The position numbers and the translations under genes are program-made. Shown one piece after another: positions 1-48,977 of a stretch of 48,977 nt of DNA (its first letter is position 1; every line of letters begins with the position of its first letter). Origin of the DNA: a virus; the IMG/VR virus record IMGVR_UViG_3300045836_000287, positions 1 to 48,977 of that record; one strand, given 5' to 3'. The notes below the pieces were generated by a model that worked only from the letters and a program-made list of their open reading frames with translations, made no database searches and was not told where the DNA came from.

Positions 1-2
1 TG

Positions 3-1331
3 CACCTGCGCACAGGCGAGTTCGGCGACGCGTACGTGATCGTCTGGCCCTCGGCCACCGACGATGACGACGACCCGGAGCTGGCCAACGACACCAACGA
101 CGCCGCGATCGAGCACTCGCGCAAGGAGTTGGTCGCGCACGGCTCACGCAGCGCGCAGCCGGCGGCCGAGGTCAACACCAAGGTCGACATCTTCTACAAC
201 TCGCCGAAGACCACCCGGATCGTCTACGACGCCGAGAACCCCCGCATCAAGCGGTTCGCGATCAAGAAATGGACCGAGCCCGGTCCGCTGGGCAGCAAGG
301 CCAAGCCCCGCAACCGGGTCAACCTGTACTACCGGGACCGCATCGAGAAGTACATCAGCGCGCCCAACTCCAAGGGCAACCAGCTCAAGGACTGGCTGCA
401 GTACGAGGAGGAGGAAGGCGACGGCTGGCCGATCGAGAACCCGTACGGCCAGGTGCCCGTCTTCCACTTCCGCACCGACACCCCGTACGGCACGCCCGAG
501 CACCGCGCCGCGTACGGTCCGCAGGACGCTATCAACAAACTGATCATCACGCACGCCGCGACGATCGACTACCACGGCTTCCCGCAGCGATACGTCCTGT
601 CGGAAGCCGGGAACCTCTCCGACGAGCTCGCCGACTTCGACACCGACGACGACATCAACAGGTTCGAGGACACCGGCCACGACTCGACCCTGCGCTCCGG
701 ACCGGGCGAGGTGTGGTGGCTCAACGGCGTACGGCAGGCTGGCCAGTTCGAACCGCCGAACCCCGAGATCTTCCTCGGCCCGCTCGACACCTACACGCGC
801 ATGATGGCGCAGGTCACCCGGACCCCGCTGCACTACTTCGACCCGCAGGTCTACTCGCGCTACGCCCCGTCGGGCGAGTCGATCCGGGCGAGCGAGGTCC
901 CGCTGCTCAAGAAGGTGCGCAAGCGCCAGATCAGCTACGGAGCGACCTGGCTGGAGGTCTTCGACTTCGCCCTGAAGGTCGCCGGCATCGACTCGGACCC
1001 GGACATCGACCTGCGCTGGATCCCGGCCGCCACGATCGACGACGCCGCCGGCTGGGCGATGATCGCGGCCAAGCAGAACGCAGGAGTCCCCGTCCGGCAG
1101 ACCCTGCTGGAGGCCGGCTACGACCCCGACATGGTCGACTCCTGGCTGATCGACGGCGAGGGCCTGGAGCAGCGTGTCGACCTGCTCGGCAAGATCGCCA
1201 CCGCGGCGCAGGCACTGGGCACGGCGACCGGGTTCGGGGTGCTCGACGCGCCCACCGTCAACCAGATCCTCACCACCGTGCTCAAGCTCAACGACACCGA
1301 CCACCAGGAACTCACCGTAGGGACGGCGTGA
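3..1331 (+). CDS. Portal protein (5' end cut by the window)
   Basis: The frame is open from the first bases of the window, so the start lies upstream; 442 residues are visible. The portal is the dodecameric head vertex through which DNA is packaged and to which the connector binds. The acidic Asp-rich stretch near the visible start and the long alpha/beta body followed by MuF, scaffold and capsid genes match SPP1 gp6-like portals of siphophages. The stop overlaps the next start by one base (TGATG), so translation is coupled. Assignment rests on general resemblance and gene order. Confidence 0.85.
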   Translation, partial: HLRTGEFGDAYVIVWPSATDDDDDPELANDTNDAAIEHSRKELVAHGSRSAQPAAEVNTKVDIFYNSPKTTRIVYDAENPRIKRFAIKKWTEPGPLGSKAKPRNRVNLYYRDRIEKYISAPNSKGNQLKDWLQYEEEEGDGWPIENPYGQVPVFHFRTDTPYGTPEHRAAYGPQDAINKLIITHAATIDYHGFPQRYVLSEAGNLSDELADFDTDDDINRFEDTGHDSTLRSGPGEVWWLNGVRQAGQFEPPNPEIFLGPLDTYTRMMAQVTRTPLHYFDPQVYSRYAPSGESIRASEVPLLKKVRKRQISYGATWLEVFDFALKVAGIDSDPDIDLRWIPAATIDDAAGWAMIAAKQNAGVPVRQTLLEAGYDPDMVDSWLIDGEGLEQRVDLLGKIATAAQALGTATGFGVLDAPTVNQILTTVLKLNDTDHQELTVGTA

Positions 1332-1558
1332 TGGCTGCGAAGAAGGGCTCTGTTCCACCCCAGTTCCTGAAGGCCCGCAAGAAGGCCGCTGCGCCCGCGA
1401 AGGTCGCCAAGGGCGCGAAGGTGACCGACCCGAAGGGCAAGTCCGGGACCGTCGTGGGCACCGCGGGCATGATCGCCAGGGTGCGGCACGCGGACGGCAG
1501 CACCGACACCCACCCGATCGGCGCGCTGAAGAAGGCGCACACCAAGAAGGGCAAGTAG
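1331..1558 (+). CDS. Small basic protein with a KOW/SH3-like strand pattern
   Basis: This 75-residue protein has a Lys/Ala-rich N-terminus (about residues 1-32) and then a short segment with alternating Val/Gly (DPKGKSGTVVG, later IARVRHADG) typical of small SH3 or KOW barrels. It starts on the last base of the portal stop. Function is unknown; its position suggests a minor head component or nucleic-acid-binding accessory. No frame disruption is seen. Confidence 0.6.
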   Translation: MAAKKGSVPPQFLKARKKAAAPAKVAKGAKVTDPKGKSGTVVGTAGMIARVRHADGSTDTHPIGALKKAHTKKGK

Positions 1559-1560
1559 CC

Positions 1561-1755
1561 ATGGCCGCCAAGGCGCAGCAGCACGGGTACGGCACGGTCA
1601 AGGGCGCGCGCCGCGTGCCGCAGATGAAGGGCGACAGCCTCGGCCGGGCGAAGGCGAAGGCCCCGATGGGCGCGACGCCGGCTGACCACGTGGTCGCCCC
1701 GAACATGGTCCCGCGCCAGGTCACCTCCAAGACCATGGGCAAGCGCCTGACGTGA
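1561..1755 (+). CDS. Small basic hypothetical head-module protein
   Basis: The product has 64 residues rich in Lys, Arg, Ala and Gly, without a recognisable domain. It starts two bases after the previous stop and its stop overlaps the GTG start of the MuF gene (GTGA). Third-codon GC content and tight packing support it as a real gene. Function unknown. Confidence 0.6.
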   Translation: MAAKAQQHGYGTVKGARRVPQMKGDSLGRAKAKAPMGATPADHVVAPNMVPRQVTSKTMGKRLT

Positions 1756-2843
1756 CCACGGATCCGGGCCAGAGCGCGGCTCCGGCCTCGTTCCCCGGTC
1801 CGGTCACCGGGGCTCTCTTCGCGGCCACCGCCGGCTACTCGGCGAGCCTGGTCGCCTTGGAGGACCAGGCCGCGCAACTCGCCTCCGCACCGCTGCGCGC
1901 CCGGATCGCCGAGATCCTGCGCCGCCTCACCGCCCTGTACACGCGGCTGGCCGGCTCCACCGACGTGCCGCTGCCGGCGGACCGTGCGCCGCAACTGCTC
2001 GCCGAACTGGCGGCCGAGCTCGGATCGCTGCGCGGCCTTGATCCCTCGCCGGTCGTCGCCGACTTCGCCACGCGCGCCTATCACGAGGCCACCGCCTTCG
2101 CCCAGGAGCAGCTCGGCCCGCTCGCCGTCGACCGGTTGCCGGGCGTCCTCGCCGACGACGCCCTGAATCAGGCGCTGGACTCCCTGCCCGGCACCGTCGC
2201 CGATCGCATCGACGATGCGCTCGCCTTCGCTCAGCGCGTTGCCATGACCGATATGCAGACGGCGGTCGTGGCTCCCGTCGCGAAGGCGAACCAGGCGGCG
2301 AACAGCGCCGAGGCCGCGGCGCGCTGGGCGGTGAACCGGGGAGCGAACGCGGGCAGCAGCGACAGCGCGCGGTTGGCCGACGCGTTCGCGCTCTGGGCGG
2401 GCGAGAGGAACGCGTGTGTTCACTGCGCTGCGTACATCGGACATTTCGTGCGGCCGGGAGACTCCTTCCCTGTCGGCCTCACTTTCGGGGACAGTCCCTT
2501 GACGCCGTGGCCCGACCCGGACCGTCTTCTCGGACCTCCCCTGCACCCGAACTGCCGTTGTCACGAGATCGCCTGGTTCGGTCCCGCCGCCACGCACCCG
2601 GTGGACACCGCGATCTACAACCGGCCGGCGCTGCAGGACCAGGTCGACATCGCCGCGGCGCTGCGCCGGGAGGCGAAGCGCTCGATCCTGCGCGGCTGGT
2701 CGCTGCCCAGCGAGTCGGAGGCGGTGCGGCTGCGCGCCGCCGACCGGCTGTTGCGCCAGGGAGCCGGGCTGCCGAAAACCGTCGAGGAGCGGGCGCGCAA
2801 GGCCGTGAAGGCGAAGCGCTTCCCCGACCGGCACATCAGATAA
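1752..2843 (+). CDS. MuF-like minor head protein
   Basis: The 363-residue product carries the MuF signature in its C-terminal half: a CxxC pair (NACVHC), a Phe-Gly-Asp segment, then HPNCRC, spaced as in phage Mu F-like proteins. MuF proteins sit inside the head at the portal and some are ejected with DNA. The N-terminal 200 residues are Ala-rich helices. The GTG start overlaps the preceding stop by four bases. Its place between portal and scaffold is the usual one. Confidence 0.85.
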   Translation: MTTDPGQSAAPASFPGPVTGALFAATAGYSASLVALEDQAAQLASAPLRARIAEILRRLTALYTRLAGSTDVPLPADRAPQLLAELAAELGSLRGLDPSPVVADFATRAYHEATAFAQEQLGPLAVDRLPGVLADDALNQALDSLPGTVADRIDDALAFAQRVAMTDMQTAVVAPVAKANQAANSAEAAARWAVNRGANAGSSDSARLADAFALWAGERNACVHCAAYIGHFVRPGDSFPVGLTFGDSPLTPWPDPDRLLGPPLHPNCRCHEIAWFGPAATHPVDTAIYNRPALQDQVDIAAALRREAKRSILRGWSLPSESEAVRLRAADRLLRQGAGLPKTVEERARKAVKAKRFPDRHIR

Positions 2844-2901
2844 ACGCTTTTGTGTACAGTTCTTGACAACGTCCCAGTTCTCCGTGATGGAGGAAACGAA
2901 C

Positions 2902-3633
2902 ATGCGCGAGTGCCTCTTCGGCGACGCACCCTTGACCCTGCTCGGCCTGACCGGATCGGGTTTCCCCGTCTACGCCCTGGCCGGCGCCGAGCCCGACGAC
3001 GAGATCGAGGTCGAGCCCGACGACGAGGGCGCGGAGACCGAGACCGACCAGGAGGGCGACGGTGGTGAGGCCGGTTCGGGCGACGACGAGAAGGAGAAGC
3101 TGCGCGCACAGCTGAAGAAGGCGAATTTCGAAGCGGCGAAGTACCGCCGTGAGCTGCGCGAGCTGAAGAAGCAGGCCACTGAGGAGGCCACCGAGGAGGC
3201 CGAGGGCGCTGCGGAGGAGAAGGGCAGCGAACTCACCCCCGCCCAGCTCAAGCGCCAGGTGGACAAGGCCGTCAAGGCGGCCACCGAGGCGGCCGAGCAG
3301 AAGTACCGCAAGGTCGCGGTCAACGCCGCGGCGCAGTCCGCGTTCGTCAAGGCCGGCGCGAAGGCGTCCGGTGTCGCCAAGCTCGTGAAGCTGCTGGACA
3401 CCGACGACGTCGAGATCGACGCGGTCACCGGGGAGGTCACGGCAGGGCTCGACGAGCAGATCGACGCGCTCAAGGACGAGTTCCCCGAGCTGTTCGCCGC
3501 CGCGGAGGCGGTCAAGCCCGCACCGAAGCCGAAGCCGAAGCGCGCCGCGGCCGCTCCCCGCCCCGAGGCTGAGCCGCAACCGCTCAGTTCGGCCGAGAAG
3601 ATCGCCGCACAGCTCGGTATCGGCGCGCGCTGA
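2902..3633 (+). CDS. Capsid scaffolding protein
   Basis: The 243-residue product is mostly charged helix: an acidic block (about residues 30-50), a long Glu/Lys/Ala coiled coil, and a basic Pro/Lys/Ala tail, as in siphophage scaffolds that shape the prohead and then leave. I chose the ATG at 2902 because GGAGG lies 8 nt upstream. An in-frame ATG at 2863 would add 13 residues but lacks such a site. The first 30 residues end in PVYALAGA, nearly the same as the N-terminus of the major capsid protein at 4683. Confidence 0.8.
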   Translation: MRECLFGDAPLTLLGLTGSGFPVYALAGAEPDDEIEVEPDDEGAETETDQEGDGGEAGSGDDEKEKLRAQLKKANFEAAKYRRELRELKKQATEEATEEAEGAAEEKGSELTPAQLKRQVDKAVKAATEAAEQKYRKVAVNAAAQSAFVKAGAKASGVAKLVKLLDTDDVEIDAVTGEVTAGLDEQIDALKDEFPELFAAAEAVKPAPKPKPKRAAAAPRPEAEPQPLSSAEKIAAQLGIGAR

Positions 3634-3634
3634 G

Positions 3635-4165
3635 ATGGACACCTCGGACAAGGTCGGCCAGTACGTCCTCGTCCGCACGCACGGCTTCCTCCCCGGCGTC
3701 ATCCGGTTCTTCTGCCTCAAGCGCCGCGGCTGGCGCGCCTTCTTCAGCAGGAGGTCGCGCTCCCGCTTCGACCACGTCGCCGTGGTCGTCGGGCCCGGCG
3801 GGCAGATCGTCGAGGCCGAACCGGGCGGTGCGCGCTACGCCGACCTGTCCGAGTACGACGGGTATGAGATCCGCTTCTCCAGCGACCCGTTGACCGACGA
3901 TCAGCGCACCAGGATCGTGGAGAAGGCACGGTGGTACGCCGACAACCGCATCCCGTACGGCTGGACGGACATCGCCGGGCTCGGGATCAGGTGTCTGGAC
4001 TCGGACGCCTATGTCCTGATCCGCCGGGCCGATCAGCAGCGCGCCGCGGTCTGCTCCCAACTGGCCGCGGTGTGCGGCGAATACGGCGGCGCGACGGCGT
4101 GGATGTGCGGGCAGCAGCTGGCGGCCGGGGTCACGCCCGCGATGATGGACGCGCGCCTGGGATGA
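3635..4165 (+). CDS. Papain-like (permuted NlpC/P60-type) peptidase or amidase
   Basis: The 176-residue protein has His47 in FDHVAVVV, a Glu at 60, and Cys140 in AAVCSQ. His before Cys is the order of the permuted NlpC/P60 group (YiiX/YaeF-like), whose members are thiol hydrolases. It follows the scaffold by one base and overlaps the JAMM gene (ATGA). In lambda gpK, JAMM and NlpC/P60 domains are fused in a tail protein. Here they are separate genes between scaffold and capsid, so a role in head maturation is possible but unproven. Confidence 0.65.
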   Translation: MDTSDKVGQYVLVRTHGFLPGVIRFFCLKRRGWRAFFSRRSRSRFDHVAVVVGPGGQIVEAEPGGARYADLSEYDGYEIRFSSDPLTDDQRTRIVEKARWYADNRIPYGWTDIAGLGIRCLDSDAYVLIRRADQQRAAVCSQLAAVCGEYGGATAWMCGQQLAAGVTPAMMDARLG

Positions 4166-4554
4166 CGCTGCGCATCTCCACCCCGCTGCGGGGCCGCATC
4201 GTGCGCGACTGCCTCAGCCGGCGGCCGATCGAGGCCTGCGGCGTGGTCTCGGCCAAGGGCCGGTTCATACCCCTGGCCAACGCCTCCGACGACCCGTCCC
4301 TGTTCTCCTTCCACCCCGAGGAGCAACTGCGGGTCTGGCAGGAGCTCGACGAGGCCGGCGACCGCGTGGACGTGGTCTACCACTCCCACCCCCGCACAAG
4401 GGCCGTTCCCTCGCGCACGGACATCGCGTTCGCCGCGTACCCCGACGTGCACTACGTCATCGTCGGCCTGGCCGATCCGGATGAACCCGAGTTCCGGTCC
4501 TGGCACATCGAGGACGGCCAGGCCACCGAGGAACAGGTCTTGTTCTGGTGTTGA
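4162..4554 (+). CDS. JAMM/MPN-type metallopeptidase
   Basis: The 130-residue product has a full JAMM motif: Glu24, then H74-S-H76-P, and S84-x-x-D87, the zinc site of Mov34/MPN peptidases. The family cleaves isopeptide or peptide bonds, and in tailed phages usually occurs in gpK-like tail-assembly proteins. It is coupled to the previous peptidase gene by a four-base overlap. No other capsid protease candidate is seen in this head module, which makes this pair the best candidates for processing scaffold or capsid. That role is inference. Confidence 0.75.
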   Translation: MTLRISTPLRGRIVRDCLSRRPIEACGVVSAKGRFIPLANASDDPSLFSFHPEEQLRVWQELDEAGDRVDVVYHSHPRTRAVPSRTDIAFAAYPDVHYVIVGLADPDEPEFRSWHIEDGQATEEQVLFWC

Positions 4555-4579
4555 CAAAAGAGCAGTGATACCGTAGTAC
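4551..4579 (+). promoter_or_regulatory. Strong sigma70-type promoter before the capsid gene
   Basis: TTGACA (4551-4556), a 17-nt spacer and TAGTAC (4574-4579) form a near-consensus promoter. The -35 overlaps the last codons of the JAMM gene. Transcription would start near 4586, giving the capsid gene its own strong message inside the late operon. Confidence 0.7.
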
Positions 4580-4585
4580 CGGCGC

Positions 4586-4682
4586 GGACAGGTTTCCGCA
4601 GCCACGCTGGGTCCGAGATGGGCCGACCGCCTGGCCCGAGATGGGCCGAAACCCCATCCGAACCCAGCGAAAAGGCCACTCA
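4586..4682 (+). promoter_or_regulatory. Structured 5' leader of the capsid mRNA
   Basis: The leader is closed by an inverted repeat, CGCTGGGT (4605-4612) with ACCCAGCG (4662-4669). Inside are two direct copies of CCGAGATGGGCCGA (4613-4626 and 4636-4649) and an inner GATGGG/CCCATC hairpin. The ribosome site GAAAAGG (4669-4675) begins at the edge of the closing stem. This could set capsid translation or mRNA stability; no known riboswitch was recognised. Confidence 0.5.
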
Positions 4683-5714
4683 GTGTTCTGCGCCATTTCC
4701 GAGGCGCCGCTCAAGGCGCCGCGCACTGTCATCGGCTACACCTCCCTCGGCCCCGTCTACGCCCTTGCGGGCGGCGCACGCGACGTCATGGACGCGTGGA
4801 TCCCCGAGGAGTTCGACTCGCAGGTCATCATGCGGGTCAACCAGATCAGCGGCGTCGAGGCCCTCGGCTCGCCGGTCCCCATGAACTCCGACACCCGCTC
4901 CGTGCCGCGCTCCGCCGGCATCGGCGTCGACCTGGTCGCCAAGGGCGGCACGTACAACGAGGACGTCTCCACCAACGACGCCGTCGTCCTGACCGCGCAG
5001 AAGTTCGGCAAGGCCGTGCGGATCGCGGAAGAGGACATCGACGACGCGATCGCCGACGTCATCGCGACCAAGCAGAAGGACTGGGCCACCTCGTACGGCA
5101 AGGCGTTCGACAACGCGTGCCTCGCGATCACCGCCGCGCCCGGAGCCGGCGTTCCGTTCGCCTCGGTCTACTACTCGCTGACCCAGACCGACGCGAACAC
5201 CGGTTACACCGCCAACAGCAACCTGGTGCAGACCGGGACCGGCGGCACCACCTACACCACGCTGTCCACCGCGCTGAGCAAGGTCGAGCAGGGCAACTAC
5301 TTCGACATCAGCGAGATGGTGTGTATCGCGCACCCCACCTACCGCAACCTGCTGCGCGGCATCAAGGACAACAACGGCCGGCCCATCTTCCAGGAGAGCA
5401 ACGCCGGCTTCCCCGGCGGCGGCACCGCGTCCTCGCCGGACACGATCTTCGGCATCCAGATCCACTGGTCGCTCGGCGCGCGCACCTCCGGCGTCGTCAA
5501 CTCGGCGCCCAGCGGCAACGGCCTGCTGATCTTCGCCAACCGCAACTACATGATCGTCGGTCGGCGCTCGGGCCCCGAGTCCGTGTTCATCGACGGTCGC
5601 AACGGCCTGTCGGCGCTGACCGACGAGTCGATCCTCAAGATGCGCGCCCGGCGCGCGTTCGCGGTCGGCCACGAGATGGCCTTCGCGGTGCACGAGGACA
5701 CCACCGGCGTCTGA
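4683..5714 (+). CDS. Major capsid protein, HK97 fold
   Basis: The 343-residue protein has the pattern of actinophage HK97-type capsids: a short N-arm, an E-loop region, a long Ser/Thr/Gly-rich middle, and a C-terminal A-domain with GLLIFANRNYMIVG. I start it at GTG 4683 because GAAAAGG sits 7 nt upstream; an ATG at 4641 would lie within the leader stem. Residues 8-30 (EAPL ... GPVYALAGGA) resemble the scaffold N-terminus. No separate N-terminal delta domain is seen. Confidence 0.85.
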   Translation: MFCAISEAPLKAPRTVIGYTSLGPVYALAGGARDVMDAWIPEEFDSQVIMRVNQISGVEALGSPVPMNSDTRSVPRSAGIGVDLVAKGGTYNEDVSTNDAVVLTAQKFGKAVRIAEEDIDDAIADVIATKQKDWATSYGKAFDNACLAITAAPGAGVPFASVYYSLTQTDANTGYTANSNLVQTGTGGTTYTTLSTALSKVEQGNYFDISEMVCIAHPTYRNLLRGIKDNNGRPIFQESNAGFPGGGTASSPDTIFGIQIHWSLGARTSGVVNSAPSGNGLLIFANRNYMIVGRRSGPESVFIDGRNGLSALTDESILKMRARRAFAVGHEMAFAVHEDTTGV

Positions 5715-5794
5715 TCCGCCCCCTGATCGAGACCGGTGCGTACTGGGACGGGCGCACCGGTCTCACAGCAGAGCCCGACCGAGAGAAGGACCGC

Positions 5795-6220
5795 GTGAGC
5801 GAGCAGCACCCCGCGCTGGACGGAGATCCGGAGGCTGAGATCGCCCGCCGTTCCCCGGACGGCGCCGACGGGCACCACTGGATCAAGGAGTTCGTCTACC
5901 GCATCCTGCCCGGCCACCGTTTCGACCCGGACGCGATGGACCACACGGCGAACCTCGCCGGGACCGCCCAGGCGGCGATCCAAGCCGGAGTGCGCCCGAA
6001 GGGCATGCCGGTCTTCCTCGGCGCCCGACCGCACGAGACCGCCCCGGACAACATCGTGCTCGGCTACGCCGTCCCCGTCGTTCCCGCGGTCACCGACACC
6101 GAGCCGGAGACCACGGTCACACCGACCCAGATCACCCTCGCCGGCCAGGCGCCGCAGGAGTCCGACGAGACCGAGCCACAGACCGCGACTGAACCGGAAT
6201 CGCAGCCCGAGACCACCTGA
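5795..6220 (+). CDS. Conserved head-module protein of unknown function
   Basis: This 141-residue protein starts at GTG 5795 behind GAGAGAAGGA. Residues 25-95 look folded (WIKEFVYRILPGHRF...) and the last 40 residues are a Thr/Glu/Pro-rich tail with many TEPE-like repeats. It lies directly after the capsid gene, where decoration proteins are common, but the sequence does not identify it as one. The acidic disordered tail could face outward. Confidence 0.55.
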   Translation: MSEQHPALDGDPEAEIARRSPDGADGHHWIKEFVYRILPGHRFDPDAMDHTANLAGTAQAAIQAGVRPKGMPVFLGARPHETAPDNIVLGYAVPVVPAVTDTEPETTVTPTQITLAGQAPQESDETEPQTATEPESQPETT

Positions 6221-6248
6221 ACATCCACACCGACGGGAAGGCGGGACG

Positions 6249-8702
6249 GTGACCGCGAACGGCGTCACCGGGGGCGACCCGAACAAGGTCGGCACGACCG
6301 GCGGCACCGTCACCGGCACGCTGGACCTCGCTGCGGCGTCCAACCCGCTGCAGATCCCACACGGTGCGGCGACCGGGGAGGTCTGGACCGCGACCGACAA
6401 CGCGGGCGACGGCGCATGGCAGGCCGCGCCCGGCGGAACCCCCGCCACTACCGTCCAGCCCGGCACCACCTACGGGACGTCGACCGCGGTGGGCACACTG
6501 GGTTCCTTCGCCCGTGAGGACCACCAGCACGGCACGCCGAGCCTCACCTCTTCCGCCCCTGCCGCCACCCTCGGCATCGGCACGGCGGCGGCAGCGGGCA
6601 CCGCAACACTGCCGGCGCGGGCCGACCACGTGCACCCGACGGCGGCAGCCGGCGCGCCCGCCGCATCAGCGGTCGGCGACACCTCGGTTACCGGCGTCGC
6701 GACCACCTTCGCGGCCAGCGATCACAAGCACGGCAGGGAGGCGTTCGGCACGCCGGGCGCCTCGGCTGTTGGCGACGCCGCCGCAGCCGGGTCCGCGGCC
6801 ACCGTCGCGCACAGCGACCACGTCCACGGGCGGGAAGCCTACGGCGCGGTCACCGCGCTGGCCTCGTTCGGCACCGCGAGCAGCAACGGCACCGCGACGA
6901 CCAACGCGCGTAGCGACCACGTCCACGGCGCTCCCTCCCTTCCCGTCGGCAGTACGTCGACCACGGGCATCGTCCAGATCGACAACGCCGCGGCCGACTA
7001 CCAGCCGATCGGGCCTGCCGCTCCCGGCGCCGTGGGAAAGGTCGCGGACGCGGGCCACACCCACCCCTACGCGCCCTGGCAGTTCAGCCCGTACGCCTAC
7101 GGAGCCAAGGGCGATGGAAAGATCGCGCTCGACGGCGCGATCAGTTCCGGGACCAACACCCTGGCCTGCACCACGTCCACGCCGTTCGCCGCGGGCGACG
7201 TCAACAAGCCGATCGCCATCAAGGGCGCCGGTCCGGCCGGCGTCACCACCCTGGTCACCACGATTTCAGGGTTCACCGACTCCGGTCATGTCACCCTGAC
7301 CACGAACGCGTCGGCCACGATCACGGGCGCCCAGGTGATGTGGGCGACCGACGACACCTCCGCGTTCCAACAGGCCATCAACAACGCCACCGCCTACGCG
7401 ACCGGGCACGGTCAGTACGGCGAGGTGGTCGTCCCTTCCCCGAGCGGCTACTTCTACGGCATTGCCGGAAACCTGACTACCGCGGTGTCCGGAAACAGCC
7501 AACTGACACTGCCGATTGTCTCGGACCGCAACCCGAAGGTCACGCTCGCGATCCGCGGCGCCGGCAACAGCGGAAGCACCCGGCACTGGAACCAGAACTA
7601 TCCACCGCTCAACCCCTCGACACTGGTCAGTTTCGGCGTCTTCGGATCGGCTGCCCTGCAGTCCAACACCGGGACCAACTGCGTCAACAACGCGGGCAAC
7701 CCCTCGGTGCTGGGCGGGCCGACCGGCAAGGGCGGCTACGGCACCTCGGCACTGTTGTACAACAACATGCTGGTCTCTTTGGAGAACCTGACGATCCTGA
7801 CGACGCATAGCTCGTCGGGGTGGACCTACAGCGCGTGCAACTTCCACGGCATGGCTGCGGCAGATCTGCGCAACTTCTCCTACGGCACGACCGCCGTCAT
7901 CGAGCTCTACAACGGTAATAGCGGTGACTTCACCAACGTCACGACGCTCTCCGGCGGCATCTCGATCGGCATCCTGTTGCCCTCGGCGGGAAACAATGCC
8001 GACAACAAGCTGGAAAACGTCACCTGCCACGGCGGCTACACCTATGCCCTTCTGGCCACCGAGCACACCGTCGGCCGGGCGGTCACGCTCCTGTACTGCT
8101 GGTCTGGACTGTGCCCGGTCGGCAACTACGGCGACTCGGGGGCGAGCACCAGCGCACTGCACGCCTCCCAGTTCGACCAGCTGTGCATCGAGGCGTGCAC
8201 GTACCACGTCAACGTCTTCGGCGCGGGCCAGTCCAACATCGGCCCGATCGTGCATGCCACGCTCGACACCGAGGGCACGCTGCAGTTCCGCGACAATCCG
8301 AACAATGGCACCGGACTGAACGCGGCCAGCGGCGAGATTCGGCTGGCCGGTTCTCCCTCGACGGTCAACCTCACATTCCCCACCGGCCTGCGCATCATCA
8401 AGGAGCAGACACTGCCGGGCGTGGCGAGTTCTCCCCCGGCGCTGTCCGCCAACACGGCGGTCATGAACACCTTGTGGCGACCCGCGACCGTCTACCTGGT
8501 CGGCGGCGCCAACCTCACCACGATCCAGGTGAGCCAGCTGGCGGGAGGAGCCGCGGCGCCGGCCGTGAGCACGGTCGCCGACTTCACCTCGGCCGGGACG
8601 ATCAGCGTTCCCTTTCCCGTACGGCTCGGACCTGGACAGTGGATCAAGCTGAACACCGCGTCGGGGACCACGGTGCCCGCCGCGACCTGGGTCCTGGACT
8701 AA
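6249..8702 (+). CDS. Spike/fibre protein with HxH repeats and a pectate-lyase-like beta helix
   Basis: The 817-residue protein has six HxH motifs (DHQH, DHVH, DHKH, DHVH, DHVH, GHTH; His pairs at about 92/94, 127/129, 159/161, 191/193, 224/226, 270/272) spaced mostly 32-35 residues apart. HxH sets bind iron in some trimeric phage needles and fibres. From residue 283, YGAKGDG...DDTSAFQQAI is the opening of a pectate-lyase-3 right-handed beta helix, as in tailspikes that bind or cut glycans. It lies between capsid and connector genes, unusual for a tail spike, so it may decorate the head. Start GTG 6249. Confidence 0.75.
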   Translation: MTANGVTGGDPNKVGTTGGTVTGTLDLAAASNPLQIPHGAATGEVWTATDNAGDGAWQAAPGGTPATTVQPGTTYGTSTAVGTLGSFAREDHQHGTPSLTSSAPAATLGIGTAAAAGTATLPARADHVHPTAAAGAPAASAVGDTSVTGVATTFAASDHKHGREAFGTPGASAVGDAAAAGSAATVAHSDHVHGREAYGAVTALASFGTASSNGTATTNARSDHVHGAPSLPVGSTSTTGIVQIDNAAADYQPIGPAAPGAVGKVADAGHTHPYAPWQFSPYAYGAKGDGKIALDGAISSGTNTLACTTSTPFAAGDVNKPIAIKGAGPAGVTTLVTTISGFTDSGHVTLTTNASATITGAQVMWATDDTSAFQQAINNATAYATGHGQYGEVVVPSPSGYFYGIAGNLTTAVSGNSQLTLPIVSDRNPKVTLAIRGAGNSGSTRHWNQNYPPLNPSTLVSFGVFGSAALQSNTGTNCVNNAGNPSVLGGPTGKGGYGTSALLYNNMLVSLENLTILTTHSSSGWTYSACNFHGMAAADLRNFSYGTTAVIELYNGNSGDFTNVTTLSGGISIGILLPSAGNNADNKLENVTCHGGYTYALLATEHTVGRAVTLLYCWSGLCPVGNYGDSGASTSALHASQFDQLCIEACTYHVNVFGAGQSNIGPIVHATLDTEGTLQFRDNPNNGTGLNAASGEIRLAGSPSTVNLTFPTGLRIIKEQTLPGVASSPPALSANTAVMNTLWRPATVYLVGGANLTTIQVSQLAGGAAAPAVSTVADFTSAGTISVPFPVRLGPGQWIKLNTASGTTVPAATWVLD

Positions 8703-8712
8703 GGCGGCTGAC

Positions 8713-9555
8713 ATGACGACCTTCTACCAGGGCAAGACCGCGACCCTCGAATCATCCTGGACGCAGTACGGGGGCGGCCCGCCGGCCGACGTCTACAACC
8801 AGACGATCACGATCGAGGCTGCGGGCACCGGCAGCGTCGTGCTCGGCCCGACCTCGACCGGCATCCTGCACCTGGCCACCGGCCTGTACTCGTATCAGTG
8901 GGCGATCCCCGCCGCTCAGGCGATCGGCGACTACGCCGTCATCTGGAACGCTTCCAGTGCCGCGAGCGGCGGAACTCCCCTGCAGGCCAGTGAGATCGTC
9001 ACGGTCGCCGCGATCGCCAGCACCATGTTCTCCACCTGGTGCGACGTGACGATCCCGGAAACGCTGCTGTCGATCGGACCGGTCGAGGCCGTCGACCCGG
9101 TCGACTACGTGCTCGCGGTGACCGGCACGACGTACACCGCCGGCCAGATCATGTCCGCGCAGCAGGTGCTCAATCTGCACACCAACTACACGCCCGAGGT
9201 TTCGGGCGCGAACATGCAGCCGCAGGACCTGTTCTGGCTTCGCTACGCCCTGGCGTACCAGACCGCGTGGATGGCCAGCCAGCCGGGCCTGTTCGCCCGC
9301 AACGCGGTCGCGGACGTCAGCCAGGACGGCGTCGGTGCGCACTACGTGGACGAGAACGCGCTCACCCTCGCCCCGCTCGCCCGGCGCAGCATCAAGCAGC
9401 TGTCGTGGAAGAAGTCCCGGTCCCTGCGCGTGCGCACGCCGTTCGTCGACGACCAGACGCCGCTGTCCTCGGATCCGGACAGCGAGGCAAATGATCTTTA
9501 CGAAAGATGGGTGGACTTCTATAACTTCGGCGGCCGGTCCTCCACCGTGCCGTAA
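8713..9555 (+). CDS. Head-tail adaptor with an N-terminal Ig-like domain
   Basis: The 280-residue protein seems to have two parts. Residues 1-100 are Thr/Ser-rich beta strands resembling an Ig-like domain. Residues 105-230 are helical (QPQDLFWLRYALAYQTAWM) like gp6-type connector adaptors that plug the portal. Its place before the stopper and gp10-like genes fits. The fusion with a surface-type domain is noteworthy but the adaptor call is only moderately certain. Confidence 0.55.
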   Translation: MTTFYQGKTATLESSWTQYGGGPPADVYNQTITIEAAGTGSVVLGPTSTGILHLATGLYSYQWAIPAAQAIGDYAVIWNASSAASGGTPLQASEIVTVAAIASTMFSTWCDVTIPETLLSIGPVEAVDPVDYVLAVTGTTYTAGQIMSAQQVLNLHTNYTPEVSGANMQPQDLFWLRYALAYQTAWMASQPGLFARNAVADVSQDGVGAHYVDENALTLAPLARRSIKQLSWKKSRSLRVRTPFVDDQTPLSSDPDSEANDLYERWVDFYNFGGRSSTVP

Positions 9556-9609
9556 GTAAGACATTTGACATACGAACTAGCACATTTCGAGTAGACGGGA
9601 GGAGGAGCG

Positions 9610-10047
9610 GTGGCCGGCAAGAAGCAGCTGCTCTCCAGCAAGTCCGCGGACCAGCTCGCGGCACGTCAGTACGTGTACGACCAGCTCCTCGACGACTACC
9701 CGCCGAAGGCCGTCGACTGGGTCAAGACGGTGCAGTGGGACGGGCCGAAGGTCGTCCCCCTTGCGGACTTGGACTTCTCCAACGCGGACAGCTGGAACGC
9801 GACCGGCGAGCCGAAGAAGGTCGACAAGTTCGCCGACAAGATCAGCGCCGGGCAGCTCAAGCCGATCCTCGTCGTCCAGAAGCCCGGCAACGGAAAACTC
9901 GTCATCATCGACGGGCACCACCGGTCCCTGGCCTACAAGAAGCTCGGCCGCGACCCGCTCGCCTGGGTGGGCACCGTGCCCGCGGGCACCGGACCGTGGG
10001 ACGAGATGCACGCAAGCCAGCACAGCAGCATCGGGAAGAAGTCCTGA
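9610..10047 (+). CDS. ParB/Srx-fold protein in the connector module
   Basis: The 145-residue protein contains the ParB core motif IDGHHR (residues 100-105) after LKPILVVQ, the signature of the ParB/sulfiredoxin CTPase-nuclease superfamily. GTG 9610 follows a strong GGGAGGAGG site. Such domains are found in some phage head genes, sometimes fused to MuF. Here it stands alone with no helix-turn-helix, so plasmid-type partition is unlikely. It could act as a CTP switch or nuclease on packaged DNA ends; this is speculative. Confidence 0.7.
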   Translation: MAGKKQLLSSKSADQLAARQYVYDQLLDDYPPKAVDWVKTVQWDGPKVVPLADLDFSNADSWNATGEPKKVDKFADKISAGQLKPILVVQKPGNGKLVIIDGHHRSLAYKKLGRDPLAWVGTVPAGTGPWDEMHASQHSSIGKKS

Positions 10048-10376
10048 TGATCGCGACGCCGACGACCACCGTCTCAGTCCTGCGCGGCACGACGACCACC
10101 GAGTTCGGAGACGTGGTCGCGTCCGGGAGCGCGTATCTGACGGGCATTCCGGCCTCCCTGATCGAGCGCACCCGGACCGGGATCAGTCAGACCGATCAGT
10201 CCTTCCGCGTATACCGGTACACCGTCGCTCGCCTGCCGTACGGCACGGACGTCAAGGACACCGACCAGATCAAGGACGAGAGCACGGGCGCCGTCTACTC
10301 GATCGCCTCGGTCAGCGTCAACGCGAACCCCGTGATCCAGCAGGATCTGCGCCTGGACCTGCAGAAGACGAACTAA
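10047..10376 (+). CDS. Probable head-closure (stopper) protein
   Basis: The 109-residue product is a compact beta-rich protein (TTTVSVLRG...YRYTVARLPYGTDV) of the size and position of head-closure Hc1 proteins, between adaptor and gp10-like genes. Its ATG overlaps the ParB-like stop by one base. No catalytic motif. Assignment is mainly by order and size. Confidence 0.5.
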   Translation: MIATPTTTVSVLRGTTTTEFGDVVASGSAYLTGIPASLIERTRTGISQTDQSFRVYRYTVARLPYGTDVKDTDQIKDESTGAVYSIASVSVNANPVIQQDLRLDLQKTN

Positions 10377-10390
10377 GCCGCTATCCTCTT

Positions 10391-10422
10391 ATGACAAGAC
10401 ATTACTAGTAATCACTTGTCAT
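10391..10422. promoter_or_regulatory. 32-bp nested palindrome before a small late gene
   Basis: ATGACAAG (10391-10398) and CTTGTCAT (10415-10422) flank the perfect palindrome ATTACTAGTAAT (10401-10412). The block is AT-rich in a GC-rich setting and lies 13 nt before the next start. It could be an operator, an RNase III-type hairpin or a transcript end. No T-run follows, so a standard terminator is less likely. Confidence 0.55.
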
Positions 10423-10435
10423 CAAGGGAGCAGCG

Positions 10436-10651
10436 ATGAGCGCGAGCAACGGCGTCCAGCCCGGCAGCTCAGGGCGACTGCTGCGAGGCCAGGGCAAGAT
10501 CGGCGGCGCGCAGGAGGCCGGCGACCGCCCGGCTGTGCACTCGGACCCGCACGGTCCGTACGTGGGCCGCGACGGCAACCGCTACTGCGTCGGCTCCACG
10601 GCCCAGGGCACCGCGCCGCGCGACGGAGCGATGACCCAGATCGAGGCCTGA
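10436..10651 (+). CDS. Small Gly-rich hypothetical protein
   Basis: The product has 71 residues, is Gly/Ala-rich and has no recognised domain. AAGGGAG lies upstream of ATG 10436. It follows the 32-bp palindrome. Bases 10652-10743 after it hold no gene or clear signal. Confidence 0.45.
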   Translation: MSASNGVQPGSSGRLLRGQGKIGGAQEAGDRPAVHSDPHGPYVGRDGNRYCVGSTAQGTAPRDGAMTQIEA

Positions 10652-10743
10652 CAACCACTGCCGCAAACGCCGTGCGACGAGGGGTAGACCCGGATCTCCC
10701 GGCGCGACAACCGAATCCCGCTACCTCGTAGAGAGACGGCGAC

Positions 10744-11103
10744 ATGGCACGCGTCGAGATGACCGACGGCTGGGAGGAGCACCTCCAGTCCGGTATCGGC
10801 GCACTGCTCGAAAAGCTCGCCGTGTCCGTCGAGGCCGACGCGAAGGCCGTCTGCCCGGTCGACACCGGGGACCTGAAGGCCTCGATCACCCACGAGGTCC
10901 ACGACGGCGTGGCCCGGGTCGGCAGCAACCTCGACTACGCCGCCGCCGTCGAGATGGGCTTCCACGGCATCGAGCACGTACGCGAGTACGAGATCAAGCG
11001 CGGCAGCCGGGCCGGAACGCGTGTGCGCGCCCACGAGCGACGCGGGAACACCCCGTCCCAGCCCTATCTGAGGCCTGCTCTGTACCGCAAGCGGGACGCC
11101 TGA
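10744..11103 (+). CDS. HK97 gp10-like neck protein
   Basis: The 119-residue protein shows the gp10-family pattern CPVDTGDLKASI...YAAAVEMGF...PSQPYLRPAL: a conserved Pro-Val-Asp-Thr-Gly-x-Leu segment, a central Tyr-Ala-x-x-Val-Glu-x-Gly, and a final RPAL helix. These proteins join the head connector to the tail. ATG 10744 is adjacent to the next gene (stop/start overlap at 11103). Confidence 0.8.
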   Translation: MARVEMTDGWEEHLQSGIGALLEKLAVSVEADAKAVCPVDTGDLKASITHEVHDGVARVGSNLDYAAAVEMGFHGIEHVREYEIKRGSRAGTRVRAHERRGNTPSQPYLRPALYRKRDA

Positions 11104-11396
11104 TGATCCACTTGCTCTCCCATCTCCTGGGCCTCGACAACCTGTCAGGGCCCTGGTACGGGTTCTGGTCCGGTTTCGGGTCGGACATCGGCGAACTGGC
11201 GATCGTCGGCGGATTGCTCGCCATGGTGCGCAGGCACAACTGCCACATGCACGGGTGCTGGCGCATCGGCCGCCACCCGACGACCGTCAACGGAGTCCAG
11301 TTCGTCGTCTGCCGCAGGCACCATCCGCAGGCGCCGGACCGGTTGACCGCCGAGCACATCGCGGACGCCGCCTCGAACGAGGCGGGCGCGCCGTGA
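11103..11396 (+). CDS. Small membrane protein with a Cys/His cluster
   Basis: The 97-residue product has one hydrophobic span (about residues 28-43, IGELAIVGGLLAMV), then HNCHMHGCW and, 24 residues on, VCRRHH. The four Cys/His groups could bind zinc. It is embedded between neck and tail-terminator genes with overlaps on both sides, so it is real and late, but its function is unknown. Confidence 0.6.
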   Translation: MIHLLSHLLGLDNLSGPWYGFWSGFGSDIGELAIVGGLLAMVRRHNCHMHGCWRIGRHPTTVNGVQFVVCRRHHPQAPDRLTAEHIADAASNEAGAP

Positions 11397-11848
11397 CCAC
11401 GACCAAGTACGCGAACACCGACCTCGCCGCGACCGCCTGGATCGGCTCACTGCCCGGGTTCACCCCGGCCATGGTCGCCACCGCGCTGCCCGAGGACAAC
11501 ACCACCTGGGCTGCCAGCGGCTTCGTCACCGTGCGCACGGTGGGCGGCACGCCCGAGATGTATGTCCCGCTGCGCGAACCGGTCGTGTCCGTGGACTGCT
11601 ACGCGTCCGCGCCCAACGGCGGCAACAAATCCTCCTGGGCACAGGCCAACAACCTCGCCGAGGCGATCGTCGCCGCCTGTCAGAACACGGCCAACTTCAA
11701 CGCCGTGCTGCCCGGCCCGGCCGGCTACCCGAGCATGCGCGTGCTGCAGGCCCACGCGCTGCAGGAGCCGCGCCGCGTGTTCGGCGACAAGTCGTTCTAC
11801 GCCCGTTACCAGTTCGACCTGCAGCTGTACTGGGTGCAACTGACATGA
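11393..11848 (+). CDS. Probable tail terminator protein
   Basis: The 151-residue product begins at GTG 11393 (four-base overlap). Its size, alpha/beta make-up and place between the gp10-like neck gene and the tail tube gene match tail terminators, which cap the finished tail tube and join it to the head. Motif evidence is weak; gene order is the main argument. Confidence 0.55.
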   Translation: MTTTKYANTDLAATAWIGSLPGFTPAMVATALPEDNTTWAASGFVTVRTVGGTPEMYVPLREPVVSVDCYASAPNGGNKSSWAQANNLAEAIVAACQNTANFNAVLPGPAGYPSMRVLQAHALQEPRRVFGDKSFYARYQFDLQLYWVQLT

Positions 11849-12072
11849 CAGAGGTCTGCTACGCGATCCACGGCGAGGCCAGCGGCAGCCCGCTGACCTA
11901 CGGCGGACGGGTCATCACCCACAACAACCGGGAGGAGATGGAGTTCCTCTTCCCCGGTGCCCGAGTCGTCGAGATCGGCTCCCTGATCCCGCCGCAGGAC
12001 CGCATCGCGCTGTCCGAGCACCCGGACATGGCCGCCGTGTCCTTCCCCCTGCGCCGAGAGGACTTCCGCTGA
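11845..12072 (+). CDS. Conserved hypothetical protein
   Basis: The 75-residue protein (MTEVCYAIHGEASG...) overlaps the previous gene by four bases and the next by one. It has mixed alpha/beta character with no membrane span and no recognised family. Confidence 0.5.
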   Translation: MTEVCYAIHGEASGSPLTYGGRVITHNNREEMEFLFPGARVVEIGSLIPPQDRIALSEHPDMAAVSFPLRREDFR

Positions 12073-12332
12073 TGGGCGAACCACTGCGCACCGTCTACGT
12101 CTCGATGACCCCGACCGTGCCGCACCTGGTGGACGAAGAGGAATACCTCGATCTGCAGCGCCAGGGCCTGCTGATCCCGGGTCTCGGCGACGTCCCCGCC
12201 CGCCCGGCGGCGATGCCGCCCGCGACACCACAGACCGTCCCCCCGACCACGACCGCAAAGGAGGTGCCGGATGGCAGCGCCGAAGAAGAGCCCGAAGCTG
12301 ACCGCGGCCAAGACCCGCAAGCTTCCGCCTAG
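12072..12332 (+). CDS. Hypothetical protein with a Pro/Thr-rich tail
   Basis: The 86-residue product has an acidic first half (VDEEEYLDLQRQGLL) and a disordered Pro/Thr/Ala tail. Its last 62 bases overlap the next gene in another frame, which has its own AAAGGAGG site. Function unknown. Confidence 0.5.
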   Translation: MGEPLRTVYVSMTPTVPHLVDEEEYLDLQRQGLLIPGLGDVPARPAAMPPATPQTVPPTTTAKEVPDGSAEEEPEADRGQDPQASA

Positions 12333-12540
12333 CTCCTTCGCCCTTCCCGGCAAGGGCAACGCCACGGTCAAGGGCGCCAAGGGGGCGTACCCGATGGACA
12401 CCCCCGGCCGCGCCCGCAACGCGCTCTCGCGCGCGGCCCAGAACGCGACACCGCCTCAGCAGGCGGCGATCCGCAGCCGGGTCGCGAAGAAGTACCCCGG
12501 CATCAAGGTGTCCACTCCGAACAAGAAGGCAGCACGCTGA
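12271..12540 (+). CDS. Small basic protein of the FALPG...YP family
   Basis: The 89-residue protein is preceded by AAAGGAGG. After a Lys-rich N-terminus it shows the widespread pattern SFALPGKG ... YPMDTPGRARNALSR ... RVAKKYPG, which I know as a short domain common in phage and host proteins of unknown function. It lies just before the tail tube gene. Confidence 0.6.
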   Translation: MAAPKKSPKLTAAKTRKLPPSSFALPGKGNATVKGAKGAYPMDTPGRARNALSRAAQNATPPQQAAIRSRVAKKYPGIKVSTPNKKAAR

Positions 12541-12541
12541 C

Positions 12542-13117
12542 ATGACCGTCACCGTTACGAACCTGGTGCTCGGGCCCGCCACGCTCTACACCGGCCTTTT
12601 CGGCGCCGTCGAGCCGCTCGACGCCAGCGTCAACAACGCCCCCGCCGCCTCGGCGTGGACCGACGTCGGCGGCACGCTGGGCGGCGTCACCCTGTCCGTC
12701 GACCAGACCTACACCGAGCTGCAGGTCGACCAGCTCGTCGACTCGGTCGGCCGGCGGCTGACCAAGCGCGAGTTCACCGTCGCGACGCAGATGGCCGAGG
12801 CGACGCTGGCCAACCTGTCCACCGCTCTGAACGGTTCCACGTCGGCGTCGGGCGCCACCCAGAACGGCGGCACCTACTCGACCCTGGAACCGCTGTTCGC
12901 CACGTCGGCGACGCAGCCCACGTACATCGCGCTGCTCGCCGACGGCTTCAGCCCGAACCAGCTGCGGCGAAGGTCGATCTTCCGCAAGTGCCTGTCCACG
13001 GCGAAGGTCGACACGGTCAACGCCAAGGACAAGCAGACCGCCTTCACGGTCACCTTCAACGGCCACTACGTCTCCCCCTCCATCGCTCCCATCCACGTCG
13101 TCGACCAGCTGAGCTGA
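12542..13117 (+). CDS. Major tail (tube) protein
   Basis: The 191-residue protein is beta-rich and lies directly before the two-frame tail chaperone genes and tape measure, the fixed position of the tube subunit. The N-terminus TVTVTNLVLGPATLYTGLFG and the central VGGTLGGVTL strands resemble actinophage tube proteins. It should polymerise as rings around the tape measure. Confidence 0.75.
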   Translation: MTVTVTNLVLGPATLYTGLFGAVEPLDASVNNAPAASAWTDVGGTLGGVTLSVDQTYTELQVDQLVDSVGRRLTKREFTVATQMAEATLANLSTALNGSTSASGATQNGGTYSTLEPLFATSATQPTYIALLADGFSPNQLRRRSIFRKCLSTAKVDTVNAKDKQTAFTVTFNGHYVSPSIAPIHVVDQLS

Positions 13118-13157
13118 CCGGCGCGCCTTCACCCGTCCCGAAGGAAGAACCCTGACC

Positions 13158-13577
13158 ATGACCGCCGCCAACCCGACGCGCACCCGGGCCAAGGCCCCGG
13201 CGCGCAAGAGCGCGACCTCTCGCAGATCCGCCTCCAAGCGGCCCGTCGTCGAGCCCTTGGAGGCGGATTTCGAACCGATCGAGCTGAGCACCGAGGCCGA
13301 CAGCAACGAGGAGAAGCTGGTCCACCTCTTCTCGGTCGACGGCAAGGCCTACTACGTCTCAGCAGCCCAGGACGTCGGCCTGGCGCTGCGCTACGTCAAG
13401 GTCGCCACGACCCAGGGCCAGGAGTTCGCGATCCTCTGGCTGCTGGAGAACGTCCTGACGCCCGAGGCGTTCGAGGCGCTGGTCTCGATCCCGCGCCTGA
13501 AGCCCGAATCCCTCGCCAAGGTCGCAGTCGCAGTCCAGAAGATCCTGCTCGGGGGAATGGAGGCCCCAAAAGCCTGA
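13158..13577 (+). CDS. Tail assembly chaperone, short form (gpG-like)
   Basis: The 139-residue protein has a basic disordered N-terminus and a helical C-terminal half. It ends just after a canonical slippery heptamer. In siphophages the short form and a frameshifted longer form bind the tape measure and guide tube assembly. Confidence 0.8.
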   Translation: MTAANPTRTRAKAPARKSATSRRSASKRPVVEPLEADFEPIELSTEADSNEEKLVHLFSVDGKAYYVSAAQDVGLALRYVKVATTQGQEFAILWLLENVLTPEAFEALVSIPRLKPESLAKVAVAVQKILLGGMEAPKA

Positions 13578-13888
13578 CCCTTCCCCGGCTCGCTGAGGTC
13601 GCCTGGGTCCTGCTCGCGCTCGACGACGTCGAATCCGACCTCAGCCGCTTCCACCGCATCGACGACATGCACGCGATGCCGTCGCCGAGGTTCTTCCGCT
13701 TCGCCAACAGGTTGGCCTACTACGAGGGAGCAGTGAGGGCAGCGATGATCCGCCACGCCGAGACGCTGCAGGAGCAGGAGCCGGCCGCACCGTCGCTGCC
13801 CGTCTCCGCTCCCGGCGACGTCGTCGTGCCGCCCTCCCGTGCCGCCCTCGCGGCATCCGACCTCGGCCAGTTGCTGAGCTGGGGCTGA
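13158..13888 (+). CDS. Tail assembly chaperone, frameshifted long form (gpGT-like)
   Basis: A -1 shift at C CCA AAA (13565-13571) leads from the end of the short form into a frame open to 13888. It adds about 105 residues beginning SLTLPRLAEVAWVLL and containing FHRIDDMHAMPSPRFFRFANRL. The extension carries the short helical domain typical of the T part. It ends four bases before the tape measure GTG. Confidence 0.8.
13565..13571 (+). promoter_or_regulatory. Canonical -1 ribosomal slippery site
   Basis: CCCAAAA lies in phase as C CCA AAA, six bases before the zero-frame stop TGA at 13575-13577. Both tRNAs can re-pair after slipping back one base. Confidence 0.85.
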
Positions 13889-13892
13889 TCGC

Positions 13893-16667
13893 GTGGCGCA
13901 GGAGTCAGGGTTCGAGATCGCCAAGGCGTTCGTCTCGATCACGGCGGACCAGACGGATCTTCGCGGCCAGGTCGCCACGAAGATCAAGGAGGCGGTCGAA
14001 GGCCAGGAGATCGGCGTCCCGCTCGCCCTCGACGACCACGCACTGCGCGAGAAGGTCGCCGCCGCGGTCAAACTGGCCGGCGAGGGCGAGCACGTGGACG
14101 TGGGGATGGACCTCGACACCCACGGGATCGACGCCCTGCTCGCCCAGCTCTCGGCCGAATTCGAGGGACTGCTGGAGCGCACCCGGGAAGTTCAACACGG
14201 GTTCGACGAGTTCGGTGCCTCCGCCCAGGAGGCGCGCGCCGCGATCGACGACCTGCGCGCCGCGGGCGATGACACGGCCGCAGCCCTGGACGATCTGGGC
14301 GGCCGGGCCGGCGGCGCGGGCGGGAAGGTCGGAGACCTGGGCGACAAGTCCCGGAACGCAGGCAACGCCGCGGCCGACTCCAGCAGCGGGTTCATGGGCC
14401 TGGGCGGCGGGATCTGGGCGGCCGTGGCCGCGGCCCTCGCCCTCGGCCCGGCCCTGGCCGCCCTGCCCTCGATCCTCGGCGGCCTCGGCCTCGGCGCGGG
14501 CGTGCTGGCCCTCGCCTTCAAGGGCGTCTTCTCCGCATTCACCGCCGCCGGGCAGGCCGCCCAGTCTTCCGGGCAGAGTGCGGCGCAGGCCGCGATGACC
14601 GCATTCCAGAACGCTCAGCAGCTCACCCAGGCCGAGCAGCAGCTGCGCAACGCCGAGCAGCAGGAGCAGTACGCCCAGGAGGCCCTGACCCAGGCGCGGC
14701 AGCAGGCTGCCAACACCCTGGTCGACCTGAACAACGCGGCGGCCGACGCGTCTCTGTCCGTGCAGGGCGCCCAACTCGGTGTCGCGCAAGCCCAGCAGAA
14801 CTACAACGCCGTCATGGCGAACAGCCTCGCCACCGACCTGCAGAAGCAGCAGGCGGCCTATCAGCTGGCCCAGGCCCAGCAGGCGCTGGTCGACGCGCAG
14901 CAGCGGGCGAAGGAAGCCACTCAGGCCGCGAACACCGCGAACCAGGAGGGCGTGGACGGCCTTCCTGCTGTGGTACAGGCCCAGCGGGCGCAGGAGCAGG
15001 CGGCCCAGCAGGTCGCCCAGGCCCAGCAGAACGTCAAGAACGTCCTGATCCAGCAGCAGCTCGCGGCCGCGGCCGCGGCCTCCAGCGGGAGCAGCGGCGC
15101 GAACACGTTCCAGCAGGCGATGGCGAAGCTGACCCCGATCGGCCGCGAGGTCGTCGACCAGCTGCTCGGGATGAAAGGCGGCTTCGAACAGCTCTCGGAC
15201 ACCGCGCAGAACACGGTGCTGCCCGGGTTCCTGGTCTTCCTGCAGGCGATCGTGCCGCTGCTCCCCCAGGTTGACACCCTGATCGGTCAGATGGGCAGGA
15301 CGATCGGCGGTCTGTTCGTCCAGCTCGGCGGGCTGTTCAAGAACCCTGCCTTCGTCAAGGACTTCTTCGCGGTTTTGCAGGAGGGGACCGGGTTCGTCGA
15401 GCAGATCGGCAGCGGCGTCATTCAGATGTTCGCCGGCCTCACCCAGGCCGCGGCCGCCGCCGGTCCGATCGTCTCCGCGATCGGAAGCGGGATCGCGCAG
15501 ATCCTGGGCTCGGGGCTGCCGCAGTTCCTGGCCGGATTGACCGTCAACGCGGGCGGAGCTGCGCAGACGATCTCGGCCGTGGTCGGGTTCGTCGGCGACC
15601 TGCTCGGCCCGCTCGGCACCCTCGTCGGCACGGTCTCCGGGGCGCTTGGCCCTGCCCTGACCGTCCTGCGCCCGATCCTGGACACCCTGGTCGCCTCGAT
15701 CGTCAGGGCGCTGCTTCCCTCGCTGCCCGAGCTCGGCCGCGCCCTTGCCTCGGTGGCACAGATCCTCGCGCTGCTGCTTCCCGCCGTCACCCCGCTGATC
15801 GGCTACTTCGGCACCGGCGGGCTGGCCGACGCGGTCCAGGTCGTCGCCGACATCTTCGACGGGTTGAACACCTTCGTCTCCGAGAACATCGGGTGGCTCA
15901 AGCCCCTGACAGAGATCGTGCTCGGCCTGGTCGTCGCGGTGAAGGCGTGGACCGCCGCCCAGTGGCTGTTGAACTTCGCCATGGACGCGAACCCGATCGG
16001 AGCGGTGATCGTCGCGATCGCCGCGCTGGTCGGCGGCGTGATCTACGCCTACGACCACTTCCAGTGGTTCCACGATTTCATCCAAAACGTGATGCTTGAC
16101 CTGCATAATTGGTTCTTCGATGCCTGGCATTTCATCGACGGCGTCTGGCATGACATCGTCGGCGGGGCGGAGACCGTGGCGAACGCGGTCGGCTCCTTCT
16201 TCTCCGGAATCCCGCGATTCGTCGGCAATGCGTTCGACGGACTGCTCGGGGTCGTGCGCGAGCCGATCAACGGCGTGATCTGGCTGGTGAACGAGGCGAT
16301 CTCGTTCCTGGACTCGATCCAGGTACGCATCCCCAGCTGGATCCCTGGCATCGGCGGCGACACCTTCGGGGTCAACATCCCCTACATCCCCTACCTCGCC
16401 GACGGCGGAACCGCCACCGAGGGTGGCGTCGTCACGGTCGGAGACCGCGGCGCCGAACGGATGTTCATGCCGAAGGGGGCGCGCGTCGAGCCGCTCGACC
16501 ACCACAGCTCGACCTCCTCTGGCATGTCGATCGGCGAGTTGCACATCCACATGCCGATCCATGCGATTGCCGACTTCTCCAACCCGAACGCCCTGACGGC
16601 CTCCGCACGCAAGTACGCGATCCAGATCCGCGACGCCCTCAACCAACTGCAGGCGGCCAACACATGA
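13893..16667 (+). CDS. Tape measure protein
   Basis: The 924-residue protein is the longest tail gene product. Residues 1-140 are helical, about 165-215 is strongly hydrophobic (Ala/Leu/Gly), 220-400 is a Gln/Ala coiled coil, further hydrophobic helices follow to about 720, and the C-terminus has a Gly/His-rich end with GELHIHMPIH. Tape measures set tail length and help pass DNA through the host envelope. By the usual 0.15 nm per residue the tail would be near 140 nm. Start GTG 13893. Confidence 0.9.
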   Translation: MAQESGFEIAKAFVSITADQTDLRGQVATKIKEAVEGQEIGVPLALDDHALREKVAAAVKLAGEGEHVDVGMDLDTHGIDALLAQLSAEFEGLLERTREVQHGFDEFGASAQEARAAIDDLRAAGDDTAAALDDLGGRAGGAGGKVGDLGDKSRNAGNAAADSSSGFMGLGGGIWAAVAAALALGPALAALPSILGGLGLGAGVLALAFKGVFSAFTAAGQAAQSSGQSAAQAAMTAFQNAQQLTQAEQQLRNAEQQEQYAQEALTQARQQAANTLVDLNNAAADASLSVQGAQLGVAQAQQNYNAVMANSLATDLQKQQAAYQLAQAQQALVDAQQRAKEATQAANTANQEGVDGLPAVVQAQRAQEQAAQQVAQAQQNVKNVLIQQQLAAAAAASSGSSGANTFQQAMAKLTPIGREVVDQLLGMKGGFEQLSDTAQNTVLPGFLVFLQAIVPLLPQVDTLIGQMGRTIGGLFVQLGGLFKNPAFVKDFFAVLQEGTGFVEQIGSGVIQMFAGLTQAAAAAGPIVSAIGSGIAQILGSGLPQFLAGLTVNAGGAAQTISAVVGFVGDLLGPLGTLVGTVSGALGPALTVLRPILDTLVASIVRALLPSLPELGRALASVAQILALLLPAVTPLIGYFGTGGLADAVQVVADIFDGLNTFVSENIGWLKPLTEIVLGLVVAVKAWTAAQWLLNFAMDANPIGAVIVAIAALVGGVIYAYDHFQWFHDFIQNVMLDLHNWFFDAWHFIDGVWHDIVGGAETVANAVGSFFSGIPRFVGNAFDGLLGVVREPINGVIWLVNEAISFLDSIQVRIPSWIPGIGGDTFGVNIPYIPYLADGGTATEGGVVTVGDRGAERMFMPKGARVEPLDHHSSTSSGMSIGELHIHMPIHAIADFSNPNALTASARKYAIQIRDALNQLQAANT

Positions 16668-17926
16668 CCCAGTTCGGCACGATCAACCTGGGGCGCCTGC
16701 TGCTGGTGGAGTACCCCACCCAGCCGGGCTCGATCGCCGCGGGCGCACCCAGCTCCACCAGCCCGACCGGGCGCACCCTCGCCCTGGCCGGTCAGGAGTC
16801 GGTGCCCTCGGCGAGCACCGTCGGCACCACGCTGAACGGGCTGCGGGCCCTGGAAGCCGACCTGCACGGCAGCGTCAACTCCCTGCTTCCGGTCGTGTTC
16901 ACCGACAAGACGCAACTCAACGGTTACTACACCCTCACCGACGCCTCAGCGGACCTGCAGAACTGGGAAGGCGAGGCCGTCACCCTCACCTGGAAGATCG
17001 ACCTGTCCCGGGAGGGCACCGACCTGGAGGTGGACCTCGAATCCCGGCTGACCGGCGGTATCCGCAACAGCAGCTTCGCGGCCTCGGCGAACGCGGTGCG
17101 CTGGCACGCCCCCTCGATCGGGCACTACGACTACTTCAGCGCCACCGGCAACACCCCGTCCGTGGTCACCCGGACCGGAGCCGACGGCGCCATGAGCGTC
17201 TACACCAACCTTCCGCTCACCGGCAGCGTCATCCCCCGGTGGGGCTGCGCGGTCGGCAACTATCTCGGCGGCCGCGCCCGGTTCCTGGACAGCAACGGCA
17301 TCGAGCGCGCCGGCATCGAGTTCGCCAACGGCAGCACCGCCTCTTGGACCCTGTCCAACGCCCTGCTGCAGGTCACGCCGCTGTCCTCGGGCGGTGTGCT
17401 GAACATCGCCGCGTACGCGTCCGGCGCGTACCAGGCCAAGAACTGGGACCTGCAGTTCAACGGAACCTCGCTCGGCGTCCCGAACGGGATCAGCCTGCTG
17501 CGCAACGAGCCCGAGATCATCGTCGCCCGCCTGATCTGGTCGGTGGCCGGGCCGACGCGCGTGACCGCGGACCTGACCCTGCGCCGCGGCAGCCGGTTCG
17601 TCGAGCTCTACCTGCAGAGCCAGATCGCCGGCACGTTCAAGGTGGTGCGCTCCTCGGCCGAGGCCGGCACCAGCGGCGGCAGCGGCGCCTACCTGTCGGC
17701 CACCGCCAACGACGGAGCCGGGAACCGGTACTTCATCGGCAGCGCCCTGACCAACACACAGGACACCGTCAACGGCGGCATCTCGCTCGCCGCCACGACC
17801 GCAATGGACGTCGTGGTGGGCACCGTGGTGGGCGGCAGCGGCGCCGTGTCGGGCGACCAGGCCGCAGACCTCTACAACCAGTACCTCGCCGCACCGTCCG
17901 AGCTCGTCCAGGCGATCAGGCGGTAG
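16664..17926 (+). CDS. Distal tail protein
   Basis: The 420-residue beta-rich protein follows the tape measure with a four-base overlap, the place of distal tail (Dit-like) proteins that form the hub below the tube. The first 200 residues have the LLLVEYPTQPG-type start followed by a galectin-like strand pattern. Order and composition support the call. Confidence 0.65.
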   Translation: MTQFGTINLGRLLLVEYPTQPGSIAAGAPSSTSPTGRTLALAGQESVPSASTVGTTLNGLRALEADLHGSVNSLLPVVFTDKTQLNGYYTLTDASADLQNWEGEAVTLTWKIDLSREGTDLEVDLESRLTGGIRNSSFAASANAVRWHAPSIGHYDYFSATGNTPSVVTRTGADGAMSVYTNLPLTGSVIPRWGCAVGNYLGGRARFLDSNGIERAGIEFANGSTASWTLSNALLQVTPLSSGGVLNIAAYASGAYQAKNWDLQFNGTSLGVPNGISLLRNEPEIIVARLIWSVAGPTRVTADLTLRRGSRFVELYLQSQIAGTFKVVRSSAEAGTSGGSGAYLSATANDGAGNRYFIGSALTNTQDTVNGGISLAATTAMDVVVGTVVGGSGAVSGDQAADLYNQYLAAPSELVQAIRR

Positions 17927-17928
17927 CG

Positions 17929-20796
17929 ATGCCGGTCACCGAGACGCTGATGAACGTGGGCCAGTGGTCGCTCACGCTCTCCCCGAACACGCCGCGCTCC
18001 ATCATCGACTCACTGGCGTACTTCCAGCACATCGTCGTCTCCACCGGGCGCAGCGACCCTCGGGTGGCCGGCAACTCGCTGTTCTCCTCGGGCCGGTACA
18101 CGGGCGTCGTCACCTCGCTGGACTTCCAGAGCCTCAAGCAGGGTCGCGGACCGGTGATCTCCGGCGACGGCATGGCGACCTGGCTGGGCACCCCGAAGGG
18201 CGTCGGGCCTGTTATCGAGAACCAGGTCAACTTCGTCACCGCGGGCATCGCCACCGTCGTGGGCACGTTGCGGCCCTCCTCGGTCGGGCCGGGAACGATC
18301 TACGCGATGCCCGGCGGTGCCACCTACACGGGCGGCTTCGTCTGGAAGACTCCACGCGACGCGCTGACGTCCTTCGCACAGCAGGTCACGGTCGGCCCGC
18401 TGCCCACCCAGATCGCCGAATGGCGCGTCAACGGCGACTGCACCCTCGACTTCGGCCCGGTCGCCAGCCTGTACCGCACCACGCCCGTGTGCGCGATCGT
18501 CTCCAAGAACTCCGGCATCGACATGGCGGTGCGCGGCCTGGACGGCGTTGCGCAACTGATCGAGGATGTCAAGGACTACTCGACACGGGTCGTCGTGCTC
18601 GCCTCCGGCACCGGTTCCTCCACCGCGGTCGGCGCCGCCAACTCCTCCGACGTCGGCGCCTCCAACCCGTACACCGACTTCTTCGGCAACCCGGTGAAGA
18701 TGACGCGTATGGTCAGCGCGTCGTCGGTGTCCTCCTACAACGCGACCGCCTCCGCCCAGGCCGCTCTGATCCCCTACTCCACCCCCGCCGACCAGGTGCG
18801 CCTGTCCAGTTCCGAGTACGACATCAAGGGAGACCTGCAGGTCGGTGACTACGTCTGGCTCTACGACCCGGACGCCGGCTTCGTCGACTACGGCAACCAG
18901 ATCGTCTTCCGCGGCCAGCGGATCAACCCCACCAAGCAGCGCGTCATCGAGGCCACCTGGCCGGTAGTCGAGGGCATGTCGGTCGCGTACCGGGACCAGT
19001 CGGGGACCTGGCACGACCTGACCGACTACGTGGTCTGGGAGACCGGGGACACCAACCTGACGGTCGGCGGCTACAACCGCAACCTGGTGCCCACCAGCGA
19101 ACCAGTAGGACCTCGACCACAGCCGGACACGACGATCCCCGGCGTGCCGACCTTCAACACGCCGTTCTCCACCTCCACCTACCTCTCCTCCTCCGACGGC
19201 TCGGTCAAGGCGCAGATCCAGCTGACCTGGACGACGCCCGCCAACACCGACGGCACCACGATGACGGACCTGGACCACTACGAGATCCAGTACCGTCCCG
19301 ACCTGACGATCAGCTCGGTCAACCCGTCGTGGCAGGGACTGAACTCCGGCGGCTACACCTGGACTCAGCTGCAGTCCACGGGCGCGAAGTGGAGTCAGAT
19401 CTACCCGATCACCCAGACCAACTGGAAGGTGACCTTCGTCGCGGGCGGCGTGAACCAGCTCCTCGTACAGGAGCTCACTCCCGGCGTCACCTACGACTTC
19501 CAGATCAGGGCGGTGGACACCGCCCAACCGCCCAACCGCGGCGCCTGGTCCGCGACCACGACGTTCCAGGCCGCAGTGGACACGCAGCCGCCGCCCACCC
19601 CGGACGCGCCGAGCGTGGCCGCGAACATGGCCTCGGTGCAGATCAGCTGGGACTGCGGGCGGGCGGACGGCGGAACCTTCAACCAGGCCTCCGACCTGCA
19701 CCACATCGAGGTGCACGGCTCTTACGACCCGCTCTTCCAACCGGCGACCGCGACCAAGCTCGGAAACCTGCCGGCGTCGATCGCCAACATCACCGGGCAG
19801 ATTCCGGTGGTCGGCTCGTTCACTCTCCCGCCCGGCCAGCCGCCTGCACAGGCGATGTACATCAAGATCATCGCCGTGGACTCCTCGGGCAACAAGTCGA
19901 GTCCCTCCGCCTCGGCCGGCGCGACCGGGATTCTCTGGTCGAACGCCTACATCAGCGACCTGAGCGTCAGCAAGCTGACAGCGGGCACGCTGACCGCGTC
20001 GGTCATCATGGGCGGGGTCATCGAAACCGCGGCCACCGGCCAGCGCGTCGCCATGGACTCCACCGGCTTCCACGCCTACGACGCGAGCGGCAACAAGATC
20101 TTCGACGTGTCCAGTTCCACCCCGGTGCTCACCCTTGGACAGAACGGCGCCTCGGGCGCCTCTATCATCCTGGACACCAGTCAGACGTACCCGACCATCA
20201 CATTCTCTTCCCCCGGTAACGCCTCCGGAACGATTGAGTTCGGGGCCAGTGCCGCATCCGGTGGATACACCACCATGCAGATGAGTTCCGGGGTCTTCCC
20301 CCTGAGCCTTTCGGACAGCACCGAGGGCCAGATGGTCCTGTCTCTCAGCAATGGGAACGACGGGGACCTTGGAAGTGTATTGACGTGCATGGACGTCCCC
20401 AGCGGGGGATTCATCTCGTTTGTCGAGGTGCAGCCGGATCAGACCAGGTTTGTTATTCAGCACCCGGTCACCGGAGTCCAATACGGCATGTATCGCACCG
20501 GTCAGGACACCTACCACTACGGGGTCGGTACCTACATCAACAATTTTCTGCTGACAGGTACCGACCTGTTCGGCTCCGGTCACGCCGGAGTGTCCGGCTT
20601 CTCCTCCGCCACCGTCAGTTTCGGCGTCACCATGGCCAGCTTCTGCTCGATCCTGCCCGGCGTGATGGACACCACCGGAGGCACCTCCACTCAAGGCGCC
20701 TACGTCAGCGTCAGCAACAACACCAGTTTTACCGCTGCGTGGCACACCACCACCCCTGTCAACTTCTGGTACTGGCTGATGAGGAACAACTCGTGA
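17929..20796 (+). CDS. Tail-associated protein with fibronectin III-like domains
   Basis: The 955-residue protein resembles ReqiPepy6 gp37-like tail proteins in its first 400 residues (baseplate hub fold with PRSIIDSLAYFQHIVV). Two fibronectin III-like domains follow (about 410-670; marks such as HYEIQYRPDL, LTPGVTYDFQIRAVD, SVAANMASVQISWD). A Gly/Ser/Thr-rich fibre-like C-terminus completes it. It probably forms the tail tip and presents binding domains to the cell surface. Confidence 0.7.
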   Translation: MPVTETLMNVGQWSLTLSPNTPRSIIDSLAYFQHIVVSTGRSDPRVAGNSLFSSGRYTGVVTSLDFQSLKQGRGPVISGDGMATWLGTPKGVGPVIENQVNFVTAGIATVVGTLRPSSVGPGTIYAMPGGATYTGGFVWKTPRDALTSFAQQVTVGPLPTQIAEWRVNGDCTLDFGPVASLYRTTPVCAIVSKNSGIDMAVRGLDGVAQLIEDVKDYSTRVVVLASGTGSSTAVGAANSSDVGASNPYTDFFGNPVKMTRMVSASSVSSYNATASAQAALIPYSTPADQVRLSSSEYDIKGDLQVGDYVWLYDPDAGFVDYGNQIVFRGQRINPTKQRVIEATWPVVEGMSVAYRDQSGTWHDLTDYVVWETGDTNLTVGGYNRNLVPTSEPVGPRPQPDTTIPGVPTFNTPFSTSTYLSSSDGSVKAQIQLTWTTPANTDGTTMTDLDHYEIQYRPDLTISSVNPSWQGLNSGGYTWTQLQSTGAKWSQIYPITQTNWKVTFVAGGVNQLLVQELTPGVTYDFQIRAVDTAQPPNRGAWSATTTFQAAVDTQPPPTPDAPSVAANMASVQISWDCGRADGGTFNQASDLHHIEVHGSYDPLFQPATATKLGNLPASIANITGQIPVVGSFTLPPGQPPAQAMYIKIIAVDSSGNKSSPSASAGATGILWSNAYISDLSVSKLTAGTLTASVIMGGVIETAATGQRVAMDSTGFHAYDASGNKIFDVSSSTPVLTLGQNGASGASIILDTSQTYPTITFSSPGNASGTIEFGASAASGGYTTMQMSSGVFPLSLSDSTEGQMVLSLSNGNDGDLGSVLTCMDVPSGGFISFVEVQPDQTRFVIQHPVTGVQYGMYRTGQDTYHYGVGTYINNFLLTGTDLFGSGHAGVSGFSSATVSFGVTMASFCSILPGVMDTTGGTSTQGAYVSVSNNTSFTAAWHTTTPVNFWYWLMRNNS

Positions 20797-21260
20797 CCGT
20801 GATCCGCATCCTGTCAGCCGAGTTCGACGACTACTACGGCCACTGGCGCATCGGCCAGGAGGTCGACGACGGGTCGGGCACCCCGACGCGCCACCTGCAC
20901 CTGATCCCGCCGCGGGCGTTCGTCGAGCACGCCGCGGAATACGGCCTGGACCCGGCCGACACCCGCACGATCCTCGACTGGCTGCTGCATTCCCGGCTCG
21001 TGCCCAGGCCCGCTGCGCACGAGCCGGACCCGTGCTGCCCTTACCGCAACCCACCGGCACAGGCGTGGGCCGCCCATCAACAGGCTGTCGCCCAGATCAA
21101 GAAGACCGTCTCGATCACCGACCCGGACGGCCACCTGGAAAAGATCCACGCGGCGCACGCCGACCCGCACCCGGTTGCGGTCGTCCAGGCCCTGGAGCGC
21201 GTGGCACGGGACCGCGGCCACGTCGAGCACTACGAACGGAACAGGCGGCGCTATGGCTGA
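20793..21260 (+). CDS. Hypothetical tail-region protein
   Basis: The 156-residue protein starts at GTG 20793 (four-base overlap). It is helical and His/Ala-rich, with a CCPYRNPP motif in the middle and a charged C-terminal helix. No family recognised. It lies between two tail-fibre genes and overlaps the second by eight bases. Confidence 0.5.
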   Translation: MTVIRILSAEFDDYYGHWRIGQEVDDGSGTPTRHLHLIPPRAFVEHAAEYGLDPADTRTILDWLLHSRLVPRPAAHEPDPCCPYRNPPAQAWAAHQQAVAQIKKTVSITDPDGHLEKIHAAHADPHPVAVVQALERVARDRGHVEHYERNRRRYG

Positions 21261-22164
21261 CACGACCACACCGAACATCGGCCTGCTCGTCGCCGACGTC
21301 AACGACGTCGTGCAGTACCCGGCCCACATCGGAAACAACCTGTCGACGATCGACGGGATGATGGGCGCGGTCGACTGCACCTCGCTCACCCGGCCCAGCA
21401 ACACCTACAAGGGCCAGATCATCTTCGAGCACGACAGCGGCCGATACGTCCAGAACACCGGCACCAAGGCGTCGCCGACCTGGACGTACATGTCGCAGCA
21501 GTCGTACGTGTGCACCAGCTCCGCCCGGCCGTCGCTGGGCCTGACCGCGGGCATGCAGATCTTCGAGTCCGACACCAAGCGGTTCGGCGTCTACGACGGC
21601 AGCAACTGGCAGATGGTGATGCCGCTGCAGCCTCAAGTGAGCGCGGTCATGCCCGGCGCGGTCGCGGAGACGTGCTTCCGCTACTCGTGCGTCAACGCAC
21701 AGCTTCCCGCCAGCGGTTCTCTCTACATCATGTCGATCACGCTGACCGCCGGCCAGACGGTCGGGCACATCGGCTTCTGCACCGGGTCCCAGGGAGCTAC
21801 CAGTCCCACCCACTGGTGGGCCGTGCTCCTGGACAACACCTATACCCAGCGGGCGCACAGCGCGGACCAGACAACCACCGCGATGCCGCTCGGCACCTGG
21901 CAGAAGCTCGCGATGACCTCCGCGTACACCGCCGCGTACACGGGTCAGTACTACCTGGGCATCATGATCGACGCGAGTACGATGCCGAACATCCTGTCTC
22001 CCGGAACCAACCCGGACGGGCAGTTCATCACCGGGTCGGGCGCTCCGACACCGCTTCTCAACGGTGTGGTCGCCACCGGCCAGACCACGCCCTCGGCTGA
22101 CGGGACGACCTTCTCCGCCCCGAGCTCGTTCGGCCCCATGTTCTACATGTACGCAGCCCCCTGA
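21253..22164 (+). CDS. Minor tail/fibre protein
   Basis: The 303-residue protein has an N-terminal segment (PNIGLLVADVNDVVQYPAH..NLSTID) seen in many actinophage fibre proteins, a GxIIFExDSGRYVQN repeat-like centre occurring twice (also GMQIFESDTKRFGVYDG), and a C-terminal beta-sandwich. These features suggest a receptor-binding fibre. Start ATG 21253. Confidence 0.65.
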   Translation: MADTTTPNIGLLVADVNDVVQYPAHIGNNLSTIDGMMGAVDCTSLTRPSNTYKGQIIFEHDSGRYVQNTGTKASPTWTYMSQQSYVCTSSARPSLGLTAGMQIFESDTKRFGVYDGSNWQMVMPLQPQVSAVMPGAVAETCFRYSCVNAQLPASGSLYIMSITLTAGQTVGHIGFCTGSQGATSPTHWWAVLLDNTYTQRAHSADQTTTAMPLGTWQKLAMTSAYTAAYTGQYYLGIMIDASTMPNILSPGTNPDGQFITGSGAPTPLLNGVVATGQTTPSADGTTFSAPSSFGPMFYMYAAP

Positions 22165-22211
22165 TAACCAGGAGGCAGTCCCCGTCCCGCAGAGAGATCG
22201 GATACGAGACC

Positions 22212-22487
22212 GTGACCGAGACGAACGAGCAGGAAGTCATCCCCTACGACGTCCTGCTCGCCACGATGGAAAACGAGCTGCACCGCCGCGACAGCCAGAT
22301 CGTGATGCTCAACGCGCGGCTGAAAGTCCGGGACCAGACCATCACCCAGCTGCGGGCCCAACTCGCGGCTGCAGGCGGGCAGTCAGCGCCTTCGCCCGGG
22401 ACGGGTGCGAGGATGGGCGAGGATCTTGGCCAGCAGCACGTAGAACTCCCACCACCAGCCGATCAGCAGCCAGTACCAGAGGGATGA
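22212..22487 (+). CDS. Small coiled-coil protein at the end of the tail operon
   Basis: The 91-residue product (GTG 22212, AGAGAGAT upstream) has a coiled coil at about residues 15-52 (Leu heptads in ENELHRRDSQIVMLNARL) and a Pro/Gln-rich tail. It is the last rightward gene of the late block. The 37 bases between it and the convergent lipoprotein gene hold no clear terminator. Confidence 0.55.
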   Translation: MTETNEQEVIPYDVLLATMENELHRRDSQIVMLNARLKVRDQTITQLRAQLAAAGGQSAPSPGTGARMGEDLGQQHVELPPPADQQPVPEG

Positions 22488-22524
22488 GCGCAGAGGCTTT
22501 CCATAACGCCGTCGCGACATCGCT

Positions 22525-22998
22525 TCACGCCCTCGGAATCTCTTCGCCGTCGACCACGGTCAACGTCCACTGGCACGGGGTGGAGACCACCAGGTAGTGC
22601 GATCCGGGCCCGTTGGCCACGTACGCCTTCGCCTGTCCTGACGGGCCGCTCGTGTCCACGATCGGCAATCCGATCTGCGTACCGGTGTGCTCCACCACCC
22701 GGAACGGACCGGTGTCGGGACAGGCGTAGGTGAAGTGCAGCGTCCAGTTCAACCCTGTCGTGTACGCGGCCGTGGTGGCGTTGCCTCCCCCGGAGACCTG
22801 CAGCACGATGCCGGAGTTCGCGTTCGTGGTGGTGGTGTTTCCGCTCCCGGATACTTGCAGTGCAGCACCCGTGCTCGGACTGGGACTCGCGTGCGCGGCC
22901 GGCTGCCCGGCCGGATGGCCGGCCTGTGCGCAACCGGCAGCCCCCGTCACGGCCAGCATGCTGAGAAGCGCGCCGGCCCTCCCCCTGCGTCTCGTCAT
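22525..22998 (-). CDS. Secreted lipoprotein
   Basis: The 157-residue product has a lipoprotein signal: Arg-rich N-terminus, hydrophobic core, lipobox VTGAAGC with the Cys near residue 23. After a Ser/Pro/Thr linker come two similar strands (LQVSGSGNTTTTNANSG and LQVSGGGNATT) and a domain with two Cys (ACPDTGPF, STPCQW). It is monocistronic behind its own promoter and runs against the late operon. This suggests a gene expressed in the infected or lysogenic cell, for example to block superinfection. Function unproven. Confidence 0.65.
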   Translation of the reverse strand: MTRRRGRAGALLSMLAVTGAAGCAQAGHPAGQPAAHASPSPSTGAALQVSGSGNTTTTNANSGIVLQVSGGGNATTAAYTTGLNWTLHFTYACPDTGPFRVVEHTGTQIGLPIVDTSGPSGQAKAYVANGPGSHYLVVSTPCQWTLTVVDGEEIPRA

Positions 22999-23004
22999 GC
23001 ACCC

Positions 23005-23034
23005 AGTGAAAGACTTCGTATGACGATGTGTCAA
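23005..23034 (-). promoter_or_regulatory. Promoter of the lipoprotein gene, possibly leaderless
   Basis: On the minus strand TTGACA (23034-23029), an 18-nt spacer and TTCACT (23010-23005) are followed six bases later by the ATG at 22998. No Shine-Dalgarno fits in the gap, so the transcript would begin at or next to the start codon. The -35 is consensus; the -10 is weak. Confidence 0.5.
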
Positions 23035-23035
23035 G

Positions 23036-23614
23036 TCACCAGCGTGCGGGGTCACCCGAGGTGTTGCCGTCCCAGTGGTTCCACAGGAACGTCTGCCTGT
23101 CGACGTGGTGGAAGGACGCCCCCGCCTCCAGCATCGCGAGCCAGCACCCCCAGTCGTCGTAGGGTGAACCGGGCGGGTACTGGAAACCGCCGGCCGCCTG
23201 CATCATCTCGGTGCGGGCGAGCGCGCAGGTGTGGATGTACGAGCGCTGCCGCAGGATGTCCGCGTCGAACGGCTGTCCGTAGCGGTGCTCCGGCCCGGTC
23301 GGCGGCCCGCCGAGCTGCGGAACGTACGGGGTGGAGTAGACGACGTCAGCCTTGGATTCGCTCTGCGCCTCGGCCAAGGCCAGCAGATGCTCGGGCAGCA
23401 TCGTGTCGTCGTCGTCGAGAAACGTCACCCACTGCGTGTCCACCTTGGCCAGGGCGCGGTTCTTCGTCGCGGCGGCGCCGGTCTTGCCCGGATCCGATTC
23501 GACGACGATCGCAGTCGCCTGCAGCTGCTGCAACGCGACCGACGCCACGGCGCGGGCGAGCAGGCGGGCGCGCGGCGGGATCGTCGCGACGCAGACCGTG
23601 ATCCCCGGCCTCAC
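23036..23614 (-). CDS. Glycosyltransferase, GT-A fold (family 2-like)
   Basis: The 192-residue protein has the N-terminal nucleotide-binding strand ITVCVATIPPRARLL and the metal-binding Asp cluster FLDDDD at residues 65-70, both typical of GT2 enzymes. A C-terminal part with DDWGCWLAML is the usual acceptor-side Asp region. The GTG at 23614 overlaps the previous stop (GTGA). It is a close relative of the next gene, suggesting duplication. It ends 38 bases before the lipoprotein start. Confidence 0.75.
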   Translation of the reverse strand: MRPGITVCVATIPPRARLLARAVASVALQQLQATAIVVESDPGKTGAAATKNRALAKVDTQWVTFLDDDDTMLPEHLLALAEAQSESKADVVYSTPYVPQLGGPPTGPEHRYGQPFDADILRQRSYIHTCALARTEMMQAAGGFQYPPGSPYDDWGCWLAMLEAGASFHHVDRQTFLWNHWDGNTSGDPARW

Positions 23615-24192
23615 CACCGGTCGCTCCGCCCGCTCGTGTTGGCACCATGATGAGACCAGATCCACGTGCGGCGCGGGACGTGCAGCACGGTGGCGCCCTG
23701 GGAGAGGCAGCCGAACAGGAACCGCCGGTCCTCGCCCATCACGTCCAGCGGTTGGAGCGGCGTCTGCGGCCCGGTGAATCCGACAGCCTTGGCGAGCTCG
23801 GTGCGGACCAGGATCGTGATCGTCGTGTCCTGCGGGTTGTCCGGGTCGAACGGCTTGCCGAAGTGCCCGAGCGGGTCCTGTTCGCTGACCTTCCCGCGCT
23901 GGTCCAGGTAGAAGTACGAGTAGAGGTAGTCCGCACCCGATTCCCGCGCCGCGTCGGCGAGAACCTGAAGGTGCTCGGGCAGGAGGCGGTCATCGTCGTC
24001 CAAGAAGGCGACCCAGTCGGTCTCGACCACATCGAGGGCCTTCTGCCGGGTGCGCGCTGCTCCTTCCCGGTCGAAGTCGACGGCGACGGAGATGCACTCG
24101 GCCGATAAGGTCTGAGCGACCACCGATTCGCAGGCCTGCCGGAAGAGCTGTTCGCGCGGCGGAATCGTCGGGATCGCCACGGTGATCTTCAC
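23611..24192 (-). CDS. Glycosyltransferase, GT-A fold (family 2-like)
   Basis: The 193-residue protein begins ITVAIPTIPPREQLF and carries FLDDDD at residues 63-68. The C-terminal DVMGEDRRFLFG region has the GT2 acceptor-side ED motif. It ends TWIWSHHGANTSGRSDRW, closely matching TFLWNHWDGNTSGDPARW of the neighbouring enzyme, so the two look like tandem paralogues. It overlaps the epimerase gene by four bases. Confidence 0.75.
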   Translation of the reverse strand: MKITVAIPTIPPREQLFRQACESVVAQTLSAECISVAVDFDREGAARTRQKALDVVETDWVAFLDDDDRLLPEHLQVLADAARESGADYLYSYFYLDQRGKVSEQDPLGHFGKPFDPDNPQDTTITILVRTELAKAVGFTGPQTPLQPLDVMGEDRRFLFGCLSQGATVLHVPRRTWIWSHHGANTSGRSDRW

Positions 24193-25121
24193 GACGAGAC
24201 CACCTTCCCGGTCCAGCGCGTCGAACGCAGCGCCTGTTCCACGCCCTGCTCCAGACTGATGCGGGGCTGGTAGAACCTGCGCAACCTGGTCGTGTCCGCC
24301 ACCCGGTAGCGCACGCCGACCGGCTTGGCCGGCAGGTGTTCGATCCGCGGCCGATATCCGCCCCCCACCTCGTCGACCACCATCTCAGCGAGCTGGTTGA
24401 ACGAAGTCGGGCGGCCGGTGCCGATGTTCACCGGACCCTGCTCTCCCGCGTCCAGCAAGGCGAGCGTTGCACCGACGACGTCGTCGATGTGCACGAAGTC
24501 ACGCACCTGCTCGCCGTCGCCCCAGATCTGGAACGGGTCGTCGCGCCGTGCGGCGCGGGCGATGAACGACGGGAACGGGTAGTCCAGGCTCTGGTCCTCG
24601 CCGTAGCCGGAGAAGGGCCGCACGACCAGGACCTCGTGCCCACGTGCCCGTGCGTGCTCGGCGAGGATCTCTCCGGTCAGCTTCGCCCACCCGTAAGTGG
24701 CGTCCGGTTCGCCGAAGAACTGTCCGACCCGGGCCGCCATGTCCTCGGACAGGTCGACGGTCATGCCGGCGTTCTGGGTCGCCGCCGGGTACGCGGCCGA
24801 GCTGGAGAAGTAGACGGCGCGTGGAACGCCGGCCAGCTCCAGCCAGCGGAAGAAGATCGAGTCGAGTGCCAGGTTGGTGCCGACGGCGAGCGGGGAACCG
24901 TCGATCTCCTCCCGTCCCTTGACGTGCGCCGCGCAGTGCACGACCAGGTCGAAACCCCCGTTCAGAGCCCAGGCGAAGTTCTGGCTCCGCATCGCAACGA
25001 CCATGTCGTTGCCGTCGACCAGGTCCATGCCGAGCACCGTGTCGCCGCGCCTCTGGAACGCTTCGACCATGTGGCGGCCGACGAAACCTTTTGACCCCGT
25101 AACCAGGACGCGCATGCGCAT
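24189..25121 (-). CDS. NAD-dependent sugar epimerase/dehydratase (extended SDR)
   Basis: The 310-residue protein has the extended-SDR Rossmann motif TGSKGFVGRH (residues 8-17), the DLVVHCAAHV strand, the catalytic pair Tyr143-x-x-x-Lys147 (YGWAK), and RPFSGYG with FVHIDDVV downstream. These match UDP-glucose 4-epimerase/dTDP-glucose dehydratase-like enzymes that make nucleotide sugars. It is coupled to the methyltransferase gene by a one-base overlap (TGATG). It may supply the donor for the four glycosyltransferases. Confidence 0.85.
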   Translation of the reverse strand: MRMRVLVTGSKGFVGRHMVEAFQRRGDTVLGMDLVDGNDMVVAMRSQNFAWALNGGFDLVVHCAAHVKGREEIDGSPLAVGTNLALDSIFFRWLELAGVPRAVYFSSSAAYPAATQNAGMTVDLSEDMAARVGQFFGEPDATYGWAKLTGEILAEHARARGHEVLVVRPFSGYGEDQSLDYPFPSFIARAARRDDPFQIWGDGEQVRDFVHIDDVVGATLALLDAGEQGPVNIGTGRPTSFNQLAEMVVDEVGGGYRPRIEHLPAKPVGVRYRVADTTRLRRFYQPRISLEQGVEQALRSTRWTGKVVSS

Positions 25122-25750
25122 CAGTCCCTCACTCCCGTCAGGACTTGGAACATGCCGCGGATCTCTTGTCGTACGACCCGGTAGCCACCCTGTTCGAGTA
25201 GGGCTCGGTAGCCAGCTTGGTCGAACGCCCAGGTGTGGAACTCGTAGTGGTTCTGGTCGTTCTCGGTCCACGGGGAGGAGGCGACCAGGACCCTGCTTTG
25301 CACGATCGACTTGACGAACCAGTGCGGATCGACCAGGTGCTCCAGCATCTCCGTACACACGGAGATGTCGCCGAAGCGGATCGGGTGCGTGGGACCGTCC
25401 GGTTCGAGGCGAAGCCAGCCTTCGACGACATCGCCGAGCGAGACGCTCACTCCCCGCTCGTCGCGGGCGGCGTCCACGTTCGTCTGCTGCAGGTCGTAGC
25501 CCCAGGCCGCGATGATCCGGGAGCGGTCGAGGATCGAGAGCAGTCCTCCGTCGCCCGCCCCGAGGTCAGACACTGTGGGCATGTGGTCAAAGAACTCGAC
25601 GGCCGCAGCGTGAACCTGTGCTGCTGCCTCGATCAGGCGGTCGCGGTGCTCGCCCTGTTCAAGATGCGGCGCTCGACTGCGACCGGCGTACCAGGACGGC
25701 TTGGTGTACTCGGGGACGGTGCCCTCGGGAAAGAGACGCCACTCACCCAT
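25121..25750 (-). CDS. SAM-dependent methyltransferase, class I
   Basis: The 209-residue protein has a class I SAM-binding core: SDLGAGDGGLLSIL (motif I), an acidic end of strand 2 (WGYDLQ), GDISVCTEMLEHL (motif IV, methyltransferase-11/23 type). The first 55 residues are extra. The FVKSIVQSRVLVASSPW segment is the usual post-core strand. Context suggests O-methylation of a sugar. Confidence 0.75.
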   Translation of the reverse strand: MGEWRLFPEGTVPEYTKPSWYAGRSRAPHLEQGEHRDRLIEAAAQVHAAAVEFFDHMPTVSDLGAGDGGLLSILDRSRIIAAWGYDLQQTNVDAARDERGVSVSLGDVVEGWLRLEPDGPTHPIRFGDISVCTEMLEHLVDPHWFVKSIVQSRVLVASSPWTENDQNHYEFHTWAFDQAGYRALLEQGGYRVVRQEIRGMFQVLTGVRD

Positions 25751-26433
25751 CAGCACAGTCCTGCCGAGTGCAGTTTTTCCAGTGCGACTGGAAGGCCGTC
25801 GCGCTTCCACGCCTCGAACGCGGCGCCGTCGGCCGGGTAGTTCGCGTTCGCTTCGGCGTATCCGCCGTCGGTCGGCGCCTTGCCCGCCTCGGGATGTACG
25901 TGCTCGATGATGACGTTCGGCAGGTAGCGCAGCCGCCCCATGCCTTCGCCGAGTGCCTTCCAACTGTCGTCCAAAAACATGTGGACCAGGGACGGAGGGC
26001 ACATGTAGCCGATCGTGCGCACGATGTCCGCCGTCATGAACACCGCGGTCGGCAGACGCTCGTGCTGAAGCAGGTCGTCGCCGTAGACGATGCCCGAGCC
26101 CATCTGATTCAGGACACTGATGATCATCTCGTCCCAGCGCGGGGTGCGCGGGCGGTGGTCGTCGCCCATGAACCCGATCGCGTCGTAGTCCGGGTAGTTC
26201 TCCGCGAGCCAGTTCAGGGTCGGGCCGAGACGTCGGCGCGGGCCGACCACGTTGCCCGCCCAGGTGCCGTTCCATCCGTCCAGCGCGAGGTACTGCTCCA
26301 GCCGCGGATCGTCTTCGTCGAGGGCGACGATCAGGTCCGCGTACCAGGAGAAAGTGGCCTGCCATGACTCGATCAGCTGCGCGACGTTGTGCGGTCGCCC
26401 CCGGGACGGGACGAAAACGGCTATACGGTCCAA
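25750..26433 (-). CDS. Glycosyltransferase-like protein (GT-A type)
   Basis: The 227-residue protein opens with IAVFVPSRGRPHNVAQL, has ALDEDDPRLEQY and FMGDDHRPRTP, and looks like GT-A enzymes with acidic metal sites. I start it at TTG 26433 because GAGGAG lies 7 nt upstream. A GTG at 26487, the first three bases of a TGAC-N5-GTCA element, would add 18 residues and overlap the previous gene. Either start is possible. The stop overlaps the methyltransferase start. Confidence 0.65.
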   Translation of the reverse strand: MDRIAVFVPSRGRPHNVAQLIESWQATFSWYADLIVALDEDDPRLEQYLALDGWNGTWAGNVVGPRRRLGPTLNWLAENYPDYDAIGFMGDDHRPRTPRWDEMIISVLNQMGSGIVYGDDLLQHERLPTAVFMTADIVRTIGYMCPPSLVHMFLDDSWKALGEGMGRLRYLPNVIIEHVHPEAGKAPTDGGYAEANANYPADGAAFEAWKRDGLPVALEKLHSAGLC

Positions 26434-26467
26434 GGGGATTCTCCTCGCGAATCGGGACGAGGCGAGC

Positions 26468-27505
26468 CTATCTTGACTGATAGTCACGCGGCCAGTAGGC
26501 CTCGCGCCACCGCTGCAGATGCCGGTCGATCGTGTACTGGCGGGCGTGTTCGCGTGCTGCCTCGCCCATCCGCTCGCGCAGCGCGTCGTCGGTGGCCAGC
26601 TCGTGCAGGTACCGCTCCCATTCGTGCTCGCGGCGCACCAGGAAGCCGGTCTCCCCGTGCCGGACGAAGTCCCGGTAGGCCGGCGAGTCCGAGGCCACGA
26701 CCGGAATGCCCATCGCCGCGTATTCCAGGGCTTTGAGATGCGACTTCGACCGGTTGAACGGATGGTCGGATAACGGCGCGATGCCGATGTCGAAGCGGAG
26801 CATCGAGTAGTAGCCGGCCGGATTGGCGAAGATCGGCGTCCACGGAGCGAACTCGGCGATCCCTGCCCGCACCAGGGTGTTGTGCTCGACTCCCATGTAC
26901 CGCATGCGGATCTCGGGGTGCCGGCTGAAGAACCGGCGCAGGTGCCGAGCCGCGACTTCGAAGTCGCCCAGGTGCGTCGCCGAGCCGCCCCACCCGATCG
27001 TCAGGCGGTCGGTCTGCGGTCGGGGAAGGTCGAAGACGGCCGGGTCCAGACAGTTGGGCACGATGTGCACGAGCGCGGGATCGGCGCCGTACTCGACTGC
27101 GCGCTGCGCAAGGTACGGCGTGGAGACGGTGACCGCGTCGGCGGTGCGCAGGTTGGACAGGATGTTGGCCCGCCGCTGTTCGTCGTCGAAGAACGCGCGT
27201 GCCTGCGGGTTCTTCTCGTCGATTCCCAGCAGGTCGTCGTCGATTTCGTAGACCCTGCGCACGTGGCCGCGCAGGTTTCGCCACAGTTGTGTCGGGCCGG
27301 TGTGGCAGGAGCGCTGCCCGACGACCACCTGGCCTGGTACCAGGGTTCGCACGTCGAGCTTGTCGCTGTAGACGACCTGCGCCTCCCCGGTCCGGGCGAG
27401 GGCGTCGAGAGGAACCTTGATGCGGTAGTAGCCGCAGCCCTGCCGGTCGGCCAGCCAGCCGTGGATCCGGCTGCGCTGGAAGGGGGACGGATGACAGATA
27501 GTCAC
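26468..27505 (-). CDS. Glycosyltransferase, GT-B fold (family 1-like)
   Basis: The 345-residue protein has two Rossmann-like halves. The C-terminal half shows IGWGGSATHLGDF, IAPLSDHPFNRSKSHLKALEYAAMGIPVVASD and a RHGETGFLV motif, the GT1/GT4 donor site. The GTG at 27505 is the first three bases of an operator dyad. TAATGT lies six bases upstream and no Shine-Dalgarno is present, so a leaderless message is likely. It is the first gene of the leftward sugar operon. Confidence 0.8.
   Translation of the reverse strand: MTICHPSPFQRSRIHGWLADRQGCGYYRIKVPLDALARTGEAQVVYSDKLDVRTLVPGQVVVGQRSCHTGPTQLWRNLRGHVRRVYEIDDDLLGIDEKNPQARAFFDDEQRRANILSNLRTADAVTVSTPYLAQRAVEYGADPALVHIVPNCLDPAVFDLPRPQTDRLTIGWGGSATHLGDFEVAARHLRRFFSRHPEIRMRYMGVEHNTLVRAGIAEFAPWTPIFANPAGYYSMLRFDIGIAPLSDHPFNRSKSHLKALEYAAMGIPVVASDSPAYRDFVRHGETGFLVRREHEWERYLHELATDDALRERMGEAAREHARQYTIDRHLQRWREAYWPRDYQSR
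26474..26486. promoter_or_regulatory. TGAC-N5-GTCA operator, copy 1
   Basis: TGACTGATAGTCA lies where the upstream glycosyltransferase ends and the next one may begin. On the minus strand it reads GTG ACT ATC AGT CA, so its edge is a possible GTG start. On the plus strand TTGACT with TAGGCC 17 nt away could be an antisense promoter. Confidence 0.55.
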
Positions 27506-27517
27506 AGTTAGACATTA
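27492..27517 (-). promoter_or_regulatory. Operator copy 2 and leaderless promoter of the sugar operon
   Basis: On the minus strand an extended -10, TGC-TAATGT (hexamer 27517-27512), stands six bases before GTG 27505. The dyad TGAC-TATCT-GTCA (27504-27492) begins on the second base of the start codon. A bound repressor would cover the start point of transcription. The -35 is poor. Confidence 0.6.
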
Positions 27518-27568
27518 GCAGGTTGATAACAGGACAATGGGGTATACGGACGAGCCGGAGGGACTGAC

Positions 27569-27880
27569 GTGGCGAGCGTGGTGACCTGGCTCGGATCGCT
27601 GCCCTGGGCCCCGATCACGGCCGCGAGCCTCGTCGGCACTTTCGTCCTGATGGTGTGGCGCGGTACTTTGGTCCCGAAAGCCACCTTCGATGCGGTTTGC
27701 CGGATTCAGGAGTCGCACCTGGCGGAGAAGAGCCGGGAGAGCGACGACTGGAGGAACGCGTTTCTGAACTCCGAGAAGGCACGCGCGCTCACCGACCAGC
27801 AACTGGCCCGCGTGCTGGAACTGTTGCAGAGTACCGACCTGTTCATCAGGTCGCTGCCGAGGAGCGGTGATCCCGATTAA
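27569..27880 (+). CDS. Small membrane protein of the lysis block
   Basis: The 103-residue product has one transmembrane span (about residues 12-30, PWAPITAASLVGTFVLMVW) and a charged coiled-coil tail. GGAGGG lies upstream of GTG 27569. It may be a holin-like or spanin-like accessory because the endolysin follows. Function inferred from position only. Confidence 0.55.
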   Translation: MASVVTWLGSLPWAPITAASLVGTFVLMVWRGTLVPKATFDAVCRIQESHLAEKSRESDDWRNAFLNSEKARALTDQQLARVLELLQSTDLFIRSLPRSGDPD

Positions 27881-28067
27881 GCGCTTGATCCGGCGCCGCA
27901 GGGCGCAGGCGGACGAGAAAACACAGTCGTTCGGCTGTGAGAAGGCGGCCGCGGCGAAGGACGCGAGCGCCAGGGCGCTGGAGGCGGTCGTGCAGCGCGA
28001 CAAGGTGATCAAGGCGTTGCCGGGACTTCTCCTCGCCCATGCCCACCACCAGGAGCCGGTCCGATGA
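27867..28067 (+). CDS. Small basic protein of the lysis block
   Basis: The 66-residue product starts in the last codons of the previous gene and overlaps the endolysin by four bases. It has an Arg-rich N-terminus and an Ala/Lys/Glu helix. No family recognised. Confidence 0.5.
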   Translation: MIPIKRLIRRRRAQADEKTQSFGCEKAAAAKDASARALEAVVQRDKVIKALPGLLLAHAHHQEPVR

Positions 28068-28870
28068 CACGCACGATGATCGACGGCGTCGTAGGCGACG
28101 CCGCGCAGATGGCTGCGCGGGCGAGCGGATACCAACTCGTCGCAGGGTACGATGACGGCCTTTATGCCTGGAGCGCTGACGAGTGGGCGCTCTTTCCCGG
28201 CACGGTCCATGTGCACATCGCGGTCTTCTCCACCACCAACAGCGGCACGGTCCTCGACGTTGAGAACGGCGACGCCACCCCGGCACAGTCCGTGGACTGG
28301 GTGCTGATGCGCCGAAAGGCCGGCGCCGATCCGAGCGTCTACTGCAACACCTCGACGTGGCCGCTAGTGCGTGCCGCCTTCGCCGCCCGGAACGTCGCGG
28401 AACCGCACTACTGGATCGCGAACTACGACGGTGTCGCCGAGGTCCCGAACGGTGCGATCGCCAAGCAGTACGCGGACAACATCCGGCTTGGCAAGCCCTG
28501 GGACATCTCAGCCGTCGCCGACCACTGGCCCGGCACCGATCCTGTCGACGCGCCCACAACCGATGGGTCCGTGAGGAGAAACGACATGCACATCGAGCTG
28601 AAGCCGGGTATGACCCCGGCGGTCTTCACCAACCCGGCCGCGGCACTGGGTGGAACCTCTCGCATGCTAGTCGCGAGCGACTTCGGCGATCTGAAGCTCC
28701 GGATCGCGACGTACAGTTGGGCGACGAAGGGCTGGACGATCCACGACGAGGTCTCCGTCAACTCGACGAGCCCGGCATACGCGCTCGACCTGCCGCCGGA
28801 CACCAACAAGGTCTCCGTCTGCCTGGAAGCCGACTCGACTGGTTTCGGCGGCCTGGACGTGCTGGCCTGA
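28064..28870 (+). CDS. Endolysin with a glycoside-hydrolase-like domain
   Basis: The 268-residue protein has, at about residues 1-160, the pattern of the GH25-like or DUF1906-like glycosidase group: GDAAQMAARASGYQLVAGY, LDVENGDATPAQSVDWVL, PSVYCNTSTW, YWIANYDG. The Asp-Glu of LDVENG is a likely active-site part. The C-terminal 90 residues form a separate beta-rich domain that probably binds the wall. It is followed at once by a holin-like gene. Confidence 0.7.
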   Translation: MTRTMIDGVVGDAAQMAARASGYQLVAGYDDGLYAWSADEWALFPGTVHVHIAVFSTTNSGTVLDVENGDATPAQSVDWVLMRRKAGADPSVYCNTSTWPLVRAAFAARNVAEPHYWIANYDGVAEVPNGAIAKQYADNIRLGKPWDISAVADHWPGTDPVDAPTTDGSVRRNDMHIELKPGMTPAVFTNPAAALGGTSRMLVASDFGDLKLRIATYSWATKGWTIHDEVSVNSTSPAYALDLPPDTNKVSVCLEADSTGFGGLDVLA

Positions 28871-29085
28871 TGGCCGAGAAGACCAAGCACGCGCTGCGCG
28901 CCGCCCTCTCCGCACTGGTCGCGATCAGCGGACTGGTCCCGCTGGTCCTTGGCACCGGAAGCTCCGGTGCCCAGGTCGGCTGGGCGGCGGGAGCGGTCGC
29001 CGCGGCCGGCGCCGTCAACAGACTGCTCGCGGCCGCGGACCCATACCTGCCCGGGTGGTTGAGAGTCGGTCCTCCCCGTTCGTGA
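28870..29085 (+). CDS. Holin (two-span)
   Basis: The 71-residue product has two hydrophobic helices (about residues 10-28 and 36-56) with a short Gly/Ser turn and charged ends, as in class II holins. ATG 28870 overlaps the endolysin stop by one base. It should open the membrane for the endolysin. Confidence 0.7.
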   Translation: MAEKTKHALRAALSALVAISGLVPLVLGTGSSGAQVGWAAGAVAAAGAVNRLLAAADPYLPGWLRVGPPRS

Positions 29086-29095
29086 CCTGGTCTGA

Positions 29096-29124
29096 TTGAC
29101 GAAAAGTCACGATCCGGCTAAGAT
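29096..29124 (+). promoter_or_regulatory. Promoter with operator copy 3 before the XRE gene
   Basis: TTGACG (29096-29101), a 17-nt spacer and TAAGAT (29119-29124) form a good promoter. TGAC-GAAAA-GTCA (29097-29109) covers the -35 and half the spacer. ATG 29131 lies six bases after the -10, so the mRNA is probably leaderless and the gene probably autoregulated. Confidence 0.75.
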
Positions 29125-29130
29125 CACCGC

Positions 29131-29415
29131 ATGAGTGTCCAGCGCCCTGTCTCCCAGATGCAGTTCGCCGCGGACATCGGGTGCCACTACACCCTGGTCA
29201 CGCGGTACCGAAACGGGGAGCGGCTGCCCACGGTCGAGCACCTCGCCAGGATGATCGAGACGTACGACCTCGATCCGATGGAGGCCATCCGGGCCGTGAA
29301 CGCGGCCAACGAGCGCGACGCGGACGGGAACAAGACACACCCGAAGGCGTTCGCCACCTACCTGCGGGACAACATCTTCACCGCCCCGGCACCGAAGACG
29401 AAGAAGGCGAAGTAA
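29131..29415 (+). CDS. XRE/Cro-type helix-turn-helix regulator, candidate master repressor
   Basis: The 94-residue protein has a HTH at about residues 8-45 (SQMQFAADIGCHYTLVTRYRNG..., then LARMIETYDLDP), a basic C-terminus, and no protease or oligomerisation domain. The promoter carries a TGAC-N5-GTCA dyad, and a terminator follows at once, so it is a single-gene unit. The dyad recurs at seven other sites, which makes this product the best candidate for the protein that reads it. Whether it represses lysogeny or times early genes is unknown. Confidence 0.75.
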   Translation: MSVQRPVSQMQFAADIGCHYTLVTRYRNGERLPTVEHLARMIETYDLDPMEAIRAVNAANERDADGNKTHPKAFATYLRDNIFTAPAPKTKKAK

Positions 29416-29446
29416 GAGAGCCCGGCTCGTCGAGCCGGGCTCTCTT
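29414..29446 (+). terminator. Terminator after the XRE gene
   Basis: A perfect 15-bp stem (29414-29428 with 29432-29446) closes a GTC loop and ends in CTCTCTT. It starts inside the stop codon. Confidence 0.8.
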
Positions 29447-29458
29447 GTCCTCGTAGTA

Positions 29459-29507
29459 TTGACAGATAGTCACATGAGCGGCAGACTTCTCTTTGACAGA
29501 TAGTCAC
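29459..29507 (+). promoter_or_regulatory. Tandem operators (copies 4 and 5) and promoter
   Basis: TTGACAGATAGTCAC occurs twice, at 29459-29473 and 29493-29507, 34 bp apart. TTGACA of the first copy with CAGACT (29482-29487) 17 nt on is a possible promoter whose start point falls in the second copy. Two helical turns plus part of another separate them, allowing cooperative binding. Confidence 0.7.
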
Positions 29508-29522
29508 AGGGAGGACGAGCCG

Positions 29523-29873
29523 ATGACCCAGTCCCAGATCCGCGCCCGAGTCACCGCACTGCGCCTGCAGCGGCTGGCCCGCGTCGCGCGTCTCTTCGCC
29601 CGTCTCGCACGGCTGATTGAGAAGCCGCTGACGGTCGAGTCCTTCCTGCGCGGCAAGGGCCTGGACGGTGGCGTGCTGCGCTCGGTGTGGGGGACCTTCG
29701 GCAAGCGGGTCAAGGCCCTGTACTCCGAACTGCGCGGCGGCCGGAAGCCCGCGACCGTCTGGCAGACCGTCACCTCCCCGGCCGGCAAGGTCCGAGAGGT
29801 CGAGGTGGCCGCGTACCGCCTGAGCGACCTGCCGATCCTGCAGGCCGTCTGGAACCAGTTCTACGCGATCTGA
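29523..29873 (+). CDS. Basic helical protein of unknown function
   Basis: The 116-residue product (AGGGAGG upstream) has an Arg/Leu-rich amphipathic N-terminus (about residues 8-38) and a C-terminal part with GRKPATVWQTV...EVEVAAYRLSDLP. Tight control by two operators suggests an early or regulatory role. No family recognised. Confidence 0.55.
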   Translation: MTQSQIRARVTALRLQRLARVARLFARLARLIEKPLTVESFLRGKGLDGGVLRSVWGTFGKRVKALYSELRGGRKPATVWQTVTSPAGKVREVEVAAYRLSDLPILQAVWNQFYAI

Positions 29874-29881
29874 GGAGCTCC

Positions 29882-30529
29882 GTGACCCCCGAAACTCATC
29901 ACCCGAAGGGCGCCAACGACGTGTGCCTGGAATGCGGCCAGCACGTGGACGCGCGCATCCACCACACGCCCGAGCGACTGTCCGGCCAGCACAAGCCCGC
30001 GATCGGCGAGCGCATGCTGCTCGACCCGCTGGAGGAGGGCGCCAACCTGATCGCCGCGGCGATCACGCCCAGAGGGCACGGCTGGACCTACGCCGCTCGG
30101 TTCACGAAGGAGGCCCTGCGGGACCTGATCGCGGCCGGATGGACACCGCCGGCCCGGGAGGCGAGCGACGAAGAGTCGAAGCTGCGGGCCGAGCTGGAGT
30201 CCGCGTACGCACGGATCGCGCAGGACGGCCTCCAGATGCACCAGGTGACCGGCGAGATCTTCGCCCTGACCGCGCTGCGCAACCAGCTCGTGCACGACGT
30301 CTTCGCGACGGCCGGACTGGGCGACGCACGGGCAGCGGAAGTCAGGGCGGACACGGAGAAGCGCTATAGCCGCAAGGACGTCGCGGATCTGCTCAAGAAG
30401 GTGCTCGACCGCTGCGACCGGGCTAAGGACTCGGCCCAGAAGCAGCACGACAAGCAGACCGCGGACTGGGAGGAGACGACTGCGAGGAAGATGGTCGGAT
30501 TGGCTGAGCGCCTGGCCGCGTCCGAATAA
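29882..30529 (+). CDS. Hypothetical protein with a CxxC motif and coiled coil
   Basis: The 215-residue product starts at GTG 29882 after GAGGAG. It has CLECGQHVDARIHH near the N-terminus (possible zinc site), then a long charged helical region to the end. It is co-transcribed with the previous gene and followed by a terminator hairpin. Function unknown. Confidence 0.55.
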   Translation: MTPETHHPKGANDVCLECGQHVDARIHHTPERLSGQHKPAIGERMLLDPLEEGANLIAAAITPRGHGWTYAARFTKEALRDLIAAGWTPPAREASDEESKLRAELESAYARIAQDGLQMHQVTGEIFALTALRNQLVHDVFATAGLGDARAAEVRADTEKRYSRKDVADLLKKVLDRCDRAKDSAQKQHDKQTADWEETTARKMVGLAERLAASE

Positions 30530-30539
30530 CCGCTCAGAC

Positions 30540-30572
30540 CGAAGGGCCCGGCTCGTCGAGTCGGGCCCTTCG
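30540..30572. terminator. Hairpin between convergent genes
   Basis: A 15-bp stem with one G-U pair (30540-30554 with 30558-30572) closes a GTC loop. Its core matches the terminator at 29414-29446. It can serve both strands. Confidence 0.75.
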
Positions 30573-30803
30573 TCATGCCTTGACCCAGCCGGCCGGGCCC
30601 TTCCAGAAACCGTGCGTACCGCATTCGAGGCACTCGATCGACGGCGTCAGCGATCCGTCAGCCGCCCACTCCCAGCCGTTCGGACCGAGAGGCAGTTTGG
30701 CGCCGATGTCCTCCCACCCGGCGTGGACGCCGGTACAGGCATGGAAGAAGATTGGGTGGCCGTCGTCCGGATCCCGCTCGACACGAGGAAGCGGCAGGAC
30801 CAT
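30573..30803 (-). CDS. Small hypothetical protein with a CxxC pair
   Basis: The 76-residue protein has HACTGVHAGWEDI and ECLECGTHGFWKG, a possible metal site, and a Trp-rich C-terminus. It is the last gene of a three-gene leftward unit that ends at the 30540-30572 hairpin. Confidence 0.55.
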   Translation of the reverse strand: MVLPLPRVERDPDDGHPIFFHACTGVHAGWEDIGAKLPLGPNGWEWAADGSLTPSIECLECGTHGFWKGPAGWVKA

Positions 30804-30804
30804 G

Positions 30805-31032
30805 TCAGAACTTGACCAGCTGCGTCGAGCTGTACCCCTGGCCGAATCCGTCGCCGTCCCCGGTCCACTCCACGATCGGGTGCTGGGTGTCCTGGGCGAA
30901 CGGGTCCATGTGCACGCCCGTGACGACGCCGCGCTGGCCGGACAAGCGGTGCTGGACCTGGTCCCCGGGCGAGTAGGCCGGGTTTCCGTTACGGTCCCCG
31001 GGCGGCTGGTCGGTGGCCACTTCCAGCGTCAT
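30805..31032 (-). CDS. Small SH3/Tudor-like protein
   Basis: The 75-residue protein shows the short-barrel pattern GDQVQHRLSGQRGVVTGV ... PIVEWTGDG ... YSSTQLVKF. It resembles its upstream neighbour (GDRVVHRTLGHGVVVGH), so the pair looks duplicated. It overlaps the upstream gene by four bases. Function unknown; such domains often bind nucleic acid or protein. Confidence 0.55.
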   Translation of the reverse strand: MTLEVATDQPPGDRNGNPAYSPGDQVQHRLSGQRGVVTGVHMDPFAQDTQHPIVEWTGDGDGFGQGYSSTQLVKF

Positions 31033-31439
31033 CGCGCCCTCCTGGGAGCGTCTGAGACGGCGTCCTGGGTTCCGCAGTAGAGGTCGACCGGCGTCGCGCC
31101 GGCCGGGCGGATCGAGTTCGGGGCGATGCCCTGGGCGAGCGAGGCGTCCTCGCCCTCGAACGCCACACGCGGCGTGATGCGGGCCGTGTGCGGGTCGCGG
31201 TGGTGACCGACGACGACGCCATGTCCCAGGGTCCTGTGCACGACTCTGTCGCCGACCTGGTGAGCAGGAGTGGGGTCGGTCGAGTGGTCCTGGTTCATCT
31301 CGGTGCCGGCCCGGGGATGGTAGCCCTGATTGAGGCTCAGCTCCTGCGGGATCGTCGTGCCGAGGTCCAGGCCGCCGGTCGACGGCGAGCCGTCTCCCTG
31401 GCTCTGGTACGGGCCGCCGCCCTGAAACTGTGCCCTCAT
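31029..31439 (-). CDS. SH3/Tudor-like protein with a disordered N-terminus
   Basis: The 136-residue product has about 70 disordered Gly/Gln/Ser residues, then GDRVVHRTLGHGVVVGH and TPRVAFEGEDAS. I chose ATG 31439; TACCCT lies seven bases upstream and no Shine-Dalgarno is visible, so it may be leaderless. A GTG at 31463 is an alternative. Confidence 0.55.
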   Translation of the reverse strand: MRAQFQGGGPYQSQGDGSPSTGGLDLGTTIPQELSLNQGYHPRAGTEMNQDHSTDPTPAHQVGDRVVHRTLGHGVVVGHHRDPHTARITPRVAFEGEDASLAQGIAPNSIRPAGATPVDLYCGTQDAVSDAPRRAR

Positions 31440-31473
31440 GTCAACCAGGGTACATCGGAGCACTGAAAAGGGA

Positions 31474-31506
31474 ACCGCCCCAGTCGTCCTCGGCGACTGG
31501 GGCGGT
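31474..31506 (-). terminator. Terminator downstream of Ro60 and tRNA-Ser
   Basis: A perfect 13-bp stem (31474-31486 with 31494-31506) with a 7-nt loop is followed on the minus strand by TTCCCTTTTC. It would end leftward transcripts coming from the Ro60-tRNA region. Confidence 0.75.
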
Positions 31507-31664
31507 CCAAAACCCGACCCCGGAGGGAATCAGGTGGTCTGGGCGGATCCCAGGCCCGTGTCCGCGCAACTGATCCGGTGTCGCGTCCACCCTCACAGTT
31601 GGATATCCGAGCGAGGTTGCCGGGATTAGTCTGCAGCCGTACCCGACTAGCTTGCGCCTCCGCG
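31507..31664. other. Noncoding stretch between terminator and tRNA-Ser
   Basis: No gene, operator or convincing structured RNA was found in these 158 bases. Leftward transcripts from the tRNA pass through it. Confidence 0.4.
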
Positions 31665-31743
31665 TGGCAGAGAGGGGATTCGAACCCCGGCCCTAGCGGG
31701 CTCCCGTTTTCGAGACGGGCGAGCACTCCTGCTCCACTCTGTC
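31665..31743 (-). tRNA. tRNA-Ser (anticodon CGA)
   Basis: The minus strand folds into a class II tRNA. The anticodon loop is CTCGAAA in a CCCGT/ACGGG stem, the long variable arm is GCCC/GGGC, and the T loop is TTCGAAT. The acceptor GACAGAG pairs with CTCTGCC except for an A-C mismatch at the second pair, and CCA is not encoded. It lies 60 bases beyond the Ro60 gene and reads UCG serine codons. The mismatch means end points are approximate. Confidence 0.75.
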
Positions 31744-31802
31744 GCAATCCGGGCCCGGCCGTGTTGGCGCCTTCGACGGGGCCCGGTCACTAGATTCCTA
31801 CT

Positions 31803-33524
31803 CTACTGCTTAGATCCGTCAACGCGCGCCGCGTGCAGCAGCTCCGCCACGTTCTCGTCCTGCCGGGGGCCGCGCAGGAACCCGGAGACGAGCTGCGGCA
31901 GCGCCGCGTCGAAGCCGGCCACCTGCAGGACGCCCTCGTCGCGCGGGTCGGCGATCGTGTGCCCGGCCGCGGTCATCGACGCGACGATGACGCGAGCGTC
32001 CGGGTTCACCGCTGCCCGGTAGCCGGCCAGGGCCTGGCTCGGGTGCTGGCGCCCCGCCCACGTCTCGTTGTCGGTCAGGACCAGGATCCCGTCGACCGCC
32101 ATCCTCTCCCGCTGCGCCCAGGCGAACGGCAGAGCCAGGTTCGTCCCGCCGCCGCTCGGCCGCCAGCCCGCGATCTCACGCAGGTTGGTGCGCGGCGTGA
32201 CCCGTGAGCTGTGCACGTCGGTGTCGACGTCGATGACGTGGACGTTGCCCTTCTCGATCCGCGACATCGTCACGGCCAGGCCGCACGCAATCTCGTACGC
32301 ATGGCCGATCGGCGAACCGCCGAGCACGACCCGGCCGGTGCTCGTCGTCATCGACCCGGACGAGTCGACCGCGACCAGCAGCTTGCGCCCGGACGGCTCG
32401 GCGTGCGCGAAGCAGAGCTCGTACGCCTCCTCCAGCGCGTCGGAGATCGCCGCGACCGGCGTCCAGGTGCGTGCAGGAGCCTTCGGGTTCGGCTGAGCGA
32501 AGCCGCAGTTGTAGACCTTCAGGGCGAGGTAGACCTCCAGCGGATGGACGCGCGCCTTCCTCAGCGCCTCGGCGTCGGTCAGCCGGCGCACCGCCGTTGC
32601 GTTGGCCTTCCCGAACGGTGCGAGCGCGCCGATGCGGGTCATCCGGGCCAGGTTGCGGATCAGAGCCGTCATGCCGACCGTCTCGGCCAACGCCGTCCAG
32701 ACCTCGGGCGAGTCGAGCACCTCGTCCGGCAGGAACTCCCACGGCACGCGCAGGGTCTGCACAGCGGTCACGGCCTCGGCGGGTCGGGTGACCGCCTTGG
32801 CGATCCGGAACTTCTCCACACTCGGCAGCACCTCGGCCGCGCTCGCGTCGTCGACATTACCGGTGAGCCAGCCGAACAGGGTGTCGACGCGCGGATCCGT
32901 GGTCGTCGGCTTGGCCAGGCGAAGCATGTCCTTGAGGGCGAACGGCTCGCCGCTGCCCGTCTTGCGCGCCCTGGCCTTGCACGCCCGGAACGCGACCCGG
33001 TCCGGGTCGTCGTGGGTGAACCAGTCGGCCAGCGTGCTGCGCATCAACCGGTTCATGACCGGCGCACTGCCGCGGCCGGACGGCTTACCCTTGAGGTTCT
33101 TGTAGTAGCCCCAGAAATGGGCGAAGTGGTCGGTGGTGCGCGCGACATTCGGCAGCGCCACGCGTGCCGCGCGCCGGGCGTCCAGGTCTCCCCGGGCGAA
33201 GGCAGCGGCGAGAACGAACAGGGCCGGGAAGTTCTTCGGCGCGCGGCCGGCGACGCTGATGTTGTTTGCCAGCTGCACCGCGCGCAAGCCGTCTGCCGTG
33301 ACCGCGTCGAAGACGACCTGCGCGTTCGCGTAGGTGTGCTCCCTCTCCCCCACGTAGTAGGTGCCGCCCGTGGTGCCGAGGATGAGGAAGTCCTCCAGCT
33401 TGGTGAACAGGTCCTTGCCGAAGGTGAAGCCGCCCGCGTTGTTGCGGACCATCTCCTTCTGACGGCCGGGGATCGGCTCGGTTTGCGGTGTGCGTACGGT
33501 ATTGATCGCGGACAGTGCGTCCAT
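31803..33524 (-). CDS. rsr: Ro60 orthologue (TROVE domain plus von Willebrand A domain)
   Basis: The 573-residue protein has the TROVE signature near its N-terminus: KLEDFLILGTTGGTYYVGE, followed by NISVAGRAPKNFPALFVLA. The C-terminal vWA domain has the MIDAS motif VDSSGS (Asp387, Ser389, Ser391) and LVLTDNETW as the later Asp site. Ro60 is a ring that holds misfolded RNA ends in its hole and Y RNAs on its outside; bacterial Rsr helps RNA decay by exonucleases. I start it at ATG 33524 behind GAGGAGAGA. It lies just downstream of five Y-RNA-like units on the same strand, which supports a complete phage Ro/Y system. Confidence 0.92.
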   Translation of the reverse strand: MDALSAINTVRTPQTEPIPGRQKEMVRNNAGGFTFGKDLFTKLEDFLILGTTGGTYYVGEREHTYANAQVVFDAVTADGLRAVQLANNISVAGRAPKNFPALFVLAAAFARGDLDARRAARVALPNVARTTDHFAHFWGYYKNLKGKPSGRGSAPVMNRLMRSTLADWFTHDDPDRVAFRACKARARKTGSGEPFALKDMLRLAKPTTTDPRVDTLFGWLTGNVDDASAAEVLPSVEKFRIAKAVTRPAEAVTAVQTLRVPWEFLPDEVLDSPEVWTALAETVGMTALIRNLARMTRIGALAPFGKANATAVRRLTDAEALRKARVHPLEVYLALKVYNCGFAQPNPKAPARTWTPVAAISDALEEAYELCFAHAEPSGRKLLVAVDSSGSMTTSTGRVVLGGSPIGHAYEIACGLAVTMSRIEKGNVHVIDVDTDVHSSRVTPRTNLREIAGWRPSGGGTNLALPFAWAQRERMAVDGILVLTDNETWAGRQHPSQALAGYRAAVNPDARVIVASMTAAGHTIADPRDEGVLQVAGFDAALPQLVSGFLRGPRQDENVAELLHAARVDGSKQ

Positions 33525-33571
33525 GGTCTCTCCTCTCAACCCGGCCGGCGGCCGGATACGGAAACGACAAA

Positions 33572-33610
33572 GGCGGTCCCTGCTCCGGGTCGGATGGAGC
33601 AGAGACCGCC
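33572..33610 (-). terminator. Terminator or attenuator between the RNA array and Ro60
   Basis: A 15-bp stem with one mismatch (33572-33586 with 33596-33610) is followed on the minus strand by TTTGTCGTTT. It ends the RNA array but some readthrough would express Ro60, for which no separate promoter was seen. Confidence 0.7.
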
Positions 33611-39925: not shown

Positions 39926-40031
39926 CCGATCCACCTCCCCGCTTCCCCCAGGCGTCGGCCCAGGAACAGCCGACAGCCATCACGGCGATCGCCACGGCGA
40001 CGACCGAGAAGAATTGTTCGAGTCCTGTCAT
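39891..40031 (-). CDS. Small single-span membrane protein
   Basis: The 46-residue product begins MTGLEQFFSVVAVAIAVMAVGCSW, a hydrophobic helix with a possible lipobox-like AVGC, and ends in a charged GKRGGGSDAERGGRR tail. ATG 40031 overlaps the preceding stop by four bases. Confidence 0.55.
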   Translation of the reverse strand: MTGLEQFFSVVAVAIAVMAVGCSWADAWGKRGGGSDAERGGRRIDV

Positions 40032-40201
40032 GGAAGTCTGGTCACCTCGTCCAGGTGGAAAGTCAGCGGTTCGGTGTCCCCGTCGAGCAACACGCAGCAC
40101 ATCCGCGTCTGCACGGTCTTCACCTCGCCGGCCTCGCCCATCAGCGAGGACATGCGGTTGGAGACCATGACCCGGTCTCCGGGCTGCAGCGGCCTTTTCA
40201 C
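40028..40201 (-). CDS. Small SH3/KOW-like protein
   Basis: The 57-residue product (GTG 40201, four-base overlaps both sides) has PGDRVMVSNRMSSLMGEAGEVKTV ... VLLDGDTEPLTFHLDEVTRL, a short-barrel pattern like those at 30805, 31029 and 35130. Function unknown. Confidence 0.55.
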   Translation of the reverse strand: MKRPLQPGDRVMVSNRMSSLMGEAGEVKTVQTRMCCVLLDGDTEPLTFHLDEVTRLP

Positions 40202-40806
40202 CCCAACTGCTCCAGCAACTGGGTGAGGAACGGCATGTACTTCTCACCCAGCGGGCCGTATTGCGCCGATTCGAGCGCGATCCGGGTCAGGTGGATCTTG
40301 CGTTCCAGGTCCTCGATACGCAGTTGCGCACTGTCACGCTCGTTGCAGTGATCGCCACACAGGTCGGTGGCCTTTTCGAGCTCTTCCTTCGCTGCGGTCA
40401 GCTCGTCGTGCTTATCAGCCACCAGACGGGCGCGCCGATTGAGTTCTTCCAGCAGCTCGGCGACGTACTGCGGCGAGTTCTTCAGGAACTGCGCCACCGG
40501 GTTGTCGATGTCGCGAAAGGTCGTCGGGTCGTAGTAGGCGCGCGGGACGATCAGCTCCCTGGCCGGGCGCATGCGCGCCCATCCGCTCTCCTCCCAAACC
40601 GGGAAGGCCGGCTGGGCGCCCTGCATGCCGCAGCGTTCGAAGAGCATCACGCACTTACGGCCGGAGTGGTCGGTCGCGAGGATCGGGCCCTGTCTCGTGT
40701 CGCCGAACCACGCCCAGGGCGGTGCAGGCACCGCACGCAACGCGGCGAGGATCTCGTCGAGCCGTTGAGGACTCAGGCCCGGTCCGGAGCCGTGTCGCTC
40801 GTTCAC
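40198..40806 (-). CDS. Hypothetical protein with a C-terminal coiled coil
   Basis: The 202-residue product (GTG 40806) has a folded N-terminal half with PPWAWFGDT and a long coiled coil (about 115-180). The segment FLKNSPQYVAELLEEL is common in actinophage early proteins of unknown role. It overlaps both neighbours by four bases. Confidence 0.55.
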   Translation of the reverse strand: MNERHGSGPGLSPQRLDEILAALRAVPAPPWAWFGDTRQGPILATDHSGRKCVMLFERCGMQGAQPAFPVWEESGWARMRPARELIVPRAYYDPTTFRDIDNPVAQFLKNSPQYVAELLEELNRRARLVADKHDELTAAKEELEKATDLCGDHCNERDSAQLRIEDLERKIHLTRIALESAQYGPLGEKYMPFLTQLLEQLG

Positions 40807-41009
40807 TTGGCCGACTCGGGCGCGATGCACTTGCCGTTCCAGACCAGCACGTCGCCGCTCTGGGCAAAGCACGCGATCTGACTGTCGGGCTGGGTGTAGA
40901 CGACGCCGGAGTGCGACGGGGCCTGGACCGGCGCGGCCTTGCAGCCGCGCTCCACCAGCCACGCCGCAGTCTGCGCGACGTCCTGCACCGTGATCTTCTC
41001 CACCGTCAC
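40803..41009 (-). CDS. Small hypothetical protein
   Basis: The 68-residue product (GTG 41009) contains DVAQTAAWLVERGCKAAPV and DSQIACFAQSGDVLVWNGKCI. It sits between the XRE gene and the coiled-coil gene with four-base overlaps. No family recognised. Confidence 0.5.
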   Translation of the reverse strand: MTVEKITVQDVAQTAAWLVERGCKAAPVQAPSHSGVVYTQPDSQIACFAQSGDVLVWNGKCIAPESAK

Positions 41010-41266
41010 TCCCCTGTCTTCTCGTGCGACTGCGCTTCGTCGAGCAGGTCGTCGACCGGCAGTTTCAGTGCGTCCGCCAGCGACTTGAGGGCAGGCGCGC
41101 TCGGCGGCCGGTCCCCCGCCTCGTAGTGGCTGATCGAGCTGCGGTCCACCGGGCAGGCACTGTCGGACGTGCGCTTGGCCAGGTCCTCCTGTGTCAGTCC
41201 GGCGCGTTCACGCGCCTGACGCAGGCGCGCGTTGCTGAAAGGGAGTGAGAGGGAGGTGCGAGGCAT
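41006..41266 (-). CDS. XRE-type regulator of the left-going operon
   Basis: The 86-residue protein has LRQARERAGLTQEDLAKRT ... DRSSISHYEAGDRPPSAPALKSLADALKL, a full Cro/C1 HTH. Its ATG lies six bases after TAGCGT and has no Shine-Dalgarno, so the mRNA is probably leaderless. It opens an operon that runs to 37121. With the divergent XRE gene at 41396 it forms a switch-like pair. Confidence 0.8.
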   Translation of the reverse strand: MPRTSLSLPFSNARLRQARERAGLTQEDLAKRTSDSACPVDRSSISHYEAGDRPPSAPALKSLADALKLPVDDLLDEAQSHEKTGE

Positions 41267-41272
41267 GCCGAA

Positions 41273-41358
41273 ACGCTACCGCACATCACCGCACATCACA
41301 AGACAAGATGCGCTTTCAACCGACCTGCCTTGGCACCCGTCTCTATGTGCGCTAACGT
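41273..41358. promoter_or_regulatory. Divergent promoter region with shared 14-bp boxes
   Basis: Minus strand: TTGTGA (41301-41296), 17 nt, TAGCGT (41278-41273). Plus strand: TTGGCA (41330-41335), 17 nt, TAACGT (41353-41358). Each -10 is the end of a 14-bp box, ATGTGCGGTAGCGT (minus) and ATGTGCGCTAACGT (plus), 12 of 14 alike. Tandem CCGCACATCA copies (41279-41298) fill the minus-strand spacer. Confidence 0.7.
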
Positions 41359-41395
41359 GCGCGTATGAGCGCCCCATCACGGAAGGGCAACGCTT

Positions 41396-41770
41396 ATGTC
41401 GACGGATCCCCCACCCGTCATCCTGGAACGCGCCGTCGAGGACCGACGGCTGGAACTCGGCCTTCAGAAGCAGGAAGTCGCCGAGAAGGCGCGTGTCACC
41501 GCGTCGTACCTGCGCCGCGTCCTGTCCGGAAAGAACCCGCTCTCACCGGACCTGAAAGCCGGCCTGGAACGGGCTCTGGACTGGCCGCGAGGCTATATCG
41601 ACAGCCTGCGGCCGCCCAGCGACACCGATAGTCCTCCGCCCGGCTCCCGGTACACCCAGGAGGAATGGGACCGGCTCGATGCCTCGGACCGGCAGTTGCT
41701 GCTCGACATCCACCGAAAGCTGAATGATCATCAGAATCATCCCATTCAGCGACGCAAAGTAGCCAGATGA
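41396..41770 (+). CDS. XRE-type regulator, divergent partner
   Basis: The 124-residue protein has LERAVEDRRLELGLQKQEVAEKARVT ... YLRRVLSGKNPLSPDLKAGLERALDWP, a Cro/C1 HTH with an unusual long N-terminal lead, and a C-terminal helix ending in basic residues. GGAAGGG lies 8 nt upstream of ATG 41396. It may be the repressor opposite the smaller Cro-like partner. Confidence 0.75.
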   Translation: MSTDPPPVILERAVEDRRLELGLQKQEVAEKARVTASYLRRVLSGKNPLSPDLKAGLERALDWPRGYIDSLRPPSDTDSPPPGSRYTQEEWDRLDASDRQLLLDIHRKLNDHQNHPIQRRKVAR

Positions 41771-41787
41771 TGAGTAGGCTCATATGA

Positions 41788-42462
41788 ATGACTGACGGTC
41801 TATTCATCATCTTGTGCGCCGTAGCCGTGGTCCTTACCGGTGTGATCTGGATTCAGGCCCGGCGTATCAGGCAACTGCAACGCAAGGTGGACGTGCACGC
41901 GGAGGCGCTGCGCATGCTCGCCCAGCCGATCCACGTCGAGCTGCCGCCCGAGCCTCCCACGAAACCCGACCTCAAACTGCTCAAGGGCGGCATGGTCGCG
42001 TTCAGCGCCGCCACCTCGGGCACGATCAGCTACCTGCACAAGCACGGTGCGAGCAGCAGCGCCATCGCAGCCGGGGCGGTCGCGGCCGTCCTCTCCGGCA
42101 TCCTCGTGTTCACCGGGGTCGGGCGTCGCGCGCCGTCCGCGATGCGGCCGCCCGAACTGCCGGCGCTCTCCCCGCCCGCGTCGGCTCCACTCTCCCCCTC
42201 GACCGCCCCGGTGCCCGTACCCGCCTCCCGATCCGCCTCACCGTCGGCCCGGCTGGCGTCGGGAGCAGTCCCGGCCGCGGCGGTACAGCGCCCTTCCCCT
42301 CACCCGAGCACAACGGCACCGCCCGTGCAGCGCACGACGGCTGCGCCGTCTCCGGTTCGCAGCCAGGTAAGGCCCTCTCCTTCGACGCCGCAGCCGTCAT
42401 CCTGCCCAGTCGGCCTATCCCTGCGGTTCGACCCGCTCCTGTTGCTCGACGTCTGCGCGTGA
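41788..42462 (+). CDS. Membrane protein with a Pro/Ser-rich tail
   Basis: The 224-residue product has a transmembrane helix at about residues 4-22, a second hydrophobic segment near 90-112, and a long Pro/Ser/Ala/Arg region from about 120. It follows the XRE gene by 17 bases. Its end overlaps a convergent small gene. Function unknown; perhaps a cell-surface or exclusion protein. Confidence 0.55.
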   Translation: MTDGLFIILCAVAVVLTGVIWIQARRIRQLQRKVDVHAEALRMLAQPIHVELPPEPPTKPDLKLLKGGMVAFSAATSGTISYLHKHGASSSAIAAGAVAAVLSGILVFTGVGRRAPSAMRPPELPALSPPASAPLSPSTAPVPVPASRSASPSARLASGAVPAAAVQRPSPHPSTTAPPVQRTTAAPSPVRSQVRPSPSTPQPSSCPVGLSLRFDPLLLLDVCA

Positions 42463-42522
42463 GCGCACCCGGACCAACACGGCGCGACACACGTCCAGGG
42501 CGTCAACGGCCTTCTTTGTCAT
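42415..42522 (-). CDS. Very small hypothetical protein
   Basis: The 35-residue product (MTKKAVDALDVCRAVLVRV...) starts at ATG 42522 with a four-base overlap to the previous stop. Its 3' end overlaps the end of the convergent membrane gene by 48 bases. Reality is uncertain. Confidence 0.35.
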   Translation of the reverse strand: MTKKAVDALDVCRAVLVRVRSRADVEQQERVEPQG

Positions 42523-42662
42523 CGGCGCTTCCCGTCGAATTCGACGACCTCGTGCCGACACCTCGGGCAGAACCGGGTACGGTACATCGCGCGGCGCACA
42601 CCGTTGGTCCACGCTGACCACTCGCCCTGGTGTCCGCGTACCAGGCAGACCAATCTCTTCAT
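42519..42662 (-). CDS. Small CxxC protein
   Basis: The 47-residue product (MKRLVCLVRGHQ ... RTRFCPRCRHEV) has two Cys groups that could bind zinc. ATG 42662 lies four bases after the lipoprotein stop. Confidence 0.5.
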   Translation of the reverse strand: MKRLVCLVRGHQGEWSAWTNGVRRAMYRTRFCPRCRHEVVEFDGKRR

Positions 42663-42666
42663 GCGA

Positions 42667-43248
42667 CTACTTCTGCAGCTGCGGGACGCTCGCGTAGGTC
42701 GCGATCGGAGCGTTGGAGACCAGGAACGGCAGGTCGGTCTCGACCAGTGCGCCGCCGACCGTCCGGAAGAACACGCCGAACTGTCCGCCCTCTTCCGGAC
42801 CGTAAGAGCCGTCATCGCCGGGTGCCAGATTGGTGCAAGACTGCCCGTTCGCGCAGTTGACGTTGACGTCCGTACTCGTCATCTGGCTGCCCGTGCTGGA
42901 GACCTTGCCCTGGATCACGTAGTAGCCGACGACCTGCCCGGAGAAGGTGAAGACGTAGACGTAATTGGTGCTGCCCTTGCTGTTGTACGACTGCAGCCGG
43001 AAGGCAAGGTTCTTCAGCTCCAACGGGTCGGACGGCGGATTCTTCGTGCAGCCCGACGTGGTGCAGTTGGCGTACGGATACGGGACGGCCTGGTCGAATT
43101 CCTGGGCAACCGTGCCGGAGATGTTGTTCTGCCGGGTCTGGTTCGCACTGGCGCTGTTCGACGTCGAGTGGTTGCACGCGGCCAGGGTGAAGGTGAGGCC
43201 GAGCGCCGCGACGATGGCGGCGACCAGGATCTTGATCCGGTGGTTCAC
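42667..43248 (-). CDS. Lipoprotein
   Basis: The 193-residue product has a signal sequence with lipobox FTLAAC near residue 25, then an Asn/Ser/Thr-rich stretch and a domain with three Cys pairs. It overlaps the upstream membrane gene by four bases. Secretion to the cell surface is likely. The pair resembles envelope-stress or exclusion modules, but function is unknown. Confidence 0.65.
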   Translation of the reverse strand: MNHRIKILVAAIVAALGLTFTLAACNHSTSNSASANQTRQNNISGTVAQEFDQAVPYPYANCTTSGCTKNPPSDPLELKNLAFRLQSYNSKGSTNYVYVFTFSGQVVGYYVIQGKVSSTGSQMTSTDVNVNCANGQSCTNLAPGDDGSYGPEEGGQFGVFFRTVGGALVETDLPFLVSNAPIATYASVPQLQK

Positions 43249-43694
43249 GGGGTCTGAAGTCCTGTCGTGTTGGACGCGCACTGCTGCTGCGCGTCGAGGT
43301 GGTCGGGGTATCCGTCGGGGATGACGGCCAGCGCGTTGCCGGCGTCGGTGTTGTACTGGGCAACGTCGTTGCTGCACGCCATCTCGACGCCGGTCAGATT
43401 GGTCGTGTCGATCGACGTCGCGTGCGCTCCGGCCGCAGCCTGGACGGCGGTGCGGATGTTGCGCTGGTCCGACTGAACGTTCTCGTAGTCGCCCTTGATC
43501 GTGGCCGACCAGTGCTCGCGATTGTCCGCAGTGCCGCGCTGCTGCTGGATCTGCAGCGTGCCCTTCGCCCCGCTCGTGCTCGCGGCCAAGACCCGGATTC
43601 CCCAGATCAGAGCCAGCAAGGCGACGATCGCGAGAACGCAGTAGACCAGGATCCGACCGAGGCGGAAGTCGCCCCGGTCGTCGTAGATGCTCAC
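43245..43694 (-). CDS. Single-span membrane protein
   Basis: The 149-residue product has a transmembrane helix at about residues 14-36 (ILVYCVLAIVALLALIW) and an extracytoplasmic helical domain with QQQRGTADNREHWSATI. GTG 43694 follows AGAGG. It is first in a leftward operon with the lipoprotein, driven by an operator-bearing promoter. Confidence 0.6.
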   Translation of the reverse strand: MSIYDDRGDFRLGRILVYCVLAIVALLALIWGIRVLAASTSGAKGTLQIQQQRGTADNREHWSATIKGDYENVQSDQRNIRTAVQAAAGAHATSIDTTNLTGVEMACSNDVAQYNTDAGNALAVIPDGYPDHLDAQQQCASNTTGLQTP

Positions 43695-43753
43695 ATCAGA
43701 CCTCTGGATTGAGGGTCGATTCGGGCGGAAATGCCCGATTTTCAGATGGTTCG

Positions 43754-43783
43754 ATGCTAAGGAAGTGCGTGACTATCTGTCAA
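43754..43783 (-). promoter_or_regulatory. Promoter with operator copy 8
   Basis: On the minus strand TTGACA (43783-43778), an 18-nt spacer and TAGCAT (43759-43754). TGAC-N5-GTCA spans 43782-43770. The site lies inside the last codons of the HNH gene and serves the membrane protein-lipoprotein operon. Confidence 0.75.
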
Positions 43784-44203
43784 CACGGCGCGGGCCGGCG
43801 GATTGATCAGGTAGAGACCGACTCGGAAGAACGCGACCGGATCGTCACGGCGGCGTCCGATGTCACGGTTGCAGTTCGAGCAAATAAGACCTCTTACACA
43901 CTTGCCGCACGACGTCTTCCCCGGACAGCAGGAGTGGTCGTGGTCGACGGCCAGCTTGCGCGCTTTCCCGGTCGCGATCAGGCACCCCGCGCACCTGCCT
44001 CCCTGCGCCGCGTACAACCGCGCGTAGTCGCCGGGCTGGAGATTGTAGGTAGCGCACACCTTGCGGTCGTGCTCTTCCTCCCGGCGCCGGGCGACGACCG
44101 CGCGGTGGTGCGTGGCGCACCGCGGCCCTGGGTGCGGCGCCGGCCGTTTCGTCGTGACTCCTAAGGCGGCACAGTCCTTGCACCGTCTCGGCTTCCCGGT
44201 CAC
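43757..44203 (-). CDS. HNH/endonuclease VII-like nuclease
   Basis: The 148-residue product has CAGCLIAT, then VDHDHSCC and RGLICSNCNRDIG, the His-Asp-His and zinc Cys pairs of recombination endonuclease VII. A further CKDC ... CATHH cluster lies at the N-terminus. Such enzymes resolve branched DNA or nick at packaging. GTG 44203 overlaps the polymerase stop. Confidence 0.8.
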   Translation of the reverse strand: MTGKPRRCKDCAALGVTTKRPAPHPGPRCATHHRAVVARRREEEHDRKVCATYNLQPGDYARLYAAQGGRCAGCLIATGKARKLAVDHDHSCCPGKTSCGKCVRGLICSNCNRDIGRRRDDPVAFFRVGLYLINPPARAVLTDSHALP

Positions 44204-47079
44204 GTCATCGCCTTTGCTGCCGCGATCTTCTCAGCGTTTTTACTCGTCATCCACCGGCTCACCCCCGCCTCGTCGATCAGCGGCACGGCCGAGGCCGAGA
44301 TCGGCACACCGAGGAAGTCGAACCGCATCGCGGTCTCGATCTCCTCGCTCATCTCCGACAATCGGTCCTCGGGGACCTCCAGCACCAGCTCGTCGTGGAT
44401 CGCGAACCACACGGCGTCCGCGTGCCCGCGCTCCTGCGCGAAGTAGTGCCAGGCGTCCACCAGCACGTCTCTGGACGATGACTGGATCTCGTAGTTGATG
44501 TTGGCATAGGTGGCCAGGTCGCCGTTCGCCCAGCGCTTGACCGGGATACGGCGCCGGCTGACTGTGCGGATGCTGTCGCGGAATTGCCCGAGCTCCCGGG
44601 TGAAGTCGGCGATCGCGGGATACCGCTCCCGGTAGGCAGAGACGATCTGCTGCGCCGCCTCCAACGGGATGTTCGCCTGCTCAGCTAATGCCTTCCCGCC
44701 ACCGCCGTACACACAGTTGCCGGTCAGCATGACGTGATTTTCCTGGCGCATCACCCAGGAACCCAGCCCGGTTGTCACACACCAGACCGGAGCAGTTCCC
44801 GCAGGCTCTGAAGCCAGTCGCTGTCCAGTGATCCGTGGCTTGGACAGAACCATGTTGTAGTTCGGGCGGTTTCCCTTTGTCGACGGCTTGTTTCTGCGGA
44901 CGTAATTGCCGTCCAGGAATGCGGCCAACTCCAGCGCATCGCACACGTCGCCCACGTTCTGCGACAGGCTCCTTTGTCCGTTCTTGTTTACGTGTCCCTC
45001 AGCACAGAACGCTGCGCGGCTGAACTCCGCGCGCTGTTCAGTCGACATGAGTAGGACCAGCTCAACAACCGACCGTCCATCGAGCAATCCAGAACGCTGC
45101 CAAATAGAACGACCGACTTCGGGTGAGATCGTGAAGTCGTGCAAAGGCCGAAGGTCTCCAACGGGTTTGCGTATGTACTCTCGATGGGGGATCGTCTCAA
45201 GCACACGTCGAATCTCGGCGATCCCTTCGGCCTTGCTCTGATAAATGGACAGCCGAACCTTGCGCTTCCAACCGTTCAGCCCTTGTGACGTTCGGCCAGT
45301 TAACGGTGCGATACTCGTGGAACCGTCGGTAAGCACCCACCCGATGACGGCACACTCAGCAGGCGTCAGGTCAACGCCCTTCTCGGTGTCGGCAACGGCC
45401 GACAACAGCAACCGAGACTCTGTGTTGATTTCTGACGTCTTGACGAAACCTCGTACGAGTCGCCGCTCGTTGCCGACGAACCGCCGCCGTTCTTCGACCC
45501 AACGGTGGTCAGGAGTGCATACCGCGCTCCAGCCCGACTGTCCGTTGCGGAGGCGCACCAGCTCCGTTTCGTCGTAGTGGTGCACTGCCTGGATTGGCGT
45601 CCAGCGCATGGTTCCCGATTCAGCGTCGTAGCCAAGCGTCTCGTCACCGATCTGAACCTGGTCGTGCTTCTTCCAGCCACCCCGAGTAAGGATCTCCGAA
45701 TCGAGCGGTACGCACAGAAATCCCGTCATCTTGCCAACATCACGGGTAATTTCGATACCTGTTTTACCGATCTCGTCCACGGTCAACTGGTGCAGGTCGC
45801 CGCCGGCCAGGATGACGTCGATCATCTTCTGCTCCCCGGCCAATGCCGCGAGCACGCGCAGCTCGATCTGGTCGAAATCCGCGGTGAGCAGCACCTTGCC
45901 GTCGTCGGGGACGAAGCAGCCGCGCATGCGCGGGTCCTTCTTGCTGAAGTTCTGGAAATTCGGCCCGGCCGAGGACATGCGGCCGGTCACCGCGCCGATC
46001 GTGTTCAGGACCGGGTGCACGCGGCCGTCCGGGGCCAGGTGCTCCCACACGCCCTTGGTCTTGTTCAGCATGTCCTGGTGGCCCTTGAACCGGATCAGCT
46101 GCTGCGCCACCGTCCGTCCGTCACCGTCGAGCGGGAAGTCGAGCAGGAGCTTGACGTTGTCCTTGGCCAGTGACGGAGCGCCCTTCTCGGTGCGCGCTCC
46201 CTGCCAGTCACGCCAGTCCACCCCGTGTTCGCCGAGCCAGTCCTGAATCCTCGGGGAACGGGCCGGAATACCGTCTGTCAGTTCCTTGATGACCGCCTCG
46301 GCCTCGCCCGTCTCCCGGGCCGCCTCGTCAGTCAGCGTCTGCAGCATCTCGCGGTCCACGCGCATGCCGCGGGCGCGGATGCGCGCGGCCTGCGCGGTGA
46401 GCCAGTTCTCGGTGCGCAGCAGGGTCGCGGGCGCCTGCGTCGCGGGGACGAGCAGGTCGGCCAGTCGTCGCGCGGCGATCGCGTCCAGGCCCGCGTAGAC
46501 CAGGTAGGCGGGATCCTCCAGCGGGATGTTCGCCCAGCCGAAGGCCTCGATGTCGGCCTTCTTCGCGTTCCTGCGCCCGGTCCACATCTCGCGGAACCGC
46601 TCGTGCAGCACCTTCTCGCCCGCTTCGACTTGCGGCATCCCCCAGGAGGTGGCGAGAGTCTTGAGGTCCTTGCCGCCCAGCCGGTCGTCGGGCGCGGCCA
46701 TGGCCGCCAGCGTGCGCGTGTCCAGGTACCGCGCCGTGATGTCGACGCCGAGATCGGTCAGGGCTCCCATGACGTCGATGTCGGTGTGCGAGCAGAAGGA
46801 GACCGTCTCGTCGGAGAGAAGCTCGATCACGGCCTGGCGCTGGACCTCGTCGTCCATCCGCAGCACCCAGGCGTACCCGGTGGTGGCGACCTGAACGAGG
46901 CGCAGCCGGTAGTCCGGGTCCCACGGACCGAGGTCGGTCAGCGCCGTCGACTCGACGTCGAGGCCGTAGAGGGCGTCGGGCGGGAAACAGGCGCGGAAGA
47001 CGGCCGGGTCCAGTTCTCCGGGCAACGGCGCGAAGATCACCGCCTCCCCGCTGCCGAGCGCGACCGTGAACGACCTCAT
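44200..47079 (-). CDS. Family A DNA polymerase carrying an intein
   Basis: The 959-residue frame has a 3'-5' exonuclease-like domain (Asp41-Val-Glu43, then SHTDIDVMGALTDLG), polymerase motif A (TADFDQIELR, Asp401), motif B/O-helix RDVGKMTGFL|CVYGGG split by an intein, and motif C (HDE at 895-897). Without the 333-residue intein the enzyme has 626 residues, normal for phage PolA. I start it at ATG 47079 because it overlaps the zinc-ribbon stop (ATGA). The frame is open further upstream. Confidence 0.9.
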   Translation of the reverse strand: MRSFTVALGSGEAVIFAPLPGELDPAVFRACFPPDALYGLDVESTALTDLGPWDPDYRLRLVQVATTGYAWVLRMDDEVQRQAVIELLSDETVSFCSHTDIDVMGALTDLGVDITARYLDTRTLAAMAAPDDRLGGKDLKTLATSWGMPQVEAGEKVLHERFREMWTGRRNAKKADIEAFGWANIPLEDPAYLVYAGLDAIAARRLADLLVPATQAPATLLRTENWLTAQAARIRARGMRVDREMLQTLTDEAARETGEAEAVIKELTDGIPARSPRIQDWLGEHGVDWRDWQGARTEKGAPSLAKDNVKLLLDFPLDGDGRTVAQQLIRFKGHQDMLNKTKGVWEHLAPDGRVHPVLNTIGAVTGRMSSAGPNFQNFSKKDPRMRGCFVPDDGKVLLTADFDQIELRVLAALAGEQKMIDVILAGGDLHQLTVDEIGKTGIEITRDVGKMTGFLCVPLDSEILTRGGWKKHDQVQIGDETLGYDAESGTMRWTPIQAVHHYDETELVRLRNGQSGWSAVCTPDHRWVEERRRFVGNERRLVRGFVKTSEINTESRLLLSAVADTEKGVDLTPAECAVIGWVLTDGSTSIAPLTGRTSQGLNGWKRKVRLSIYQSKAEGIAEIRRVLETIPHREYIRKPVGDLRPLHDFTISPEVGRSIWQRSGLLDGRSVVELVLLMSTEQRAEFSRAAFCAEGHVNKNGQRSLSQNVGDVCDALELAAFLDGNYVRRNKPSTKGNRPNYNMVLSKPRITGQRLASEPAGTAPVWCVTTGLGSWVMRQENHVMLTGNCVYGGGGKALAEQANIPLEAAQQIVSAYRERYPAIADFTRELGQFRDSIRTVSRRRIPVKRWANGDLATYANINYEIQSSSRDVLVDAWHYFAQERGHADAVWFAIHDELVLEVPEDRLSEMSEEIETAMRFDFLGVPISASAVPLIDEAGVSRWMTSKNAEKIAAAKAMT
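44716..45714 (-). other. Intein in the O-helix of the DNA polymerase
   Basis: It covers polymerase residues 456-788. Cys1 opens block A (CVPLDSEILTRGGW), block B has CTPDHRW, and the end is VWCVTT...ENHVMLTGN before the +1 Cys. The penultimate residue is Gly, not the usual His. The middle has CAVIGWVLTDGS and SRAAFCAEGHV, degenerate LAGLIDADG motifs, the second with Glu for Asp. Splicing restores the RxxxK...YG motif. Confidence 0.88.
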
Positions 47080-47246
47080 GCCGTGCGTACCAGCGTCCTC
47101 GGATGGCAGGCCGGGCACCGGTAGATCAGGTTGGCCGGCGGGACCGGGGTCAGGGGCGTGCTGCAGGTCTCGCACTCCAGCTCCGGCAGGTTCACCGCCA
47201 GCGGGAGCAGGTGGTCGATCGGCAGGCGCGCAGTCGGTGCGTTCAT
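47076..47246 (-). CDS. Small zinc-ribbon protein
   Basis: The 56-residue product has ECETCSTPL and YRCPACHP, two CxxC pairs 17 residues apart. AGGAG lies six bases before ATG 47246. Its third-codon GC is much higher than that of the polymerase frame across the same bases, so it is the real gene here. It ends with a four-base overlap to the polymerase start. Confidence 0.7.
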   Translation of the reverse strand: MNAPTARLPIDHLLPLAVNLPELECETCSTPLTPVPPANLIYRCPACHPRTLVRTA

Positions 47247-47255
47247 CCCCATCTC

Positions 47256-48977: not shown

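Follow-up and report, generated by a model that had tools for sequence, protein, structure and literature searches.

TGAC-N5-GTCA dyads embedded in promoters, and a small XRE protein proposed to bind them, in an uncultured phage lineage

The Streptomyces phage phiC31 carries many identical palindromes, the CIRs, near early promoters and absent from late genes, and its repressor gene c follows the lysis genes. Our dyad census of phiC31 recovered CTACT-N6-AGTAG / CTCAC-N0-GTGAG (13–15 copies), which we take to be the CIR. A second arrangement is that of phages L5 and R4, where 20–30 sites are spread across the genome as operators plus other sites (PMC10276819, PMC6550527), and in R4-like phages the repressor gene lies between the lysis and early genes (PMC10276819). 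The L5/R4 sites are asymmetric and 13–14 bp long, and their repressor binds as a monomer that has two DNA-binding domains; the sites are found mostly away from promoters and are oriented with transcription (PMC6550527, PMC9283540). A third comparison is offered by the C proteins of R-M systems (C.Esp1396I, C.BclI), small HTH homodimers whose operator has the form GAC-spacer-GTC with a conserved outer TG, one operator overlapping a -35 (PMC3758141).

The DNA analysed here (the window, 48,977 nt) derives from a soil phage whose hosts are probably actinobacteria. An earlier note had proposed an eight-site regulon built on TGAC-N5-GTCA, with the XRE gene at 29131 as its master repressor. All eight listed dyads were exact, and a ninth that had been missed was located at 23021–23033. 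The nine copies compare with 0.89 expected, and none of 100 shuffles reached nine; one-mismatch versions were not enriched in the window (17 vs 22 expected), so the set is sharply defined. A second record, IMGVR_3300045836_000276, shares exactly 127 bp with each end of the window, and the two therefore close a 75.7-kb phage genome with 20 sites, of which the window holds under half. A megablast search of window positions 26–45 kb against public phage records gave no match. The test set beforehand, presence of the motif in relatives with the same XRE gene, came out in favour of the proposal: relatives G001 and G002 have 19 and 15 sites, respectively, at mostly matching positions and with the XRE promoter among them.

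Among all 4-N-4 dyads, TGAC-N5-GTCA ranked top in the three genomes (P 2e-17, 2e-14 and 1e-12), and a backward-read control pattern had zero copies in G001 and in G002. The consensus over the three genomes is a 15-bp element, TTGACRGATAGTCAC, whose left arm is a -35. It is an imperfect dyad, asymmetric in its outer base (the right one is C in 46/53 sites) and in its centre (RGATA), and the positions left free by the search pattern had an identity of 0.70–1.00 vs about 0.52 in upstream flanks. The identical 15-mer TTGACAGATAGTCAC occurs, on either strand, at five of the nine window dyads (29460, 29494, 34417, 37095 and 43770), and the 27492 dyad has a 13-mer in common with these. Where another viral contig had a lone exact copy of the 15-mer, this was set aside as a chance match; in one search, more than one copy was found only in G001–G004. 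A -10 of the form NANNNT followed at a spacer of 17/18 bp for 37/53 sites vs about 4% expected, and TANNNT at spacer 18 accompanied 13/53 dyad sites vs 0/301 TTGAC sequences outside dyads. A second class of dyads lies over the start site rather than the -35. Dyad centres were non-coding in 50 of 57 cases vs 12% expected, and the largest site-free interval in each genome (23–25 kb) spans the virion structural genes.

The proposed regulator is a 94-aa XRE/HTH_3 protein (29131–29415, +) with an HTH_3 (PF01381) score of 23.5 bits, above the curated cut-off of 23. It is 90% identical in G001 and 73% in G002, with the recognition helix and HTH identical across all three phages, and its homologues, in Hiyaavirus as well as in further viral contigs, keep an invariant C-terminal F..(Y/F)LR...F. 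Its promoter, TTGACG-17-TAAGAT (29096–29124, +), is kept in G001 (41599) and G002 (15541), and the exact dyad TGACGAAAAGTCA (29097–29109, +) covers its -35 and spacer, in agreement with the site that had been described there; a dyad stands in the XRE promoter of all three phages. The ATG at 29131 is only 6 nt past the -10, and the mRNA is therefore predicted to be leaderless. The gene comes after the lysis genes, in the same slot as the R4 and phiC31 repressors. For this promoter and those beginning at 34430, 37108 and 43783, the -35, spacer and -10 assignments made earlier were accurate to the base.

Downstream of the XRE gene, two exact dyads TGACAGATAGTCA form a 34-bp tandem pair before the gene at 29523. 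The distal one (29460–29472, +) is followed only by a weaker -10 (CAGACT at spacer 17); the proximal one (29494–29506, +) adjoins the ribosome-binding site. The pair recurs at 41962/41996 in G001, and G002 has it with an inverted unit (17150/17116). Its proposed target is a 116-aa basic protein (29523–29873, +), a conserved XRE neighbour (83% identity in G001, 66% in G002) with no Pfam or PHROG match. The remaining three -35 dyads head leftward units. Promoter TTGACA-18-TAACGT (34401–34430, -; dyad 34417–34429; orthologous in G001 at 46802 and G002 at 21157) reads into a Y-RNA-like (YrlA) array (33675–34281, -), a proposed target, and the Ro60/TROVE gene downstream of it (31803–33539, -; PF25045 E 1e-38, PF05731 E 2e-18). 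The best array match to Rfam RF02553, at 34018–34120, scored 40 bits (E 1e-6), under the gathering score of 69, with weaker matches at 34183–34281 and 33675–33782. Promoter TTGACA-18-TACGAT (37079–37108, -; dyad 37095–37107; G001 49839, G002 24233) serves a leftward operon containing a sigma-70-family (ECF-like) sigma factor (36292–36801, -; PF04542 E 8e-14, PF08281 E 3e-7). Promoter TTGACA-18-TAGCAT (43754–43783, -; dyad 43770–43782; G001 55835, G002 29485) precedes an operon (42667–43694, -) whose translations comprise a membrane protein (43245–43694) and a lipoprotein-like protein (42667–43248, signal ending LAAC).

Four dyads, those at 29494, 26474, 27492 and 23021, were not -35 promoters on inspection. 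Dyad TGACTGATAGTCA (26474–26486, +) lies in the 3' end of a glycosyltransferase gene (26468–27505, -), 40 nt before gene 25750–26433 (-), and occupies the same place in G001 (38993). An exact TGACAGATAGTCA dyad (27492–27504, +) covers the GTG start of the same glycosyltransferase gene, with an extended -10, TGCTAATGT, just upstream; promoter block and site are kept in G001 (40011), and we read this dyad as an operator at +1. The ninth dyad, TGACGATGTGTCA (23021–23033, -; exact), lies between a glycosyltransferase gene at 23036 (-) and gene 22525 (-), at the same place in G001 (35555) and G002 (11181).

The assignment of the dyads to the XRE protein gains strength well beyond proximity from the way operator and protein vary together in Hiyaavirus-type Streptomyces phages. 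Their gp31/32, annotated as HTH or hypothetical protein, is a homologous XRE (34–36% identity; HTH_3 28.2 bits for Hiyaa gp32) in the same genomic slot; Hiyaa and Galactica have no other HTH_3 protein, and these phages and the window lineage share no other recognisable DNA-binding protein. A literature search on Hiyaa found no paper describing gp31/32 function. TGAC-N5-GTCA is lacking in these phages; instead, CTTGC-N7-GCAAG occurs in 15 (Hiyaa), 21 (Galactica) and 19 (G012) copies, 54/55 of them with a -10 at spacer 17/18, and a degenerate copy lies over the XRE homologue's own promoter. The geometry over the -35, TTGnn-N5-nnCAA, is the same, whereas the inner bases are CG rather than the AC of the window lineage; positions 22–24 of the helix read LVT against TAS. 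In most homologue carriers the promoter-like sequences show a CA peak at offset 12 (50–80% in the two main lineages); in five Streptomyces phages without a detected XRE homologue the count was 0/14. For G005 and G009, long contigs that carry a homologue, this peak is weak (16% and 21%) and no dyad dominates, so a large regulon is not universal among homologue carriers. Separately, a small protein shared by the window lineage and Hiyaa-type phages was considered as a WhiB regulator and rejected, being MazG-like by eye.

The two lineages also differ in integration genes. As in temperate phages with immunity repressors, a tyrosine integrase (PF00589) is present in G001, G002 and G003, and in G003 an excisionase-like gene adjoins it with a dyad site in between. 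Searches of Hiyaa and Galactica for a tyrosine or serine integrase and for ParB found none; a lysogeny role is therefore not general.

Compared with the described systems, the XRE–dyad arrangement may work like phiC31 CIR/c or the L5–R4 repressor–stoperator systems, and by the tests run it belongs to neither. It shares with phiC31 the many identical palindromes near early promoters, their absence from late genes and the repressor slot; however, c spans 2,052 bp against a 94-aa single-domain XRE, the operator differs, and tblastn of the XRE protein in phiC31 gave no match, so that homology to c was not detected. Genome-wide sites (20 here) and the gene slot recall L5/R4, whose sites block elongation, but the present sites are dyads, mostly on promoters and in both orientations, with a small single-HTH protein, which in the PHROG comparison showed no detectable relation to the R4/L5 repressor (R4 gp29 matches phrog_3929/357; the 29131 protein matches phrog_638 and neither of those). 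The R-M C proteins are alike in being small HTH proteins and in a GAC-spacer-GTC operator overlapping a -35, and C.BclI gave a marginal sequence match (E 0.05–0.09); they differ in having few sites beside R-M genes vs about 20 genome-wide here. No R-M context was seen next to the XRE gene, whose neighbours are lysis and phage genes.

We consider it likely (roughly 0.78), on sequence evidence, that the dyads are operators of the 29131 protein, forming a promoter-embedded regulon with an immunity or early-gene repressor role. An XRE dimer would bind the 15-bp element; at promoter sites the element provides the -35 (TTGACR) and takes up the spacer as far as a -10 at 17–18 bp, so that a bound dimer would directly block RNA polymerase. 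At the second set of sites, often the second of two spaced 28, 29 or 34 bp apart, it would lie across the start point or the ribosome-binding region. Repression by the protein would extend from its own leaderless promoter to roughly a dozen further ones, early or accessory, the int/xis intergenic site among them, so that it may be the repressor for immunity or early genes in this phage. While the sites, their architecture, conservation and co-variation with XRE can be read from the genomes, dimer binding, repression and the lysogeny role are what we infer from them. The master-repressor proposal is thus supported by the relatives and by Hiyaavirus, and its weakest part is the effect of the sugar-gene sites (26474, 27492), which are not -35 elements.

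Binding of the dyads by another phage regulator is unlikely. The candidates, divergent XREs (41006, -; 41396, +), a GntR-like protein (35924, -) and a LuxR/sigma-4-like protein (35404, -), are all conserved in G001 and G002, and the divergent pair resembles a CI/Cro switch; yet none was found in Hiyaavirus, where the operator geometry is the same and the sole HTH_3 protein is the 29131 homologue. They also diverge more between window and G002 (44–59% identity vs 73% for the 29131 XRE) while the operator is unchanged, and the region between 41006 and 41396 lacks TGAC dyads and carries its own conserved elements. With such operators of its own, that pair could be the lysogeny switch proper. This bears on a tentative but real possibility, namely that the 29131 XRE binds its sites in the manner of Cro, as a temporal switch that turns early promoters off in lytic growth, and is not a lysogeny repressor: the window lineage has the separate pair, and the regulon is kept in Hiyaavirus-type phages without detected integrase or ParB. 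The integrase, the excisionase-like gene and the site between them in the window lineage, together with the R4 and phiC31 repressor slot, argue against it.

A reading of the motif as nothing more than promoter sequence (-35 plus spacer) for a host or phage sigma factor would agree with the coincidence of most sites with a -35 and with the phage's own sigma factor gene. We judge this quite improbable, as a TTGAC -35 with a TANNNT -10 is the usual housekeeping pattern and requires no additional arm, the second arm stands in dyad relation to the first and differs together with it from one lineage to the other (TTGAC/GTCA against TTGCG/CGCAA), and several sites, some reversed, are located at start points or start codons and do not form a -35. 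Use of the dyads by a host regulator is very doubtful, since their sequence differs across phage lineages in step with the phage gene and the five Streptomyces phages without a detected XRE homologue show no such element. Chance or repetitive DNA is refuted by the shuffle, backward-pattern and conservation controls.

For an uncultured phage group, the analysis predicts a regulator together with its operator and some 20 targets, placing a phage Ro60/Y-RNA-like module and a phage sigma factor under proposed phage repressor control. The reading carries over to the cultured Streptomyces phages Hiyaa, Galactica, Keanu and Spocter, in which gp31–33 are annotated as plain HTH or hypothetical proteins. 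On balance we lean towards a widespread, undescribed family of small actinophage repressors, XRE proteins with F..YLR..(I/V)F at the C terminus, in which the operator would be joined to the -35 of most regulated promoters in the fixed geometry TTGnn-N5-nnCA(A) and half-site inner bases and recognition helix would be re-specified together by lineage, giving separate immunity groups. Because distant Streptomyces phages keep the protein and layout with a different letter code, the evolution of repressor specificity becomes testable: protein and geometry are the same in the two lineages and the half-sites differ, which offers a direct test of a genome-wide change in repressor specificity.

All eight TGAC-N5-GTCA coordinates listed in the earlier note (26474, 27492, 29097, 29460, 29494, 34417, 37095 and 43770) were exact, and a ninth copy was found at 23021. 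Nine copies compare with 0.89 expected, a count reached by none of 100 shuffles. One-mismatch copies were not in excess in the window; the dyads therefore form a sharply bounded set rather than compositional background. An identical 15-mer, TTGACAGATAGTCAC, occupies five window sites on either strand, and site 27492 carries the same 13-bp dyad. The four promoters claimed to use a half-site as their -35 also matched to the base: 29096 (spacer 17, -10 TAAGAT), 34430 (18, TAACGT), 37108 (18, TACGAT) and 43783 (18, TAGCAT).

When viral contigs were scanned for the 15-mer, 34 stretches matched, with the motif repeated within a contig in only four: G001 (74.7 kb), G002 (72.6 kb), G003 (26.9 kb) and G004 (6.3 kb). 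Exact 127-bp overlaps join G003 (IMGVR_3300045836_000276) to both window ends (1-127 and 48851-48977), so that the two records constitute one closed, circular genome of 75,672 bp; the G003 part contributes an integrase, an excisionase-like gene and 11 further sites. The proposed scan of related phages was thus performed, giving totals of 20 copies in the closed genome, 19 in G001 and 15 in G002, the latter two both carrying the XRE gene, while the backward-read control pattern was absent from each record of the four relatives. TGAC-N5-GTCA headed the ranking of all 4-N-4 dyads (gap 0-13) in all three genomes. The same census on phiC31, used as a method control, recovered 13-15 copies of CTACT-N6-AGTAG / CTCAC-N0-GTGAG, presumably the conserved inverted repeats known from this phage. 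The longest interval without sites (23-25 kb per genome) spans the virion structural genes, with genes called using a simple codon-usage script. The 67% G+C content and Streptomyces-phage relatives suggest an actinobacterial host. A single open frame of ∼1590 aa occupies the DNA polymerase I region (44200-48977); matches in G001 and G002 cover it only partly, making an intein or fusion possible.

The aligned consensus of 53 sites was TTGAC(A/G)(G)ATAGTCAC. Of these, 46 have C at position 14, making the operator asymmetric in its outer flank and centre. A -10-like NANNNT lies at spacer 17 or 18 in 37/53 sites, versus about 2/53 at other spacings, and strict TANNNT at spacer 18 in 13/53, versus 0/301 for TTGAC not in a dyad. 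Site centres are non-coding in 50 of 57 cases, versus 12% of the sequence. Start codons tend to follow promoter-class sites by ∼50-54 nt and second-class sites by ∼16-25 nt; the latter would overlie the start point or ribosome-binding region. Paired sites of the two classes are spaced by 28, 29 or 34 bp. Positions left free by the search pattern are 70-100% identical between orthologous sites, compared with ∼52% upstream and 61% in the remaining spacer.

Predicted targets include the XRE gene itself (29131-29415, 94 aa), whose own promoter, as had been proposed, carries a dyad spanning the -35; G001 and G002 show the same arrangement. Gene 29523 has two sites; in G002 the XRE-adjacent gene is inverted relative to XRE, yet the tandem dyad pair is still retained. 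At 31803-34430, several Y-RNA-like RNAs (YrlA, 40 bits, below gathering score) precede a phage Ro60/TROVE gene, with a single dyad promoter, conserved in G001 and G002, reading in. The 37108 dyad promoter precedes a leftward operon (35404-36801) encoding a sigma-70-family factor and GntR-like and LuxR/sigma-4-like regulators, and with three regulators under one promoter a second tier of regulation is probable. A membrane/lipoprotein operon is a further predicted target. Control of a sugar operon is the least well supported of the proposals: two sites are present at the glycosyltransferase gene and kept in G001, but neither is a -35; site 27492, just 3' of an extended -10 (TGCTAATGT), may act at +1. 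The promoter of a G003 PAPS-reductase-like gene (L062:1972-2871) contains two dyads in tandem.

The XRE proteins of the window, G001 and G002 have one and the same HTH segment, GCHYTLVTRYRNGERLPTVEHLA, just as the three share one operator. Hiyaavirus phages of Streptomyces encode distant homologues (34-36%) in the same genomic position, 3' of the endolysin and a membrane protein, and additional ones occur in other viral contigs; the family has an invariant C-terminal F..(Y/F)LR...F. The sole match in a genome-collection search, a 7-kb contig of an Aquabacterium MAG (L080, NZ_SCTN01000606.1), looks like a mis-binned phage fragment. The window lineage (the window, G001 and G002) and Hiyaavirus-type phages have only a handful of detectably common proteins, among which XRE is the sole HTH_3 and sole recognisable DNA-binding protein. 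Hiyaa and Galactica contain essentially no TGAC-N5-GTCA. Among their top dyads is CTTGC-N7-GCAAG (15 copies in Hiyaa, 21 in Galactica, 19 in the Hiyaa-type phage G012), which, rewritten TTGCG-N5-CGCAA, has the half-site spacing of TTGAC-N5-GTCA; a -10 lies 17/18 bp downstream of 54/55 copies. The homologue's own promoter (TAGCGC-18-TACACT) carries a degenerate dyad, CTAGC-N7-GCAAG, and a leaderless start is predicted. A second enriched dyad in Hiyaa (L052, L066; 14 copies) and Galactica (L065; 6), TAAT-N3-ATTA, appears to overlap the -10 of CTTGC promoters, as if bound by a second regulator. CA occupies the predicted arm position in 50-56% of promoter-like sequences from the window lineage, in 72-80% of those from Hiyaa, Galactica and G012, in 36% of those from G006 and in 16-21% of those from contigs G005 and G009, versus 4-7% at other offsets in homologue-carrying phages; it was found in 0/14 in five Streptomyces phages in which no homologue was found. 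Since genomes within one lineage are non-independent, the tally is two strong and three weaker cases.

The regulon works like phiC31 CIR/c regulation, and XRE showed no homology to phiC31 c. It also works like the repressor-stoperator regulation of L5/R4 (features from PMC6550527, PMC9283540); unlike in that system, XRE falls in another PHROG and the window-lineage sites are dyads, the majority on promoters, and membership was rejected on these three tests. Restriction-modification controller proteins are small HTH dimers binding GAC-spacer-GTC operators (PMC3758141); together with a marginal sequence match of XRE to C.BclI, this makes dimer recognition by XRE plausible, although such likeness does not make it a C protein.

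Judged from site architecture, dyads over the -35 or start point would exclude RNA polymerase, which argues for repression. XRE could serve in this as a Cro-like temporal regulator, a serious rival if the less probable one, which overlaps our preferred explanation, in which XRE is a binder of the dyads first and a lysogeny factor second. In its favour, integrase, serine recombinase and ParB were searched for in Hiyaavirus and none was detected; in addition, a distinct pair of divergent XRE genes (41006, minus strand; 41396, plus strand; 41006-41770 overall) with conserved operators of its own is present in the window lineage. No TGAC dyad is present at that pair; between its genes lie repeats, CGCACATCAC twice and TGTGCGCTAACGTGCGC, that are conserved in the window, G001 and G002, and the pair resembles an additional, local CI/Cro-type switch. 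The phage encodes a tyrosine integrase, the excisionase-like HTH gene on G003 is divergent from it with one dyad site between them, and the XRE gene lies in the genomic slot used for the phiC31 and R4 repressors (for R4, PMC10276819). On these three grounds we lean towards XRE being an immunity-type repressor.
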